The position numbers and the translations under genes are program-made. The notes beneath the pieces were generated by a model, which did no database searches, was not told the DNA's origin, and worked only from the letters and a program-made list of their open reading frames with translations. A DNA stretch of 64,000 nucleotides from Ignavibacteriales bacterium (GTDB lineage: Bacteria > Bacteroidota > Ignavibacteria > UBA10030): positions 186,001 through 250,000 of the forward strand of contig JAPLFQ010000020.1 in the NCBI GenBank assembly GCA_026390595.1, read 5' to 3'. This document shows, piece by piece, positions 1 through 64,000 of the stretch; the first letter of the stretch is position 1, and each line of letters begins with the position of its first letter.

Positions 1-389
1 AGGATCAGGATCTCATTGAACGGCAGCTTCTGTTTCATCAGGTCGGCACTCATGCGAACGAAAGTGATGATTTCGACTGCCGGCGCCGCGCGGGCCTTTC
101 CTCCGAACAGCTTTTTCCGAACGTAGATGACACGGTAGCCCATCTTCTCAAGGGCTTGCTTGACTTCGTCCTTGGAATACGCTTTCTGTTCACCGTCGAG
201 CGGTTTTTCCGTCCCCTTCTGGACTTTGTACATCCACACGACACGTTCAAGAACCCCCGTCAGCTTGAACTTCTTCTCGGTCGACATCTGAGAAGCTTTT
301 TGCTTGGCATCCTTGAGACTGTCCGCGTTGATCAAACCGGAAACCGGCTTGCCAGCGACGGTCAGACCCTCAATTTTGTACTCAGCCAT
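1..389 (-). CDS. pilC: Type IV pilus / type II secretion inner-membrane protein PilC (5' part, runs off the window)
   Basis: This is the platform protein of a type IV pilus or type II secretion-like machine; it sits in the inner membrane and links the cytoplasmic ATPase to pilin assembly. From the ATG at 389 the frame stays open to base 1, giving about 129 N-terminal residues. The opening AEYKIEGLTVAGKPVSGLI has the form usual for T2SSF proteins (Y.a...G..v.G.i.A). A KMGYRVIYV segment lies near residue 95 and the first T2SSF domain begins at about 112 with FVRMSADLMKQKLP, matching the family pattern 'tRqla.ll.aGlp'. AAGGGG lies 4 nt before the ATG. A pilin-like gene lies just upstream but is separated by a terminator. 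The membrane segments and C-terminus are outside the window. Confidence 0.8.
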   Translation of the reverse strand, partial: MAEYKIEGLTVAGKPVSGLINADSLKDAKQKASQMSTEKKFKLTGVLERVVWMYKVQKGTEKPLDGEQKAYSKDEVKQALEKMGYRVIYVRKKLFGGKARAAPAVEIITFVRMSADLMKQKLPFNEILI

Positions 390-530
390 GGAATCCCCTT
401 GGAAGATTTTCGCGTTGCAGCGAGGAACGGAAGAATTCTGTACAGATTATACGATATTTACGAGACTCTGTCAAGCAATGGGAAATCGTCCGGCGCATGC
501 ACCGATGGAGGGCGACCGAGGACGGGGCAC

Positions 531-563
531 AAAAAAAAGGCATCCCGCCTGAGCGGGATGCCT
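531..563 (-). terminator. Rho-independent terminator after the pilin-like gene
   Basis: Read on the minus strand, AGGCATCCCGC pairs perfectly with GCGGGATGCCT around a 4-nt loop, followed by a run of T. It lies 34 bases downstream of the pilin-like stop codon and upstream of pilC, so the two genes probably have separate transcripts. Confidence 0.9.
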
Positions 564-596
564 TTCTGCTAACAATACATCTGAAACGGAGCTGGC

Positions 597-980
597 TTAC
601 TGGAAGTCACCAGCATAAACCCAGGTGCCGAGCTTTCCATCGCTGTCAACTGTGACCTTGATGGTGTTCGAGGCATTCTGAGCTGACACCGCCGTGAACA
701 CGATCGTGTTCGTGGTCGGCGCTGCCGTATAGATTCCGTTCTCATTCGTCTTCATCTTGGTCGGAATGGCAAACGTGGTATAGTCACCCTGTCCACCGCC
801 CATTGAACTCGGACGAATCCTGAACTGGTACGCCTGTGCTGACAGGTTGTTCAGGTCATTGATCATGGCATCACGGTTTGACTGAACGCTTTGAGCGCTG
901 AAGAGGCTCAAGCCGACTGCAATGGCGATACCGACGATGATAACGCCGAGGATGATGAGCAGAAGTTGCTGTTGTCCCAT
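597..980 (-). CDS. Pilin-like single-pass membrane protein with an ultra-short leader
   Basis: The protein is 127 residues: MGQQQ, then one hydrophobic helix (LLLIILGVIIVGIAIAVGL, 6-24), then a soluble beta-rich C-terminal part. This is the architecture of a type IV pilin or pseudopilin. If prepilin peptidase cuts after Gly2 the leader would be only two residues; the usual Glu at +5 is absent, because the mature protein would start QQQLL. The pilC-like gene 200 bases downstream supports a pilus or pseudopilus role. AAGGAGG precedes the ATG at a good distance and a strong terminator follows, so it is probably a well-expressed monocistronic gene. A small membrane-anchored protein unrelated to pili is the alternative. 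I do not recognise the exact family. Confidence 0.6.
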   Translation of the reverse strand: MGQQQLLLIILGVIIVGIAIAVGLSLFSAQSVQSNRDAMINDLNNLSAQAYQFRIRPSSMGGGQGDYTTFAIPTKMKTNENGIYTAAPTTNTIVFTAVSAQNASNTIKVTVDSDGKLGTWVYAGDFQ

Positions 981-1214
981 AGTGTAACCTCCTTGATTGA
1001 GTTATTGGATTCTGTAGCCTACAATGTCGCCGTTGGTTGAGTTGTGCTTCGATTCACTCAACATACGTGCCCGGCGCACAGGAATCCCCTTTGTGCGAAA
1101 TCAGACGGAAATAGCGGGTTCTCAATGTCAATACACGTCTGGGATAGGTATTTATTACCTGGAGAGGAACTTATTTCCGATCCATAATTACCGCGCAGGA
1201 AGCTCGCGGTATGC

Positions 1215-2801
1215 TCAGTTTGAGGCAGATCTGGGCATTTTCAGCAAAATCAGGTAGAAAATGAAGAATAGGATCAGCAACACAACCGAGCCAAGTGCCA
1301 TCAATTCGCCCATCGGGAGCTGAGTCCAACGAAGCAGAAAGGGGGATATTTTCATCGAAGACGGACTGAGCAACGGAGAATACTTCCAATCCAGATAAAT
1401 AATATCGTTCTCAAACACACTGAACCCGGCGAGCTGCTCGTTGAACTTCCAAATCTGCAGGAATGAAAAGGCCTCGGCCAGACAGAAGTAAAACTGCTCA
1501 ATCGAAAAGAGCAAGCCAAAAACCGTCATGAATCCAAAAGCGCGTGCAAACCGCGTCGACTCGTGACTCTTCAACCAGAAGGCAATCGGGATCAGAAGAA
1601 ATGGAATCGCCATGACGAGGTAGCGCGGGCCGGTGCAGAATCCTCCATGCCAGTCGCTGCGTGATGCAATGAACAGCACTCTGAACGCAACCGCTAATGT
1701 CACCGTCCAGAAGAGTTGTCTATTCTCACGCAGAAAGCTCTTTGAGAGGAACGCTCCGAGTACCAGGGCGGGCATGAAGAACAGGACGCCCTTCCCCGCT
1801 CCGAAAATCAGTCCGTAGAGCCCCCTGAATGGATACACGAACGTACCATAGCCGAAGATCTCGCCGGAAATCGCGCTCGCGGTTCGGCCCGTCTCAAAGA
1901 AGCTGCCGAATCGGAAATAGTTATACCAACCCAGGAGAAAGAGGAGAATAAAAACACCAACCGCGAAGACAGCTCCCCTCTCCAACCGGCCGAGAAGCGA
2001 CGGACGGTTTTCGATGTCTCTCCAGAAAAAATACAACGCGAAGAACGGAGCATAGAGCGCCGCTGTGATGTGCGCGGTGATGGCAAGACCCATCCATATC
2101 CCGCTGAGGAAAACCGGTCGGTTGGTCCGGTTCCCCTCTCCTGACGCTTCCGGTTCTCCGGCTTTCAGGAGATAGAAGAATGAGAGGAGCACCAGCAAGG
2201 TGGCAAGCGGCTCGCTGAAGAACGTCCCCGCATACGGCCAGGCGTGCGTCCCGAATGCATAGATGATCGAAACGAGGAAGCTTGCGGGAATCGATTTGGT
2301 CAACAACAACAGGATTTGCCAGAACACGAACACGCAGAACGAGGTCATGAAAACGTTGAAGAAGGAAGTGAACGTCCTGAGGGCATGCGGTCTGGGGGTT
2401 TGCGTGTGCCTCCCTTCGAGGTAATCGAAAAACCCACCTTCGGTGAAATGGCTCAGTGGAAGAATCGGGGAGAGTGGTTTGTACCACCCCGTTTCATTGA
2501 CGAGATCGCCAACTTTGATGATCGGGGCAAGGAGAATAGATTCGAGCGGACCAAAAATAGCGTACAGGCGATTCGATTTACCGGTGGCAACTCCAAACGA
2601 ATGCCAATCTTCCAGATCATGCTCTACGTAAAACACCCCTCTGAGCGCAAGCGACTCTCCGACACGAAATACCACTTCGCTGTCTGACGATCGGACACCG
2701 CCGTATGGAATCAATCCGAAAAAGAAAGCGCACAGGCAAAAGAGAATGACTCCATAGCGCTTGATTTGACGCTGGTATGAAGTGGTCGGTTGGGTCGCCA
2801 T
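1215..2801 (-). CDS. GT-C fold membrane glycosyltransferase (GT39/ArnT-like)
   Basis: A 528-residue polytopic inner-membrane protein with about ten or more hydrophobic segments. The first helix is followed by a long outside loop holding an acidic motif (SDSE, about residues 38-41), where GT-C enzymes place their catalytic Asp/Glu. The loop continues with FGPLESILLAP, as in dolichyl/undecaprenyl-phosphate-sugar dependent transferases. It should move a sugar from a lipid carrier to an envelope acceptor outside the membrane; donor and acceptor cannot be told from sequence. The ATG at 2801 is preferred to an in-frame GTG at 2849 because it starts just before the first helix; neither has a clear ribosome binding site. 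It stands first of three GT-C genes on the minus strand, 107 bases past the end of the next one. Confidence 0.75.
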   Translation of the reverse strand: MATQPTTSYQRQIKRYGVILFCLCAFFFGLIPYGGVRSSDSEVVFRVGESLALRGVFYVEHDLEDWHSFGVATGKSNRLYAIFGPLESILLAPIIKVGDLVNETGWYKPLSPILPLSHFTEGGFFDYLEGRHTQTPRPHALRTFTSFFNVFMTSFCVFVFWQILLLLTKSIPASFLVSIIYAFGTHAWPYAGTFFSEPLATLLVLLSFFYLLKAGEPEASGEGNRTNRPVFLSGIWMGLAITAHITAALYAPFFALYFFWRDIENRPSLLGRLERGAVFAVGVFILLFLLGWYNYFRFGSFFETGRTASAISGEIFGYGTFVYPFRGLYGLIFGAGKGVLFFMPALVLGAFLSKSFLRENRQLFWTVTLAVAFRVLFIASRSDWHGGFCTGPRYLVMAIPFLLIPIAFWLKSHESTRFARAFGFMTVFGLLFSIEQFYFCLAEAFSFLQIWKFNEQLAGFSVFENDIIYLDWKYSPLLSPSSMKISPFLLRWTQLPMGELMALGSVVLLILFFIFYLILLKMPRSASN

Positions 2802-2908
2802 GGATGACAGATATGAGATGTTATGATTGACGCAGTGCAAAGATACCACAGGAGGCGCGTTTTGTCAAGCGGCACGACGATAGAATCACCTGGCGGGCAG
2901 GCATGAAA

Positions 2909-4510
2909 CTATCGGACAGGTTTTTCGACCCGGTACAGGGAATCGGCAGCCAGCACGAACCGGTAGCCTGTCGCTGCCAGAAGTCTCATCGGCCCTTCGA
3001 CGAATGAGCGGCGGTAGTCATCGAGCATGTCCCGGCTTGCCGGATATCTGGTCCGCTGGCGATCAATCGGCGATGGCTGATACGCTGTACAATAATAGAC
3101 GGTGAGCCCGGGAGGTGTATTCCGTCGTTCCAGCGGCAGGTAGAACGGACGGCCGTTGCTTGTGTATTCGCGCAGATCGTGCAACGGGAGGTTGTCATCA
3201 TGAGAGAAGAGAACATAGATGCTGTCTCGCTCCCTCCCCTCGGCGAACACATAGTACCAGTAGTACTCCGCAAAGTCGTAATCAGGACAGACTATGAGTG
3301 AGTTTCTACCGACAACACGGATGGATTCCTCGACAAGGTGCTTCGCACGCACATTATGGCTCTGATCGACCGTCGTGTAGTTCATCATGAAAAACGTGAG
3401 CGGCAACGCAGCAAGGACGGTGCCAACAAGCCAGGAGTACCGTCGGGGACATTTCACAAACATCCACTCGAGGGCGAGACCAAGCATCAGCGCAACCACC
3501 AGATAGACGGGCAGGAGATATACGAAAATGTCCGCAATGGCGTACAAAAGCGTGAAGAGCAAAGTCGTCGAAACACAAAGCAGGAGGAACATTTTCAGCC
3601 GGCCACTGCGCAACGCCAGGAAGCCAATCAAAGAGACAGGAAGAAGGAGAAGGTACTCGAGCCAGAGAAGGCGGAGTATGATTGGGCTCCCAATGAAGAA
3701 GAACCCCTTCAGACCACCTGCGAAAAAGTACGACTGAAATTGCCCCCCGGAGACATAAAACCGGAGGGTTTTCAGATCGGGCACCGCAATTTCGAGGTAC
3801 GAAGTATCGGCCGCATAGTATCTCCAGAACAGATAACCATATTGAGCTGCGCCGAGAAGAATGATACACGCCACATGGAGTATGATACGAGGATTTCCGA
3901 AGAACTCCCTGCGTGTAACCCAGACGAGATACACGATTCCGGGCAGGAGCATAAGAACAATGAGGTGAACACCGAACGAAAACGCATACACGCCACACGC
4001 TGTCAGGAAATCGCTGTACTTTCCCGTGAGATGCCAGCGGATGAAGAAATGGATCGTCAAGGCAACGAAGAGGGTATTCAGAGCATACACTTCGGCAATG
4101 ATCGATTGCGACCAGAGGGTGTATGTGAATCCGAAGATCAGAACAACTGCGCCAGAAATGGAACGGCGGACCCCGAGCATCATCAGTGTGCGAGCGACTA
4201 CAAAAAGCGTGAGAGCGGAGAAGAGAGCTGACAGCAGGTTCGCCTTGTAGGCTGTCGCGCCGAACGGGAACAACGAGACGAAGAGGTAATTCAGAATGAC
4301 GTAGGTTGGTGATCCCGGTTCGTGGGGAGTCCCCAACACCTTGCCGACGAACTGGAACTTGCTCGTATCCCCCGAATATCCTACTCCCGGCAGGAGCGTT
4401 TTGAGGTAGACCAGAAGAACGACGACAACCGCAACCGTCGGCAGAGAAATACCTGCCAGCCTTCGCAAATTGTTCATCGAGCCAGTGCCCATAGGCTGGT
4501 CGCTAACCAT
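2909..4510 (-). CDS. DUF2723 family membrane protein (protein O-mannosyltransferase-like GT-C)
   Basis: A 533-residue polytopic protein. After the first helix it carries PGVGYSGDTSKFQFV and then GTPHEPGSPTYVILNYLF, the DUF2723 hallmark (P.v.ysGDt.eF followed by a HePGsP.Y motif). The Asp in GD is the likely catalytic acid. DUF2723 proteins are common in Bacteroidota and Ignavibacteriota and are related to protein O-mannosyltransferases; they are thought to glycosylate exported proteins or lipids. The ATG lies 6 bases after the stop of the next GT-C gene upstream, so the two are probably translated from one mRNA. The C-terminal 130 residues form a soluble domain outside the membrane, as is usual for the family. 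Confidence 0.8.
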   Translation of the reverse strand: MVSDQPMGTGSMNNLRRLAGISLPTVAVVVVLLVYLKTLLPGVGYSGDTSKFQFVGKVLGTPHEPGSPTYVILNYLFVSLFPFGATAYKANLLSALFSALTLFVVARTLMMLGVRRSISGAVVLIFGFTYTLWSQSIIAEVYALNTLFVALTIHFFIRWHLTGKYSDFLTACGVYAFSFGVHLIVLMLLPGIVYLVWVTRREFFGNPRIILHVACIILLGAAQYGYLFWRYYAADTSYLEIAVPDLKTLRFYVSGGQFQSYFFAGGLKGFFFIGSPIILRLLWLEYLLLLPVSLIGFLALRSGRLKMFLLLCVSTTLLFTLLYAIADIFVYLLPVYLVVALMLGLALEWMFVKCPRRYSWLVGTVLAALPLTFFMMNYTTVDQSHNVRAKHLVEESIRVVGRNSLIVCPDYDFAEYYWYYVFAEGRERDSIYVLFSHDDNLPLHDLREYTSNGRPFYLPLERRNTPPGLTVYYCTAYQPSPIDRQRTRYPASRDMLDDYRRSFVEGPMRLLAATGYRFVLAADSLYRVEKPVR

Positions 4511-4516
4511 GAGAAG

Positions 4517-6196
4517 TCAGGGTTGTTGTTCAAGGTTCGCACTTCTTGAATCGCTCCTGTGAACGACCTCAAAAAGGCGGATGGGAGCTTCGCACACCGT
4601 CACAAGCGAGTCGACACCGGCAATGTTTTTCATGATCGATCGCGGAAAAAAATCTCCCAGTATGAAGATCCTTCGTCCCGTGCTCTGAAGTTCCCGGGTC
4701 AAGCGAGGGGCGTCGGCCCCTTCATCAGCACCCGCATCCAGGATCACCACATCGCGCGTGAGATGCAGCGGACCTGCAGCGTCTCTCGAGCCCCAGTAGG
4801 CGAACAGCGCAGAGCGGTTCGGGACGGACGCCTCGAGAGCAACCAGCCGGTCCGCATTCTGGTACCGGCGGTTGCGCGACGCCGGAAGATCATCGAAGGT
4901 GTGCACAAGCAGCGACCAGCCGACACAAACACCGAGCATGATCGGCATGACATTCCGTGTCCGCGGATGCACCCGAAAGAACCAGGCCAGAACAAGGAAC
5001 AACGAGCAGGCCAAGGGGACCTTCAAGAGCGCGATTTCGTACCATGTGCGGGAAGGAAGCATCAGCGTCACAGCAAACGTAATGCCCGCGACGAGAACTC
5101 CGGCCGCGAGATGCACGATACTCAGGGCGAGACCATCCACAGCAAGAGCAACGGCAAGTGCGGCAATCGGAATCAACTCGAGAAAGTACCGCTGATTATA
5201 CGCGAGCCCGTCCGTGCGCCCGGCCCCCGAGAGAGAGAACACAAGAACGAGCGGGAACACCAGCAGGGAAATTCCCTGCAGCTTTTTCCGCACCTCTTCT
5301 TTGAAGGTATCTTTTGAGAACCAGACGAACAGGAGAACCACCAAGGCCAGACCCACCCAGGGACTTGACTGGATGAAGGACTTTTTCAGTGTCCCCAAGA
5401 CCAGGTAAGCCCCAGATTCAGGGTTCTGTTTGTAGATCTCAGATTGGAAAGGATAAGTAATTTCAGGATGGGCTGAGAAGTCTACGAACCGCGCCCAGAA
5501 CATCCTGACCGGTCGAAAGAATGACCCGGCATCGGCAGCATGTGTCATCTGACGTGAGAATGCGACAAATTTTGGAAATGGGTGCCAGAGGTGATCACGA
5601 GCGAGGTTGATGACAGCAATCGCGGTCAGCGGCAACACCGCCCCGACCCCGTACCAGATGGTGGAGAGGATCCTCCTTCCAGCAAATAAAAAGATGGTGA
5701 GACCAAGAAATGCGGCGAGAACAATATTCTGTTCGCGCACGCCTGTTGCGATGCCCATTAAAAGTCCACACAATGCCGCCAGGATTGGTTTCCCTCCATC
5801 CCACACGTCTCCAGCTATGTAGACAGCGAGGGTGACGAGAAGGACTGAGAACATGTGCGGCCACACCGCCAGACCCCGCCAGCCCATGAACAGGAATGGA
5901 AGCGCGAACGGTGCGTAGAGTGGTGGAGCCAGCGAAGCGACAGGAGTTCTGTCGGCAATTCTGCCAAACGACTCCGGATCAAACGAGAATAATTCCTTGC
6001 TGGGCGAGAGTCCTTCCGTTCCCGGCACAGTGACTTTCCCATCTCGAAGGCCAACAACCGTGACCATATAATTGATTTCGTCGATGATGAAAGGGCCGCG
6101 GATTGTCGTGGCGATGAGCACAATCCCAAGGCAAAGCAAAAGGACGAGAAGCAACTTACGCTCTTTTTGCTCCTGAAGATTCGTCGGTTCGACCAT
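4517..6196 (-). CDS. GT-C fold membrane glycosyltransferase
   Basis: A 559-residue polytopic protein: a first helix at about 15-33, then the acidic loop RGPFIIDEINYM expected of GT-C enzymes using lipid-phosphate sugars, then about ten further hydrophobic segments and a soluble C-terminal tail from about 440. Likely function is transfer of a sugar from a polyprenyl-phosphate donor to an envelope acceptor. The ATG at 6196 is chosen over an upstream in-frame TTG at 6265 because it leaves a short cytosolic tail before the first helix. It is the first gene of a tight pair with the DUF2723 gene (6-base gap). Its upstream side is a pyrimidine-rich repeat tract and tRNA-Ile. Confidence 0.72.
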   Translation of the reverse strand: MVEPTNLQEQKERKLLLVLLLCLGIVLIATTIRGPFIIDEINYMVTVVGLRDGKVTVPGTEGLSPSKELFSFDPESFGRIADRTPVASLAPPLYAPFALPFLFMGWRGLAVWPHMFSVLLVTLAVYIAGDVWDGGKPILAALCGLLMGIATGVREQNIVLAAFLGLTIFLFAGRRILSTIWYGVGAVLPLTAIAVINLARDHLWHPFPKFVAFSRQMTHAADAGSFFRPVRMFWARFVDFSAHPEITYPFQSEIYKQNPESGAYLVLGTLKKSFIQSSPWVGLALVVLLFVWFSKDTFKEEVRKKLQGISLLVFPLVLVFSLSGAGRTDGLAYNQRYFLELIPIAALAVALAVDGLALSIVHLAAGVLVAGITFAVTLMLPSRTWYEIALLKVPLACSLFLVLAWFFRVHPRTRNVMPIMLGVCVGWSLLVHTFDDLPASRNRRYQNADRLVALEASVPNRSALFAYWGSRDAAGPLHLTRDVVILDAGADEGADAPRLTRELQSTGRRIFILGDFFPRSIMKNIAGVDSLVTVCEAPIRLFEVVHRSDSRSANLEQQP

Positions 6197-6307
6197 CGTG
6201 GGGATGCATTCGTTAAGGACTTGCCGAAGGAGGGTGCGAAGACTGTGCGCCCGGTGAATTAGCAATCGCGGAGGAATTCCGGGACAGGCATCCGTGGCAC
6301 AGGCATG

Positions 6308-6377
6308 ACTTCTAACTTCTTACTTTCTACTTCTTTCTCCTTACTTCTTACTTTCTACTTCCTACTTCTTACTTCTC
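6308..6377. repeat. Degenerate pyrimidine tract built from ACTTCTT / TACTTTCT words
   Basis: About 70 bases of almost only C and T on the plus strand, with TACTTTCTACTTC occurring twice and TACTTCTTAC three times with small changes. It lies between the GT-C gene and the 3' end of tRNA-Ile. Such tracts are frequent between genes of Ignavibacteriota and Bacteroidota; no function is visible. Confidence 0.7.
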
Positions 6378-6380
6378 TCG

Positions 6381-6454
6381 TGGGCCCTGCTGGGCTCGAA
6401 CCAGCGACCCGCAGATTATGAGTCTGCTGCTCTAACCAACTGAGCTAAGGGCCC
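6381..6454 (-). tRNA. tRNA-Ile2 (CAU anticodon, lysidine type); elongator Met is the alternative
   Basis: A complete 74-nt cloverleaf on the minus strand. Acceptor stem GGGCCCT pairs with AGGGCCC; the D-arm is AGCTC..GAGC; the anticodon stem CAGACTCATAATCTG has the anticodon CAT at 6418-6420; the T-arm is GCTGGTTCGAGCCCAGC; the discriminator is A. CCA is not encoded. Overall the sequence is much closer to bacterial tRNA-Ile2 (GGCCCCTTAGCTCAG in E. coli) than to elongator Met, so the anticodon C is probably changed to lysidine by TilS, which is encoded in this window at 28231. A second CAU tRNA at 23974 has the look of elongator Met. Confidence 0.88.
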
Positions 6455-6995
6455 AAACATGTTTAAGCTGAGTAATTGTCGATTGCCGATTTTCGATTTA
6501 TGATTGATACCAAGTCAACTTCGGTGTTCGACATTGGGCGTTCGGCGTTGGACATTGACAGAGCCGACCCAAGAACCACAGATTTTGCGCCTGATGATAT
6601 TTGTTGAAAAACTGGTGACTTGGTGAACAATCGTTCTACAGCTTTTCTGACTGCCTGTGGTGACTGAAAGATACGGTGATTAGCATGAAAAAACAACTCT
6701 GCTTCCCGGCGGCAGAGACAGCCAATTGCGGGCATTCTTCACGACAAGCCTCTGCAGGTAATTCTCGGAGTTGAACCGGAAAAAACAATTTTGTATAGTG
6801 CGTACCATTGTTCCTTTCGAAGCACCGAAGAAATCAAGATTTGATATCTGATTCAAATCAGGACATCTGATTCACTTTGCCATCGCATCAAGAAGCGCCT
6901 CATATCCCAACTCGCGAATCTCGAGATTTGGCAATGCACTTAACGAGGCCCCGACGTCCCAATCAATGGTTTGATTTCAGCGAGGATTAATTGCT
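6455..6995. other. Gene-free stretch with short degenerate repeats
   Basis: It holds the 5' flank of tRNA-Ile, the repeat described separately at 6474-6560, and AT-richer DNA with overlapping GATTTGA/TCAAATC and CAGATGTC/GACATCTG words near 6835-6875. A 90-codon open frame on the minus strand here has repeat-derived protein sequence (SNAERPMSNTE) and is not believed. Just before the lipoprotein at 6996 there is a GAGGA at a usable distance; no convincing -35/-10 pair was seen. Confidence 0.6.
6474..6560. repeat. Degenerate text-like intergenic repeat
   Basis: Words such as ATTGTCGATTGCCGATT and TTCGACATTGGGCGTTCG recur in slightly altered form next to each other. A related word set appears reversed at 23946-23970, immediately 5' of the second CAU tRNA, and loosely at 55714-55771. 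No protein or stable hairpin is evident. Confidence 0.6.
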
Positions 6996-7463
6996 ATGAA
7001 GCCAAAAGTAGCTCAAGGTCGGCCCATCATCATGCTCTTGTTTTTGCTTTGCTTCATGTCTGTTTCTTGCGACATTCTTGATCCAAAAGGAGAGTTTGAT
7101 GATTATACGAAAATTGATTTGCCCGGTCGTGACACACTAAGAACAATCCCAGATAAGTTCTATTTTGAGGTACACTTCACGACCTATGGTGGCGGCGGCG
7201 ATGCTGCGATCGCATTTCGAGATTCCTCTGTTTGGGAATATCGCACTGCTTCAGGAGGTGGTTCAAATATTCTTACGATTAACAGCTTCACGTCGCTCAC
7301 GACTGACAATGTTTCAACAAGATTCTTGATCGGATTCAAGAAGAATGTCGTCTATAATTTTTCGTTTGGCAATGACGGCAGTAACGTGAATGTGGGCCAG
7401 TTTTACTTCCGGAAAACAGATAAGAGATATCAAGAAGCGACATACAAACCACAAAATCGGTAG
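6996..7463 (+). CDS. Small predicted lipoprotein, unknown function
   Basis: 155 residues. A charged start (MKPKVAQGR), a hydrophobic stretch and a lipobox MSVSC with Cys25 predict lipidation and export. The mature part is about 130 residues, rich in Gly, Phe and Tyr, with alternating hydrophobic residues that suggest a small beta domain; it has no cysteines. I do not recognise the family. The gene has its own Shine-Dalgarno (GAGGA, 9 nt upstream), lies alone between gene-poor stretches and has slightly lower GC than the surroundings. Confidence 0.7.
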   Translation: MKPKVAQGRPIIMLLFLLCFMSVSCDILDPKGEFDDYTKIDLPGRDTLRTIPDKFYFEVHFTTYGGGGDAAIAFRDSSVWEYRTASGGGSNILTINSFTSLTTDNVSTRFLIGFKKNVVYNFSFGNDGSNVNVGQFYFRKTDKRYQEATYKPQNR

Positions 7464-7645
7464 AAACTGCTACACCGACGGGGCTGAACGGAGTTTGACA
7501 AACCGTCTCTGATTCTCGGTCCTCTGCCGTAGAGTTGATGTCAGACTCACGCCTCAGCACCGACTCGCCTATTCAGCAGAAGTCTTTTTCCCTGGTTTTT
7601 CTTAGACACCGAAGCGATTTTCTGCTTGTCTCAAGTGTTCAGATC

Positions 7646-7674
7646 TTGACACCTCATTCGAGGCCTGTTACCCT
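7646..7674 (+). promoter_or_regulatory. Candidate sigma-70 promoter for the 22-codon frame
   Basis: A perfect TTGACA is followed after exactly 17 bases by TACCCT (three of six matches to TATAAT, including the initial TA and final T). It lies about 45 bases before the Shine-Dalgarno at 7712. Confidence 0.35.
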
Positions 7675-7725
7675 CCAACCGTTGTTTCCATTCATTTAAT
7701 CACATCACAACGGAAGGATATCTCA

Positions 7726-7794
7726 ATGAAAAACTCAAAGAGCGCCCCGGCCTCCGTCGCAACACCTCCTGGCATGAAGCTGAACAAGGTTTAG
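7726..7794 (+). CDS. Possible 22-residue peptide or truncated gene start
   Basis: Reading ATG to TAG gives MKNSKSAPASVATPPGMKLN plus KV. The case for translation is a GGAAGGA exactly 7 nt before the ATG and a promoter-like TTGACA-17-TACCCT upstream. If the TAG is read through, the frame goes on for only 17 more codons (LLRQDFLVRQAIWQRP), so this could be the remains of a longer gene rather than a working peptide. A nested hairpin follows at 7864. The sequence has no hydrophobic segment and no recognisable precursor motif, and I cannot assign it. Confidence 0.3.
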   Translation: MKNSKSAPASVATPPGMKLNKV

Positions 7795-8153
7795 CTGCTC
7801 CGTCAGGACTTTCTTGTCCGCCAAGCTATTTGGCAGAGGCCCTGACGTAACCGTGTCCCCGTGGGTGTCAGCAGCAAACTCTCCGAAGGAGTCCTTCGGA
7901 CCTGACACCGGCCAGAACTCCAGGTCAATAAGTCTGATCGCCGCGATATCAACACTGCGGGTGACCGCCACCTCACACGAAAAATGCCTGGCTTAGGTGG
8001 CGGGCACTTGCCTGTGTGCCTTCAGCAGACTACCGAGAGCGAACCGACGTGCATTTTTATGTTGACTGGACCCTGACACTCTCGTATTTTGGAGACCGCC
8101 TGATGGTGAACCATACTGAACTGATTCAGAGATTAAGGTATTTAAGGAGGAGT
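7795..8153. other. Gene-free stretch with one nested inverted repeat
   Basis: Apart from the nested inverted repeat at 7864-7909, nothing supportable was found. The open frames here do not look like protein, and the frame that overlaps the next gene's start lacks a ribosome binding site, whereas the ATG at 8154 has AAGGAGG. Confidence 0.5.
7864..7909. repeat. Nested inverted repeat (possible RNA hairpin)
   Basis: Outer arms GGTGTCAG and CTGACACC enclose inner arms TCCGAAG and CTTCGGA with a GAGTC loop. There is no T-run, so it is not a standard terminator. The word TGACACCGGCC at its right edge recurs at 28146 beside another GTGTC/GACAC inverted repeat. Confidence 0.5.
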
Positions 8154-8930
8154 ATGAGGATCGTCCTGTTCGGAATGCTCTTGTTGGCTTCCATAACATA
8201 TGCGCACAATTCCTACACGGGGGGCTACTCCGGAGCACCGGGAATGCGCACGTGCGCATCTTCATGTCACGGAAGCGGCAGCGGAACTCTGGTCGTGAAC
8301 GGTTTTCCTGCTTCGTATGTAGCGGGTCAGACCTACCGGCTCACCGTTGCGCACGTCGGCGGTTCTCCCATCGTCAATTTCAATTTGACGACACGGATAG
8401 GCTCGACGTCCGTTGTCGGGGGAACATTCGCACCTGTCTCGAATAGCACTCTCTACTCGGGAGCCGATGGCGGGGTCTACGCCAGTCCTCATACCATCGA
8501 TTCAGCCGTGATCAATTGGACGGCCCCCGCGAAGGGAAGCGGAATTGTCACTCTCTATGCGGCGGCATTTCAGGGCACAACGTCAAGCGGTAGCGGACAG
8601 AGCCGCGCTCTTTCGATCACTTCTGCTGAGATTGTCACAAGCGTGGACCAGGAGAGATCCATGCCACTCGCGTTCTCGCTTCATCAAAACTATCCGAATC
8701 CGTTCAATCCGAGTACAGCTCTGAGCTTTCGCCTATCAGCCATCAGCCTTGTAACGCTGAAGGTATCGAACGCACTGGGAGAAGAGGTTGCGACACTCGT
8801 AAACGAAGTTCGCCCAGCGGGCTTGAACTCGGTGCGATGGGACGCGAGTTCCTTACCGAGCGGCGTCTATTACTATCGCCTTCAATCCAACGGGTATCTG
8901 GCGACGAAGAAAATGCTACTGCTGAGGTAA
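8154..8930 (+). CDS. T9SS-exported protein with a CxxxCH motif (choice-of-anchor V-like domain)
   Basis: 258 residues starting at the ATG preceded by AAGGAGG. Signal peptide 1-17 (cut after TYA). Residues 20-40 hold GYSGAPGMRTCASSCHGSG, the opening of a choice-of-anchor V / Reeler-like domain, in which families usually have CxxCH; here the spacing is CxxxCH. A beta-sandwich follows to about 160. The C-terminal 80 residues are a T9SS type A sorting domain (NYPNPFNPS, LGEEVATLV, PSGVYYYRL, ending KKMLLLR). The protein should be carried to the outer surface through T9SS. Heme attachment is possible but unproven. The sorting domain is close in DNA sequence to that of the next gene, 20 bases away. 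Confidence 0.75.
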   Translation: MRIVLFGMLLLASITYAHNSYTGGYSGAPGMRTCASSCHGSGSGTLVVNGFPASYVAGQTYRLTVAHVGGSPIVNFNLTTRIGSTSVVGGTFAPVSNSTLYSGADGGVYASPHTIDSAVINWTAPAKGSGIVTLYAAAFQGTTSSGSGQSRALSITSAEIVTSVDQERSMPLAFSLHQNYPNPFNPSTALSFRLSAISLVTLKVSNALGEEVATLVNEVRPAGLNSVRWDASSLPSGVYYYRLQSNGYLATKKMLLLR

Positions 8931-8950
8931 CACTACTCTCAACTCTGCCG

Positions 8951-10150
8951 ATGAAAAAGATACTTCTCGCTTTCAGCCTTGCCCTTACTCACCTAAGTCT
9001 CTTGAATGCTCAAGCTGATCGCCGCGTCATTCTGGTGATCATCGACGGCGCCCGCTACTCGGAGACTCTCGGCGACCCTTCCGCCAGATATGTCCCGCGA
9101 ATACGGTCACTCGCTCAGCAAGGCGTCGTGCTCGACAGCATGCTGAACGACGATATCACCGTCACTGCGCGTGCCATTCCGGCGATATGGTCTGGCTCCT
9201 GGGCAGCTCCTCACGATACAATAGTCAATGGCGCCGCGAACCAGTACGCCACGGCCCCCACTGTCTGGGAGTATTTTCGCAAATCCCGGGGTGTGGATTC
9301 AACACACGCACTGTACATCATGAAATTGTTGTCGACTCCATGGATTCAGAGCATCCATCCGCAGTACGGTCCGGCATACTGGCCCTGGTACGTTCTTCAA
9401 GGCTCGTCGGATCTGGATGTTTGGCAAAATGCGAAGGCAAAACTCCAGGCACATCATCCTGAGCTCGCCGTGATCTACTTTCCGGATGTTGATTCGGCCC
9501 CTTCCAGAGGTTGGTCTGCATATACACAGGCAATCGTGACGGCGGATAGCATCGTCGGAATGCTCTGGAATTTCCTTCAAGGTGATCCATTCTATCGGAA
9601 CACCACCACGCTGCTCGTCACCAACGATCATGGCCGACATCTCGACGGTGTTCAGAATGGATTTGTGAGCCACGGTGATGGATGCTGGGGGTGCAGACAC
9701 ATCATGTTTCTTGGCGTGGGGGCAGGCATGCCGAAAGGGATGCACTCGTCCGTTCGCAGGACAATCACCGATATCACGCCGACTATCGGGTCACTTCTCG
9801 GGTTTCCGACCCCATATGCTACAGGCAAGTCCATGGCGGAGATTCTCACAAGCGTTGAGGCCGGCTCGCGGGACGAATCATTGCCCCGGACTGTCCAGCT
9901 CGGACAGAACTTTCCCAATCCGTTTAATCCGAGTACAGTTCTCAGCTTTCGGCTGTCAGCCGTCAGCTTTGCGTCTCTAAGGGTATTCAATGTCTTGGGA
10001 GAAGAAGTTGCGACCCTCGTAAACGAAGTCCGCCCGGCAGGCACGCACACGGTACAATGGAACGCGAATTCTCTGCCGAGCGGCATCTACTTCTACAGAC
10101 TGCAAGCTGGGACATGTACGGACACGAAAAAGATGACCTTGCTGAGATAG
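8951..10150 (+). CDS. T9SS-exported alkaline-phosphatase-superfamily hydrolase
   Basis: 399 residues. Signal peptide 1-20 (MKKILLAFSLALTHLSLLNA). Residues 25-40 read VILVIIDGARYSETLGD, placing metal ligand Asp and a Ser/Thr nucleophile region as in the alkaline phosphatase / sulfatase / phosphodiesterase superfamily. LLVTNDHGRHLDG near 220 is the second metal-binding DHG motif, and a His follows in FVSHGDGCWGC. The catalytic domain ends near 310 and a T9SS type A sorting domain follows (NFPNPFNPS to KKMTLLR). It probably hydrolyses a phosphate or sulfate ester at the surface; the substrate is unknown. The ATG at 8951 is chosen because the signal peptide begins there; the open frame extends upstream into the preceding gene. 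Confidence 0.78.
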   Translation: MKKILLAFSLALTHLSLLNAQADRRVILVIIDGARYSETLGDPSARYVPRIRSLAQQGVVLDSMLNDDITVTARAIPAIWSGSWAAPHDTIVNGAANQYATAPTVWEYFRKSRGVDSTHALYIMKLLSTPWIQSIHPQYGPAYWPWYVLQGSSDLDVWQNAKAKLQAHHPELAVIYFPDVDSAPSRGWSAYTQAIVTADSIVGMLWNFLQGDPFYRNTTTLLVTNDHGRHLDGVQNGFVSHGDGCWGCRHIMFLGVGAGMPKGMHSSVRRTITDITPTIGSLLGFPTPYATGKSMAEILTSVEAGSRDESLPRTVQLGQNFPNPFNPSTVLSFRLSAVSFASLRVFNVLGEEVATLVNEVRPAGTHTVQWNANSLPSGIYFYRLQAGTCTDTKKMTLLR

Positions 10151-10191
10151 TATCAGCCGAGAGTAATCTCGGACATCCCTTCCCCATAACG

Positions 10192-10221
10192 AAAGCGCCC
10201 GATCTCTCGATCGGGCGCTTT
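10192..10221. terminator. Bidirectional terminator between convergent T9SS genes
   Basis: AAAGCGCCCGAT pairs perfectly with ATCGGGCGCTTT around a 6-nt loop. The A and T ends allow termination in both directions, as expected between the convergent genes ending at 10150 and 10257. Confidence 0.85.
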
Positions 10222-10256
10222 GCATTTCTGGATCTTCTCGCTGCCGCTACATCTGC

Positions 10257-11957
10257 TTACTTTAGCAGAACGAGCTTCTTTGTTTCAGAGAAACTCTGCT
10301 GCGTGCCGGTTGCTGTCATTCTGCAGAAGTAGGTCCCTCCTGCCAGCCTGTTCGCATCGAACCGGTAGTTGTAAACTCCTGCGGAGAGTTCCTGATCAAC
10401 CAATTCCGCCACCTGCCTGCCAACGACGTCGTAGACCTTCAACGTCACCCGTGCGCTCGTCGGGACGCTGAAGCGGATCATCGTACTCGGGTTGAACGGG
10501 TTCGGGTAATTCTGCTCGAGCGCAAAATTCGAAGGAATCTGTCCGGTCCGTTCTACATCAGTTGTAACAGTCAACGCCATGGACACCGTCGTCGTATAGC
10601 TGTTCGGTCCATCAGGAGGAGAAATAATCGCGATTTCTTCATTTGAGTTTTCGAAGTAGACCAGGTTTCCCGCCGGATCGACGGAGACGTCGGATTTTGT
10701 GATCGAAGCATTGTTGTCTCTGTCGGGATATGCGACGGCCCTTGTCGGACGTGCCGAATTAGGGTTGTAGATAGCGTAGATGCCCTGCCCGGACGGTGGA
10801 TCGGTGCTTGCCCTCCTTGCATTCACAAAGTAGACAACATCCAGTGAACCGTCTGCCGCTGACCCGGTGAACATCGAAAGTGTCCCTACGCGGCCTGAAT
10901 CCACGCGTACCGTCCATACCGTATCGGCCATCGTGAGGGGGAGTTTCTTCCCCTTGAGATTGAATTTGGCGACTCCTGACCGGGGCCAGTCACCCACGCT
11001 CGATATGTATGTGGTATACAGAGTGGAATCTCTTCCGAACACGACATCCCAGAACGCGAATGCTCCGGCCCCTTTCACCAGAGTGTCTTTCGCTCCAAAG
11101 TATGTGACCGCTCCCGTATTCAACTTGTAGGTCAGAATCTTGGAGTCGGCTGTCAGACTGGCTGTGCTTGAACTGTTATTTACAACAACGGCAAAGGTCT
11201 TTGACGCGGCATCGTTTCTAATCGCGATTCCGAACGGGTAGTATGCTCCGTATCCGGAATCCACGAGCACGACATTCGCCGTATCCGCATGGAAGCGATA
11301 GACCTGTTTCGCTGTCCGGCCGAGGACATAGATGTATCCATCAGCATCAGCCTGAGGACCCCAGCGGGCTTCACCGGTTCCCAGAGCAATGCCAGTGTTT
11401 GTGACCTGTGAGACTCCTTGTGAATTCCCCCATGGCTGTCCGTCTCCTGAGAACTTCGCGATGCCTGTGGTCCCGAGGAATCCGCCGAAGTCGATCCCGA
11501 AAGCGAAACCAAAGCTCTTCGAGGCAGGATTGTTGACGGTGGTCGCTCCGCGCGTCGAAAGACCTGGGGCTAAGTAGTACACGATTTCTGTAAAGGAGAA
11601 ATATCCCTGGTCGTACGTGGCCAGAGAAAGCGTGTACGTGGCGCTGCCGACGTACGTGCCGGCGCTGTTCTTGCCGTCCCAAACGATCGAGGTGTCGCCA
11701 AGAGACATCTTCACTGCTTTGAGAGTCCGTACGACTACACTTCCATTCTTGATTGTGGCAATAACTGAATCGGCTCGATCGCTCAGCACGAAGCGGATTG
11801 AGACGCCCGTGCCATCGGTGAACTTGCCGTCAAACGCGGCTTGTGTCCCCTGCTGCGTAATGCGGACGTTTGAAGCATAGACGTTCGCAAGAGCCTGTGA
11901 AGTTACGAGCAACATCATCGCCGACAGCAGGATGAAAATCTGTCGATATTTTTTCAT
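10257..11957 (-). CDS. T9SS-exported protein with FlgD-Ig-like and beta-propeller-like regions
   Basis: 566 residues from the ATG at 11957 (AGGAGG 5 nt upstream). Signal peptide 1-24. Residues about 30-130 resemble an FlgD Ig-like fold (SIRFVLSDRADSV, IVWDGKNSAGTYV, ATYTLSL). Residues about 150-470 contain recurring blade-like phrases (RWGPQADADGYIYVLG, VYRFHADT, VVYFVNA, SVDPAGNLVYFEN) typical of an NHL/SMP-30-like propeller. The last 85 residues are a T9SS type A sorting domain (NYPNPFNPS, VGRQVAELV, SAGVYNYRFD, ending KKLVLLK). A secreted or surface-attached structural or binding protein is likely; no catalytic motif was found. Confidence 0.75.
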   Translation of the reverse strand: MKKYRQIFILLSAMMLLVTSQALANVYASNVRITQQGTQAAFDGKFTDGTGVSIRFVLSDRADSVIATIKNGSVVVRTLKAVKMSLGDTSIVWDGKNSAGTYVGSATYTLSLATYDQGYFSFTEIVYYLAPGLSTRGATTVNNPASKSFGFAFGIDFGGFLGTTGIAKFSGDGQPWGNSQGVSQVTNTGIALGTGEARWGPQADADGYIYVLGRTAKQVYRFHADTANVVLVDSGYGAYYPFGIAIRNDAASKTFAVVVNNSSSTASLTADSKILTYKLNTGAVTYFGAKDTLVKGAGAFAFWDVVFGRDSTLYTTYISSVGDWPRSGVAKFNLKGKKLPLTMADTVWTVRVDSGRVGTLSMFTGSAADGSLDVVYFVNARRASTDPPSGQGIYAIYNPNSARPTRAVAYPDRDNNASITKSDVSVDPAGNLVYFENSNEEIAIISPPDGPNSYTTTVSMALTVTTDVERTGQIPSNFALEQNYPNPFNPSTMIRFSVPTSARVTLKVYDVVGRQVAELVDQELSAGVYNYRFDANRLAGGTYFCRMTATGTQQSFSETKKLVLLK

Positions 11958-12515
11958 GGAGACCTCCTGGATAGTGAGAGAACGATGGACGAACAGACTC
12001 CTGCGACCACGATGACCGGCGGTTTGGCGAACCAAGTGCGGTACTTGTCCAGCGCACCGCTCAAACGTAAGACCTTCTGGAAAATTCTCTTGTCATCCGG
12101 ACACAGCTGCGGATTCGTTTATCGGCAGGGATCAAGTACTCTGCAAGTGGAGTAAGGCTAGTGAGATCAATTGCCACCGTGCCTCGATCAGTGGTGGCGA
12201 CATCCAATAGCAATATAGAGGTTGACCGGGCAAAACACAACAGGCTATCCACATGCTCAGGGCGAGCTGAATGCCAAGCCCCCCTGTGTTCCTTCCGGGG
12301 GCCAGTGCCAATCGTTCAGGAATAGGCCCTCCCGCGGTTCACTTTGTCCATCCCTCCTTCCGGCCTGTGAACCTGCCTCCCCCCTCATCATCCCAGAACT
12401 CAAAACGCCATTTGGTTGTTGTCTTTTCGACAGGAAATCCGGAAGTTCCCCCAATAGATTTGGACGAAGATGTTTGCCATCTCGTCCTTCTCGATAATTG
12501 ACTCAGCGAGTAGTG
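11958..12515. other. Gene-free stretch between divergent genes, with one broken small gene
   Basis: It contains the upstream regions of two divergently oriented secreted-protein genes and a frameshifted small minus-strand reading frame (12339-12480, listed separately). CCCCC and GGGGG arms near 12280-12300 can pair around TGTGTTCCTTC but lack a T-run. No clear promoter was found. Confidence 0.5.
12339..12480 (-). pseudogene. Small gene broken at a G5 run (or homopolymer sequencing error)
   Basis: An ATG at 12480 with GAAGGA 5 nt upstream starts MANIFVQIYWG and then hits a run of five G. In the reading frame present it ends as a 26-residue peptide. If one G is removed, translation moves to a frame reading TSGFPVEKTTTKWRFEFW and on to GRKEGWTK stop, a 46-residue basic/aromatic protein that looks far more natural. 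I do not recognise the family. Either a real frameshift or an assembly error in the G run would explain it; that it is a gene at all is an inference. Confidence 0.3.
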
Positions 12516-14552
12516 ATGAAGATTCGGGCGACCATGATATTGGTGCTTGCCTGGTCTGGGCTTCTTTTCGCTCAAACCACCCGCATTGTGCCGGGAGCAT
12601 ACCCGACAATATCCGATGCCGTGAAAGGCGCTTCCGCCGGCGATACGATTCTGATCGGCAGAGGCACCTATGCTGAACAACTGGTGCTGAAGAAGAACCT
12701 GACACTCATTGGGGCGGGTCAAGACAAGACGGTCATTGTCGAAACGCCGGCGGGCCCGGACTCGACTGCTCTCATCATAGACACCGCAACGGTAACCATC
12801 AAAGGGATCCAGTTCTTCGGCGAGGCGCAGAACGGGTTCGGGAAAAGAGGGCTGATAGCCAGAAACGCGACGACGACTCTCACCCAATGCGCCTTCGTCC
12901 TGTTTTCTAACGTGAGTATCGCGGCGATCAACGGGCGGCTGACCATCGACAGCGTCACCATTTCGTCCCTCAACGGCGGTGATCGAGTTATGGTCGATAG
13001 CACCTCGAATCTGGTCGGGATCAGCTCCGATATCGGTGTGCTACTCATGAACGCCCGGTTTTCGATCAGTCGTCTGACTGCTGGTGCGCAGATCGATCAC
13101 ATCATCGATGTCAGACCAAACGTACATGACATTCCCACATTCCTTGGGCGAGACTACCCGGCCGACACATCACAATACAATGAGGGGACAATCGAGAACT
13201 CGACATTCTTCGGGTCAAGGCTCTCGTATTGGGGGCAGGGAATCAGAGTCTTCGGTTATCAAACCGGACATCGGGCCGAGCTTGTTATACGAAACAACCG
13301 TTTTGCGGGGATGGTGAAGGACTCCAGCTACGCAATTCCAAGTCTTTTGACAACGGCGGGCATTTCCTTCAACGGATGGAGCGCCTTTGCCGACATCTAC
13401 GGAAATGTCATCCAGCATTTCAATAGCGGCATTTCGCTCTACGGTGCCGCCTCAGCCTCCATACACGACAACGAGATCACCTGGAATGGCCGCTATGGCG
13501 TGGTGACAAGCTGGACTTCTCCCGCGAATCAGCCCGACCTCGGAGGGGGAACACTAAGCAGCCCGGGTCGCAACACCATCAGCAACAACGGGAAATACAA
13601 CATCTACAACCAGAATTCTCTATCGCTCTCCGCTCGATTCAACAACTGGGGTACGACCGATGCGAACATCATCGACTCGCTGATTTACGACCAGCGGGAG
13701 AACTCTTCCATCGGCCGGGTCGATTTTTCCGGATACCTCACGCCCAAGCCGGCTGCCCCTTCGCTCATGTCTCCGGCAGACGGATCCACCGGAGTCGCCG
13801 CCACTCCAACGCTGACCTGGAACAACATCGGCAACGCAACAACGTATCGGCTGCAAGTGTCTGCGAGCGCGACATTCGTACCAGTTCTGATAGACGATTC
13901 AACGCTGACGACACCGAGCCGGCAAATCGGACCATTGACAGACGGGACAAAGTACTATTGGCGGGTCTCAGCTTCGAACGCCGGAGGAGCGAGCGGTTGG
14001 TCCCTGACACGAAATCTCACAACCCTTCGCATCCGGTTCGACATCTCAGGAACAGTCCGTTACGGCAGTTCCAGTGGTCCTGCCGTTCAAGGGGTGACTG
14101 CGTCGTTCTCGTCTGCCACCTCGCCCGCTTCAAGCGGAGCATCGAACGCCCAGGGCGTATTCACACTGAGTTCAATTCCGATCGGAACATACACATGTAG
14201 TTTCGCCAAGTCAGGCGGGCATCCGACGCAGTACACAAATGCTGCCGACGCGTTGAAGGCAGCACTCTTCAGTGTGGACAGCCTCACCTATCCGCTCACA
14301 ACGATTCAACGGCTCGCTGCAGACGTGAATAGCGACGGGAAGATCAACGCTGCAGATGCGCTGCAGATCATGCTTCGCTATGCGGGCGCCGTATCTTCGT
14401 TCGCGAAGGGAGACTGGGTGTTCTCAGCGGCATCCAGTTCAGTCGCGATCAGCAATCAGGATGTCATCAACGATGTCGTTGGACTTGCAGCGGGGGACGT
14501 GAATGGAGATGCTCAGGGAGCGCTTCCAGCGGGAACTGGGACGAAGAAATGA
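12516..14552 (+). CDS. Secreted right-handed beta-helix protein with FnIII, CarboxypepD-reg-like and dockerin-like modules
   Basis: 678 residues from the ATG at 12516. Signal peptide 1-20 (ending LLFAQ). Residues 25-400 are a parallel beta-helix of the pectate-lyase / NosD type: ADDT-like opening GDTILIGRGTYAEQLVL, then repeated N.f.G / I..N.F turns (GNVIQHFNSGISLYG, NTISNNGKYNIYNQNSLSL). A fibronectin type III-like module follows at about 415-505 (LMSPADGSTGVAATPTLTW, GTKYYWRVSASNAGG), then a carboxypeptidase-regulatory-like module (TLSSIPIGTYTCSF), then a dockerin type I-like tail with two calcium loops (DVNSDGKINAADAL and GDVNGDA). There is no T9SS sorting domain, so docking to a cohesin-like partner is a possible surface anchor. 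In-frame TTG 12498 and GTG 12513 are weaker starts. Confidence 0.7.
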   Translation: MKIRATMILVLAWSGLLFAQTTRIVPGAYPTISDAVKGASAGDTILIGRGTYAEQLVLKKNLTLIGAGQDKTVIVETPAGPDSTALIIDTATVTIKGIQFFGEAQNGFGKRGLIARNATTTLTQCAFVLFSNVSIAAINGRLTIDSVTISSLNGGDRVMVDSTSNLVGISSDIGVLLMNARFSISRLTAGAQIDHIIDVRPNVHDIPTFLGRDYPADTSQYNEGTIENSTFFGSRLSYWGQGIRVFGYQTGHRAELVIRNNRFAGMVKDSSYAIPSLLTTAGISFNGWSAFADIYGNVIQHFNSGISLYGAASASIHDNEITWNGRYGVVTSWTSPANQPDLGGGTLSSPGRNTISNNGKYNIYNQNSLSLSARFNNWGTTDANIIDSLIYDQRENSSIGRVDFSGYLTPKPAAPSLMSPADGSTGVAATPTLTWNNIGNATTYRLQVSASATFVPVLIDDSTLTTPSRQIGPLTDGTKYYWRVSASNAGGASGWSLTRNLTTLRIRFDISGTVRYGSSSGPAVQGVTASFSSATSPASSGASNAQGVFTLSSIPIGTYTCSFAKSGGHPTQYTNAADALKAALFSVDSLTYPLTTIQRLAADVNSDGKINAADALQIMLRYAGAVSSFAKGDWVFSAASSSVAISNQDVINDVVGLAAGDVNGDAQGALPAGTGTKK

Positions 14553-14713
14553 TCTTCATTGATTGAGAGCCAGCCTCAGGAAAACATCTCGCGGCCGGAT
14601 TTTCGCACAGCGATATCGCAAAGGCACTATGACGCTGGTTCAGTTCTGTTCTTCTCGCTCCTCTGCTTGAAGTTTTTTGAAACGGCTTCTGTACAGCATT
14701 CCAATGATCACGT

Positions 14714-17299
14714 CTAGTTCAGGTGACTTTTGAGCTCCGCCAACTTTTGCCGGGCGACCGGACTGTCCGGCTTGACGGCGAGTAGCCTCTCGAGAATCTG
14801 AATCGCCGGCCAGTTCCTCTCCTTGGCATCATAGCATTGCGCGAGCAGCTCCAGGGCGCCCGCGTTTTTGGGGTCCCTCTGGAGTATCGCAAGCGACTGA
14901 TCGATCGACAATTCCCGCAGCCCGATGTTATAGTAAATCGTTGCAAGGCTCAGTTCATAGCCGATTCTCTTCTCCACTGTCTTCGCCATCCGCGTTGAGT
15001 CCATCAGTGCGAAAATCCTGCGCACCGGTTTGTTCATGATGTGGTTCGAATCGGCCAGCTGCGTGCGGGATGAGAATGTACGGGCTCCCGTCGTATCACC
15101 AAGTTCGAGGGAATAGTACATTCCAAAAATCAGTCCGGGTGCAAATGCGGAGTCGGCCTGGAGGCCCAGCTGGAGCACGTCGAAGGCATGCTTGTGGAAT
15201 CCAAGATCCCAGTACCCTGCGGAGATCTTGTGATATGTCATCGCCTTGGATGTCTTGCCGGTATCAACTTCCGCCTTCCGGCTTTCGGTGATCAACATCT
15301 GGTGGAACCATGCGTGCCTCACGAAAGGTCCCGCCTGCGGCTGGTAGCGGAATCGATCGTACAATGCCATGGCCTCATCATACTGGCCGCCGAATTCCAG
15401 CGCGATGCCTTTGAAGAGCGCCATATATCCGGAACCCCGCGTCATTTCGAGCAGAGCATGAAACATGTTTACCGCTTCCTGGTGCCGGTCCGACTCGAGC
15501 AGTTCAATCCCTTCGCGGAAGAGCCCCCGTGCTTCCTGCTCGCGATCGGAGACCCACGCCAGCGGCTTGACGAGTTTTCGCAGATCGGCGTTCACGGCAT
15601 CCGGCATGTGACGATACAGATGATGGACCTGGATTACTTCGAGGTTCCCCGCACGATAGACGGGCGTGAATCCGAACTTCTTTGACTGGAGCATCTGGAA
15701 CTCGAACTCACGGATCCCGGGATCGGTGATCAGGGAGACGATGTAGCCAACATTGTAGTCACGCAGTAACCCTTCAAACAGCGTCAGCGACAGAAGCGGG
15801 TCCGTATCCAGCATCTTCCTGCCGTTGATCCAGAACGTCAGTTCTTTCCAGCGCGCCAGCACGGTGGTCGACGAATCGCGCTGACGTCCGATCCATTCTC
15901 CGATGAGAGAGATCGGCCGCACGTAGAGCTCGGGCGTTCGGGCTCCCACCAGAAACGGCTTTGATGTTTCATTCAGATTTCCAACATACACCCTGTTGTT
16001 GGCGACATAGTTGTAGGTCCACACTCCGTTTGGAATGGCCAGGAGGATACCCAAGAACGCAGCCGACGCGAAGACGACCCGCCGGTTGCTTCGCAGACGC
16101 GCCAGCCGGGCGGCGACGTCTTGTCCGCCTGCGGCCGCAAAGTATAGGACGAGAACGAGTATCGGAACCAGGAACCGAAGGTCGTTGATCGGGTAGAGCA
16201 GAACCATCATCAAGTAGAAGAATGAAAACAGGATGACGAGCAGCATCGTCTTCATCGTCCTGAAGGTCACAACCACTCCCCACGCAAAGAGCCCGTACTG
16301 AAGGAGCACAAGGGGATACTGGGCGTAGCCGAGGACCGTCATCATTCCGCTCATCATCGGGTTCGAAGGCGTCACGACGGGAAACAGCCGCCCAAGGTAC
16401 TGCGGGAAGAGGATAAGCCCTTTCGCCTGATTCAGGTACACCGCGATGTTGATACGGAGACGCGCGAGAAATTCATCGACCAGGCTCGCTCCCCCTCCTG
16501 TGAAGGCATGGCTCAGAAAGATCTTCATGTTCCTCATCGGAGGATTCTCGATTCCCGCGATGTACACTTCATTCCGGAAATACCAGATCATGTAGAAGAG
16601 CATCGGAATCGTGAAGACCAGGAGGAGACGGCGGTATTCCTTCCTGAGCAGCAAGTAACTGAGGGCTCCTAGAAGCAGAGTCAATCCAACCTCGCGCAAG
16701 AAAATGCCCAGCGTGAGGACCACGACGAACATCCAACCCCATCGTTCCTCCTCCGGCGCGTCGGACATTTTTTCCGCCAGCATGAAGAAGAGGATGATGA
16801 AGACCGTGAACGGAATGTCTGAGAGCACGTGGGTCGAGAACAAGAGTATCAGCGGGTTCAACGCCAGGAAGAAAGCCCCCACTAGAGCCCAGGTCTTCCC
16901 CGATCGTTTTGCCGCCCAGACATAAAAGAGAACAATCAACGCAGCGCCGAAAAGGATGGTGACAACTTTCGCTGGGATGATGATGTTGCCGAAGAACCAT
17001 GCCAAAGGCGCGAGCAGGAGCGGATAGAAAGGCGCGTGCACAACATACAATGAAGGATCCGGATTGCTCGTGTCCTTGAATCCTTCGAACGCTGCCAGCG
17101 ACCTGGCCCAGATGAGATACCGCGGGCAGTCAGGAGTGTACAGCATTGTGTCGTTGAGGCTGAAAACTCCGACCACCACAAATGCCGCAACCAGCAGCCA
17201 GAGTCGCGCATCAAAAAGAAGTCGTGAGGTCGGGACGGCTTTGAAGTCTGAATTGAACGAACCTGAAAGATGGGTCTGCGATTCCGCGGATTCTTGCAC
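14714..17299 (-). CDS. GT-C membrane glycosyltransferase fused to a C-terminal TPR domain
   Basis: 861 residues if started at the GTG at 17299, which has AGGGAG about 10 nt upstream; an ATG at 17473 would add 58 unlikely residues. About a dozen membrane segments occupy residues 30-420. The first outside loop has DTMLYTPDCPRYLIWARSL, the place of the GT-C catalytic acid. A soluble domain of about 200 residues follows. From about 590 to the end there are tetratricopeptide-like helical repeats (ARGLFREGIELLESDRHQEA, AMALYDRF, SIDQSLAILQRDPKNAGALE, ending AVKPDSPVARQKLAELKSHL). The fusion suggests a glycosyltransferase that recruits protein partners outside the membrane. It converges on the beta-helix gene with no clear terminator between. 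Confidence 0.72.
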   Translation of the reverse strand: MQESAESQTHLSGSFNSDFKAVPTSRLLFDARLWLLVAAFVVVGVFSLNDTMLYTPDCPRYLIWARSLAAFEGFKDTSNPDPSLYVVHAPFYPLLLAPLAWFFGNIIIPAKVVTILFGAALIVLFYVWAAKRSGKTWALVGAFFLALNPLILLFSTHVLSDIPFTVFIILFFMLAEKMSDAPEEERWGWMFVVVLTLGIFLREVGLTLLLGALSYLLLRKEYRRLLLVFTIPMLFYMIWYFRNEVYIAGIENPPMRNMKIFLSHAFTGGGASLVDEFLARLRINIAVYLNQAKGLILFPQYLGRLFPVVTPSNPMMSGMMTVLGYAQYPLVLLQYGLFAWGVVVTFRTMKTMLLVILFSFFYLMMVLLYPINDLRFLVPILVLVLYFAAAGGQDVAARLARLRSNRRVVFASAAFLGILLAIPNGVWTYNYVANNRVYVGNLNETSKPFLVGARTPELYVRPISLIGEWIGRQRDSSTTVLARWKELTFWINGRKMLDTDPLLSLTLFEGLLRDYNVGYIVSLITDPGIREFEFQMLQSKKFGFTPVYRAGNLEVIQVHHLYRHMPDAVNADLRKLVKPLAWVSDREQEARGLFREGIELLESDRHQEAVNMFHALLEMTRGSGYMALFKGIALEFGGQYDEAMALYDRFRYQPQAGPFVRHAWFHQMLITESRKAEVDTGKTSKAMTYHKISAGYWDLGFHKHAFDVLQLGLQADSAFAPGLIFGMYYSLELGDTTGARTFSSRTQLADSNHIMNKPVRRIFALMDSTRMAKTVEKRIGYELSLATIYYNIGLRELSIDQSLAILQRDPKNAGALELLAQCYDAKERNWPAIQILERLLAVKPDSPVARQKLAELKSHLN

Positions 17300-17796
17300 G
17301 AGCGTAATTCTCCCTGATCTTGTGATCTGTCCATGTGAACTGCTGCACGGATCTGCTGACCTAGAGCCGAACTCGAGGCTGATTGGCCACCCAATATACA
17401 ATTCTTCACGGAATTCTACTTGAGCATGATCACATTCTTCGGGAAAGAGTTGGCGCACTCCACTGAAAAACATCTTGAGACAGGCAGGCTAAGCTCTGAC
17501 CGCTCAGCACAAACATTTTGCGTGGTTGCTCGTAGGGCCTTTTCATTCGTTGGTAGAGGCAAGCATTTACTGACTGTCATGATAGCGACCACGAAAACCT
17601 CAGCATTTCGGGAGGATTGAGCTCTCGGGCGTTCGAAGTGGTGCACAATCGGTCTTGACTAGCTACGATCTTTTCCGTATCTTATCTCTAGATACGAAGT
17701 TGTCCGCAACCCTCTCGCTTGCAGTTCAGCTTACCTGGCGGCGACATCACCTCGGGACGATTTTCTCCCTTGATTCACATTGTGAAGGAGTGTGCG
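17300..17796. other. Gene-free stretch (may include 58 upstream codons of the GT-C/TPR gene)
   Basis: It holds the divergent upstream regions of the GT-C/TPR gene and the Zn-ribbon gene. The only supportable signal is the promoter at 17655-17683; the leader from there to the ATG at 17797 would be about 105 nt. Confidence 0.5.
17655..17683 (+). promoter_or_regulatory. Candidate sigma-70 promoter for the Zn-ribbon gene and rpsU
   Basis: TTGACT, 17-base spacer, TATCTT. Five of six matches to the -35 and four of six to the -10 consensus, upstream of the only plus-strand genes here. Confidence 0.5.
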
Positions 17797-18225
17797 ATGG
17801 CGAAGACAAAGTACATGACGTACGAATGTGCTTATTGTCGGAAGACGACAAAAATGGAGCTCGTGGGAGAGATGCAAACCGAGGGGAGCGAAGTGCCGGC
17901 CGCAAAGGCATGGTATCGATGCACCCGATGCAAGCACAGCGCCCTTCTCGATAAGCCCACACCCGCGCTGAAAAAAGGCGAGCAATCCAAGATAGAGAAA
18001 TCGACCTGTGTCACCTATTCACGAGGGCTTGTATTCAAGATTGGTCAGGAAATCTATCACGAAGAGTGGGACGATGTAGGAAAAGTAATCGCGAAACAAA
18101 AGATCTCCGCCGGCATGCAGTCCATCACGGTTACGTTCGAGAAACTTGGCGAACGGAGATTGATTGAAAACATGCCGCAATCGGCAGAACCCGAAATTAT
18201 CGAGAGTGTTCCAGTTCAGGCCTAG
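17797..18225 (+). CDS. Small zinc-ribbon protein with a C-terminal beta-barrel-like domain
   Basis: 142 residues from the ATG with GAAGGAG upstream. Two CxxC pairs (CAYC at about 11-14 and CTRC near 46-49) form a zinc ribbon. The C-terminal half, [21 protein letters not shown] onward to [13 protein letters not shown], has the pattern of small Tudor/CarD-like domains that follow 'G..V.H..fG.G.V' (as at the end of UvrD/PcrA). A nucleic-acid or RNA-polymerase related role is plausible but unproven. It lies 35 bases before rpsU and probably shares its transcript. Confidence 0.65.
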
Positions 18226-18245
18226 CCGCTGGACGCCGCTACTGT

Positions 18246-18255
18246 AAGGAGGTGA
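18246..18255 (+). promoter_or_regulatory. Extended Shine-Dalgarno of rpsU
   Basis: AAGGAGGTGA is complementary over ten bases to the usual 3' end of 16S rRNA (TCACCTCCTT). Its core ends 8 nt before the CTG at 18261, which decides the start of bS21; an in-frame GTG at 18252 lies inside the Shine-Dalgarno and cannot use it. Confidence 0.7.
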
Positions 18256-18260
18256 TTTCT

Positions 18261-18458
18261 CTGGTCGGAATTATCATTGGTGAAAACGAACCCATCGACC
18301 GCGCTATCCGTCGTTTCAAGAAAAAGTATGAACGCTCCGGCATTCTGAAAGAATTCAAGAAGCGAACGTTTTTCACCAAGCCATCAGTGAAGAAGCGTAT
18401 GAAGAAAGTGAAAGCCATCCGCCGTGCTCAACGCACAATGCTGGAAGAGGCAATGTAA
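18261..18458 (+). CDS. rpsU: 30S ribosomal protein bS21
   Basis: 65 residues: (M)[20 protein letters not shown] through [15 protein letters not shown] to a basic C-terminus, the standard bS21 pattern, with length normal for the family. bS21 sits on the 30S platform next to the anti-Shine-Dalgarno helix. The most plausible start is the CTG at 18261, because family members begin VxVxxxE and because the extended AAGGAGG lies 8 nt upstream; ATT 18255 and GTG 18252 are too close to it. In Flavobacteriia, bS21 helps sequester the anti-Shine-Dalgarno and its own mRNA has a strong Shine-Dalgarno, giving autoregulation; the strong site here fits that idea but does not prove it. Confidence 0.93.
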
Positions 18459-18483
18459 TCATCACCTTCTCGTTTCTCAAAAC

Positions 18484-18517
18484 AAACGTCCCGACGATCT
18501 CGCCGGGACGTTTTATT
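18484..18517. terminator. Terminator after rpsU (usable in both directions)
   Basis: AAACGTCCCG pairs with CGGGACGTTT around a 10-nt loop, followed by TATTT. It lies 25 bases after rpsU and 26 before the end of the convergent subtilase gene. Confidence 0.8.
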
Positions 18518-18542
18518 TGTACTCCACTTGCTGCATCCGATT

Positions 18543-21323
18543 TTATTTCAGCAGCAGCATCTTCTTCGTCACTTGCCGTCCTGAACCCTCCAGCTTGTAG
18601 AAATACACACCGCTTGCCAATGGGGAACCAAAATTGTCTGTCCCATGCCAATCGACGACATAATTCCCAGAGACCTCGTCTTCATCTACCAACGCCGCTA
18701 CTTCTCTTCCGATCAGATCGAATACGCGAAGCCGGACGCGGCCCTGCACGGGAACGCTGTACCGGATCGTCGTCGTCGGGTTGAAAGGATTCGGATAATT
18801 CTGTTGGAGCTCAAACGTATTCGGCACTGAAGCGTGCGGCTCGACCGATACCAATCCTGACACTGATGTGACCATCGCCCGGATCCGGATGTTCTGCTGA
18901 ACGTTCGCTCCTGAGTTCGTGGCCACAAGGTTGATCCATTTTGCACTTGCGCCGTCGTAGTACGAGGATCGGTTTGTCACCGGTGTGACGTTATCAGTCC
19001 TCAGTTTCACAGTATCTTGCGGGTTCGAAACTGAAATGACCAGTTGGTAGTCCTGGCCGGCAGCCACGGTGACCCCTGCAGCAGTCATATCAACGTAGTT
19101 GTTCGTCCCGGGTGACAGCCGGGCAAATGGCTGTAGCACCGTGGTCCCGAGTTTTGATCCCGGGATACCTCCGACGCTTCCCGACACGTTTGACCAAACT
19201 TCACACACAAGCGGACCCGTCCCCTGCAGCGGCCGGTTGGCGACAGTTGTCAGGTTCACCTGCATCCCGGTAAGCTGGCCTGTGATAGCAGGCGTAAACC
19301 GGAGAGCATACTTCGTTGATCCGGTCAGGTAGGGCTGTAGGATCTGGTTCGCGCCCTCATTATCGTATGCAACTGTCTGTCTCTGAACCGCTGCCTGCGA
19401 ATTGATCGCCTGCACGGCAGCCTTCAGCACATCCATCTTTCCATATCCCCATGACACATTGGGTACCGAAGTCGTGTACGAGTCTGTCGCCGCGGTGCTT
19501 GTGAGGAACGATTTGATTTGTTGTGCGCTGAGGGAGGGCGAGATCTGAAGCAATAACGCAGCGGCTCCCGCAACGTGCGGCGACGCCATACTTGTCCCCT
19601 GGAGAAGATAAGCGCCGAGTCCAGGCATGATCCTGGTCGTCGAGCCTGAAAACGCACTCGAGAGTGAAGAAGCAATACCCTGACCCGGAGCAGCGAGATC
19701 GGGTTTTTGACGGCCGTCGGCAGTCGGACCAATGCTGCTGAAATCCGAGATATTGGACGTCCGATTCACCGTGTTATTATACGTCCAGCCATTGCCGTCT
19801 GATGACGTCCAGTTCCATTTTGTGACGTACGAAGCAACGGTAATCGCTCCTTCTGCGGTCGCCGGCATCGCAACGGTCTTGTTTGCATTACCGTTGATAA
19901 TCGTGACGGTAGAATCTCCGACGCTCGCGGAAGAAAGCCAGGCATCGAACGCTGCTGATGCAGAGGGCGAGGAGAGCGAGAGAGTCCATGTACCAGATTT
20001 CGGCACGCTCGTTGTCTTGTCACGGACAAAAAGCTGGATTGCTCGGTTCTGGTTCAAGCTGCTCACCTGGTTGAACAACTCAATGGTGCCGTCGCTCGCG
20101 TTCGGGGCAGTCCCCGATACCTGTGAGGAGTTCACGGAATATGTAATGCCGTTCGGAGAGGTCACGGTCGCCGTGAGACTCACACTGCTGTTGAACCACA
20201 CATCGAGTTCGAATTTGTCGTTGTCTGTTCCGCTTTTTGGCGTGTACAGGGAAGGTACTTTCACGGAGATCGACGTCGTCCCGCCGGAGCTGATTGTTCC
20301 GCCGATGTGCATGATCTGGTCCCCTTCATTGCCGGCGGAGACCGTGACAACTCTTCCCGCTGACTTCACGAAATCATTTATCTTCAGCTCATAGGCGCGC
20401 GTTCCGTCATGCGGCCCCGCGTGCCCGCCGATGCTCCAGTTGACCACAACGGGTTTTCCCAGTCCGCTTGCCTTGCCGGCCGCGTACGTGAGCCCATCGA
20501 TCATCTTCGATTCAGAAAACGACTCGTCTCCCCCTTTGACCACAATGATGTCGGCCTCCGGCGCCATGCCGACGTATCGCCGGAAATAGGAAGCGCCGTT
20601 GCCGGCGGCCGTCCCTGCAACGTGAGTGCCATGCCCCGCCATATCTATCTCACGCACGAAAGCGGGAGGACTGATCCCGAGCTCTGCTTCGATCTGCTGT
20701 TTCGTATACTCGACGCCGTAGCTGAAACCACCTGGTGACGACTCACCTGATACAGGGGACAGTGACTGATCCCAAATCGCGAGGATGCGGGACTTCGTCG
20801 GGTCCGCCGGATCACGGAAATCGAGATGCTTCCAGTCAATTCCCGTATCATAGATCACCACGATCACGCCCTTGCCCGTATACCGCGTATTCTTCAGGAA
20901 ACCGCTCTGCAAAAGATTGGCCCCCGTTTCCGGAACACTGAGATCGGTCATAGGATAGTTCGTCGATCCCGGATCCAGGTAGGCCACGTCATTCAGCTGG
21001 ATCAATTTCACCAGATCCTGCCGTGTCACCACCGCTGTGGCAAACCTGTCAATGACCGAGTTGATGTGGATTCCGCTCGCCCGAACGGCATCGGCATTCG
21101 TTGTCGTGATAATGACATCGTAGCGAATCTCGGATTCTCTCACAGCTTCGGATGGGCCTGAGGCTGTTACCTTGAGCAACGGTCCGGCCACCTCCCCGGC
21201 GACAAGAGCCTGGAATGCCGGATGGAGTTTCTCAGCAATGAGCGACTGGAGTGATTGACCAACGGCAGCCGTCAAACAAAATGAATACAACAATACACCA
21301 GCGAGCAACGATCTCCTGAACAT
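18543..21323 (-). CDS. T9SS-exported subtilisin-like serine protease (S8)
   Basis: 926 residues. Signal peptide 1-23. A propeptide-like region spans about 28-125. The S8 domain has all three catalytic residues: Asp159 (VVIYDTGID), His231 (GHGTHVAGT) and Ser578 (GTSMASPHVAG), with a long insert at about 340-480 that looks like a beta-sandwich. After the catalytic domain comes another beta-rich domain at about 630-830 and then a T9SS type A sorting domain (NYPNPFNPT, IGREVAALV, SGVYFYKLEG, ending KKMLLLK). It should be a surface or secreted protease activated by propeptide removal. A lipoprotein resembling the propeptide lies 27 bases upstream in the same direction. Confidence 0.92.
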   Translation of the reverse strand: MFRRSLLAGVLLYSFCLTAAVGQSLQSLIAEKLHPAFQALVAGEVAGPLLKVTASGPSEAVRESEIRYDVIITTTNADAVRASGIHINSVIDRFATAVVTRQDLVKLIQLNDVAYLDPGSTNYPMTDLSVPETGANLLQSGFLKNTRYTGKGVIVVIYDTGIDWKHLDFRDPADPTKSRILAIWDQSLSPVSGESSPGGFSYGVEYTKQQIEAELGISPPAFVREIDMAGHGTHVAGTAAGNGASYFRRYVGMAPEADIIVVKGGDESFSESKMIDGLTYAAGKASGLGKPVVVNWSIGGHAGPHDGTRAYELKINDFVKSAGRVVTVSAGNEGDQIMHIGGTISSGGTTSISVKVPSLYTPKSGTDNDKFELDVWFNSSVSLTATVTSPNGITYSVNSSQVSGTAPNASDGTIELFNQVSSLNQNRAIQLFVRDKTTSVPKSGTWTLSLSSPSASAAFDAWLSSASVGDSTVTIINGNANKTVAMPATAEGAITVASYVTKWNWTSSDGNGWTYNNTVNRTSNISDFSSIGPTADGRQKPDLAAPGQGIASSLSSAFSGSTTRIMPGLGAYLLQGTSMASPHVAGAAALLLQISPSLSAQQIKSFLTSTAATDSYTTSVPNVSWGYGKMDVLKAAVQAINSQAAVQRQTVAYDNEGANQILQPYLTGSTKYALRFTPAITGQLTGMQVNLTTVANRPLQGTGPLVCEVWSNVSGSVGGIPGSKLGTTVLQPFARLSPGTNNYVDMTAAGVTVAAGQDYQLVISVSNPQDTVKLRTDNVTPVTNRSSYYDGASAKWINLVATNSGANVQQNIRIRAMVTSVSGLVSVEPHASVPNTFELQQNYPNPFNPTTTIRYSVPVQGRVRLRVFDLIGREVAALVDEDEVSGNYVVDWHGTDNFGSPLASGVYFYKLEGSGRQVTKKMLLLK

Positions 21324-21350
21324 CGACGTGCTTCCTTTATCGCTTCAGCG

Positions 21351-21734
21351 TTATTGTGGATGGTTCTTCGAGCTTGCCTGGACGGCACGAACTGATTCCA
21401 GGCTCAGGACTCTCTTGAGCTCCGGAATTGTCACTCGGGCGGTTATGACATCACTGAAAGTACTTCCGATCTGAATCCCGGCTTTCCTGATTTCTTCAGC
21501 GTTTTTTGATCTGATGATGATTCCATACTCCTTGCTTCCATCCTTGCGGATACCGACGTCGAGATCCGAATCCGCAATGGCATCGCCGCGCAGCAGCATT
21601 ATCAACTGAGGATCGAGCTTCTCCCGTTCGACCGCCGTGAGCTCCGTCGTGCGTGAGCAGCCCAAGACCGTGATGAATAGGGATGCCACGATTGTTCCCA
21701 GATGCACTCTATAATAACCAGATGTTGCTTTCAT
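21351..21734 (-). CDS. Lipoprotein resembling the propeptide of the adjacent subtilase
   Basis: 127 residues. Signal with lipobox VLGC, Cys26 lipidated. The mature part (residues 39-127) aligns with residues about 32-123 of the following S8 protease: GIIIRSKNAEEIRKAGIQI (71-89) against IITTTNADAVRASGIHI, then VITARVTIPELKRVL against FATAVVTRQDLVKLI, then a short tail against the protease region just before the catalytic domain. It therefore looks like a free-standing, membrane-anchored propeptide (I9-like). Known stand-alone propeptide homologues inhibit or help fold subtilases, so this is probably a periplasmic inhibitor or chaperone of the neighbour. The 27-base gap suggests one mRNA. Confidence 0.7.
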   Translation of the reverse strand: MKATSGYYRVHLGTIVASLFITVLGCSRTTELTAVEREKLDPQLIMLLRGDAIADSDLDVGIRKDGSKEYGIIIRSKNAEEIRKAGIQIGSTFSDVITARVTIPELKRVLSLESVRAVQASSKNHPQ

Positions 21735-21878
21735 GACTGCGCTACCATTCTGTCGTCTGAAAAGGACTTCCGGCGTCTTTCGATTCGTCCAGACCGAAGC
21801 GGGTTGGGATTCGCCTGGATATGCGTCTCAGCCGGCGTCTGTTGTTCTACGCCACGCTGACACAGACACAACCTGCAG

Positions 21879-22406
21879 CTATTTTTTGTTCTCGCGTTTC
21901 TGTTGCATCGCGACGTATTGCCTGATCGTTTCGTAGTCGGTAGACCGGTGAGCGTGCACGATTTTCCAATCCGGTCCATGGCGCTCCAGCACCAGCGTCG
22001 TGGGAAGGTATTCTTCGAGAGGGCTACCGTCGACCCGATAGTTTTGCCGGAGGACAAAGAAGGCGTATGCGACGCCTGAGTACGGCTTGACTTGCATGCT
22101 TTCTATGCGATATGTGAAATCCTTGACGTGGTACACGGCATTGCGAAGGCGCGATTTCGTCGAATCCAGAGGCTCCGTCCATCCCCAGGCTGTGACATAA
22201 CGGACATCCTTCTCGTAGTATGCATCAAACAGGCTGTCCGTATTGACTGAGCCCCCATTGTAGGCCCGGGAGAGTCCGGCATACAACGAAGAGATGCGTT
22301 CCTCGATCCGTGCAATTTCCTGAGCAGGAAACGTTGCGGGCTCTTTTTTCTCTGGCGTGCCGCAGGAGAACAGAAACAGCGAACAGAGAAGCAGAATAGC
22401 TTTCAT
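21879..22406 (-). CDS. NTF2-like (SnoaL/DUF4440-type) lipoprotein
   Basis: 175 residues from the ATG with AAGGGGAG upstream. Signal with lipobox FLFSC, Cys16. The mature domain reads IEERISSLYAGLSRAYNGG, then SLFDAYYEKDVRYVTAWG, then VAYAFFVLRQNY and DWKIVHAHRS near the end: a helix followed by curved beta-sheet with the 'W+i.h.H.S' ending that marks NTF2-like SnoaL/DUF4440 proteins. Members bind small ligands or act as enzymes; the function here is not known. It is upstream of the lipoprotein/subtilase pair on the same strand with a gap of about 145 bases. Confidence 0.68.
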   Translation of the reverse strand: MKAILLLCSLFLFSCGTPEKKEPATFPAQEIARIEERISSLYAGLSRAYNGGSVNTDSLFDAYYEKDVRYVTAWGWTEPLDSTKSRLRNAVYHVKDFTYRIESMQVKPYSGVAYAFFVLRQNYRVDGSPLEEYLPTTLVLERHGPDWKIVHAHRSTDYETIRQYVAMQQKRENKK

Positions 22407-23008
22407 AGTCTCCCCTTTTTGTAATTTGGCACATGGCATACGCACAGCCGGCTTGCCCGATGAAATGCCCGGTTTCACGTTCCGTCCCCGACCTCGAGAA
22501 CAGACATAGGGACACTTTCAGCCCCCCCATTCGAACAAGGAGCTCACACTTCTCGTTCCGCGTGATATCCCTTGGATTAAGGAAATGTCGAACAGCGTCG
22601 CGCCACAGGAGCAACCACATTCTGAGCGAACGCCCGAAAGCGGGATGACTGTTGATCACCACATTCGGATTCCGTTCGAGAACCATCCGGTAAGATTACC
22701 TTGGGAGCCTGATTGAATGGGACCTTCCGGCGATATCCGTGGAATTGAATATATCCAGTGACACAGGAAAAATCAAGGAGAACCGGGATTGTTTCAAACC
22801 GTGTAGATTGTACAAACTTCAGAGTCCGCACAACCCGGCCATCATGCACATCGGGCTTGCGGAAAGTTCATCCGGGCCCGGCCCTTGGCGATGGATTGCC
22901 TCACCCCGGTCTCTACCGATCGCTCGAATCCAGATCTTCTGCTCTGGCACAGGAATGGTAGCAGCATGTGCGGGGAAGCCGGGAGTGACGAATTGGAGGG
23001 AGGAACAT
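22407..23008. other. Gene-free stretch upstream of the integrase-derived gene
   Basis: Divergent upstream DNA of a minus-strand lipoprotein and a plus-strand integrase-core gene. The frame of the latter stays open back to 22739, but the protein it would add is not integrase-like and has no ribosome binding site, while GGAGGGAGG precedes the ATG at 23009. No terminal inverted repeats or other insertion-sequence ends were recognised. Confidence 0.5.
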
Positions 23009-23743
23009 ATGGTTACTCTTCCTGGAACAGTTCAATCGCGGGCGGATGGGAACGGAGGGCAGCTTTCAGGCGGCGCTCTGGGCGAAGCAAAGATGGTGCG
23101 GCTGGCATCGAAGCTTGTTCGGCTGGCTCCCAAACCCGGAGCACTTGTTTATTTGGACGCGGCGCCTCTCTCCGTTCAGGTCGCCGACACACAGCCGATA
23201 CTGTTCTCGGCATTCGATGCATGTACACACCTCCAGATAGCCAGGATCTACCTCACTTCGTCATTTGCCTGTGCGGCAGATTTCCTTGACTTCGTTCAAA
23301 GGAGAATCCCGTTCGGCATTTCCCGGATCAGGACGACGACTGTGGCCCCGTTCTGGGTAGACCCCCTTCTCTCTCCGGTCCAACGGTTCACCAATCACCT
23401 CGAAGCACAGGGCATCCTTCATATTCTTATCGCAGACCGTTCGGAGGACGATCTTTTTTCGGTCTTCGATCATCTCACGTTTGTCCATCAAGCCGGAAGT
23501 TCCCATCGGCTGCCGGCTATTCCCGAACTTGTCGGCGAGGTGATCACTTTTCTGTATTTTCACAACAACAACCGCGCAATGGCCAGCCTCAACGGGAAGA
23601 CACCGTTGGAAAAGCTGAAGACTTTTCCTGGGCTAGAAACCATTCTATCCTTCGATCCATTTGCTCCGGAGACTGCAAGGCTCGAGTACCCCGCTCAACC
23701 TGCCAACCATTCCCGAACCGCTGCCAGGAGAATTTCCGCTTGA
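23009..23743 (+). CDS. Integrase-core (IS481/rve-like) protein with lost catalytic residues
   Basis: 244 residues with a strong Shine-Dalgarno. Residues 40-205 follow the rve fold of IS481-type transposases: LVYLDAAPLS (Asp50 in the place of the first catalytic Asp), FSAFDACTHLQIARIYLTSS, a PFGISRIRTT strand where transposases have tDNG, LEAQGILHILIADRS, and the very typical end FLYFHNNNRAMASLNGKTPL. The second Asp is replaced by TTTV and the KvER glutamate region by SVFDH. The N-terminal HTH of IS481 is missing. With intact frame, own ribosome binding site and terminator, it looks domesticated rather than newly decayed; transposition is unlikely. The alignment was by eye. Confidence 0.6.
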   Translation: MVTLPGTVQSRADGNGGQLSGGALGEAKMVRLASKLVRLAPKPGALVYLDAAPLSVQVADTQPILFSAFDACTHLQIARIYLTSSFACAADFLDFVQRRIPFGISRIRTTTVAPFWVDPLLSPVQRFTNHLEAQGILHILIADRSEDDLFSVFDHLTFVHQAGSSHRLPAIPELVGEVITFLYFHNNNRAMASLNGKTPLEKLKTFPGLETILSFDPFAPETARLEYPAQPANHSRTAARRISA

Positions 23744-23804
23744 TTTTTTGAGCCTTCTGACGTACCTTGAACTGTTCATTGATCCCTAGAGTTCATCTGA
23801 TGAT

Positions 23805-23827
23805 TGACCTTCCAAGGGTCATTTTTT
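23805..23827 (+). terminator. Terminator after the integrase-derived gene
   Basis: TGACCTT pairs with AGGGTCA (one G-T pair) around CCA, followed by TTTTTTG, 60 bases downstream of the stop. Confidence 0.7.
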
Positions 23828-23945
23828 GTTTCTAATGGAATGGACAATCAGCTTTCGGTCGACCCCGGCAAGAAACGGCGGTTCCGCGCTTCTAATCCCG
23901 CTGATAGGCGGAATCCAGAAGGCGGATAAAGTGAAACACGCGCAA

Positions 23946-23970
23946 TCGGCAATTGTAAATCGACAATAGT
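23946..23970. repeat. Short text-like repeat 5' of the tRNA
   Basis: In reverse it reads ATTGTCGATTTACAATTGCC, sharing ATTGTCGATT and TTGCCGATT with the repeat at 6474-6506 upstream of the other CAU tRNA. Confidence 0.5.
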
Positions 23971-23973
23971 GTT

Positions 23974-24047
23974 GGCGGGGTAGCTCAGTTGGTTAGAGCG
24001 TCGGAATCATAAGCCGTAGGTCGAGGGTTCGAATCCCCCCCCCGCTA
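23974..24047 (+). tRNA. tRNA-Met (CAU), elongator type, with unusual mismatches (possibly degenerate)
   Basis: 74 nt: acceptor GGCGGGG/CCCCGCT (one G-T), normal D-arm, anticodon CAT at 24008-24010, T-loop TTCGAAT, discriminator A. Two stems are flawed: positions 27-43 (T-T) and 31-39 (A-G) of the anticodon stem do not pair, leaving three pairs, and 50-64 of the T-stem is A-C. Single changes from the usual TCCGA and CCCTC would explain these. CCA is not encoded. A strong terminator follows, so it is probably transcribed, but it may be a pseudo-tRNA or contain errors (there is a run of nine C). Confidence 0.7.
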
Positions 24048-24054
24048 CAAACGC

Positions 24055-24097
24055 AACGGGGCTGTCCCATAAGTACTGGGTCAGCCCCGTTTTTTTG
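24055..24097 (+). terminator. Strong terminator after tRNA-Met
   Basis: AACGGGGCTG pairs perfectly with CAGCCCCGTT, with a smaller CCCA/TGGG stem inside the loop, then seven T. It starts 7 bases after the tRNA. Confidence 0.9.
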
Positions 24098-24189
24098 TGC
24101 CAATTAGAAACACGTGCACAGTCGAAGCCGGATGAGCCCGAAAGGAAGAACTTTTGTTTCCCTTAGACCATGCGACTCGCGTTTTCATC

Positions 24190-24747
24190 CTACGATTGCT
24201 TGTATTCCGTCAAGTCAATTATCGCGATGTGGCATTGCTGGTCTGGTTCGAATATGTTATCCAACTTTACACCTTCTAATTGGACATGGCGAACCACTTT
24301 GTCTTTTGTGAAGACTTTCATTTTGCAGGATTGTTTTACGGGAGAGGTGAAGACGGATTTGACAAAAGCATTAAAGACATCCCGCTCATCCAGCGGGACA
24401 TACGCAATAAAGTGCTTACCGACTAATTTACTTCGATCAACGCCGAACATTGTACTTGCAGATACATTGACCTCCTTCGTTACACCATCCACGCCCAGAA
24501 CGAAGTAAGGGATTGGTGAAAAATCAAAGAGGTTCACATATTTATTTCTCGATACCTCTAATTCTTGTTCCGCAATTCGAAGCTCCTGGTTCTGATGTTC
24601 CAGTTCGATTTGATTCACCTGGAGCAAATGTATCAGCTTCTCAACCTCTTCATTCTTTCCAACAGCCGGTTTTTTCGGCCTTCGTTGCCTTTGTACCTTC
24701 GCTGTTCTAGCGATCTTCGCTTTTGATTTATTTTTAGCTTGATTCAT
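24190..24747 (-). CDS. Stand-alone PAS domain protein with basic tail and coiled coil
   Basis: 185 residues from the ATG at 24747 (AAAGGTG upstream). Residues 1-30 are very basic. A coiled coil follows (EEVEKLIHLLQVNQIELEHQ, about 33-70), then a PAS domain (NLFDFSPIPYFVLGVDGV, ASTMFGVDRSKLVGKHF, to the PAC-like end CHIAIIDLTEYKQS). This is the usual N-terminal sensor of PAS histidine kinases, but no kinase domain follows. It lies 13 bases after the CheB-CheR-PAS gene and probably acts with it, perhaps supplying a missing module. GC is low compared with neighbours. Confidence 0.72.
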   Translation of the reverse strand: MNQAKNKSKAKIARTAKVQRQRRPKKPAVGKNEEVEKLIHLLQVNQIELEHQNQELRIAEQELEVSRNKYVNLFDFSPIPYFVLGVDGVTKEVNVSASTMFGVDRSKLVGKHFIAYVPLDERDVFNAFVKSVFTSPVKQSCKMKVFTKDKVVRHVQLEGVKLDNIFEPDQQCHIAIIDLTEYKQS

Positions 24748-24760
24748 TTTTTGCACCTTT

Positions 24761-27718
24761 TTATGGTATGCTTGGGCACTGGATTGCAAGAAGGATGAGC
24801 TTGGTCCTTTTTTTCCCGTGGAACATCTGGCGAGCGTTCACAAGCAGTTTCTTTCTGCCTCCATTGACAAAATTGTAATCGATCTCAACATCCTCAAAAA
24901 CATTCTGCCTGGGAAGAATCTCCTCAAGAAGTTCCCGCAGTTGAGGTATCTCCCACTTTGCATTGTCAAGTTCAAATATACTTTTCCCGACAGTTGTTTC
25001 GCTGGCAGTATTGAACGTTCTATAGAAAGAACGGTTTGCTGAGACAACTCTTAAGTCTTTGTCAAGAACGAGAAGCGACTCCCTCACGGTAGCAACGATA
25101 TTATCTGCATACTCACGTGCATGCTGAATGCCCTGGTTCAACCTATTTATCTTTTCGTAGGCCGCTTTCGCATTGCTAATATCTGAAAACGTAACCACGA
25201 CGCCGTCAATAACATTGCTTGTTGTACGGTACGGCAAGATCCTCATCTGATACCAGAGACCGTCATTGGTTTGCAGCTCAATTTCTTTACACTCAAGAGT
25301 TCTCAGGACTTCTTTTGCATCCTCAATCAGCTTGCCATACTTGAGATTCGTAGCTATATCGGTTATTGGTCTTCCAATGTCGGACGCAATCAGGTTCACA
25401 ATCTTCGTTGCGTGGAACGTAAATTTCTTAACACGCAACTTGGCATCCAGGAAGATGGTCGGCATACCGATGCTTTCCATCAGGTTTTTCATATCATTAT
25501 TGATACCCGAAAGTTCGTCATTCTTGTTCTGAAGCTCGGTGTTGACTGTAATTAATTCTTCGTTGAGCGACTGCAATTCTTCTTTGGAAGTTTCCAATTC
25601 TTCATTTGAACTTTGCATCTCCTCGTTGGTTGATTGCATCTCTTCATTGGTCGACTTAAGTTCCTCATTGGACGTTTCCAATTCTTCAATGGTTGACCGC
25701 AGGTTTTCTTTCGTAGATCTTAATTCGCGCTCAAGTCCTTCAATATGCTTTCCCGATTTCTTATCGTAATGAATGCGCTTGGAAGCCGACAGTAGTTTTG
25801 ACGGTAAGGCTTCTTCAAAAATCACCAGGAGTGAACCGAGCATCTCCTTGGGCTCTTTGATCGGCTTCACCGTAAGATTTATTACCTGAGTGCTGCCGTT
25901 GGTTTTTACTTTGATCCCTTCGGCGGTGAGCGACTTCTTGCCTGACAACACTTTTCTCATCAACACCGGAAGCTCTTGCTGCAATCCATCGCGGGCCATT
26001 TCGATAATATTCATCTTCGCTTCGCCGTGAGTGAGCTCAAGGTACTTGCCGGTTCTTCCGTGGATATATACTATATCTCCATTCGCTGTTGTGATCACGC
26101 AATTGGGAGAGTAGTTTTGCAGGATAACTTGTTCCGCTAGCTGAGTAATGTTTTGTATTTCGTTAGTCTTCATAATGGTCCCGTGAGCTTTCCCTTCCGA
26201 CCTTGAGACCGGGAATTCCATGTACGGTCTCACCGAGTAAATGGAATCTCTTCTTTTGTAGAGCTTCCATTTCTTATCTGCCACTGAAAATAAATCGACA
26301 AACTCGCCGATAGTTTCCGATGAACCGAGAAACAGTATTCCATGAGGCAAGAGACTGTAATGGAGCAGCGGGATTATCTGTTTCTGCAGTTCGGCATTCA
26401 AATAGATTAGAAGGTTGCGGCAGGAGATCAGATCGAGTTTGGTGAATGGGGGATCTTTTATGATGCTCTGCGGAGCAAAGACCAGCATTTCCCTGATTTC
26501 TTTTCGAATATGAAATAGATTTCCCTCGGAAGAAAAGAAACGGTCCAAACGTTCTTTACTCACATCGGACGCAATCCCGGAGAATGTGCCGATGCGTGCT
26601 CTCTCAATTGCGTTATTGTCAATATCTGTTGCAAATATTTGCACGTTTAGATTCTTCCTCGCTTCATTCATGCACTCTCGTAACACAATTGCAACGGAGT
26701 ATGCTTCTTCGCCGGTATAACATCCCGGGACCCACATTCTTATCTGACCACCATCCGGCTTGCTTTGCACTACCTCCAACAATATCTTTTTCAATTTCTC
26801 AAAAGATTCGGGATCTCTGAAAAACGCTGTCACCCCAATCAGAAGCTCCTTAAACAAGTTTTCAATTTCTGCGGGATGTTCCTGAAGCAGCCGGACATAA
26901 TTGGGAAGAGTGTCTAACAAAGAGACATTCATTCTTCTTTCTATGCGCCGGAAGATCGTGTTTTGTTTGTAGCGTGAGAAGTCGTGACCAGTATGAGTTC
27001 TGAGAAGTATAAAGATTTTTTGAAATGCATCGGGAATTTTGCCATCAGCAGTTTCTCTATGTAACAGAGCACCTTTGACTGTTTGGGAGGTATATCTCAT
27101 CAACTGATCCGGCATTTCTTCAGGCGGAAGGATGTAATCGGCTAGTCCGGTTTTGACGGCGCTGCTTGGCATACCGTCAAATCTTGCCGATTTTGGATCC
27201 TGGACCATGACCATTCCTAACTCACCCTTCACTGCCTTTAACCCGGCAGTACCGTCAGAAGCCATTCCGGAGAGGATAATACAAATAGCTTTGTCGCCGC
27301 AATCTGCTGAAAGGGATTTGAAGAAGAAATCAATTGGAAGCCGGAATCCATGCGCTTCAAGAGGTTCAATCAATTGAATGGTTCCGTGAAGTATAGCCAG
27401 ATCTCTATTGGCCGGTGCGACATAGACATGGTTGGGTTCAACCGTCATTCCATCTTCAGCTTGGAATAATTTCATCCTGGTAGATTTCTGAAGCAATTCC
27501 GGCATGATACTTACATGATTTGGATCCAAATGGGACACTACGATAAACGCCATGCCAGAATTCTCGGTCATATGCTGGAAAAATCTTTCGAGAGCCTCCA
27601 ATCCGCCTGCGGATGCGCCGATACCGACAACATAAAATGAATTATTTGAGGAATTGCGTTCACGTGTGCTTTTGTTTTTCTTGACGGCAGATCGATTAGG
27701 ACTTGTTTTCTTCTTCAT
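24761..27718 (-). CDS. CheB-CheR-PAS fusion signalling protein lacking a kinase
   Basis: 985 residues. A CheB methylesterase domain (about 28-210) has the catalytic Ser in GIGASAGG and VVSHLDPNHVS. A CheR methyltransferase domain (about 225-490) has FRDPESFEKL, the SAM motif VPGCYTGEEAYS, FATDIDNNAIERAR and ISCRNLLIYL. Then a first PAS-like region, a long coiled coil of repeated STNEEMQ/SSNEELE units (about 660-755), and two PAS domains (about 765-870 and 880-980). Related proteins go on with 'LLAIEDITE' and a histidine kinase; this one stops after LLAIQCPSIP, so the kinase is absent or lost. The region is AT-richer than the rest of the window and follows a tRNA, which suggests transfer. Likely role: two-component-like signalling through partners. 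Confidence 0.85.
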   Translation of the reverse strand: MKKKTSPNRSAVKKNKSTRERNSSNNSFYVVGIGASAGGLEALERFFQHMTENSGMAFIVVSHLDPNHVSIMPELLQKSTRMKLFQAEDGMTVEPNHVYVAPANRDLAILHGTIQLIEPLEAHGFRLPIDFFFKSLSADCGDKAICIILSGMASDGTAGLKAVKGELGMVMVQDPKSARFDGMPSSAVKTGLADYILPPEEMPDQLMRYTSQTVKGALLHRETADGKIPDAFQKIFILLRTHTGHDFSRYKQNTIFRRIERRMNVSLLDTLPNYVRLLQEHPAEIENLFKELLIGVTAFFRDPESFEKLKKILLEVVQSKPDGGQIRMWVPGCYTGEEAYSVAIVLRECMNEARKNLNVQIFATDIDNNAIERARIGTFSGIASDVSKERLDRFFSSEGNLFHIRKEIREMLVFAPQSIIKDPPFTKLDLISCRNLLIYLNAELQKQIIPLLHYSLLPHGILFLGSSETIGEFVDLFSVADKKWKLYKRRDSIYSVRPYMEFPVSRSEGKAHGTIMKTNEIQNITQLAEQVILQNYSPNCVITTANGDIVYIHGRTGKYLELTHGEAKMNIIEMARDGLQQELPVLMRKVLSGKKSLTAEGIKVKTNGSTQVINLTVKPIKEPKEMLGSLLVIFEEALPSKLLSASKRIHYDKKSGKHIEGLERELRSTKENLRSTIEELETSNEELKSTNEEMQSTNEEMQSSNEELETSKEELQSLNEELITVNTELQNKNDELSGINNDMKNLMESIGMPTIFLDAKLRVKKFTFHATKIVNLIASDIGRPITDIATNLKYGKLIEDAKEVLRTLECKEIELQTNDGLWYQMRILPYRTTSNVIDGVVVTFSDISNAKAAYEKINRLNQGIQHAREYADNIVATVRESLLVLDKDLRVVSANRSFYRTFNTASETTVGKSIFELDNAKWEIPQLRELLEEILPRQNVFEDVEIDYNFVNGGRKKLLVNARQMFHGKKRTKLILLAIQCPSIP

Positions 27719-28230
27719 AGATCCTCACAGATATGCTTAACGGCGCTTCCGAAAATCTGGTTTCTACGAATGAATCACCATAGAAGAAGCCGGAAATATT
27801 TCGCCGGACGGGATCCTACGACCTTGAGATTGAGTTCATCATATGCCAAACTAGTCATTTGATCTGCAACAAGCAATCGGAGGCGTACCCGAGATAGGGT
27901 GACCTAAACTACGTACTCGTGGTACACAAAACTGGAATCGGGACTTTCTTCCTAAATGGTAGCACTCTTTGCAGGGAATCATACTCACCAAATGGCTGGC
28001 GAGGCCAACTGGAACCGTTACTGACTCCGCCTGCCAAACACCGCTTGCAGATGCGCAACTGTTTTCGTAATTTCAAATCCAGAGTGTACTTGAGTTCTCG
28101 GTTTTGCTGAGAGCGGGGATTCCGGGTGTCATCCCGCCACAGACTTGACACCGGCCCCGCGGCAAAGAAGTCACATGAATTCTTGACCCTGGAAGATCGG
28201 GGTCAAGAATTCTTCTTATAAGGGGTTCGG
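27719..28230. other. Gene-free stretch with inverted repeats
   Basis: It separates the AT-rich chemotaxis-like genes from tilS. It holds a GTGTC/GACAC inverted repeat at 28122-28154 and the perfect 13-base inverted repeat at 28177-28212. Open frames here do not look like protein. Confidence 0.55.
28177..28212. repeat. Perfect 13-base inverted repeat upstream of tilS
   Basis: GAATTCTTGACCC and GGGTCAAGAATTC are separated by 10 bases. The right arm ends 18 bases before the GTG start of tilS. It may be an operator, an mRNA hairpin or a terminator of weak type (TTCTTCTTAT follows). No protein can be named. Confidence 0.75.
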
Positions 28231-29628
28231 GTGAACCAGCAGCACCATGTTCTTGAGATCCAGTTTGCCCATTTCCTGAAGTCGTCGGGACTTGTGCAGC
28301 CGGGCGATTCGATTGTGCTCGCAGTGAGCGGCGGCATCGATTCAACTGTCATGACGTATCTCTTCGCAGATCTCCGCCCTCAATGGAATCTCACGTTGAC
28401 TGTCGCTCATGTCAATCATCAACTGCGCGGAGAAGAATCCGACGGCGACGAGGCGTTCGTCCGAAACCTGGCAGAGTCTCTCAGGATTCCATGTTCTGCA
28501 GAGCGGGTGAATATCATCGACTTCGCACACAGCGCGCACCTTTCCAAGCAGGAGGCTGGGCGCCAGCTGAGGTATGAATGCCTCGAGCGTGCACGGCAAG
28601 GGGTTGATGCACGATCCGTCGCAACCGCCCACCAAGCGGACGACAACGCTGAAACAGTTCTGCTGAATACTCTTCGAGGTACCGGCATCCGCGGTCTGGC
28701 GGGCATTCCGGTCAGACGCGAGGCCGGCGCCGTCATTCGGCCTCTCCTGTTTGCCCGGCGCAAAGACATCGAAGAATATGCCCGGATCCGAAACATCGGG
28801 TATCGCACAGATTCCTCGAATGAGTCTGTCGAGTACAGGCGAAACTACCTTCGGCATAACGTGATTCCAATCCTGGAGTCATCAGGTGCATTCGACGTAG
28901 TCTCCTCGCTGAATCGGATGTCACGACTTATGAGGCAGTTGGACGATTTGCTGACAGCGGAGGTTCGGCTAGTACTCCCTGGCGTGCTCACGCAGGACCA
29001 ACAGGGAGCGACGCTGCTCGACATCGCAAAGCTACGATCGAAACCTGAGTATCTACAGGAGGGAATCGTCCTGGAGGTATTGCGAAGGCTTGAATCCGAG
29101 GTCGATTCGGAAAAAATCCTGAGACTGCTCGAGCTCTGCGATCTGAGAACCGGGAGCCAGTTGCAGCTTTCCAAGACTCTTCACGTGTATCGTGACAGGG
29201 AACAGCTTACATTCGTCCGCCCGCAAAAGGAGACACTGCTCCACGAGCAAGTCTCAATCGGCAAGAGTTATGTTTTTCGCGATTTCCGCTTTTCCTTGAG
29301 CCTTCCGATTCCCCCGCCGGAAACTCTCGGGGCTGCTTCCGGCGTTGAGTTCGTTGATGCCGGCAAGCTGGGCGACCAGCTTCTCGTGCGGTCATGGGAA
29401 GAAGGCGACTGGTTTATGCCGCTGGGCCTGCACGCCCGCAAGAAACTGAGTGACTACTTCGTCGATCGGAAGATTTCGCTTCTCCAGAAGAAGGAAATCC
29501 CGATTCTCGAATCGAACGGCGACATCGTGTGGATTTGCGGGATGCGGCTGGATGACAGGTTCAAAGTCACAGATCGGACCCAGAGCGTTATCAGGCTCGA
29601 GTTTGGATCTACAATATTCGCTCACTAA
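28231..29628 (+). CDS. tilS: tRNA(Ile)-lysidine synthase
   Basis: 465 residues from a GTG with AAGGGG upstream. The enzyme joins lysine to C34 of tRNA-Ile(CAU) so that it reads AUA. The N-terminal PP-loop is clear (AVSGGIDST, residues 31-39), followed by AHVNHQLRGEESDGDE and ATAHQADDNAETVLL, the family signature, and RPLLFARRKDIEEYA. The C-terminal half (to YFVDRKISLLQKKEIPIL) is the tRNA-binding region of the long TilS form. Its substrate is probably the tRNA at 6381-6454. hpt follows after 16 bases and ftsH after that, the order tilS-hpt-ftsH common in many bacteria. Confidence 0.95.
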   Translation: MNQQHHVLEIQFAHFLKSSGLVQPGDSIVLAVSGGIDSTVMTYLFADLRPQWNLTLTVAHVNHQLRGEESDGDEAFVRNLAESLRIPCSAERVNIIDFAHSAHLSKQEAGRQLRYECLERARQGVDARSVATAHQADDNAETVLLNTLRGTGIRGLAGIPVRREAGAVIRPLLFARRKDIEEYARIRNIGYRTDSSNESVEYRRNYLRHNVIPILESSGAFDVVSSLNRMSRLMRQLDDLLTAEVRLVLPGVLTQDQQGATLLDIAKLRSKPEYLQEGIVLEVLRRLESEVDSEKILRLLELCDLRTGSQLQLSKTLHVYRDREQLTFVRPQKETLLHEQVSIGKSYVFRDFRFSLSLPIPPPETLGAASGVEFVDAGKLGDQLLVRSWEEGDWFMPLGLHARKKLSDYFVDRKISLLQKKEIPILESNGDIVWICGMRLDDRFKVTDRTQSVIRLEFGSTIFAH

Positions 29629-29644
29629 AATCGACTGTATAATA

Positions 29645-30193
29645 ATGGCCAACGAGATCACGATCAACAACGACCGGTTTGCCCTGTATCTTTCAGAAGA
29701 ACAGATCAAAGCCAGGGTGAAAGAACTCGCCGTGCGGCTCAACAGCGACTACCGCGGCAAGGTGCCCATTTTCATTGGCATTTTGAATGGGTCTTTCATT
29801 TTCTTTGCCGATCTCATACGCGAGATCACGATCGATTGCGAGGTCGATTTTCTCAAGCTTTCGAGCTATGGCGACGCGAAGATATCGTCGGGCCAGGTCC
29901 GTTTGCTCAAAGACCTCAACTGCCAGGTCAGCGGCCGAGACATCATCGTTGTGGAAGACGTTGTAGATTCGGGAATCTCGATCGACTTCATGAAGAAAAT
30001 TGTGATGAAAGAGAATCCTGCGTCGTTCAGCGTTGTGACATTGTTGCTCAAGAAGTCGGTGGCGAAGGTTGATTTCCCCATTGATTATGTGGGATTTGAG
30101 ATTCCACCCGAATTCGTGATCGGCTACGGCTTGGACTATGCGCAAAAAGTTCGTAACTTGAAGAGTATTTATCGGCTCGCCCCGCAGGAATAA
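29645..30193 (+). CDS. hpt: Hypoxanthine phosphoribosyltransferase
   Basis: 182 residues. Converts hypoxanthine (and usually guanine) with PRPP to IMP/GMP in purine salvage. The PRPP loop [11 protein letters not shown] (about 97-107) and the flexible-loop region LKLSSYGD are present, and [19 protein letters not shown] near the end is the purine-binding signature. The ATG at 29645 follows tilS by 16 bases; the open frame runs further upstream inside tilS, but this ATG gives the normal family length. It probably shares a transcript with tilS and ftsH. Confidence 0.95.
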
Positions 30194-30233
30194 TTCCGGC
30201 AACCGTGGCGATGAGTTTGAAGGAGCGAAGTGT

Positions 30234-32342
30234 ATGAATTATCAATGGTATAGTGAAGAACCATCAGATGACAAGCAGAAGGACGGGGGCATGAAGCGGC
30301 GCAATCCTCCTCCGAAACTCCCCAAGAAAGGGCCTAAACCGGTCCGGGAAGACGATTTCAACTGGAACAAAGTGGGGCGGATGATCGCCGGCTGGCTTGG
30401 TATTCTGCTGGCTGTCTATCTGATCATGCTCGCGTTCAAGCAGACAGAGGAAACCGAATACGAAATCAACTTCACAATGTACCAGAAGCTTCTGAACGAC
30501 GGGAAGATCTCAGAGGCCCTGATAAAGAAGTCGGATTTCAACAACTACGATTTCCACGGCAAGCTCAAAGAACCCTCAGAGATCACGACCTCGAACGAAA
30601 AGCGCGTTCTGGGGGCCACCCGGGTCTGGCTGACGCTTCCCTACTCCTCCATCAACGAAGAAGTTATCGGCATCTGGACGAAGAAGGAGCTCAAATTCAA
30701 CGTCGTCAAGGAAGACAGCACGTGGACAAGTTTGCTGATATCCACGCTTCCCTGGATTCTGCTGATTGGCATCTGGCTGATTATTTTTAGGCGTATGCAG
30801 GCCGGTGCAGGCGGCACCAAGGGGCTATTCAGCTTCGGAAAGAGCAGAGCGAAACTGCTTACCGAAGGGATGTCGAAAGTGACCTTTATGGACGTTGCCG
30901 GGGCAGATGAAGCGAAAATGGAGCTCCAGGAGATCATTGAATTCCTCAAAGAGCCATCGAAATTCCAGCGCCTTGGCGGCAAGATTCCACGGGGCGTCCT
31001 GCTCCTCGGCCCTCCGGGCACCGGCAAGACTCTTCTCGCCCGTGCGGTCGCCGGTGAGGCAGGCGTACCGTTCTTCTCCATCAGCGGCGCAGACTTCGTC
31101 GAGATGTTCGTCGGTGTTGGAGCGTCGCGCGTGAGAGACTTGTTTGAGCAGGGGAAAAAGAGCGCGCCGTGCATCATCTTCATCGACGAAATCGATGCAG
31201 TCGGCCGTCACCGCGGTGCAGGTCTTGGCGGCGGACACGACGAGCGGGAACAGACTTTGAATCAGCTGCTCGTGGAGATGGACGGCTTCGAGCAGAACAG
31301 CGGAGTCATTATCATCGCCGCGACAAACCGACCCGATGTGCTGGATCCGGCGCTTCTCCGGCCCGGCCGGTTCGATCGGCAGGTCGTCGTGGACAGACCA
31401 GACGTCAAGGGGCGTGAGGGGATTTTCAGAGTCCACACGAAGAATATCCCGCTCGCCGAAGACGTGAAACTCGAGGTGCTCGCGAAAGGAACGCCCGGGC
31501 TCTCCGGTGCGGACATCGCAAATCTCGCGAACGAAGCCGCGCTTCTCGCGGCCCGACAGAACTGCAAGGTTGTCTCGATGCTGCATTTTGAAGCGGCAAA
31601 AGACAAAGTCATGATGGGGATGGAACGGAAAAGCCTCATCATCTCCGACCGCGAAAAGCGCGTCACCGCATACCACGAGTCGGGGCACGTGCTTGTCGCA
31701 AGACATCTGCCCGATGCCGACCCTGTGCACAAGGTGACGATCATCCCGCGCGGCCGCGCACTTGGCGTCACGACGTATCTCCCGATCGACGAAAAGCACA
31801 CCTACTCGAAAGAATACCTGGATGCGATGATCACCTACGCACTGGGTGGACGAGCGGCCGAGAGGCTTATCTTCAACCAGTTGACGACTGGCGCCGGCAA
31901 TGACATCGAGCGCGCGACCGAAATCGCCCGGAAGATGGTGTGTGAATGGGGGATGAGCGAGAAACTCGGACCTCTGGCATACGGAGCGAAGGAAGAAGAG
32001 CTGTTCCTCGGACGCGAGATCACGAAAACCAGAAACTTCAGCGAGAATACGGCGATCGCAATTGATCTGGAAGTCCGGAAGATCGTTACGGTGGCGATGA
32101 AGCGGTCCGAGAAGATTCTGCGCGAAGATCTCGAGACGCTCCACCGGCTTTCCAATGCCCTGCTCGAACGCGAGATACTCGATTCAGACGAAATCGACAG
32201 AATTATCCGGGGCGAAGAACTGCCTCCGGTTGACCGGCGTAAGAACGGCGAGCCTGAAGCAGATGCGGCAAAGACCAGCCAGCCTGCCCAGCCCAAGACC
32301 GAGCAGGCAATCGACAACGGCAAGCCAAAGAAAACCGCATGA
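30234..32342 (+). CDS. ftsH: ATP-dependent zinc metalloprotease FtsH
   Basis: 702 residues. Membrane-anchored AAA+ protease that degrades unstable cytosolic and membrane proteins. Two membrane helices at about 48-67 and 167-185 flank the outside domain. The AAA module has Walker A GPPGTGKT (259-266), Walker B IIFIDEID (314-321) and the arginine-finger region RPGRFDR (376-382). The zinc site is HESGH (481-485). The C-terminal tail is Pro/Ala/Lys-rich. GAAGGAG precedes the ATG. It ends in a 4-base ATGA overlap with the next gene. Confidence 0.97.
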
Positions 32343-33052
32343 GCGAATCCCCTTTGAAAGTGCAGGACGCTCCGATTCGCAAGTTGCCTGAATCGGAGCT
32401 CCTTCACGCGAAGGCGACGATTGAGTACAAATCCGAATTCATCCGGAAGCTTATCCACCTCTGTTCGCTTTCCATCCCCACTGTCTACTACTTCATTTCG
32501 AGAGAACGCGCCCTGGAGATCCTGGCGCCGGTTTTTCTCGCGTTCTTTATCGTCGATCTCGCGAGATTCTATCACGAGCCCACGCAGGCCTGGTTCTATC
32601 GTTGGTTCGGCTGGCTTCTGCGCAGGCACGAGTCAGACTCCAAATCGAAACGACTGACAGGGGCGACGAATATCCTGCTGTCGGCAATCGTCTGCGTGAT
32701 GATCTTTCCAAAGATCATCACCATTAACGCCTTTGCAATCCTGATTATCTCGGACATCACTTCGGCCCTGGTGGGAAGGCGGTTTGGCAAGCATCGATTT
32801 TTTCAGAAGTCTCTCGAAGGGGCGACAGGATTCTTTGTTTCTGCTCTCGTTGTGGTTCTCCTCGCACCGAAGATCGAACGATTGCCGATGGAATACGTCC
32901 TGGGAATCATCGCAGCGGCCGCGGGGGCAGTCACTGAATCCATGTCGACTACCATCGATGACAACATCAGCGTTCCGCTCGTGATTGGTTTCGTTCTTTG
33001 GACACTCTATACGCTCTTTCTCCCCGGAATCAACCTCTACGCTTTCCTGTAA
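32339..33052 (+). CDS. Diacylglycerol/polyprenol kinase-like membrane protein (SEC59/VTE5 family)
   Basis: 237 residues with about six hydrophobic segments. Signature parts are [19 protein letters not shown] near residue 35 and [17 protein letters not shown] near 145, with [10 protein letters not shown] near 212. These match the polyprenol (dolichol) / phytol / diacylglycerol kinase family, which uses CTP or ATP to phosphorylate membrane isoprenoids or lipids and is related to phosphatidate cytidylyltransferases. The ATG overlaps the ftsH stop by 4 bases, so it is translationally coupled. The substrate could be a polyprenol, a geranylgeraniol-type alcohol or diacylglycerol; the presence of UbiA and GGR genes in the window makes an isoprenoid attractive but unproven. 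Confidence 0.75.
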
Positions 33053-33241
33053 GACCCGTTCGCCCCGGAACCTGGATACACAAATCTCACGCCACGCACA
33101 CGGATTGATTTGAGATCAGCAGACCGAGAACGGAACTAGATTGGGCTGCAGGCTGGATCCGACGCATTGGACAGAGGATGTCATTCGAGTAACAACGCAG
33201 GGTTTCATGAGGCAGTGATCAGGAACTGCACCTGCTTATCA

Positions 33242-34486
33242 TCACACACACGCTGCAATTACCGTAAAGACGCGTTTGTTCTTCAGCGCCTTCCGCACTC
33301 TCACCTGATTCGCCTTCATTTTCTCATGCACCCAGCGTATCCGCGAAAACCTCATCGGCGAGTACCGTTCCATATTTCTGGAATACGTCTCGCTGAACAG
33401 TCGCGGGCATCGGGCTATCGATTCCAGAATCAGGAACCGGCAACTCCGTCGCACCAGTTCTGTCAACGTATCGGCGTTACGGAAAACACGGGGACTGCCC
33501 AACGTGAGGACGACGTCCGTAAACGCATGAAGCCGATTCGCCGCCGCGTCAAGGGTCCCCATGGAGGCAGCGAGCGTGAAAAGAGTTTGGTGACCGTTTC
33601 TAAGATCCTCTTCCACATCCTGCAAATCGTCGATGAGCTGGAGGAACACACCGTAACCGAATGAGAACGCGGCATTTTCCAGAGAGAGATAACCCTTGGC
33701 GAGGTAAGCGTCCGCCAGAACAGACGTCCCTCCCTTCTCGATACTGATGTCCATCAGGTCCGATTCCGTCCACCGTTTCGACGATGAGTGTTGACGAAGG
33801 CTCTTCTCCTGGCCTGCATGAATTGCGAGCAGGCTCTCGAAGACATCCGGAAAGGACGATCGGGGGAATTCTGATTCTATCATCTCCACGAGATCCGATA
33901 TCTTCGCCTCGAGTCTCGAAGGGGCCGGAACGCTGTACCCTGAAAGCCGGAGTCTGAATCTTTTACTGAACTCCCGTTTCTCTTCTCCAGTGACCACCGG
34001 ATCATCAAGAAAGTTATCCGAATACGGATAGAGGAGGCTGTATGCTACTCCGGACGGAGTAACCCGCACCGGCAGGCCGAACCCGGCCTGCATACTGTTC
34101 AAGATCCACAAGTTGCGAAGCGCCTGGAAGAGGTCCTCGACCTGGAGGTCGGGATCAAATGAGTGCGCCCGCCGCGCAAATTCGTCACCCGCATCCGAGA
34201 ACTCCCCCAGCATCTCGTCTGTCTCCGCGCGGCGCCCGGGGTCCATCGATCGAACGACCATATTTCGCACCGATGACTTCATGCGCTGCAACTGAGCCAT
34301 CGCTTCTTCGGAGTTCACGTCGATATCCTTTTCAGCGAGGATTGACTCCTCCACCCTTGCTTCGGTCGCCTGCTGTTCTTCCTCGTTGTACTCCCTGCCA
34401 CACCACGGCAAAGCCATCGATGTGTTTTGCCACAATGAGGAACAATCCGACTTGAGAATCTGGAGATGTGCATCGAAAGAGATCAT
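33242..34486 (-). CDS. Class I isoprenoid-synthase-fold protein, unknown product
   Basis: 414 residues from the ATG at 34486 (an upstream TTG frame to 34642 is less natural). Mostly helical with two Asp-rich motifs at the spacing expected of class I terpenoid/prenyl synthases: SDNFLDD (about 156-162) and LIDDLQDVEED (about 284-294). The first is DNFLDD rather than DDxxD. The protein is longer than a standard prenyl diphosphate synthase and divergent from FPP/GGPP synthases and from squalene/phytoene synthases. It probably binds a prenyl diphosphate through Mg2+, but product and even activity are uncertain. It converges with the polyprenol-kinase-like gene at 33052 with no clear terminator between. 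Confidence 0.6.
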   Translation of the reverse strand: MISFDAHLQILKSDCSSLWQNTSMALPWCGREYNEEEQQATEARVEESILAEKDIDVNSEEAMAQLQRMKSSVRNMVVRSMDPGRRAETDEMLGEFSDAGDEFARRAHSFDPDLQVEDLFQALRNLWILNSMQAGFGLPVRVTPSGVAYSLLYPYSDNFLDDPVVTGEEKREFSKRFRLRLSGYSVPAPSRLEAKISDLVEMIESEFPRSSFPDVFESLLAIHAGQEKSLRQHSSSKRWTESDLMDISIEKGGTSVLADAYLAKGYLSLENAAFSFGYGVFLQLIDDLQDVEEDLRNGHQTLFTLAASMGTLDAAANRLHAFTDVVLTLGSPRVFRNADTLTELVRRSCRFLILESIARCPRLFSETYSRNMERYSPMRFSRIRWVHEKMKANQVRVRKALKNKRVFTVIAACV

Positions 34487-34671
34487 GCCGACTTGCGTGG
34501 TTGGTGCACTTGCAGCGAGTAATTCGGGTTCTTTCACGGTGAAGGGTTGTATCTTCTGTGAAAACAGGCGGCACGTTCGTGGTGCCTTCGGGTGTGTACG
34601 AGGGATCGAGTCAAAAGTTGCGGATGGCCGGGGGAAGAACAAATTCTCAATGGCGAAAGGTCAATCATCGG

Positions 34672-34698
34672 TTCTTCGACAGTTGAACTGCCGAAGAA
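34672..34698. repeat. Inverted repeat downstream of cstA
   Basis: TTCTTCGACAGT and ACTGCCGAAGAA pair (one G-T) around TGA. A second small palindrome, GACAGTCTAACTGTC, lies at 34710-34724. No T-run is present, so termination is not assured; the site lies 60 bases beyond the end of cstA on its reading strand. Confidence 0.55.
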
Positions 34699-34756
34699 GG
34701 CTCATGTCCGACAGTCTAACTGTCTGACAACGCAACGAGCGCCCAATCATTGGCAC

Positions 34757-36610
34757 TCAGCAGCAGCCGCCACCCGGAAGATGCGTGACCTTTTCTGTGG
34801 CAAAGATCATTTCCTGGGCAGTGAAGTTCTCGTGCTTGACAAGGACCTTGTACCAGCGCCGGAAAGCCTCGACCATGACAATCACAGCGCAAGTCATGAT
34901 GATCACGGTCAATGTACTGTTCACGTATCCTTGCATGGCTGTGGCGGGCTTCTCAGTCAAAGGGAGATAGTTGTCGAAAATGTTGTACCATCCAGCCACG
35001 AGCGTCGTGATGGAAACGAAAAACATTGGAATCATCGTCACCCAGACATAGCGCACTTTTCCCGCGTTGATGATCGCAGATGAGGCGACCGCCAACGCCA
35101 CACCGGCAAGAAGCTGGTTTGCGGTCCCGAACATCGGCCAGATCGTGCTGATACTGCCGGCCCAGATGAAGTACGCCCAGGCGAAGACGACAACAGCCGT
35201 GGAGAGATACGCTCCGGGTATCCAGTCTGTGCGCTCAAAAGGTTTCCAGACTCTTCCGACAAACTCCTGCACAAGAAACCTCGCGATGCGGGTCCCGGCA
35301 TCAATCGTCGTCAGGATGAAGAGCGCTTCAAACATGATCGCGAAGTGATACCAGAAAGACATGAGCCCCTTCATGCCCGGGATTGCTGAGAAGATCTGAG
35401 CAAAGCCGACTGCGAGCGAAACGGCTCCTCCGGGTCTGCCGGCCACGATTTCCCCGACTTCGTTCTGGAGTTCCGGGAGATTCACGACAGTCATGCCAAG
35501 AGCCTTGAACTTCTCCGGTGAGAGGTTAATCGCATAGTAGTCTGCAGGCCAGAGTGAGCAGGCGGCTATCAAAGCGATGATACCCACCAGCCCTTCCATC
35601 AACATGCTCCCGTACCCGATCATCCGGGCGTCCGATTCCTTGTTCAGCATTTTCGGCGTTGTCCCCGAAGAGACGAGCGAATGGAATCCGGATATGGCGC
35701 CGCATGCGATTGTGATGAACATGAACGGGTAGATCTTGCCAGGGATGATCGGCCCGCCTCCGTGGATATATTGTGACACAGCCTCCATTTTCAGATGCGG
35801 CGCCACGATGAACACTCCGATCACAAGGGCTGCGACCGTACCGATTTTCATGTAGGAACTCAGGTAATCACGGGGCGCCAGCAGCAGCCAGACGGGAAGC
35901 ACAGACGCGATGAACCCATAAATGGCCATCGCGATGATGATCCCCTCCTTCGAGAGGGTAAAGTACGGTTCGAGGAATGAACCCGGAATCAGACTCCCGA
36001 GCAGAACACATGCCACCACGCTCACGACGCCGATGATGCTTGCTTCAGTAATCTTGCCGGGACGAATCTTGTTCATCCAGAGACCGACAAAGAGCGCGAT
36101 TGGAATCGTCATCGCAATGGTGAACGTTCCCCAGGAACTCTCCCGCAGCGCATTCACCACGGCCAGACCGAGGCCGGAGAGTGCTATAATCACAATAATC
36201 AGGATGGCGATGGATCCAACGGTCCCCGCAAGAGGACTGATCTCAAATCTCGCGATGCTTGCCAGCGACCGCCCCTTTCGCCGTATCGAGGCCCCGAGGA
36301 TGACAAAATCGTGTACTGCCCCCGCGAAGACAACACCAATCACCAGCCAGAGGAAACCCGGTAGATATCCGAACTGTGCAGCCAGGACAGGTCCGATCAG
36401 CGGGCCCGCTCCAGCGATGGCCGCGAAGTGGTGTCCGAACAAGACCCATTTGTTCGTCGGATGGAAATTCTGACCGTCGTTCAGTTCGTGCGCGGGTGTT
36501 ACGCGCGTATCATCGAGCGCTATTACTTTCGCTGCGATGAAGGCGCTGTAGTAACGGTAGGCAATGACCATGACGCAGAGGGCTACAAGCAGGAGGTACA
36601 GTGCATTCAT
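34757..36610 (-). CDS. cstA: Carbon starvation protein A (CstA) family transporter
   Basis: 617 residues from the ATG at 36610. An inner-membrane transporter with about 16 segments, thought to take up peptides or pyruvate during carbon limitation. Family features are [27 protein letters not shown] near residue 50, [11 protein letters not shown], the central [32 protein letters not shown] and the GTANQLLAG motif near 505. The tail ends in GGGCC, a common CstA ending. The promoter at 36675-36703 suggests its own transcription start after pncA. An in-frame TTG at 36622 is the alternative start. Confidence 0.93.
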
Positions 36611-36674
36611 GTGCTGGTCCAATCTCTGATGGTACCGGGTATCCGCAGTTCACGACAAGGCTGCAACTAACTGG

Positions 36675-36703
36675 ACGATACAGGAATATTGAGAGACTAT
36701 CAA
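36675..36703 (-). promoter_or_regulatory. Candidate sigma-70 promoter of cstA
   Basis: On the minus strand TTGATA, 17-base spacer, TATCGT, about 65 bases before the cstA ATG and 20 bases after the pncA stop codon. Confidence 0.45.
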
Positions 36704-36723
36704 CTCCCCGGCACTGATGGCAA

Positions 36724-37269
36724 TCAGCGGATCTCTGAAGAATCGAGGAGCGTGATCCCCGCGAGTTTCATTTCATCAAGAGCGTGTGCCCCGTCATCCG
36801 GCCGGACGTTGACGGCAGCCACAGCGTCGGTCACCACATACGTGTGAAATCCACTCTTCGCGGAATCCAATGCGGAGGCCTTCACACAGTAATCGGTGGC
36901 AAGGCCGACAACGTACAGTTCGGTGATGTCTGCTTGTCTCAGGTAGGTGCCCAGGTCCACATTCGTGGCCTCGAAGGCGGAATACCCGTCATCTTTGTCG
37001 TGCGTGCCTTTGAGAAAGACCTGTTGAATCTTGCCTCTCAGCAGTTGCGGGTGAAATTCTGCGCCGGCCGTGTCTCGAACACAGTGCGGCGGCCATTTCT
37101 TGAAGTGGACAGACGCGGTCGGATGCCAGTCTTTCGAAGCTACAACAACGTCAAAATGACCCAAAAGGAGATTGATAACGGGGACCACCTTGTCTCCGTC
37201 AGTCACCGCCAGGGCGCCGCCCGGGCAGAAGTCATTCTGTACATCGACGATCAACAAGCCCTTCACCAT
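36724..37269 (-). CDS. pncA: Nicotinamidase
   Basis: 181 residues from the ATG with AAAGGAGG upstream. Hydrolyses nicotinamide to nicotinate. The catalytic triad is visible: Asp9 (LIVDVQNDF), Lys87 (VFLKGTH) and Cys128 (GLATDYCV). Metal ligands lie in SKDWHP (Asp47, His49) and PPHC (His62). The cis-peptide and cysteine-loop region is typical. It follows pncB by 16 bases, so both steps nicotinamide to nicotinate to NaMN are probably co-expressed. nadE at 56685 would complete the last step. Confidence 0.95.
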   Translation of the reverse strand: MVKGLLIVDVQNDFCPGGALAVTDGDKVVPVINLLLGHFDVVVASKDWHPTASVHFKKWPPHCVRDTAGAEFHPQLLRGKIQQVFLKGTHDKDDGYSAFEATNVDLGTYLRQADITELYVVGLATDYCVKASALDSAKSGFHTYVVTDAVAAVNVRPDDGAHALDEMKLAGITLLDSSEIR

Positions 37270-37285
37270 CGCCTCCTTTGTTGCC

Positions 37286-38701
37286 TCAGAACTGTTGCTG
37301 AAATCCCTCGACCAATCGTGCCCGCAAACCCAGAAGTTTCTGCGAGATTCCAACGCGATAGATATGCGGGAACTCGAAGCGTTTGTGCTCCGCCGCGAGA
37401 TGCAGCAGCCGCTCCTGGACATACTGTGCGCTTTCGTGGACGCTGCTCCTGACCAATGTGCGTCCCCCTTCCATGACCTTGTGCATCAGCGGTTCGGAGG
37501 TGCATTGTTTCAGGTTGCTTCGCTGTTCAGAGAAAAAGGGATGATAAATACTCTCTGGTGAAGGCTCTCCGTCGAGCGTCACACCATCTGCTGTAAAGAT
37601 TCCGTCTTCGTTCAGGAACCGATGAATACTCTTGACGCCTGGCAGCGTCAGCTTGGTGTAATTCTCGGAGAACTTGAGCCGTGGCTCTCCATCGCACATG
37701 CTCAATTTATAGACGCCATCCAGAGCGGCAGCAGGCTGTCCGGTTACCAGCCGCGTTCCAACGCCAAACATGTCAATCGGGGCTCCCTGGTCTTCCAGCA
37801 GACTTCGGATCACATATTCATCGAGCTGGTTCGACACCGTAATCTTCACATACGAGAGCCCTGCCTGGTCGAGCATGGTCCGCGCATGCTTCGACAAGTA
37901 AGCCAGGTCACCACTATCGAGACGAATAGCTGCCATGCGATGGCCTCGTTGCTCCAACTCCTTCGCCACGATGATCGCGTTCGGGACTCCACTGCGCAGT
38001 GTATTGTACGTATCGACAAGCAGGATGCAGCTATCGGGATAGACCTCGGCAAACTTGCGGAACGCGGTCAGTTCATCGCTGAAGCTTTGCACCCACGAAT
38101 GGGCCTGCGTGCCTGACACCTCGAGGTCGTTGTGAAACGCCGCGTAGACATTGGAAGTGGCGTCGATGCCGCCGATGATCGCGGCCTTCGTCGCATGGAT
38201 GCCGCCCAACCCCTGAGCCCTCCTGAGACCAAAATCCATCACACGACGCCCTCCCGCCGCGGCCTTCACCCGGGAAGCCTTCGTCGCGATGAGCGATTCA
38301 AAATTCAGTATGTTCAACAGAAGCGTTTCAATGAGCTGTGCCTCGATGAGCGTACCTTCGACACGCAGCAACGGTTCGAGCGGAAATACGACCTCTCCTT
38401 CCCGTACCGAAGTGATCGAGCCCCTGAACTTGAACGACCGTAGATACCGGAGGAACTCCTCTTTCAACCCGAGGCCCCTGAGATACTCAATGATTTCATC
38501 GCTGAACGAGAACCCTTCGATCATTTCCAGAACGTCCGTCAATCCGGCAAAGAGTACGTAACCACCATGGAAAGGGTTTTCCAGGAAGAAATAGTCGAAA
38601 CAACTCACTGCATCAGACCGACCGGTCAGAAAATAGCCCTGCGCCATTGTGAGCTGGTAGTAGTCGGTATAGATTCCGGAACTGTTGTTGAGGAGATTCA
38701 T
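37286..38701 (-). CDS. pncB: Nicotinate phosphoribosyltransferase
   Basis: 471 residues, normal for the long bacterial form. Forms nicotinate mononucleotide from nicotinate and PRPP with ATP. The start IYTDYYQLTMAQGYF is the family N-terminus; KASRVKAAAGGRRVMDFGLRRAQG holds the phosphate-binding and His-preceding region, and HSWVQSF, VDTYNTL and RLDSGDLAYLSK are the PRPP-site parts. IDMFGVGTRLVTG near 340 is also conserved. It lies 16 bases before pncA and follows the yraN-type gene by 51 bases. Confidence 0.95.
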   Translation of the reverse strand: MNLLNNSSGIYTDYYQLTMAQGYFLTGRSDAVSCFDYFFLENPFHGGYVLFAGLTDVLEMIEGFSFSDEIIEYLRGLGLKEEFLRYLRSFKFRGSITSVREGEVVFPLEPLLRVEGTLIEAQLIETLLLNILNFESLIATKASRVKAAAGGRRVMDFGLRRAQGLGGIHATKAAIIGGIDATSNVYAAFHNDLEVSGTQAHSWVQSFSDELTAFRKFAEVYPDSCILLVDTYNTLRSGVPNAIIVAKELEQRGHRMAAIRLDSGDLAYLSKHARTMLDQAGLSYVKITVSNQLDEYVIRSLLEDQGAPIDMFGVGTRLVTGQPAAALDGVYKLSMCDGEPRLKFSENYTKLTLPGVKSIHRFLNEDGIFTADGVTLDGEPSPESIYHPFFSEQRSNLKQCTSEPLMHKVMEGGRTLVRSSVHESAQYVQERLLHLAAEHKRFEFPHIYRVGISQKLLGLRARLVEGFQQQF

Positions 38702-38752
38702 CTGATTCTTGTTGGTGTGGGTGTGAAGATCCCGACCTGCTCCGGGGCCTTC

Positions 38753-39106
38753 TTATGAGATTGCGTTCTGCAGGAGGCGAATCCCTGGAATTCCATTCAC
38801 AATAGTAATGGCAACGACGTCAAATCTGCATGGCTGATGCTCAATGTTGCGCTCGAACAAGTATCCTTCAGCCACCTTCTTCAATTGCTCTTCCTTGGAG
38901 GGCGTGACCGATTCCTCGGGCGGCCCGGACGCTTCGCTCTCGCGAGACTTCACCTCGACGAACACGAGGATTGTCCCATCCTGAGCGATGATATCGATCT
39001 CCCCCCGGTCATACCGGTAGTTGCGTTCGATGATCCGGTATCCCTGTTCCTCGAGGAACCGCGCCGCAAGATCTTCCCCCAATCGTCCCTTCTGGTGCTT
39101 GTTCAT
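38753..39106 (-). CDS. yraN: UPF0102 (YraN-like) predicted endonuclease-fold protein
   Basis: 117 residues. KGRLGEDLAARFLEEQGY, then ERNYRYDRGEIDIIAQDG and LVFVEVKSR, the complete UPF0102 signature with a restriction-endonuclease-like D-ExK core (Asp in EIDII, E.K in VEVKSR). Function is not established; a nuclease role is suspected for the family. It overlaps the rnhB stop codon by 4 bases (ATGA) and is very often next to rnhB in bacteria. The C-terminal part is less conserved. Confidence 0.92.
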   Translation of the reverse strand: MNKHQKGRLGEDLAARFLEEQGYRIIERNYRYDRGEIDIIAQDGTILVFVEVKSRESEASGPPEESVTPSKEEQLKKVAEGYLFERNIEHQPCRFDVVAITIVNGIPGIRLLQNAIS

Positions 39107-39771
39107 CGCACGGAGCGCCCTTCAGTGGAGAGCTCTTTGAGTTCCGGGATATGGAATGTCCGGCGGTGAATCGGGCAGAGTCCGTAGTGCCGAAGTGCTT
39201 CGACATGAATCCTGGTTCCATATCCCTTGTGACGATCGAATCCGTATTCAGGGTACTGGTCGTGGTAGTCTCGCATCAGGTTATCCCGCGTCACCTTCGC
39301 AACGATTGAGGATGCGGCGATCGTCACCGAGAGCGCATCGCCGTCGATCACGTTATGATATCGTAGCTCTTCGTGTTTGAAGCTGTTCCCGTCCGCAAGA
39401 ACGATCGCCGGCGGTAGTGTCAGGTTCTCGATCGCTTTTCGCATTGCCAGAATCGACGCCTGGTAAATGTTGATCCGATCGATTACTTCATGGCTCACGA
39501 TGCCGACGCCTACGGACAATGCCGCGTCGAAGATCCGATGGTAGAGCACTTCCCGCTGCCTGGCGCTCAGCTTTTTCGAATCGTTGACCCCATCGATGCA
39601 GAGCCCTTTCGGAAGGATGACAGCACCTGCGACCACAGGCCCCGCGAGCGGTCCACGCCCTGCCTCATCAACTCCGGCAATGTGTTCGAGCCCTTGAGCC
39701 CAATACGTCGCTTCCAACTCGAGCGTCGGGACTTGTTTCTTCTGCTTCGGCTTGGAGATCGTCACTTCCAT
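39103..39771 (-). CDS. rnhB: Ribonuclease HII
   Basis: 222 residues from the ATG at 39771. Cuts RNA-DNA hybrids 5' of single ribonucleotides. The signature GVDEAGRGPLAGPVVAGAV carries the first catalytic Asp-Glu; LADGNSFKHE and ASSIVAKVTRDNLM carry the remaining Asp and the conserved region, and YGFDRHKGYGTRIHVEAL follows. The N-terminus has an extra basic stretch of about 25 residues. The ATG is 2 bases after the end of the UbiA gene and the stop overlaps the UPF0102 gene, so it is tightly embedded in the run. Confidence 0.95.
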   Translation of the reverse strand: MEVTISKPKQKKQVPTLELEATYWAQGLEHIAGVDEAGRGPLAGPVVAGAVILPKGLCIDGVNDSKKLSARQREVLYHRIFDAALSVGVGIVSHEVIDRINIYQASILAMRKAIENLTLPPAIVLADGNSFKHEELRYHNVIDGDALSVTIAASSIVAKVTRDNLMRDYHDQYPEYGFDRHKGYGTRIHVEALRHYGLCPIHRRTFHIPELKELSTEGRSVR

Positions 39772-39773
39772 AT

Positions 39774-40613
39774 TCAGGAACCAAGAAACACGGCAAAGAT
39801 ACCGGCGACCATACACACTTTCAAGATAAGACTTAACCGCTTCAAATTCGAGAGCGTTGAATCATACCACATCGCAATAATCACATACGCGAGAGCGAGG
39901 TTCACAAAGAGAACAACGAGCAGATACCGCAGGTCGTACACTCCGGCAACAAATGGCACAAACGTCGTCAGGATGAGCACACCGATGGCAATCGACGCTC
40001 CAAGGAGCCCCGCCTCAGGACCATGCTTTACGGGGAGCGTCTCGGCTCCCACTGTTGCATCGCCATCGACATCCTCGACGTCTTTGAGAAGCTCCCGGGC
40101 AAGGTTGGCGAGGAATGCGAAGATCGCGGGATAGATGCCGAGATCAGGACGGCCCGCAACGGCCGCACCGAAGGGGAATGCGAGCGCTGTCATGAACGCC
40201 ACCGCGACATTCCCTGCCACAACAGTTCCTTTCAAACGCTGGCTGTAGAAATATAGCCCGCCAACCCAGACGACTGCAATGACGACTCCCCAGATTCCAA
40301 GCAGAAGGCTCAAGACGAGACCGAACGCAGATGTGGTGATCCAGAGTCTTCTCGCGTCGCCAAGTTTGAGCGCTCCCCTCGGCAGCGGGCGATCAGGACG
40401 GTTTATTTTGTCCGTCTTGATGTCAAAGTAATCGTTGATCGCATTTCCACCGCCGGCAATCGAGGACGCCGCGATGGAAGCAACAATGATCAGCAGCCAG
40501 TCCAAGCCGGACGGTTTGGCAAGGACGCCCGCAACCGCGACAGTCATAAAGACAATCGCAAGGTTGACAGGGCGCAACAGTTCGATGCGCGGGTCGAGAT
40601 TCTTAAAATTCAT
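39774..40613 (-). CDS. UbiA-family prenyltransferase, geranylgeranylglyceryl-phosphate geranylgeranyltransferase-like
   Basis: 279 residues with about eight membrane helices. The two Asp-rich motifs are NAINDYFDIKTDKINRPDRP (58-77) and RELLKDVEDVDGDATVGAET (173-192), which bind prenyl diphosphate and Mg2+. The pairing of GGGNAINDYFDI.TD.INRPDRPL with a DvEDvdGD motif is closest, as far as I can judge by eye, to archaeal-type (digeranylgeranyl) DGGGP synthases, which are also seen in Bacteroidota and Chlorobi genomes. UbiA members for quinone, chlorophyll or protoheme are alternatives. The start overlaps the stop of the Omp85 gene by 11 bases. Confidence 0.75.
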   Translation of the reverse strand: MNFKNLDPRIELLRPVNLAIVFMTVAVAGVLAKPSGLDWLLIIVASIAASSIAGGGNAINDYFDIKTDKINRPDRPLPRGALKLGDARRLWITTSAFGLVLSLLLGIWGVVIAVVWVGGLYFYSQRLKGTVVAGNVAVAFMTALAFPFGAAVAGRPDLGIYPAIFAFLANLARELLKDVEDVDGDATVGAETLPVKHGPEAGLLGASIAIGVLILTTFVPFVAGVYDLRYLLVVLFVNLALAYVIIAMWYDSTLSNLKRLSLILKVCMVAGIFAVFLGS

Positions 40614-42393
40614 TGATCAACCGTATATGGAGTTTTGCGGTACTGAATGTGTCCCCCTCACCGAAAGCGAGGCTGACGCCCATAAGTCCCAACGGAGTAT
40701 CGAGACGTATTCCTGCGCCGTATCCGATCTTGTTGGTTTCCTGTTGCACGAGACCTGCCTGCGCGCGATCAGGCATGAGAATGTAGCCGATGTCGATGAA
40801 CCCGAATGCGTAGGAGCGAGGTCCAGTCAGAAGCCGGTATTCCGCATTCGACCATGCGACACGGGAACCCAGAAACTGTCCCTCCCGGTACCCACGAAGC
40901 GTATTTGAACCTCCCAATCGGAACAGGTCGCTCTGCTCAACGGCCCCGCTGCTGAAGTTCCTTGCTGACAGACTCACCGAAAGCACCTGGTTCTGTACCG
41001 GCGAGATGTCGTACTCCAGATCAAACGCCAGCTTCTGAGTGGACGCATGATCACTCGACGACGACAGCGAGTTCTGCGTCTCTTTGACACCCGTCTGGTA
41101 CTCGGTGCGATACCTCAATCCACTCGAAGGCGTGACGGGATCGTTCCGTGAATCATACGAGACAGACACTCCGACGCTCGTCGTATGACTTTTACTTGCG
41201 ACAAGGACGCCAAAACCTTCCGTCGGCAGGACACGCTCACTTGAAAACACAACTCCAAGATTGAGTTCGTCGGTGGCCATGAGTTCACCAGAGAACCTGT
41301 ATTCGTTGCGGATGAAGGTCGAATCCTGTTTTCTCTGTGCAAATCCGGCTTCACCATTGAGGGGGAGCGATGCAATCCATGGCTCGCGATAGCGCAGTTC
41401 GATTTCCTGTGACGACTCCGTTTCCCGATACCATCGTGCCGTGAGCTTTCTCGCCGTTCCAAGAATGTTGCGGAACTGGACGTCAACCAACCCGGTGAGG
41501 TATCCGCCCGTGCCTGTACTACCCGAGGGAACATAACCGACGACTCCGTCGAACCGGTTCGGGTTTCCTTCGGTCACTTTCACCAGGAGTCCGACAGTCC
41601 CATCCTGGTTCACAAAGAGCTCCGGCATTGAGACACTGGAAAACAGCTGCATATGTTCGAGCCGCTGCTTGACGAGCATCGGGTGGCCTCCGCGCAACAC
41701 CTCCCCTTCAACCAGGCGGGCCTCCCGCGTGATGACGCTGGTTTTTGTGGTTGTGTTCCCCTCGATTCGAAGATCGCGAATCTTCGCCAATGCCCCTTCG
41801 GCGATGGCGAGAGTCAGAAAAGTCGCGACAGAGTCCTTCAGCTCCTCGAAGCGGATATCCCGGATCTCGATCTTCGCGAACGGAAACCCCGATTGTTCAT
41901 AGCTGTCAAGCAATCTGCTCACATCACGTTCGAGAATGGCCGGTACGAACTTTGTCCCTATCTGTGTTTCGATGAGGCGTTCGGCATCCACCTGTTCGAG
42001 CGATTTCAGCCCCTCCATCTTTACCGAAGCAACAAAGGCCCTCTTACCCTCATGCACCGAGATCACGGCAGTTACCGTCGAGCTGTCTGCCATCGGGATC
42101 AACCGTACCGAATCGACCGCTGCGAAGAGAAAACCCTCTGAAGAAAACCCGGCTGCGATGCGCGCTGAATCCGACGGTAAGAACGAGCCCCCTTCTTTCG
42201 TCTCCATCCAGGAACGGATTGTCGCGCTGGACACTCTTGAATTCCCTGTCACAACGATCGCGCTGACACGGCGTTCAGACTGGGCTGCGACCATGCATGG
42301 ACACAACACGAACGCGCAACACCATACGGCCAAATGGAAAAAGCCAGGCGAACTGCATGCCGCGCTGGCTTTTCGTGTCCGAAATCGCTGCAT
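40603..42393 (-). CDS. Omp85/TamA-like outer-membrane protein with three POTRA domains
   Basis: 596 residues from the ATG at 42393 (GTG 42417 is an alternative). Signal peptide to about residue 38. Three POTRA domains follow (about 40-115, 116-205 and 206-285; for instance AKIRDLRIEGNTTTKTSVI), then a beta-barrel of about 310 residues with the Omp85 hallmark LGGSNTLRGYREGQFLG and the closing GIRLDTPLGLMGVSLAFG. It ends with Phe, the usual C-terminal residue of outer-membrane barrels. With only three POTRA domains it is nearer TamA than BamA. The GWxTD gene lies 5 bases upstream and the UbiA gene overlaps its end. Confidence 0.85.
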   Translation of the reverse strand: MQRFRTRKASAACSSPGFFHLAVWCCAFVLCPCMVAAQSERRVSAIVVTGNSRVSSATIRSWMETKEGGSFLPSDSARIAAGFSSEGFLFAAVDSVRLIPMADSSTVTAVISVHEGKRAFVASVKMEGLKSLEQVDAERLIETQIGTKFVPAILERDVSRLLDSYEQSGFPFAKIEIRDIRFEELKDSVATFLTLAIAEGALAKIRDLRIEGNTTTKTSVITREARLVEGEVLRGGHPMLVKQRLEHMQLFSSVSMPELFVNQDGTVGLLVKVTEGNPNRFDGVVGYVPSGSTGTGGYLTGLVDVQFRNILGTARKLTARWYRETESSQEIELRYREPWIASLPLNGEAGFAQRKQDSTFIRNEYRFSGELMATDELNLGVVFSSERVLPTEGFGVLVASKSHTTSVGVSVSYDSRNDPVTPSSGLRYRTEYQTGVKETQNSLSSSSDHASTQKLAFDLEYDISPVQNQVLSVSLSARNFSSGAVEQSDLFRLGGSNTLRGYREGQFLGSRVAWSNAEYRLLTGPRSYAFGFIDIGYILMPDRAQAGLVQQETNKIGYGAGIRLDTPLGLMGVSLAFGEGDTFSTAKLHIRLINEF

Positions 42394-42398
42394 CAGGA

Positions 42399-43712
42399 TC
42401 AACGCATCCTTCCCCACAGATCGGTTGTGGGATAACGGAGCCGGTAGTCTCCGAATCCCGTCTCGTCAACAAAAATGAATTGGCGATTCAATTGGTAGTA
42501 GTACCATATTTCATACGGCTTGTTATCGACATCGAACGGGTGACGTTCGATGTTGTCAGGGCTTCCAAACCGGATGAACACCATCCCCATGTCCGTCCGC
42601 CATCCTTCAAGGTAGTGTGTGAAGGACTGATTCGCGTACTGGACCCGGCCGTAGTATTCCTCCATAAGCTCGTTCCGCTGGGTTTGAGGATCGGGGTCAC
42701 GTTTGGACCAGAACTCGAGAAACCTTTTACGTTTGTCTTCTTCGGTCGTAGCGGAGCGGACATAATCCAGCTCTGCTTCACGGGCGATATAGATCAGCTG
42801 ATCGATCGCTTTTTGCAGGTCGATAATTGCGACCGGAAGATCCGCCGAGCGCACAGTAAACGTTCTGGAAGTCGAGGACTTGACTGTGACTTGACCGGTG
42901 CCCGAGCCGACCTTGCCTGCCGCAACAACGGAAAGGTAGTACGTCCCCATGCGCAGCCCGGTGCTGTCAAGTTTCAGAAAAATCTGCGTCTTGGTCCCGA
43001 CGGTGGCCTCTGACTGAGTGTAACTGGCCACTTCGTTTTTCCTCGAATCGTAGATCTTCGATTCAAACACCAGCGAGTCGAACGCATGCCGCGTGTAGGC
43101 TTCGAAGAACACGAAGAACCCTTCGGCGAGATTGCTGACGCTTCCCGGGATGTTCGGGACAATCGTCCGCTTCTCTCCATCTGTCGACAACCGGTTCACG
43201 AGCATGATATCACTCAGAGAGAGAGAATCCTTGGTGAAATCAGTGATGAGAAGCGACTTCTTCAGCTGAGAAGACTTGCGCGATTCCTGATCCCGGAGCT
43301 GGATCGTCATTTGATAATTTCCCGGTTCAACGTCCACGGTCCGGTGTGTCAGACTGTGGAGCTTACTTTGCGTGGTCTGGGAAAACTCAGCGACGGGGAC
43401 ATCGACAGTCCAGGTTTGCTCGTGCGTCAGAGTTTTGGATGGACTAAACAGAGAAAGCGTAATCTCGTAGCGGCCGATGTATTGATCCCCTTCTTTGACG
43501 AACCGGATCTCCTCATGCGGAACTTGCACATAGACATCGAGACGCGATTTCTGAGGTTGATCCGACGCATAGGCAATGGCATCGGCGTAGAACGCGGGTC
43601 CGGCTTCCACGAGCCCCCGCCGCATCTCCGTTTGAGCGTGCCCGGTCGTGACGAGCGACATCGCCATTCCAAATAACCCCAAGATGATGAACAGACCTCT
43701 GGTGATGCGCAT
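42399..43712 (-). CDS. GWxTD domain protein
   Basis: 437 residues from the ATG at 43712 (AGAAGGA upstream). Signal peptide 1-26. The C-terminal part contains EGWRTDMGMVFIRFGSPDNI near residue 375, the defining GWxTD motif followed by its conserved continuation, then YEIWYYYQLNRQFIFVDETG. The middle part is beta-rich with several repeated strands. GWxTD proteins are found mainly in the FCB group and have no established role. The 5-base gap to the Omp85-family gene suggests a periplasmic or outer-membrane assembly function. Confidence 0.85.
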   Translation of the reverse strand: MRITRGLFIILGLFGMAMSLVTTGHAQTEMRRGLVEAGPAFYADAIAYASDQPQKSRLDVYVQVPHEEIRFVKEGDQYIGRYEITLSLFSPSKTLTHEQTWTVDVPVAEFSQTTQSKLHSLTHRTVDVEPGNYQMTIQLRDQESRKSSQLKKSLLITDFTKDSLSLSDIMLVNRLSTDGEKRTIVPNIPGSVSNLAEGFFVFFEAYTRHAFDSLVFESKIYDSRKNEVASYTQSEATVGTKTQIFLKLDSTGLRMGTYYLSVVAAGKVGSGTGQVTVKSSTSRTFTVRSADLPVAIIDLQKAIDQLIYIAREAELDYVRSATTEEDKRKRFLEFWSKRDPDPQTQRNELMEEYYGRVQYANQSFTHYLEGWRTDMGMVFIRFGSPDNIERHPFDVDNKPYEIWYYYQLNRQFIFVDETGFGDYRLRYPTTDLWGRMR

Positions 43713-43716
43713 GGTC

Positions 43717-45045
43717 CTATATCCTTCTATCAATGGTGGTTCCGGACACCTCTGCATAGAGATCGTACTCCGTGCAGCGCGTCACATGGGCGTCCACAAA
43801 ACTCCCGATTGGCAGGGCCGCCGAGCTCTTTACGTATACTTCCTGATCAATTTCAGGTGCGTCCCACTCCGTCCGTCCTACGAAGAACTCATCTTCAACT
43901 CTGTCGATCAGGACCCTGACATCCGACCCAACGATCGACTCATTGTGTTCTTCTGAAATCCGCTGCTGCAATTCCATGATTCTGGCCCGTCGCTCTTCTT
44001 TAAGCTCTGTCGGAATGGGATCACCCAGGTCAAACGCCGTGGTCCCCTCTTCCTGAGAGTACGTAAAAACTCCGAGCCGATGGAATCTCACTTCATTTAC
44101 AAATTCGCACAGCTGCTCAAAATCGTCGTCGGTTTCGTTCGGATATCCGACTATCAGCGTTGTCCGCAGGCCTATGCCCGGGACGGCGGTCTTGATCTCA
44201 GAGAGGAGATCTCTCAGAGACCGGTTCGTGACGCCTCTTCGCATGGACTTCAGGACCTCGTCCGCAACGTGCTGAATAGGCATGTCAAGATAGCGGCAGA
44301 TGTTCGGGTTGTCGCGGATGACGCTCAGAATGCTCTTGGGAAATTTCGCGGGATAGGCGTACATCAGCCTGATCCATTCGATTCCCTCAACACCTGCGAG
44401 CTCGCTCAGCAGTGCGTCGAGCTGACGATCCTTCTGCAGGTCAAGACCATAGTACGTCGTGTCCTGACCGATCAGTATGAGTTCTTTTACGCCGCGGGAA
44501 GCGAGATGATGCGCTTCGGTGACGAGTTGTCCGAGCGGCCGTGAAACATGCAGGCCTCGCATCAACGGAATTGCGCAGAACGAGCAGGGATTGTCGCATC
44601 CCTCGGAGATTTTTAGATACGCGTAATGGGAGGGTGTTGTAAGCTGGCGTTCACCGAGAAGCTCCTCCCTGTATTCAACCCCGAGCTCACGAACAATTTG
44701 AGCGATGTGGTGGGAGCCAAAATAGGCGTCAACGCTGGGGATTTCAGCCGCAAGATCCTTCGCAAAACGCTCGGAAAGACAGCCCATCACCACGACCTTT
44801 TTCAGCTTCCCCTGGTTCTTCCTCTCGACCGCCTCGAGAATCGCGTCGATGGATTCCTGCTTCGCTGCCTCGATGAAGCCGCATGTATTGATCACAGCAA
44901 TGTCGGCGTCGTCCACGTCATCGACAATGTTTGCCTTCCCTCCGGTAAGCTGCCCAAGCAGCACTTCGCTGTCTACGAGGTTCTTCGAACATCCCAGAGT
45001 CACGATGCTGATTTTCGGCTTCAGGTTATTTTTGAAAGTGGTCAC
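43717..45045 (-). CDS. rimO: Ribosomal protein uS12 methylthiotransferase
   Basis: 442 residues from a GTG that overlaps the cdsA stop by 4 bases. It adds a methylthio group to an Asp of uS12. The N-terminal iron-sulfur cluster ligands are Cys19 (TLGCSKN), Cys55 (NTCGFIE) and Cys89 (MGCLSER); the radical-SAM ligands are Cys150, Cys154 and Cys157 (CDNPCSFCAIP). GLRTTLIVGYPNETDDDF and a C-terminal TRAM domain (VLIDRVEDEFFVGRTEWDAPEID) complete the family pattern; the last is the RimO form rather than MiaB. It lies between cdsA and the GWxTD gene, 4 bases from the latter. Confidence 0.95.
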   Translation of the reverse strand: MTTFKNNLKPKISIVTLGCSKNLVDSEVLLGQLTGGKANIVDDVDDADIAVINTCGFIEAAKQESIDAILEAVERKNQGKLKKVVVMGCLSERFAKDLAAEIPSVDAYFGSHHIAQIVRELGVEYREELLGERQLTTPSHYAYLKISEGCDNPCSFCAIPLMRGLHVSRPLGQLVTEAHHLASRGVKELILIGQDTTYYGLDLQKDRQLDALLSELAGVEGIEWIRLMYAYPAKFPKSILSVIRDNPNICRYLDMPIQHVADEVLKSMRRGVTNRSLRDLLSEIKTAVPGIGLRTTLIVGYPNETDDDFEQLCEFVNEVRFHRLGVFTYSQEEGTTAFDLGDPIPTELKEERRARIMELQQRISEEHNESIVGSDVRVLIDRVEDEFFVGRTEWDAPEIDQEVYVKSSAALPIGSFVDAHVTRCTEYDLYAEVSGTTIDRRI

Positions 45046-46007
45046 GAGAGCACGACAAAATCAATGTAAAGATACACAATGGGGGCTACAAACACCAGGC
45101 TGTCGAATCGATCGTACACTCCGCCGTGGCCGGGGATGAGCGCAGACGAGTCCTTCACGTTCGCGTCGCGCTTGAATCTCGACTCAACAAGATCCCCAAG
45201 TTGTCCGAAGATCCCGACAATGACGCCGAGGATCAAAGCATCCTGAAGTCGGAGATAGTCGAGAACGAGAGCGCGTGCTGCGAGCATCGCAAGCACAGCG
45301 CCGACAAACCCGAAGACAGCGCCTTCCCATGATTTCTTCGGACTCACACGTTCGAACAGCCGGTGACGCCCGAACGTCAACCCGCCAAAATACGCTGCCG
45401 TGTCGCAAATCCAGATGCTCGCAAGGAGTGACACGATCGTGTAGCCGCCCCAGCGGGAGATCGTGGCAAGCTCCAGGTCGCCGGCCATTGCGACGCTGAA
45501 AAATTTGGAAACAGGAAAGCCGAACGGGAACAATTCACGAATCTCGATGAGCGTGCCGAAAAACAACGAGACCACCATCACTCCGAATACCGTCGCCCCC
45601 GCGTTCATCATTGGAGATCCCTTCTGGCGGAACAACTCAATCAAAAGAACAACCAGAAGGAAGACAAGAAGTGTAACCAGAAGGAATTGCAGCTGCGAGA
45701 ACATGGAAAGAGGGAATCCCCGGGAAGCAAAGAAACTGAATACCTCCACCTGCAGCCGCTCGTAGATGAATGCCGCGTTCACCAGGAATCCGCCCGCTAT
45801 GCCCACTGCTTTTTGTGGAAAGGCACCTTTCGTCTCGGCGAGGACGTAAAACTCATGCAACGATACGGCGGAGATCACGGCCACGAGGGCAAAAAAGAAA
45901 TAACTTCCGGCCATCGCAGCCCAGACAATGACGGGGATTGCCACCAGGGCCACGGCAAGGCGCGTCGGGAGTGAACTGAAACGTGATGATTTCACGGGTG
46001 ACTCCAT
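45042..46007 (-). CDS. cdsA: Phosphatidate cytidylyltransferase
   Basis: 321 residues with about eight membrane segments. Makes CDP-diacylglycerol from CTP and phosphatidate for all phospholipids. The signature SALIPGHGGVYDRFDSLVF lies near residue 285 and KKSWEGAVFGFVGAV near 225, both diagnostic. In archaea the homologue makes CDP-archaeol, but this protein has the bacterial pattern. It overlaps rimO by 4 bases and follows the CPBP protease gene by 76 bases, in the same minus-strand run as UbiA and GGR. Confidence 0.93.
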   Translation of the reverse strand: MESPVKSSRFSSLPTRLAVALVAIPVIVWAAMAGSYFFFALVAVISAVSLHEFYVLAETKGAFPQKAVGIAGGFLVNAAFIYERLQVEVFSFFASRGFPLSMFSQLQFLLVTLLVFLLVVLLIELFRQKGSPMMNAGATVFGVMVVSLFFGTLIEIRELFPFGFPVSKFFSVAMAGDLELATISRWGGYTIVSLLASIWICDTAAYFGGLTFGRHRLFERVSPKKSWEGAVFGFVGAVLAMLAARALVLDYLRLQDALILGVIVGIFGQLGDLVESRFKRDANVKDSSALIPGHGGVYDRFDSLVFVAPIVYLYIDFVVLS

Positions 46008-46083
46008 ACCAAGAAGAACAGTTCTAGATCAAAGAGAGTTTCTGATGGCACCACCATTCACCACAGGGACATCGCACGACGGC

Positions 46084-47031
46084 CTACCTATGGGCGTCAT
46101 CCGCCGCTCTTACGTCAGCCGTCACACGCAGATAGGAGGTGAATGAAACAACGAAAAGCATGGAAAACAGGAAGAGCTGCGCAAGGATCGCTGCAGGGTT
46201 GATCTCCACTCCTTTGGCGGCGCCGAGAACCATCTTGTCATCCATCTGGAAAAACGAGACGACCACGGCGAGTCCGTTGTTCAGGAAATGAAGGCTCATC
46301 GCAATTACGATGCTTCTCGAACGCATCCGGAGAATCCCAAAAAAACAACCCAGAATAATCAAGGGCACAAGCGCGAACGGGTTAAAATGGAATAAACCGA
46401 AGATAACGCCCGTCCAGATCGCGGCATTCATGGCTTTCATTCTCCGTTCAAAGCTGCTTTGCACCAGTCCGCGAAACAGAAGCTCTTCCACGATTGCGGG
46501 TGTAATGCTTACGACAAGAACCACGAGCATGAGTTCCCACGCACTGTTGGCCGAGACGAGTGTGCGGAACATCTCTTCCACGAGTTGCTTCGCTGGTTCG
46601 ACAATCTCTTTCAGCCCTTGAGGGAGGGGGATCCGGTCCTGGAAATACATATATATTTGCATAACCTCCTGAAGAAAGAGAAGGCTAAGAACCGCAAAGA
46701 CCGACTCACCCGCTTTCGGCATGCGCCATGGGAACACACCGGCGAATCGATGGTCCAGCAACCGCGCGAACATGAGGGTTGGAACCAGTATGAACAGAAT
46801 CTGCCCGGACATCGTGAAGATTCTGTGCATCATCACATTGTCGGGAGTCACCTTGCTGCCCACCAACAACAGGGTGAGGAATCCGCCGATGAGCTGATAC
46901 AACACGAAGACGATCAGGAGGCATACGAAGGCGAACAAGACTGGCGAGATGCCGTACCTCTCAACAAAAGGCGCCGTCGGAGGCGGCACGGGTGCGGGCA
47001 TCGATGGTTCGGTCAGATGAGTCAAGGACAT
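46084..47031 (-). CDS. CPBP family intramembrane metalloprotease (CAAX protease-like)
   Basis: 315 residues, about eight membrane helices. The active-site motifs are EELLFRG (182-188), FGLFHF (about 211-216) and HFLNNG (about 253-258), the usual CPBP/Rce1 set with Glu-Glu and two His as metal ligands. Members cleave prenylated or other membrane peptides, or act in bacterial immunity and processing; no substrate is known here. The N-terminus has a Pro-rich cytosolic part. The ATG directly abuts the stop codon of the deoxyhypusine-synthase-like gene, so translation is probably coupled. Confidence 0.85.
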   Translation of the reverse strand: MSLTHLTEPSMPAPVPPPTAPFVERYGISPVLFAFVCLLIVFVLYQLIGGFLTLLLVGSKVTPDNVMMHRIFTMSGQILFILVPTLMFARLLDHRFAGVFPWRMPKAGESVFAVLSLLFLQEVMQIYMYFQDRIPLPQGLKEIVEPAKQLVEEMFRTLVSANSAWELMLVVLVVSITPAIVEELLFRGLVQSSFERRMKAMNAAIWTGVIFGLFHFNPFALVPLIILGCFFGILRMRSRSIVIAMSLHFLNNGLAVVVSFFQMDDKMVLGAAKGVEINPAAILAQLFLFSMLFVVSFTSYLRVTADVRAADDAHR

Positions 47032-47991
47032 CTATCCTTTGGTCACGTGCAGCTTGATCATCGATGCGAGCAATGGAATCATGATTTCGTGATGCCCGGT
47101 GAAAGAATATCCTCTTCCAGACGTCCGCGTCGGCCGTTCCACGACGTTTACCTGAGGGCGGTATTGTCTGATCATATCAAAATTCGCCGTTGAGAACCCC
47201 TGCGCTTTGTATCCAAGATTGCGGGCGACCGTGAGCGCTTTCAGAAATACCTCCGGGAGAATCACTGCAGACCCCACGTTCAGAACAACTCCGCCCCCTT
47301 TGAGTTCCTTGACGGAGTTTGCGAAGATCTTGAAATCTCGGAAACTCATTTCGCCTGTGGCCGCTCCGTCCATCGTTGGCTGCTGGTGTATGATGTCGGT
47401 TCCGATTGCGGCATGGACCGTGACGGGGACATTCTGCTCGTAGCACGCCGCAAGAATGCTGACAGAAAGGTGCGGAGCTTTCGAAGCGATGAGTTTCTTT
47501 GCAAGCGTCTCGGCATACCCTTCGCTGGTCTCGGCAAACCCGCGTACGAGCGCGCGGTTGATGAATTCTCCCGTCTCCTTCGACATCCCGAATTTCCCGT
47601 CCATGATGTTGACTGCCACATCTTCAGAAGTCTGTCCCCACATCGCGGTTTCGACGTCATGGATAGCCGAGGCACTGTTCATAGCCACGTGGGTGATCAC
47701 TCCCCGCCTGACCAGATCGATGATCAGAGGAGACAAGCCCACCTTGATGACGTGGGCGCCCATCATCAGGATCACCGGTTTCTTGCGGCGACGGGAGCGT
47801 TCAATGTCGCTCACAAGCTCACGCAGCTCGTCCGCCATAAGGATGCGCGGCAGTGAATCCACAAATTCGGCGACGCGTGCCTTCCGGGGATCGATCACGC
47901 GGGCAAAGTCTTTCGGCGAGACCTTGCTTTTCCGCTTGGCGATGGAAATGGTCTTGATACCGGAGAGCTTGATCTGTTTGTATTTTGACAT
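47032..47991 (-). CDS. Deoxyhypusine synthase-like protein, function unknown
   Basis: 319 residues, no signal or membrane segment. Its Rossmann-like order matches deoxyhypusine synthase superfamily proteins by eye: VILMMGAHVIKVGLSPLIID, then THVAMNSASAIHDVE, then NVPVTVHAAIGTDIIHQ and GGVVLNVGSAVILPEVFLKA near the end. True deoxyhypusine synthase has a catalytic Lys just before the 'IPVf.Pa' element; here that part reads CYEQNVPVTVHAA, without the Lys. Bacteria lack hypusine, so another reaction (perhaps on a polyamine or nucleotide) is likely. I am moderately sure of the superfamily and not of a function. It sits 5 bases after the DUF3108 gene. Confidence 0.55.
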   Translation of the reverse strand: MSKYKQIKLSGIKTISIAKRKSKVSPKDFARVIDPRKARVAEFVDSLPRILMADELRELVSDIERSRRRKKPVILMMGAHVIKVGLSPLIIDLVRRGVITHVAMNSASAIHDVETAMWGQTSEDVAVNIMDGKFGMSKETGEFINRALVRGFAETSEGYAETLAKKLIASKAPHLSVSILAACYEQNVPVTVHAAIGTDIIHQQPTMDGAATGEMSFRDFKIFANSVKELKGGGVVLNVGSAVILPEVFLKALTVARNLGYKAQGFSTANFDMIRQYRPQVNVVERPTRTSGRGYSFTGHHEIMIPLLASMIKLHVTKG

Positions 47992-47996
47992 GGCAG

Positions 47997-48845
47997 TTAC
48001 CGTACCTTTGCCCCTATGGGGCCGTTGATGCCGGAGTATTCTCTCAACTCCGCATCGATGGATCCAACGACAACCTTTGTGCTTACTTTGACCGGAATCT
48101 TCCGTTCATCGTCAGTCAGCCAGATGAGGACCCTCCCCTCGCTCTTAAACAGCCCTCCCTCTTTCATGAGCGGCTCGACAATAATGCAGTTGAACGTTCC
48201 CGCGTCCACCTCGATCCTCTGCCGGCCCAGGAATTTCACCTCGAGCGAATACGTTGTGTCTCTGAAAAAATTCTGCAGCATCATCTTCTCGCCAATGCGG
48301 GACTTCGAGTAGTCGAGCGTCCGGATAAAATAGAACGCCGACACCGCGTCATGGACGTACGGCGGGATTGGGTACTGCTTGTCACCAGAATACGCGATGT
48401 TTTTCACCTGATCGAACCAGGCGCTGAAATCCCGGCTGTAAGATCCCTCCCGCACCCTTTGCGTGAAGTGCCAAGGGAAAATCCCGAGCACATCAAGATA
48501 CGTCTCGTAGCGGTCATCCACCTTATAGATCCAGGAGAACGTCTTCGTCGAATTCACGGTGAAGAGAACCTGATACACCGACCGACCGAACATCGAATCG
48601 GATTTCGGGATGCTCATGACTGCTTCCCCGGCGGTTATGAAACTGTAACCCACATCGAAGACCAGGCGCTCTCCTTCGGCGAACGCTCCATGCGGAACCG
48701 TACGGAGCATCGTGTTCGACCCGTAGAGACTCCCCCGGGACAAGAGCGCCCTGCCGAGTGAGTCTTGCGACACAACTTCAGCGGAAATCGCGACCGTCAG
48801 AATAATCGCCGTCAATGCAATGCGTCCGCACATCGTGTTCATCAT
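47997..48845 (-). CDS. DUF3108 domain protein, exported
   Basis: 282 residues with a signal peptide at about 1-25. The body follows DUF3108: EGERLVFDVGYSFITAGEAV, VNSTKTFSWIYKVDDRYETY, then YFIRTLDYSK and VDAGTFNCIIVEPLMKEGGLF, ending with IWLTDDERKIPVKVSTKVVVGSI. DUF3108 proteins are periplasmic beta-rich proteins without known activity. The ATG overlaps the stop of the heptosyltransferase-like gene by 1 base (TAATG), pointing to coupled translation and an envelope role. Confidence 0.85.
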   Translation of the reverse strand: MMNTMCGRIALTAIILTVAISAEVVSQDSLGRALLSRGSLYGSNTMLRTVPHGAFAEGERLVFDVGYSFITAGEAVMSIPKSDSMFGRSVYQVLFTVNSTKTFSWIYKVDDRYETYLDVLGIFPWHFTQRVREGSYSRDFSAWFDQVKNIAYSGDKQYPIPPYVHDAVSAFYFIRTLDYSKSRIGEKMMLQNFFRDTTYSLEVKFLGRQRIEVDAGTFNCIIVEPLMKEGGLFKSEGRVLIWLTDDERKIPVKVSTKVVVGSIDAELREYSGINGPIGAKVR

Positions 48846-49888
48846 TATGATCGTTCTTTCCGGGAAATGAGGTTCCGGGCTGCATTCAGCACTTCCCCAA
48901 CCTTGATCTGGTCCATGCAGTCATTTCCCTGGCATGGCCCCCCTTTACAGCGCGGGCACACGACATTATCAGCCATGAAGACAGCCTTCCTGTCACTCAG
49001 CGGCCCCCAGCGGCGGGGGCTGCATGCGAGAATAGGGGGATAGAAGGCGATCACCGGCGTTCCGGTCGCCGCGGCAATGTGCAGCGGCCCCGTGGAATTT
49101 GAAACGAAAAGCTCCGCATTACCAAGAAACGCCGCCAGGACCTTGAGCGGCATTCGGCCCACGCTCCCCACAGCAGCTCCCCCAGCACGCGTCAATACCT
49201 GCCTCACCAGTTCCTCCTCTGCTGCAATCCCTGTGACAACGACTCTGGCACCATCGGCAGCCAGACCCTTTGCGAGGTCGCCGAAGTTCTGCGCACTCCA
49301 ATCCCGTGCTGATCCTCCGCTACCCGGGTGGATCACCACGAACCTCTCCGTCTGCCCAATGCCGAGTCTCTTGAGTTCTTCGGCGGCGGCTTCATGCGCC
49401 CCTTTCGCGAGGGGGAGTATGATTCGGGGAACGCCTGGAGTGCGAATCCCAATTTCCTGAAGCAACGAAAGGTTGTATTCCGCCTCATGCCTCTCAGCGG
49501 TTTTGCGGTGCTCAAAAACTCTCTTGTTGAATAGGAACGAATACCATCGATATCCCGACCCCACGCGTACCGGCACACCGGCAAGCGCTGTCAGAAGTGC
49601 AATACGGAGAGTCGGGTGGGAAACAATGGCAAGATCAAATCGCTGAGCCCGAAGCTCTGCAAGCAACGCAAGAAACCCCTTCTGCTCCCCCGATGTGTCG
49701 CAGGAAATGATGTGATCGAGCCCGGCAAATCCTTCAACCAACGCGCTGGTGTAAGACCGAAGCAGCATCGAGATTCTGATCCGCGGCATGCTCTCACGCA
49801 ACACCGGGACCATCGGGAGTGTCAGAACGACATCACCGATCCGATCGGTCCGAACGATGAGAACATTCTCAAATGTGCGTTCTTTCAC
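48845..49888 (-). CDS. Glycosyltransferase family 9 (ADP-heptose:LPS heptosyltransferase-like)
   Basis: 347 residues from a GTG. Adds heptose to the lipopolysaccharide core at the cytoplasmic face of the inner membrane. The N-terminal IVRTDRIGDVVLTLPMVPVL and the C-terminal ELFVSNSTGPLHIAAATGTP are GT9 signatures, with VIHPGSGGSARDW in the nucleotide-sugar part. Four cysteines near the end (CPRCKGGPC..C) are common in the family's tail. Its gene is 116 bases downstream of the GGR gene and overlaps the DUF3108 gene. Confidence 0.88.
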   Translation of the reverse strand: MKERTFENVLIVRTDRIGDVVLTLPMVPVLRESMPRIRISMLLRSYTSALVEGFAGLDHIISCDTSGEQKGFLALLAELRAQRFDLAIVSHPTLRIALLTALAGVPVRVGSGYRWYSFLFNKRVFEHRKTAERHEAEYNLSLLQEIGIRTPGVPRIILPLAKGAHEAAAEELKRLGIGQTERFVVIHPGSGGSARDWSAQNFGDLAKGLAADGARVVVTGIAAEEELVRQVLTRAGGAAVGSVGRMPLKVLAAFLGNAELFVSNSTGPLHIAAATGTPVIAFYPPILACSPRRWGPLSDRKAVFMADNVVCPRCKGGPCQGNDCMDQIKVGEVLNAARNLISRKERS

Positions 49889-50004
49889 TGCTCCGCATCA
49901 ATGGTTATTGATCAATATACTGCACGGTGCTCAGAGTATCAAGGCAGGGAGAGAGTGGAAGACTCCGAGTAAGGGTTAGATCGATGTTTCCTTCATAACA
50001 GCCG

Positions 50005-51171
50005 TCAGGAAATGAACACTTTCGCGACATCCAGGAGAATCGAAGGCTGGTTCCAGAGCGCTGTCCGGAAAATGCCCCCGACTGTTCGTTTCTCTTCCGG
50101 CAGCTTCAGTCCATCGATGCAGATCTTGTTCAAGGTCTCGTCGGAGAATGAGGAGATCGCTTCCTTGATTCTGTAGAACACTTCGTGACGCCAGCCAAGC
50201 CGTTTGCTCCAACGCTTCTGATACTCATCAAGATGCGCCATATCGTTCTTCGCCACGGCTTCAGCGATGATCTGACCGGCGATCATGCCCCCGATCATCC
50301 CGCTGATGATCCCCCCACCGCTCGTCGGATTGACCTGGTGGGCCGCATCTCCCACGAGGAGCACAGATCCCTTCACGATGTCGTCACACGTTTTTGCACA
50401 CGGGACACCTCCCGCGATCCGGGTGAGAATCGCTGCGTTCGGATACTTCTTCCCGACAAATTCTTCCAGGTATCGCACTGCCGACTTTTCTTTCGCCAAC
50501 TCGACGCTGATGCCGATGCCGACGTTTGCACTGTCTTTCCCTTTTGGAAAGACCCAGAGATATCCGCCGGGGGCAACGTTATCACCAAAGTAGAATTCGA
50601 GGATTCCCTGTTCCACCTGGATGCCTGAAAGCGTGAACTGAGCACAGCTCTCCATGTCGTGGATGTGACATGTTGTATCGATCCCGCCCCATTTGCCGAC
50701 CCGACTCTCCACACCGTCGGCCCCAACAACCACCTTCGATCGGATCTCGACTTTCTTGTCCTTGATGATCGCGCGCACACCGACCACCCGGCCGTCTTCT
50801 TTCAGAAGATCGTACGCATACGCCTTCGTGACGACCTCCGCTCCTTCACGGACTGCAAGCTTCGCAAGCTCGTAGTCGAAGATCCGCCGTTCAAGAACGT
50901 ATGCAACGCCGTCGAGCCGCGGCACGATCGAGTTGCCGTCCGGGGAGATGATTCTGAATTTCGTGACCGTCGCGGCAATCCAACGCTGGTCAGGTTCGAT
51001 AAACTGAACGACCCCTTCATGGCTGACCGCTTCTCCGCACCGGACAGGATACCCGACGTCCCGGTCTTTCTCCAGGACAAGGACAGAGGCTCCTCCGGCG
51101 GCAGCGAACCGGGCGGCCGTTGATCCGGCGGGTCCCGCTCCTACGATAATGACGTCATACGCATCGTTCAT
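50005..51171 (-). CDS. Geranylgeranyl reductase family flavoprotein (archaeal GGR-like)
   Basis: 388 residues. FAD-dependent reductase of isoprenoid double bonds. The FAD-binding GxGxxG is at 11-16 (VGAGPAGSTAA). PVRCGEAVSHEG (42-53) corresponds to the Cys motif of archaeal GGRs, YLWVFPKG (204-211) to their YxWxFPxG motif, and LLVGDAAHQVNPTSGGGI (about 272-289) to the second FAD motif. Substrates of the family include archaeal ether lipids, menaquinone tails and chlorophyll side chains; the two motifs named above favour the lipid type. A 2[4Fe-4S] ferredoxin gene lies 14 bases upstream and is the probable electron donor. See the UbiA gene at 39774. Confidence 0.83.
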   Translation of the reverse strand: MNDAYDVIIVGAGPAGSTAARFAAAGGASVLVLEKDRDVGYPVRCGEAVSHEGVVQFIEPDQRWIAATVTKFRIISPDGNSIVPRLDGVAYVLERRIFDYELAKLAVREGAEVVTKAYAYDLLKEDGRVVGVRAIIKDKKVEIRSKVVVGADGVESRVGKWGGIDTTCHIHDMESCAQFTLSGIQVEQGILEFYFGDNVAPGGYLWVFPKGKDSANVGIGISVELAKEKSAVRYLEEFVGKKYPNAAILTRIAGGVPCAKTCDDIVKGSVLLVGDAAHQVNPTSGGGIISGMIGGMIAGQIIAEAVAKNDMAHLDEYQKRWSKRLGWRHEVFYRIKEAISSFSDETLNKICIDGLKLPEEKRTVGGIFRTALWNQPSILLDVAKVFIS

Positions 51172-51185
51172 CGGTCTCTTGATCT

Positions 51186-51458
51186 CTAGAATGAGGGGGG
51201 ATGTTCCTGCGGCAGCGACATCTCTTTCGGCAGATGGTCGATGCCTTCACGATGGAATTCAATCACTTCCCACGGACACGCCCAAACGCACTTGCGGCAG
51301 TTCGTGCAGCGCTCGTCGATGATCCGTATCTCGGATTCAAGGAGTTCGATGGCGTCCTCGGGACACACACCGACGCAGCAACCGCAGAAATCGCATTTCC
51401 CGGGGACCAGGTAGATCATCAGTGGCGTCGTGCGCGGCAATCGAACCTCTTCAATCAC
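51186..51458 (-). CDS. 2[4Fe-4S] ferredoxin, likely partner of the geranylgeranyl reductase
   Basis: 90 residues. Two complete Cx2Cx2Cx3C clusters are visible: CDFCGCCVGVCP (about 22-33) and CTNCRKCVWACP (about 51-62), each ending in CP, as in bacterial-type ferredoxins that carry electrons at low potential. N- and C-terminal extensions are short and plain. In Methanosarcina, full geranylgeranyl reductase activity was reported to need a ferredoxin encoded beside it; the same order and strand here, with a 14-base gap, suggest the same partnership. It lies 65 bases downstream of dnaG. Confidence 0.92.
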   Translation of the reverse strand: MIEEVRLPRTTPLMIYLVPGKCDFCGCCVGVCPEDAIELLESEIRIIDERCTNCRKCVWACPWEVIEFHREGIDHLPKEMSLPQEHPPSF

Positions 51459-51523
51459 TGTGAGAGAATCAAAACATGTGGCTGTGAAATCGCAATCTAC
51501 TCAACACCAACAAAGCATAACTG

Positions 51524-53401
51524 TCAGCTGGGCTTGAAAAGCATGCCTGCATCGACATTACCCAACTGAGCCGTCAATTCCTGGTTTCGCTGCATCAACG
51601 CTTGCACATCGGCACCCCGGGCGGAAGCGTCCTTCAGTGCGCGCCGGTTGATTTCAATCTGTGCGTGGAGTTTCCTCTTGACCATCGCGACAATCGCATC
51701 CCGGGCAACCCTCCAGGGATCGACTTCCTCAAAGACCATCTCACTACTCTCCCACCTCTTGCTGATGTCGTACTTGCTCATCACGATGTCGGTCACGAGA
51801 CCCTTGGACACCGGGTCTTCGATTTCATTCACAAACTCCGTTACCGTTCCAGGCCCCTTCTCATCGAACCGGGCGAGAAGAAACTCGATAATCTTCTTGA
51901 ACTGCGGATCGGAGATGTCGTCAACGGTGATGTAGGAAAAAATGAAACCGACCATGTCGGCCTGATGCTCGAGCAGAAGCTTCAGGATGTCGCGCTCTGC
52001 CACGGGAGCTTCTTTCTTGCCGGCAGGTACGCTTCCGGTCTTTGAAGTCTCGGAAGCCGTCTGCAACCGTTGAGCGAAGTCGGGCCGGCTGCTGACCGGA
52101 CGATTTTTGTCGACAGTCCATCGATCCAATTCACGGTAGAGAACAGACTCGTAGATATCGTACTTTGTGGCGACCTCTTTGATATAGAAATTCCGCTTCA
52201 GCTCGTCCTTCATCTTCGCAATCGATTGGACGATGGACCTCACCGCCTGTGCCTTTCCTTCAGGGGTTGAGAAGGCGCCGGCCTTCAGGAATTGTTTTGC
52301 CTTGAAATCGATGAAGGATACTCCCTGATCGAGAAGTTTCCGGAATTCTTTCCCCCCCGATTTCTTCACAAACGAATCAGGGTCTTCCCCTTCCGGCAGC
52401 TGGACGATCGTAACATCCAGGTCCTGCGCAAGGGCGATGTCCATCCCCCGGATTGTCGCGTTGGATCCGGCCGAATCGGCGTCGTACACGAGCGTCAGCT
52501 TCTTGCTATAACGTGAAATGAGTTGAACCTGTTCCTCCGTGAGCGCCGTGCCGCTGGAGGCAACGACATGCTGAATCCCCGCCTGGTAGAGCGAAATCAA
52601 GTCGGCATATCCTTCCACCATCAAGGAATTGTCTTCCGTGCGGATTGCGTCCTTTGAATGGAAGAGGCCGTAGAGGATGCGGCTTTTGTTGTAAATCGGG
52701 GTTTCAGGCGAATTGATGTACTTGCCGAGCGGATCGTCTTCGCGGAGCTTTCTTGCACCGAAGCCCACGACTCTCCCCGTGGTCGTGAAAATCGGGAACA
52801 TTGCCCGGCCTCGGAAATAGTCGTAATCGGTGCCATCCTCCCTCGTCCTGATCAGGCCGGCTTTTTGAAGGTCTTCCCGTTTGAGCCCTTCTTCCTTTGC
52901 CCGGTTGAGGAACCCATCCCACGAATGGAGTGAGTATCCGAGGCCGAACGTCCTGATTGTCTCATCGGTAAACCCGCGTTGATGATAGTACTCGACGGCG
53001 CCGCGCCCTTCATCAGTCTTCGTAAGACTTGTATAGAAATGCAGTCCCGCAAACCGGCAGGCATTATAGAGGCCTTCGATTTCGTTCTGCTGTTCCTGAT
53101 CTGCCTCCGTGAAGGAGATCGTAATTCCCGCCTTCTCTGCGAGCGATCTGACAGCTTCCGTAAAAGAGACTTTTTCAAACTCCATCACAAACGTGAAGAC
53201 GTTTCCCCCCTTCGCGCAGCCGAAGCAGTGAAAGACCTGTTTTTCCGTGCTTACGGTGAACGATGGGGTCTTTTCCTGGTGAAAGGGGCAAAGGCCGACG
53301 AAGTTCTTCCCCCGCTTTTTCAGCCGCACATGCTGCGAAATCACATCAACGATGTCATTTGCGGAGCGTATTTCTTCAATTTTCTCGACGGGAATGCGCA
53401 T
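51524..53401 (-). CDS. dnaG: DNA primase
   Basis: 625 residues from the ATG at 53401 (MRIPVEKIEEIR is the usual DnaG opening). Makes RNA primers for replication. The CHC2 zinc ribbon has Cys38, His41, Cys59 and Cys62 (CPFHQEKTPSF, HCFGCAKGGN). The catalytic core contains FRGRAMFPIF and a Toprim domain (MVEGYADLISLY, then LVYDADSAG near residue 305). The C-terminal 150 residues are the helicase-binding region. There is no Shine-Dalgarno before the ATG and a promoter-like pair ends 10 bases upstream, so the mRNA is probably leaderless. The open frame continues upstream but not as protein-like sequence. Confidence 0.96.
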   Translation of the reverse strand: MRIPVEKIEEIRSANDIVDVISQHVRLKKRGKNFVGLCPFHQEKTPSFTVSTEKQVFHCFGCAKGGNVFTFVMEFEKVSFTEAVRSLAEKAGITISFTEADQEQQNEIEGLYNACRFAGLHFYTSLTKTDEGRGAVEYYHQRGFTDETIRTFGLGYSLHSWDGFLNRAKEEGLKREDLQKAGLIRTREDGTDYDYFRGRAMFPIFTTTGRVVGFGARKLREDDPLGKYINSPETPIYNKSRILYGLFHSKDAIRTEDNSLMVEGYADLISLYQAGIQHVVASSGTALTEEQVQLISRYSKKLTLVYDADSAGSNATIRGMDIALAQDLDVTIVQLPEGEDPDSFVKKSGGKEFRKLLDQGVSFIDFKAKQFLKAGAFSTPEGKAQAVRSIVQSIAKMKDELKRNFYIKEVATKYDIYESVLYRELDRWTVDKNRPVSSRPDFAQRLQTASETSKTGSVPAGKKEAPVAERDILKLLLEHQADMVGFIFSYITVDDISDPQFKKIIEFLLARFDEKGPGTVTEFVNEIEDPVSKGLVTDIVMSKYDISKRWESSEMVFEEVDPWRVARDAIVAMVKRKLHAQIEINRRALKDASARGADVQALMQRNQELTAQLGNVDAGMLFKPS

Positions 53402-53411
53402 AAGCAAGGTC

Positions 53412-53440
53412 AATGTAGCCAAATATGGAAGTACAAGCAA
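53412..53440 (-). promoter_or_regulatory. Candidate promoter giving a leaderless dnaG mRNA
   Basis: On the minus strand TTGCTT, 17-base spacer, TACATT, whose last base is 10 bases before the dnaG ATG. Transcription would start about 0-5 bases before the ATG. Confidence 0.45.
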
Positions 53441-53570
53441 GACGGCCGGATATCGCAGACGCGTGGTACTATCGACGGTGAGCGTGGAAGTGCCACGCAC
53501 TTCACGTGAATCGGAAAGGTAGCCCGCACTCCGGCTTATTCCGGATAAGGGACCATCACCCTTGTTAAAA

Positions 53571-53604
53571 CAAAAACCCTCCTGCTCGTATTGAACAGGA
53601 GGGT
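53571..53604 (-). terminator. Terminator of groESL
   Basis: ACCCTCCTG and CAGGAGGGT form a perfect stem around an 11-nt loop; on the minus strand it is followed by TTTTTGTTTT. It lies 27 bases beyond the groEL stop. Confidence 0.9.
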
Positions 53605-53630
53605 GTTGGAGCACTTCTGGTAATGGGGGG

Positions 53631-55588
<1,958 letters not shown>

Positions 55589-55646
55589 ATGATATACCTC
55601 CTATATAAGATTATGTATTTTAAAGACTTATGGAAGGCACTAAGAA

Positions 55647-55673
55647 TTAGCACTCTATGCTCTTGAGTGCTAA
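55647..55673 (-). promoter_or_regulatory. CIRCE operator (HrcA binding site)
   Basis: TTAGCACTC, nine bases, GAGTGCTAA: an exact match to the CIRCE consensus. It overlaps the predicted transcription start of groESL, so the HrcA repressor (not in this window) should block initiation at normal temperature. Confidence 0.97.
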
Positions 55674-55674
55674 C

Positions 55675-55703
55675 AATATACAACAATCCGAGGTTCCTGT
55701 CAA
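55675..55703 (-). promoter_or_regulatory. groESL sigma-70 promoter
   Basis: On the minus strand a perfect TTGACA (55698-55703), 17-base spacer and TATATT (55675-55680). Transcription would start near 55668 inside CIRCE. The form is E. coli-like, not the TTG/TAnnTTTG form of true Bacteroidetes. Confidence 0.85.
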
Positions 55704-55713
55704 GAGGGAAAAT

Positions 55714-55771
55714 AATGGCCAATTGTCAATGACTAGCGGCCGATGACTGTTAGCCAATGACTGATAGTCAA
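55714..55771. repeat. Degenerate text-like intergenic repeat
   Basis: Near-copies of CAATGACT, GCCGATGACTGTTAG and GCCAATGACTGATAG stand next to one another between the groESL promoter and rsmI. Like the repeats at 6474 and 23946 it lies in an intergenic space beside a promoter; no hairpin or frame is convincing. Confidence 0.55.
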
Positions 55772-55848
55772 AGGCGTTGACGGTAGGTTCGGTGAGGATC
55801 AGGAATTCGGGATGGCAAAAAAGGTGCAAAGAATGGAGCTTTGGGGGG

Positions 55849-56580
55849 CTATTCGGCCTTGAACCCTTCTACGACCAAGACATACTCCCCACGTGTGGGT
55901 TTGGACGTCAGGCTCGCCAGAACGGAGGAGATGGGTCCACGGACGATTTCTTCAAACTTCTTGGTTAGTTCTCTGGCGACGACGACGTTGCGTTCCCCAA
56001 ACGTCACGCGGATCTCTTCGAGCGTTTTCAGTATCCGATGAGGCGATTCATAGAAGATTATGGTTCTGGGCTCAGTGCATAGGATTCCGAGTCTGGTCTT
56101 TCTCCCCTTCTTGACGGGCAGGAAACCCTCGAAAACGAAATGGTCAGTCGGCAGTCCGCTGACGATCAATGCAGATATGAACGCTGATGGACCGGGTATG
56201 GGGATGATCGGTATACCCGACTCCAGAGCAGACCGAACAATGTAGTACGCCGGGTCTGAAACGCCGGGTGTGCCTGCATCGGACACAAGAGCGATCGAAA
56301 TGCCCTGTTGAAGTTTCTCAATCAACTGAGGAGTCCGCTGACGTTCGTTGTAGCTGAAGTAGCTCAGCATCGGCTTGCTGATGGCGTAGTGATCCAGCAG
56401 GATCTTCGTCTTCCGGGTGTCCTCTGCCGCAATGAGGTCGACGGAGCCAAGCACTTTGACCGCGCGATACGTAATGTCGTCGAGGTTGCCGATGGGAGTT
56501 GCGACGAGGTAGAGGGTGCCGGGAGAGACCTGACCATCCGAAGGATCTTTGCGTTCCATCTCAGTCTTCGGAGAATCCAC
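55849..56580 (-). CDS. rsmI: 16S rRNA 2'-O-ribose C1402 methyltransferase
   Basis: 243 residues. GTLYLVATPIGNLDDITYRA is the RsmI N-terminus, AAEDTRKTKILLDHY and LVSDAGTPGVSDPAY are the SAM-binding parts, and FYESPHRILKTLEEI and ARELTKKFEEIVRG are diagnostic. It methylates the 2'-hydroxyl of C1402 in the decoding centre. A hydrophilic N-terminal extension of about 20 residues precedes the core. It follows nadE by 104 bases. Confidence 0.95.
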   Translation of the reverse strand: MDSPKTEMERKDPSDGQVSPGTLYLVATPIGNLDDITYRAVKVLGSVDLIAAEDTRKTKILLDHYAISKPMLSYFSYNERQRTPQLIEKLQQGISIALVSDAGTPGVSDPAYYIVRSALESGIPIIPIPGPSAFISALIVSGLPTDHFVFEGFLPVKKGRKTRLGILCTEPRTIIFYESPHRILKTLEEIRVTFGERNVVVARELTKKFEEIVRGPISSVLASLTSKPTRGEYVLVVEGFKAE

Positions 56581-56684
56581 TGCGCCTCCTCAAACAATTG
56601 TGTTCGTAATTCATCACGCGGACGGGTTTGCTACCGTGGAGCCCTTCGAAAGAGCGGGACAGACAGAAGGGACCTTCGGAAGGC

Positions 56685-57530
56685 CTAGATTCCCCAATCG
56701 CGAGCGTACCTGAAATCAACATTCACCGTCCGATACGAAACTTTTGCAATCACGGGCGGCCTGCGCTTGAATTGATTCTTCCGGATCATTCCCTTCACAC
56801 GACCGACAAAATCGGGGGCGAATCCCAGTTTCTGAAGCTCCTCATCATTCCGCCGTTCATCAACGAGACGGAACAACAGCGAATCGAGTTGCGCATAGCT
56901 GCACCCGAGTTCGTCTTCATCCGATTGCCCCTCCCACAAATCCGCCGTGGGGGTCTTCTCCACGATGTTCTGCGGAACACCAAGTTCGCCGGCGAGCTGC
57001 CACACCTGCGTCTTGTACAAATCGCCGAGAGGATTGATGGCTGAAGCGGTATCACCGAAGAGAGTCCCGTATCCAACCATGATTTCCGTCTTATTGCTCG
57101 TGCCGATGACGAGTGCACCTTCCCTGGCCGAAATATCGTAGAGAGCGATCATGCGCATGCGCGCCATCACGTTTCCCCGGCGGACCCTGTCTGTCACCTT
57201 CCAGGCCTCACAATACGCATCGACCATCGCCGAAATATCAATAGTCTCGGACCGGATTCCCAGCTTGTCAATCACGGTCCGTGCGTCTTCGACGCTCTTC
57301 GAGCTGCTTGAACGGTATGGCATCAACACAGCCATGGTGTTCTCGTTTCCCAATGCTTCAGCCGTGAGAAAGGTGCTGACGGCGGAGTCGACTCCGCCGG
57401 AGAGTCCGATGACTCCCCGGTGGAATCCGGCGTTCTTTGTTTCATCACGCAAGAACTTCGTAAGGAGATCTCTCACTATCGCGGCATTCAGAGAGAGCCC
57501 GTTTGTTGATTCTGGTAGGTTGGTTTCCAC
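56685..57530 (-). CDS. nadE: NAD+ synthase, ammonia-dependent form
   Basis: 281 residues from a GTG at 57530 with GAAGGCGG 5-6 nt upstream; a TTG at 57563 directly after the preceding stop would add 11 residues. Makes NAD+ from deamido-NAD+, ATP and ammonia. The PP-loop GLSGGVDSA (about 42-50) and the substrate parts MPYRSSSSKSVEDA, GTSNKTEIMVGYGT and FGDTASAINPLGDLYKT are all family signatures. There is no glutaminase domain, so ammonia must be supplied. With pncA and pncB at 36.7-38.7 kb it supports nicotinate salvage. Confidence 0.93.
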   Translation of the reverse strand: METNLPESTNGLSLNAAIVRDLLTKFLRDETKNAGFHRGVIGLSGGVDSAVSTFLTAEALGNENTMAVLMPYRSSSSKSVEDARTVIDKLGIRSETIDISAMVDAYCEAWKVTDRVRRGNVMARMRMIALYDISAREGALVIGTSNKTEIMVGYGTLFGDTASAINPLGDLYKTQVWQLAGELGVPQNIVEKTPTADLWEGQSDEDELGCSYAQLDSLLFRLVDERRNDEELQKLGFAPDFVGRVKGMIRKNQFKRRPPVIAKVSYRTVNVDFRYARDWGI

Positions 57531-57559
57531 GACACCGCCTTCGAAAGTTCCTGAGTGCC

Positions 57560-58999
57560 TCAATTACCCTGATTGATCTCAATCAGCGCCTGATGGATGA
57601 TGTGAAGTCCATCGTCGATTTCCTTCTTTGAAACGTTCAATGGCGGCCGGAATCGAATTGACCGATCGCCGCATCCGATGAGGATGAGCCCCTCCTCGTA
57701 GGCCTTGGCACGGAGCTGATCTCTGTTTTGAGCTTCATCGAGATCGATCGCGCAGAGGAGACCGCGGCCACGGGCATTCGACACCAATCCGGGGAATTCC
57801 TGCTGCAGAGCTTCCAGTTTCCCGATAAGGTGGGTTCCCACGTCGAAGGAGTTCTGCACCAGCTTCTCCTCGTGAATGATCTCCAGGATTCGCTGAAAAC
57901 GGACCATATCGACCAGGTTTCCGCCGAATGTGGAATTGATCCTGCTTGGCTTGTGAAAAACATTTTCGAGAACGTCATCAATCCGCTTGCTGCACATGAA
58001 GCCGCAAATCTGCGTCTTCTTGCCGAACGACATCAGGTCGGGCTTCACGAAATACTCGTGCGCCCACATTTTTCCTGTGATGCCCATCCCCGTCTGCACT
58101 TCATCGAAAACGAGGAGGATGTCACTCTCGTCACAAATTGTCCGGAGCTGAACGAAGAACTCCTTCCTGAAGTGATTGTCTCCCCCTTCGCACTGAATCG
58201 GCTCGATGATCATCGCCGCGATATCGTCGGGATTGTTGATGATCGCCTGCTTGATCTGCTGGATCGCAACAGCCTCCGCCTTGTGGACATGAGCGAGGTG
58301 TTCCTTGTTCAGCGGGAATTCGATCACCGGGTTGTGGATGCGGGGCCAGCGGAATTTTGGGAAGTAGTTGGTCTTCGTCGGATCTGTGTTGGTGAGCGAG
58401 AGCGTATAGCCGCTGCGGCCATGGAAGGCTCTGCGGAAATGAATTACCTGGCGGCCGCGTTCCTCTGTGTATCCTTTGATGAAGTTTTTGCGAACCTTCC
58501 AGTCGAACGCGGTCTTGAGCGCATTCTCGACGGCGAGAGCCCCTCCGTCGACAAAAAAGAGATACGGAAGATAGTCGGGCTTCGCGATCCGTCCGAACGT
58601 CTCCACGAACTCGGCCATCTCGACCGTATAGGCATCCGAATTCGACACCTTGTTCACTGCGATGTAGCCGAGTTTCTCCAGGAATTCCGGTGACGTGAGT
58701 TTCGGATGGTTCAATCCCACCGAACCGGAAGCGAAGAACGTGAAGAAATCGAGGTATCGCTTGTTGTATCTCGAATCGAAGAGATAGGATCCCTGGCTTC
58801 GCTTGAGATCGACGATGAGATCGAAGCCATCGACCAGCATGTGTTTCGCCAGAGTGGTGTGAACTTCGTTCGGAGATACTTTAATCGGGTTCCTGGTCGT
58901 AGGCTTTTCCTCGTTCAGCATGGAGTCGGCTTGTTCCGGTGCGGCAGCCTGATTCCCGGTCACTGCCCGTTCAGGATTCGCAGTCAATGTGTCCATCAT
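57560..58999 (-). CDS. lat: L-lysine 6-aminotransferase (PLP)
   Basis: 479 residues. Class III aminotransferase: FFVDGGALAVENALKTAFDWK, FHGRSGYTLSLTNTDP, LVFDEVQTGMGITGKMWA and the PLP lysine in DLMSFGKKTQICG (near residue 320), which are characteristic of lysine epsilon-aminotransferases, including their DGG in place of SGS. Product: 2-aminoadipate 6-semialdehyde. The neighbouring aldehyde dehydrogenase gene 122 bases upstream would oxidise that product to 2-aminoadipate. A hydrophilic extension of about 35 residues precedes the core. The stop TAA is followed at once by nadE. Confidence 0.87.
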   Translation of the reverse strand: MMDTLTANPERAVTGNQAAAPEQADSMLNEEKPTTRNPIKVSPNEVHTTLAKHMLVDGFDLIVDLKRSQGSYLFDSRYNKRYLDFFTFFASGSVGLNHPKLTSPEFLEKLGYIAVNKVSNSDAYTVEMAEFVETFGRIAKPDYLPYLFFVDGGALAVENALKTAFDWKVRKNFIKGYTEERGRQVIHFRRAFHGRSGYTLSLTNTDPTKTNYFPKFRWPRIHNPVIEFPLNKEHLAHVHKAEAVAIQQIKQAIINNPDDIAAMIIEPIQCEGGDNHFRKEFFVQLRTICDESDILLVFDEVQTGMGITGKMWAHEYFVKPDLMSFGKKTQICGFMCSKRIDDVLENVFHKPSRINSTFGGNLVDMVRFQRILEIIHEEKLVQNSFDVGTHLIGKLEALQQEFPGLVSNARGRGLLCAIDLDEAQNRDQLRAKAYEEGLILIGCGDRSIRFRPPLNVSKKEIDDGLHIIHQALIEINQGN

Positions 59000-59121
59000 A
59001 TATCACCATGGGGTTCTGTTCGGTTGTGGTTGTCGTGAGTTGACGCATCGATCCCCACAAGAATTCAGAAGAACTCCTGGTGCTCGTACATCGAAAGGAT
59101 GTATGGACGACCGCTCATGTG

Positions 59122-60615
59122 CTACTTCTCTACGTTGTCGATCTGTGCCCGCTGGAGCGTTCCGCTGTAGTCAACGTACACAGTCTTCCATTCGCTGAAG
59201 AACTCGTACACAGTCCAGCCCCCCTCGCGGTGACCGTTGCCGGTCTCCTTGACGCCTCCGAACGGCATGTGCGCTTCTGCGCCGATCGTCGGGCTGTTCA
59301 CATAAGTGATACCGGCCTTGATGTCCCGGATTGCCATGTATGCGTTGTTGATGTTTTGCGTATAGATCGAGGAGGAAAGACCGTACGAAGTGTTGTTCGA
59401 CACTTCGATTGCCTCGGAGAGAGATTTCACCTTGATCACCGAGAGCACGGGCCCAAAGATCTCCTCTTTGGCAACGCGCATAGCAGGCTTCACGTCGCCG
59501 AGCACAGTCGGTTCGTAGAACCATCCCCCGGCAAGGCCATCGCCCTGGGCCGCCTTGCCGCCGCAAAGGAGTTTGGCGCCTTCGCCTGTGCCGATCTTCA
59601 CGTATTGATCGACTGTTTCGCGCTGCTTCTTGTTGACACATGGGCCAACATCGACATTGTCCTTCAACCCATCGCCGACACGCAGTTTCTTCGCGTGGTC
59701 CACCACCATGGATACGAATTTGTCGTACACTGTTTCGTGAATGATCAGGCGGCTCGTCGCTGTGCAGCGCTGACCGGTAGTGCCGAATGCTCCCCACAGC
59801 ACCCCTTCGAGCGCGAGGTCCAGGTTTGCGTCGTCCATCACGATCTGGGCATTCTTGCCTCCGAGCTCGAGAGATACCCGTTTCAGCGTCTTGCTGGCGA
59901 TTTCAGAGATCTTCTTTCCAACGCTCGTTGACCCCGTAAAGCTTACCAGGTCCACGTCTGGATGCTCAACGAGCGCAAGGCCAACTTCCGACCCGCCGCC
60001 ATGGACGATGTTGATGACACCAGGCGGGACGCCGGCTTCGAGGAGGATTTCCACGAGCGTTGTCGCCGTGGCAGGCGTATCGGAGGCAGCTTTGAAGACA
60101 ACCGTATTGCCGCAGACGAGGGCCGGAAAGATCTTCCACGTCGGGATCGCCATCGGAAAATTCCAGGGAGTGATGATTGCAGCCACGCCGACGGGCACAC
60201 GCATCGCCATATTGAACTTGTTGGGCAATTCAGAGGGCACGGTATGGCCGAAGAGTCGTCGTCCTTCCGACGCAGCGTAATACGCCGTGTCGATACCTTC
60301 CTGTACGTCGCCGCGTGTCTCGAGAAGGACTTTCCCCATTTCCCGCGTCATCTGTTTTGCGATCTCATCCTTCCGGGCCGTCATGATATCACCCACCTTT
60401 TTGAGGATATCACCGCGCTTGGGGGCAGGCACCAGCCGCCACGATTCAAATGCCCGACGCGCCGCTTTCACAGCTGCGTCGACTTCTTCCTTGCCCGACA
60501 ACGGAAACGTTCCAACCAACTCGTCCCAGTTCGCTGGATTGCGATTTTCAAATGTCTTGCCGGATTTTGCGTCGACCCACTTCCCGTCGATATAGTTCTG
60601 AAAAGTCTTAGACAT
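59122..60615 (-). CDS. NAD(P)-dependent aldehyde dehydrogenase, probably 2-aminoadipate semialdehyde dehydrogenase
   Basis: 497 residues. Catalytic Glu250 (LELGGKN) and Cys284 (GQRCTAT) are present with the cofactor part ITPWNFPMAIPTWKIFPAL and FTGSTSVGKKI. The C-terminal MPFGGVKETGNGHREGG followed by EFFSEWKTVYVDYSG is of the type seen in aldehyde dehydrogenases of amine and amino-acid pathways. Next to lysine 6-aminotransferase, the natural substrate would be 2-aminoadipate 6-semialdehyde (or its cyclic piperideine form). Other aldehydes cannot be excluded. It follows purB by 15 bases on the same strand. Confidence 0.83.
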   Translation of the reverse strand: MSKTFQNYIDGKWVDAKSGKTFENRNPANWDELVGTFPLSGKEEVDAAVKAARRAFESWRLVPAPKRGDILKKVGDIMTARKDEIAKQMTREMGKVLLETRGDVQEGIDTAYYAASEGRRLFGHTVPSELPNKFNMAMRVPVGVAAIITPWNFPMAIPTWKIFPALVCGNTVVFKAASDTPATATTLVEILLEAGVPPGVINIVHGGGSEVGLALVEHPDVDLVSFTGSTSVGKKISEIASKTLKRVSLELGGKNAQIVMDDANLDLALEGVLWGAFGTTGQRCTATSRLIIHETVYDKFVSMVVDHAKKLRVGDGLKDNVDVGPCVNKKQRETVDQYVKIGTGEGAKLLCGGKAAQGDGLAGGWFYEPTVLGDVKPAMRVAKEEIFGPVLSVIKVKSLSEAIEVSNNTSYGLSSSIYTQNINNAYMAIRDIKAGITYVNSPTIGAEAHMPFGGVKETGNGHREGGWTVYEFFSEWKTVYVDYSGTLQRAQIDNVEK

Positions 60616-60630
60616 TGGATAGCTCCGCTT

Positions 60631-61926
60631 TCATTCTAGTCCTACCTGGTGAAATATGTAATCAACATTCTTGAGACACCGCGTTGGATCGAAGAGCCGG
60701 TCCAATTCCTCGCTCGAAACGAATTTCCGCACATCTTCCCGTTCTTCGAGAAGGCTCCGAAAGCTCTGTTTGTTCTTCCAGACCTTCATCGCTTCTTCCT
60801 GCACGATGCGGTACGCATCCTCCCGCTTCATGCCCGCCTTCGTCATGGCCAGCAGCGCTTCCTGCGAAAATATGAGGCCATGCGTTCTTTCGAGATTGGC
60901 CTTCATGTTCTCGGGATAGACGAGCAACTGGTCTACGATCTTGGTGAACTGGACAAGCATGTAGTCCAGCAGAATGCAGCTGTCGGGGACAATGACCCGT
61001 TCCACCGACGAATGGGTGATGTCCCGCTCGTGCCAGAGCGCAACGTTTTCGAGCGCCGCCACGGCGTTGCCGCGAAGGACGCGTGACAGACCGGCGACGC
61101 GCTCACACGTAATCGGGTTCCTCTTGTGCGGCATCGCCGAGGAGCCCTTCTGCCCTTTCGAGAAAAACTCCTCTGCTTCCAGCACTTCGGTTTTCTGGAG
61201 GTGGCGGATTTCGGTGGCGAATTTTTCGAGCGAGCTTCCGCACAACGCCAGCGTATTCATGAACTCAGCGTGCCGGTCACGCTGGAGAACCTGCGTCGAA
61301 ATAGGAGCCGGCTTCAGGCCAAGTTTCGCGCACACGTGCCGCTCAACGGACGGATCCAGATGCGCATAAGTGCCCACAGCTCCCGAAATCTGCCCGACGG
61401 CAACGGCTTCGCGCGCGCGCTTCATCCGCTCGATGTTCCGGACTGTCTCCGCATACCAAAGAGCCAGTTTGAGCCCGAATGTTGTCGGTTCAGCGTGGAT
61501 TCCATGCGTTCGTCCGATCATCAGCGTGGTCTTGAACTCTTTCGCCCGCCGCGCCAGAACTGTTTTGAGCGATTCCAGGTCCTGGAGGATCAGGTCAGCC
61601 GATTGCGTCATCTGAACGGCCAACGCAGTATCCAGCACGTCCGACGACGTCATACCCAGATGGATATACCTCGATTCGGGTCCGACATACTCACCGACAT
61701 TTGTGAGGAACGCGATGACGTCGTGCTTGACTTCTTCCTCGATCTGAAGAACCTTCTGGACATTGAAATTCGCCTTCGACCGTATCACACCAACAGCTTC
61801 TCTCGGAACCACCCCAAGTTCAGCCTGAGCCTCGCATGCCAGGACCTCGATCTCGAGCCAGATACGGAACCTGTTCTCATCTTCCCACAACGTGCCCATT
61901 TCCGGGCGGGTGTAGCGTGCTATCAC
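60631..61926 (-). CDS. purB: Adenylosuccinate lyase
   Basis: 431 residues. Cleaves adenylosuccinate and SAICAR in purine synthesis. The signature [19 protein letters not shown] (near residue 265) holds the catalytic Ser loop; [18 protein letters not shown] and [18 protein letters not shown] hold the His residues. The length and the C-terminal helices are normal. It lies 14 bases after htrA and 15 before the aldehyde dehydrogenase, so it is part of a tight run that begins with the PlsY-like gene. Confidence 0.95.
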
Positions 61927-61940
61927 GTTCGGCCTTTGGT

Positions 61941-63143
61941 CTATGGTTTCTTTGTCAATTTCAGATCGAGAGTAATCATCTTCTTTTCGCGGAAAACCTT
62001 GAGCTTCAACATGTCCCCCGCGCTGGCGTCAGAAAGGATTGAAGAGAAATCGTCCGCGTTGTTGACCTTCATCCCGTTTGTCTCCAGGATAATATCTCCT
62101 ACGCGGAGATCGGTCTTTTCCGCCGGCCCTCCTTTTGCCACGTCGCTCACGATAATTCCTTTGACTTCGGTCATCCCGAAATACCGTGCGACGCGGGCAT
62201 CCACTTCCTGCGCTTCGAACCCGGTGTAGATATCGCGCGTGACCTGCCCCTTTTTCCGAAGATCGGCCACGATTTTCTTGACCTTGTTTACGGGGATGGC
62301 GAATCCATAACCAACAAATGCCTGGCTCACGCCGCCCGTGAAGATGAGCGTGTTGATGCCCACGACATCGCCATTGCTGTTTACGAGCGGTCCGCCGCTG
62401 TTACCTCCGTTGATAGCGGCATCGGTTTCGATCATATCCCGGTACACGGCATTGCCCTGCCTGCCAAGATTCATGCCAACGGAACTGATGACTCCCACAG
62501 TGACAGTCGGCTTGTCATTGATCTCGAACAATCCGAAAGGGTTGCCAAGCGCAATCGCCCACTCGCCGATGACGATGTCATCAGAGGTGCCGAGGTTGGC
62601 GAACGCAAGATCGGTGCCTTCAACCTTCAGGAGCGCGATGTCGCTCACCGGATCGGCACCGACGAGTTTGGCCTTCAATTTCTTCCCGCCGACAAACGTC
62701 ACGGTGATTTCCTTGGCGTTTCCGGCAACATGGTAGTTTGTAACAATATAGCCGTCCGGTGAGATAATGACTCCTGAGCCGAGGTTCTGAACTTTGTATG
62801 GCTGGGGATTGACGAACTGCCGGAAAAACGGATCATTGCCGAAGAACTGTCTCAGGAATGGATCGACTTGCTGCTCGTGGACTTCCGTCACGTTGATACC
62901 GACGGTCGCCGGACTCACCTTCGCGATGGCGCGCGTGATGGCGTTCCTGCGTGAGCCTCCGAGCTGATCCTGCTCGCTGCCTGACTTGTCCTGAACGCGG
63001 ACTGTCGTCGGAAAGGCAGCGTCAAATGCCGCGTCCGTCTCCCGGGAAGCAGCGGAAGAGGGCTTTATCGTGTAGCCGATTCCGATTCCAATCGCCAGGG
63101 GAATCACCAACACGAACGAGAGTACGAGGAAGTTCTTCTTCAT
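61941..63143 (-). CDS. HtrA/DegP-type serine protease with one PDZ domain
   Basis: 400 residues. An N-terminal hydrophobic helix (5-25) is a membrane anchor or signal. The trypsin-like triad is His138 (IVTNYHVAG), Asp168 (VSDIALLKV) and Ser249 ([12 protein letters not shown]). A single PDZ domain lies at about 295-395 ([38 protein letters not shown]). One PDZ domain resembles DegS or HtrA of the periplasm, which cuts misfolded or regulatory proteins. A linker rich in Gln and Asp precedes the protease part. It follows plsY by 15 bases. Confidence 0.94.
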
Positions 63144-63158
63144 GGAAATCCAAGAACG

Positions 63159-63809
63159 TTATGATTGAGGTGTGGAGTCATTCGTGTGCTCCGTCTCTGA
63201 GCCTTTCCAGATTTCGGTCATGGCATCGATGTGGCTCAGGAGCAGTACCATACTCAGTGTGCAGGAAAAAAAGAGAAACGTCCATTGATCGAATTGCCCG
63301 ACAAGAAGCCCGCGAATCATATCCCATGGAAGCAGCCAGAGAACCGGGGGCGTCAGCATGATCGCGGTGATGTTCGAGACAAGTATGTCGCGTTTGAGAC
63401 CAACTTTCGTCAGAAACCAAATCATGCACCAGACAATCGTATAGCTGAAACCGAGGATGAACATGCCGCCAGCGGCGGTCGAGAGCCCTCTCCCCCCCCT
63501 GAACTTCGTCCAGACCGGATAGTTGTGACCGGTGATAACTCCAAATAAAGAAACGCAGTCGTGCAGGAGCGATTGCGGAAACACGACACCAGCCGCAAGA
63601 ACGACAAGGAACCCCTTGAGAGCATCCAAAGCGCCAACGAGGATACCGATATACTTTGATTTGGTGACAACGAAGGCGTTGAACCCGCCAGATCGTCCGC
63701 TGCCCGATTCGAGAATATCTACGTCTGCCTTCCTACGGACGATCAATTGGCCGACCGGGATGGAACCAACGAGATAGCTTACGACGAAGGTCGCAACAAC
63801 TTCGAGCAC
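63159..63809 (-). CDS. plsY: Glycerol-3-phosphate acyltransferase PlsY, divergent
   Basis: 216 residues from a GTG at 63809 that begins LEVVATFVVSYLVGSIPVGQ; the upstream TTG at 63881 gives 24 unlikely residues. PlsY transfers acyl groups from acyl-phosphate to glycerol-3-phosphate. About six membrane helices. GSIPVGQL, SGRSGGFNAF and GHNYPVWTKFRGGRGLSTAAG are recognisable as the three PlsY motifs, but the first loop has GSGRSGGFNA where most have GSGNxGATN, and the last has GGRG for GGKG. The substitutions leave function likely but less certain. First gene of the run plsY-htrA-purB. Confidence 0.78.
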   Translation of the reverse strand: MLEVVATFVVSYLVGSIPVGQLIVRRKADVDILESGSGRSGGFNAFVVTKSKYIGILVGALDALKGFLVVLAAGVVFPQSLLHDCVSLFGVITGHNYPVWTKFRGGRGLSTAAGGMFILGFSYTIVWCMIWFLTKVGLKRDILVSNITAIMLTPPVLWLLPWDMIRGLLVGQFDQWTFLFFSCTLSMVLLLSHIDAMTEIWKGSETEHTNDSTPQS

Positions 63810-64000
63810 AGGTTCACCAATTTTGTCGGCTTCAGGGATCGATTTCCTGGTGAATTTACAGAAATGGACCGCGAGAAGCAAGGAAGGCGGATTCAGGGGT
63901 CAAAGAGCGGATTCGGTCGTTCGGAGGGAATGAAAACGTGGAGGGGTGAGAGCAGTTTGTTTCAGGAATGACAAATCTCTGGACCTTTATTCCCCTTTCG

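Follow-up and report, generated by a model that had tools for sequence, protein, structure and literature searches.

Probable archaeal-type ether-lipid genes, with a paired reductase and ferredoxin, in an Ignavibacteriales bacterium

Gene sets for a "mixed membrane" were reported from bacteria of the FCB group in 2019-2020 (PMC6431249, PMC7852524), and the use of GGGP synthase (GGGPS) and DGGGP synthase (DGGGPS) in FCB bacteria lacking G1P dehydrogenase was called unclear in 2019 (PMC6431249). The hallmarks of the archaeal geranylgeranyl reductase (GGR) are given as a catalytic cysteine and the YxWxFP and GGG motifs (PMC6309074), and the GGR of Methanosarcina acetivorans was described together with a ferredoxin by Isobe et al. 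in 2014, as cited in PMC9385802, PMC7852524, and PMC6309074. Whether a stable mixed membrane exists in any living bacterium bears on the archaeal/bacterial lipid divide. The window analyzed here, the whole stretch of 64,000 nucleotides from an Ignavibacteriales genome, fits these earlier proposals of mixed archaeal/bacterial membranes in some bacteria, and its DGGGPS, GGR, and ferredoxin genes quite probably belong to an isoprenoid ether-lipid pathway of archaeal type that operates alongside the normal bacterial pathway.

Locus and gene order

An earlier note on this DNA had placed a UbiA protein, a CdsA, a GGR, and a ferredoxin on one strand, naming motifs of UbiA and GGR. All were found, with family matches far above chance (E-values of 1.9e-37 for UbiA PF01040, 1.4e-53 for CTP_transf_1, 1.1e-26 for GGR_cat, and 5.2e-12 for Fer4).

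39774..40613, minus strand: UbiA prenyltransferase, probable DGGGP synthase (profile scores, PDB match, trees, co-occurrence)
45042..46007, minus strand: CdsA, bacterial-type phosphatidate cytidylyltransferase (PF01148, E 1.4e-53)
50005..51171, minus strand: archaeal-type geranylgeranyl reductase (GGR), FAD enzyme (TIGR02032, tree, model)
51186..51458, minus strand: 2[4Fe-4S] ferredoxin, proposed GGR electron donor (two CxxCxxCxxxC motifs, Fer4 families)
38753..51458, minus strand: conserved run Fd-GGR-GT9-DUF3108-GSU2086-CPBP-cdsA-rimO-GWxTD-Omp85-UbiA-rnhB-yraN (order kept in relatives)

The interval from GGR to UbiA is filled by genes for a glycosyltransferase 9, a DUF3108 protein, a GSU2086-family protein, and a CPBP protease, followed by cdsA, rimO (assigned by eye), and the GWxTD and Omp85 genes. 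The arrangement recurs in a genome from the family and in two from the taxonomic order, with GSU2086 undetected in one of these three; in a fourth genome the ferredoxin-GGR pair, beside dnaG, lies on one contig and the remainder of the run on another. A dedicated lipid operon was considered and rejected: the order is kept in relatives, but most of the genes have no clear lipid role. The run is conserved context, and a lipid function is not claimed for all of it. A type IX secretion sorting domain also scored over its cut-off, as would suit a relative of Bacteroidota/Chlorobi.

Two further proteins had been singled out nearby. The polyprenol-kinase-like protein at 32339 does match the CTP-transferase family, but below the cut-off (E 0.0015; 18.9 versus 24 bits). 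The class I isoprenoid-synthase fold suggested at 33242 found no support: the protein gave no NCBIfam match, no meaningful Pfam match, and no PDB match up to E 5, no relative of it was found, and its single-sequence structure model was uninformative (pLDDT 37).

Assignment of the pathway genes

The GGR carries the motifs PVRC (with the catalytic Cys45), YLWVFPKG, and GGG, and residues C45, Y204, W206, F208, P209, and G285-G287 are invariant in an alignment of eight rows including 3oz2 (A1). It scores 230 bits with TIGR02032, above the cut-off of 158.8, and its top profile is the Thermoplasmatales DGGPL reductase (260 bits, below the cut-off of 780 for that model). MenJ and ChlP were compared by profile only; BchP/ChlP and MenJ share the FAD superfamily with the window GGR, but their profiles reach 143, 83, and 59 bits versus 260. 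The predicted structure (pLDDT 89) has a TM score of 0.92 against 3oz2. In the phylogenetic tree, which leaves out L108 and L115 (both partial) and L130-L175, the window GGR clusters with the GGRs of Methanosarcina and Thermoplasma, and the BchP-type rows form a separate clade. The AU test rejects a grouping with six BchP-type rows (p 0.0005), and the archaeal affinity suspected from the motifs is thus upheld by phylogeny.

The ferredoxin gene ends 14 bases ahead of the GGR start on the same strand, a spacing noticed earlier and borne out by the coordinates; translation of the ferredoxin may in fact begin at an ATG inside the annotated frame. We propose that this ferredoxin is the electron donor of GGR, from the following comparison of loci. 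All 16 GGR loci of the class have an upstream, same-strand ORF for a ferredoxin with two motifs (within 170 bases at 14), as do eight of nine close named loci among the matches listed (L101-L108 and L115, at least 38% identity; six of the eight archaeal) and none of 34 more distant GGR-like loci used as controls; at least 75 GGR-like loci were listed, 46 of which stayed outside this check. Under a looser rule other iron-sulfur ORFs appear at two control loci (L114, 245 aa; L129, 110 aa, downstream). Again among the matches listed, near-full-length archaeal GGRs paired with a ferredoxin are 38-47% identical to the window GGR, and the GGR locus of 'Bacteroidetes bacterium BP9.bin49' matches it with 64% identity across 95 residues. 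In two genomes of a single genus, the UbiA gene and the ferredoxin-GGR pair are neighbors with divergent orientation. A ferredoxin gene neighbor is a trait of part of the euryarchaeal GGRs, and the window GGR shares it. Rows left out of alignment A4 include L052 and L054.

The window UbiA, with the motifs NDYFDIKTD and DVEDVDGD, is a probable DGGGPS. It scores 202 bits with PRK12884 and 190 bits with PRK12882, versus 72 bits with the chlorophyll synthase profile ChlG. Both values lie under the NCBIfam DGGGPS equivalog cut-offs (269 and 296 bits, respectively), which are a property of the models and not of the enzyme; a poribacterial UbiA clustered with GGGPS also misses them. The best PDB sequence match is the DGGGPS of M. 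jannaschii (6m31, E 7.5e-34), with which both Asp-rich motifs are conserved, and N60, D61, D64, D68, R173, E174, K177, D178, D181, G184, and D185 are invariant in 13 rows including 6m31. UbiA falls with archaeal DGGGPS in both trees (support 87/82 in the first and 97/88 in the second) and is split from the chlorophyll-synthase rows by a 100/100 branch in each; the branch order of archaeal versus bacterial DGGGPS is not resolved by either tree. The first tree leaves out L027 (partial), own-genome duplicates, L007, and L198-L203; the second has chlorophyll synthase as outgroup, with seven further long branches dropped. A constraint that joins the rows of the order with chlorophyll synthases survives the AU test (p 0.096 and 0.26), and the assignment to DGGGPS therefore leans more on co-occurrence and on the profile scores. 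Three further UbiA proteins are encoded in the genome; they score over the cut-offs for heme O synthase, UbiA-like polyprenyltransferase, and decaprenyl-phosphate phosphoribosyltransferase, respectively, and these roles thus look filled.

The earlier note had counted the absence of a GGGPS from the genome among its refuting conditions, and one is present. It is encoded outside the window on the same contig, about 210 kb from the window UbiA, with 138.6 bits for PF01884 and 201.4 bits for TIGR01769, over the equivalog cut-off of 161.55, and its best PDB match is 4jej. Two polyprenyl synthases of the genome both have the archaeal short-chain IdsA as best profile (314 and 228 bits; cut-off 468), followed by GGPP synthase for the first and octaprenyl synthase for the second. 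The companion search for a G1P dehydrogenase came back empty, neither EgsA nor AraM being found in this assembly of 95.67% completeness. Two PF13685 matches were rejected as candidates because they score as AroB and an iron alcohol dehydrogenase; similarly, the one match examined across 61 sampled class genomes, the top hit L213, scores as glycerol dehydrogenase. CdsA matches PRK11624 with 95 bits (cut-off 385) versus 19 bits for the archaeal CarS-type PRK04032. The window cdsA thus looks like the usual bacterial gene, and by analogy with the cited literature its product could also make CDP-archaeol.

Co-occurrence and alternative explanations

Of 36 genomes sampled from the class, 17 carry both GGGPS and UbiA and 19 carry neither, and none has just one of the two. 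GGR and GGGPS occur together in 16, GGR alone in none, GGGPS alone in one (G066, with GGGPS and UbiA and no archaeal-type GGR), and neither in 19; both sets of counts ignore genome relatedness. The link between GGGPS and UbiA is looser among 112 genomes outside the class (thresholds of E<=1e-25 for GGGPS and 1e-20 for a UbiA match), where 41 have GGGPS, 19 of these with and 22 without a UbiA match, and four of the 112 have a UbiA match without GGGPS.

In nine genomes of the Poribacteria phylum DGGGPS, ferredoxin, GGR, and GGGPS form one cluster. The poribacterial GGR gene has an in-frame TGA at the catalytic cysteine and a SECIS-like hairpin in 14 genomes, 13 of which have a strong tRNA-Sec match (catalytic-position codons were read in 21 of 26 poribacterial match rows). 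This GGR is likely a new selenoprotein, and the Sec variant, if true, would represent a naturally occurring exchange at the residue to which a redox-modulating role in GGR has been ascribed as a proposal. No published description of the four-gene cluster or of the in-frame TGA in GGR was found in the parts of the literature available to us.

The GGR-ferredoxin pair could saturate another isoprenoid, such as menaquinone or a polyprenol, with GGGPS and UbiA separate in purpose. GGRs are described as promiscuous in vitro (PMC9385802), archaeal GGR paralogs were proposed to act on quinones (PMC10821996), and the genome has a quinone-type UbiA; but this explanation is made quite improbable by the distribution of archaeal-type GGR in the class (16 of the 17 genomes that carry GGGPS plus UbiA, none of the 19 that carry neither), by the low MenJ score compared with that of the archaeal lipid reductase, and by the clustering of GGR with DGGGPS and GGGPS in Poribacteria. 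We regard it as very improbable that UbiA is a chlorophyll-synthase-like or other prenyltransferase with a coincidental link to GGGPS: the missed DGGGPS cut-offs and the AU result would allow it, but the ChlG score, the 100/100 branch, and the presence of UbiA in all 17 class genomes that have GGGPS and in none of the 19 that lack it all speak against it. A menaquinone or chlorophyll role is thus disfavored by co-occurrence with GGGPS and by low MenJ and ChlG scores. The earlier note had left ether lipids and saturation of another isoprenoid side by side; its proposal is supported by the presence of GGGPS, and the strict co-occurrence in the class favors the ether lipid over menaquinone.

Of a different kind is the suggestion that GGGPS and UbiA build on sn-glycerol-3-phosphate, or catalyze the reverse reactions in the breakdown of archaeal lipids, in which case no true G1P membrane lipid would be formed. 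It agrees with the failure to find EgsA/AraM in the genome, with the reported activity of the GGGPS of Villanueva et al. with G3P as well (PMC7852524), and with the catabolic option raised by Coleman et al. (PMC6431249). We nevertheless consider it rather unlikely, since a dedicated GGR-ferredoxin pair conserved with GGGPS and UbiA is a better fit to building a saturated lipid than to breakdown, and work cited by Villanueva et al. obtained G1P-type lipids in E. coli although neither egsA nor araM was supplied (PMC7852524).

Returning to the archaeal-type ether lipid, GGR and its adjoining ferredoxin gene co-vary across the class with the genes for GGGPS and UbiA, which suggests that the product of this set is a saturated lipid. 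From the presence and families of the genes, their co-occurrence, and their synteny and pairing, all computed here, we infer a pathway, including its substrates, step order, chain length, stereochemistry, and any membrane location. A GGPP synthase encoded elsewhere in the genome would supply GGPP, GGGPS would join it to glycerol phosphate, and the window UbiA would attach the second geranylgeranyl chain. The polar lipid would be completed by CdsA and bacterial head-group enzymes, and GGR, with FAD and Cys45 and reduced by the adjoining ferredoxin, would saturate the chains to give an archaeol-type lipid. We put at about even chances the broader proposal that this Bacteroidota-related class and, separately, members of Poribacteria make saturated archaeol-type lipids via a ferredoxin-driven GGR, with mixed membranes formed without a known G1P dehydrogenase, and with a selenocysteine GGR in one Poribacteria clade.

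Comparison with described systems

The archaeal-lipid genes reported from Candidatus Cloacimonetes and other FCB bacteria likewise comprise GGGPS, DGGGPS, and a GGR of euryarchaeal type, and a bacterial CdsA was proposed to replace CarS there (PMC7852524, PMC6431249), as may be the case here. Villanueva et al. also describe their Cloacimonetes MAGs as lacking G1P dehydrogenase (PMC7852524), although Coleman et al. do list it for Cloacimonetes (PMC6431249); given its reported absence from those MAGs, the gene is not strictly defining for the FCB pathway. The present case differs from these FCB systems in the wide separation of GGGPS and DGGGPS, in the ferredoxin gene that accompanies GGR, and in the tight co-occurrence demonstrated within one class. 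No description of such a GGR-ferredoxin gene pairing in bacteria was found in the available portions of the FCB archaeal-lipid literature.

The pairing resembles that of M. acetivorans, where a small ferredoxin gene is reported beside the archaeal GGR, and the window GGR groups with the GGRs of Methanosarcinales. The ferredoxin gene is reported downstream of GGR in M. acetivorans (PMC9385802), whereas here it lies upstream and the host is bacterial. GGGPS, UbiA, GGR, and ferredoxin make a small gene set open to expression and functional testing.

Archaeal-type lipid genes in the window and in the whole genome

The UbiA-family protein, CdsA, geranylgeranyl reductase (GGR) and ferredoxin, which the earlier note had read as archaeal-type isoprenoid lipid genes in a bacterial gene run, were confirmed at the following positions, and their family assignments score far above chance in Pfam and NCBIfam.

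39774-40613, minus strand: UbiA, 279 aa, motifs NDYFDIKTD and DVEDVDGD
45042-46007, minus strand: CdsA, bacterial in appearance
50005-51171, minus strand: GGR, 388 aa, motifs PVRC and YLWVFPKG
51186-51458, minus strand: ferredoxin, two CxxCxxCxxxC motifs, ending 14 bases before the GGR start

Two further proteins fared less well. The one at 32339, described as polyprenol-kinase-like, retains a weak match to the CTP-transferase family only. No relative was detected in NCBIfam, Pfam or PDB for the proposed isoprenoid-synthase-fold protein at 33242 (a 466-aa ORF, 33242-34642, with 0 NCBIfam and 0 PDB matches and nothing meaningful in Pfam; a structural model of unusable quality shows it as helical). 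Elsewhere, where A+T content peaks in the window (24001-28000, 44% GC), there is a gene for a CheB-CheR-PAS fusion protein (24761-27718), followed directly by a PAS fragment ORF, with a tRNA-Met nearby. A type IX secretion sorting domain was found above cut-off in a FlgD-Ig protein (10257-12035) and slightly below the cut-offs in a subtilase (18543-21323); these predicted domains fit a Bacteroidota/Chlorobi relative.

The genome (4.77 Mb, 36 contigs, 95.67% complete) also contains the GGGP synthase (GGGPS) for which the earlier note had proposed a genome-wide search. It is encoded at 16839-17543 of the window's own contig, ~210 kb from UbiA and behind alaS (named by eye), exceeds the cut-off of the NCBIfam equivalog 'phosphoglycerol geranylgeranyltransferase' (201.4 versus 161.55 bits), and has as top PDB match 4jej, a geranylgeranylglyceryl phosphate synthase. 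For both polyprenyl synthases of the genome the top profile is that of archaeal short-chain IdsA, at 314 and 228 bits against a cut-off of 468; next come GGPP synthase (286) for the first and octaprenyl synthase (213) for the second. No G1P dehydrogenase was found in the genome with the PF13685 profile, of whose two matches one is AroB (366 bits) and the other an iron alcohol dehydrogenase. The Cloacimonetes MAGs of Villanueva et al. are likewise reported to lack this enzyme (PMC7852524); Coleman et al. tabulated G1PDH orthologs for Cloacimonetes (PMC6431249).

UbiA scores highest with PRK12884 (202 bits), next with PRK12882, the archaeal GGGP geranylgeranyltransferase (190), and reaches 72 with chlorophyll synthase ChlG, all below their curated cut-offs. 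In PDB it matches three distinct sequences, the M. jannaschii digeranylgeranylglyceryl phosphate synthase (DGGGPS) 6m31 at 7.5e-34 and two chlorophyll synthases at 5.6e-9. The genome encodes three more UbiA-family proteins, which score above cut-off as heme O synthase, UbiA-like polyprenyltransferase (quinone type) and decaprenyl-phosphate phosphoribosyltransferase. As the earlier note had suggested, UbiA grouped with archaeal DGGGPS: a 57-row tree has them in one group of 47 rows (87/82), with three chlorophyll-synthase rows standing apart (100/100), and a 50-row tree rooted on the chlorophyll-synthase rows has them in one of 43 rows (97/88). A constraint joining the order's five UbiA rows to the three chlorophyll-synthase rows was not rejected by the AU test (p 0.096; p 0.26); it is also compatible with the order branching beside the root of the DGGGPS group, but the result counts against certainty that UbiA is of DGGGPS type.

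The window GGR exceeds the TIGR02032 cut-off (230 versus 158.8); its best profile is the Thermoplasmatales lipid reductase (260, below that profile's cut-off), and BchP-ChlP (143), ChlP (83) and MenJ (59) score lower. The proposed archaeal affinity was borne out by the phylogeny: the protein falls in a 16-row clade of the class (100/100) within a mostly archaeal clade (95/91) that includes the Methanosarcinales and Thermoplasma GGR, BchP-type rows being placed elsewhere, and grouping of the class GGRs with six BchP-type rows was rejected (p 0.0005). The first structural match of a model built from 22 rows (pLDDT 89) is T. acidophilum GGR 3oz2 (TM 0.92).

Co-occurrence and ferredoxin pairing

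We searched for all three genes in one set of 148 genomes from the phylum, 36 of them belonging to the window's class. At the cut-offs used, GGGPS and UbiA are both present in 17 of the 36 and both absent in 19, and GGR of this type occurs in 16 of the 17 (the exception being genome G066) and in none of the 19 (Fisher p 1e-10 and 2e-9, with relatedness of the genomes not corrected for). By genus, the genes are present in 15 and absent in 13, and one family has both states. Among the 112 genomes outside the class, the best GGR-like match reaches 132 bits (at least 434 within it); GGGPS (E<=1e-25) occurs in 41, a UbiA match at 1e-20 being absent from 22 of these, and four others have a UbiA match without GGGPS.

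In all 16 class loci GGR is preceded on the same strand by a short ORF carrying two CxxCxxCxxxC motifs, at <=170 bases in 14 and at 602 and 907 in the other two. Such an ORF is also found in eight of nine close named loci (Methanolobus, Methanosarcinales, Methanolliviera, Methanoculleus, a Methanosarcinaceae, a Thermoplasmatota, a Poribacteria and a Bacteroidetes record), Edwardsbacteria being the one without it, and in 0/34 more distant GGR-like loci, two of which (L114 and L129) have other iron-sulfur ORFs under a looser rule. GGR-ferredoxin synteny has been described as largely conserved in selected Euryarchaeota (PMC9385802). The order Fd-GGR-GT9-DUF3108-(GSU2086)-CPBP-cdsA-rimO-GWxTD-Omp85-UbiA-rnhB-yraN is kept in three relatives, one from the family and two from the order; in a fourth relative Fd-GGR lies beside dnaG, with the remainder of the run on a different contig, and a more distant genus has two genomes in which Fd-GGR directly adjoins UbiA, divergently. 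The GSU2086-family protein (47032-47991, 409 bits), which three of the four relatives examined retain upstream of cdsA in the run, weakly resembles deoxyhypusine synthase (20.5 bits, below cut-off).

The poribacterial cluster and a candidate selenocysteine GGR

In Ca. Poribacteria JASMLX010000028.1 (genome G150, contig C210), UbiA, ferredoxin, GGR and GGGPS are consecutive within ~3.2 kb, and the ORF before them (L221:6384-7412) is UbiA-like by eye. A GGR match at E<=1e-30 was detected in 25 of 84 genomes of the Poribacteria phylum, nine of which have all four genes inside the fetched locus (flanks <=1.5 kb).

L221:7457-10664 (G150:C210), one strand: cluster DGGGPS-ferredoxin-GGR-GGGPS
L231, L232, L234-L245 (14 loci; example L103:3120-3122): in-frame TGA at the GGR catalytic Cys

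The PVRC cysteine codon, read in 21 GGR genes of this phylum, is TGA in 14 and TGT or TGC in seven; one TGA genome (G285) has an additional in-frame TAG elsewhere in GGR. The equivalent cysteine of S. acidocaldarius GGR is reported to be catalytically essential, and a role as redox modulator has been described for it (PMC10821996, PMC6309074). From 13 bases past the TGA, all 14 genes have the potential for a SECIS-like hairpin with 6 or 7 of 7 pairs, compared with 1-3 pairs at this position in the seven cysteine-codon genes; folded alone, the stretch forms the hairpin in 12 of 14, alternative pairing being favoured in L240 and L244. In an alignment of 13 distinct rows, 96.7% of cells are paired, 12 cells show two-sided changes and the covariation score is 0.478, each matched by 0/500 shuffles and with slid controls lower, although related rows can outscore shuffles even without structure; 259/500 and 136/500 shuffles, respectively, did as well on the count of doubly changed pairs (3) and on that of pair types (9). 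The TGA rows form one clade (100/99), a single change on the tree. A tRNA-Sec scores at least 70 bits in 13 of the 14 TGA genomes (44.8 in G150, below the cut-off of 47), ARAGORN calls tRNA-SeC with anticodon tca in all 13 loci fetched, and in the one genome checked (G240) it adjoins selB and selA, both above cut-offs. As tRNA-Sec is above cut-off in 74 of 84 genomes of the phylum, it allows selenocysteine reading but does not single out the TGA genomes. Judged from codon, hairpin and tRNA, the TGA-containing GGR is likely a new selenoprotein family. The table of 119 prokaryotic selenoprotein families and subfamilies in a 2026 inventory (some entries without function) does not list GGR, and in the open-licence literature no title or abstract opening appeared to deal with GGR as a selenoprotein.

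Proposed pathway and relation to known systems

In the pathway we propose, GGPP synthase would supply GGGPS, followed by UbiA, CdsA and bacterial head-group enzymes, and GGR would use electrons of its ferredoxin to saturate the chains; the saturation order, glycerol stereochemistry and any membrane location are what we infer. The open-licence literature on Poribacteria and GGGPS or ether lipids, as far as accessible and PMC11868695 included, yielded no earlier report of the four-gene cluster, and bacterial GGGPS-DGGGPS co-localisation was described by Villanueva et al. as seemingly Cloacimonetes-only (PMC7852524). A 2019 tabulation already covers GGGPS and DGGGPS in Ignavibacteria and other FCB groups (PMC6431249), and GGR in Cloacimonetes was noted in 2020 (PMC7852524); added here are the ferredoxin pairing, the tight co-occurrence within one class, the four-gene cluster of Poribacteria and the probable selenocysteine variant.
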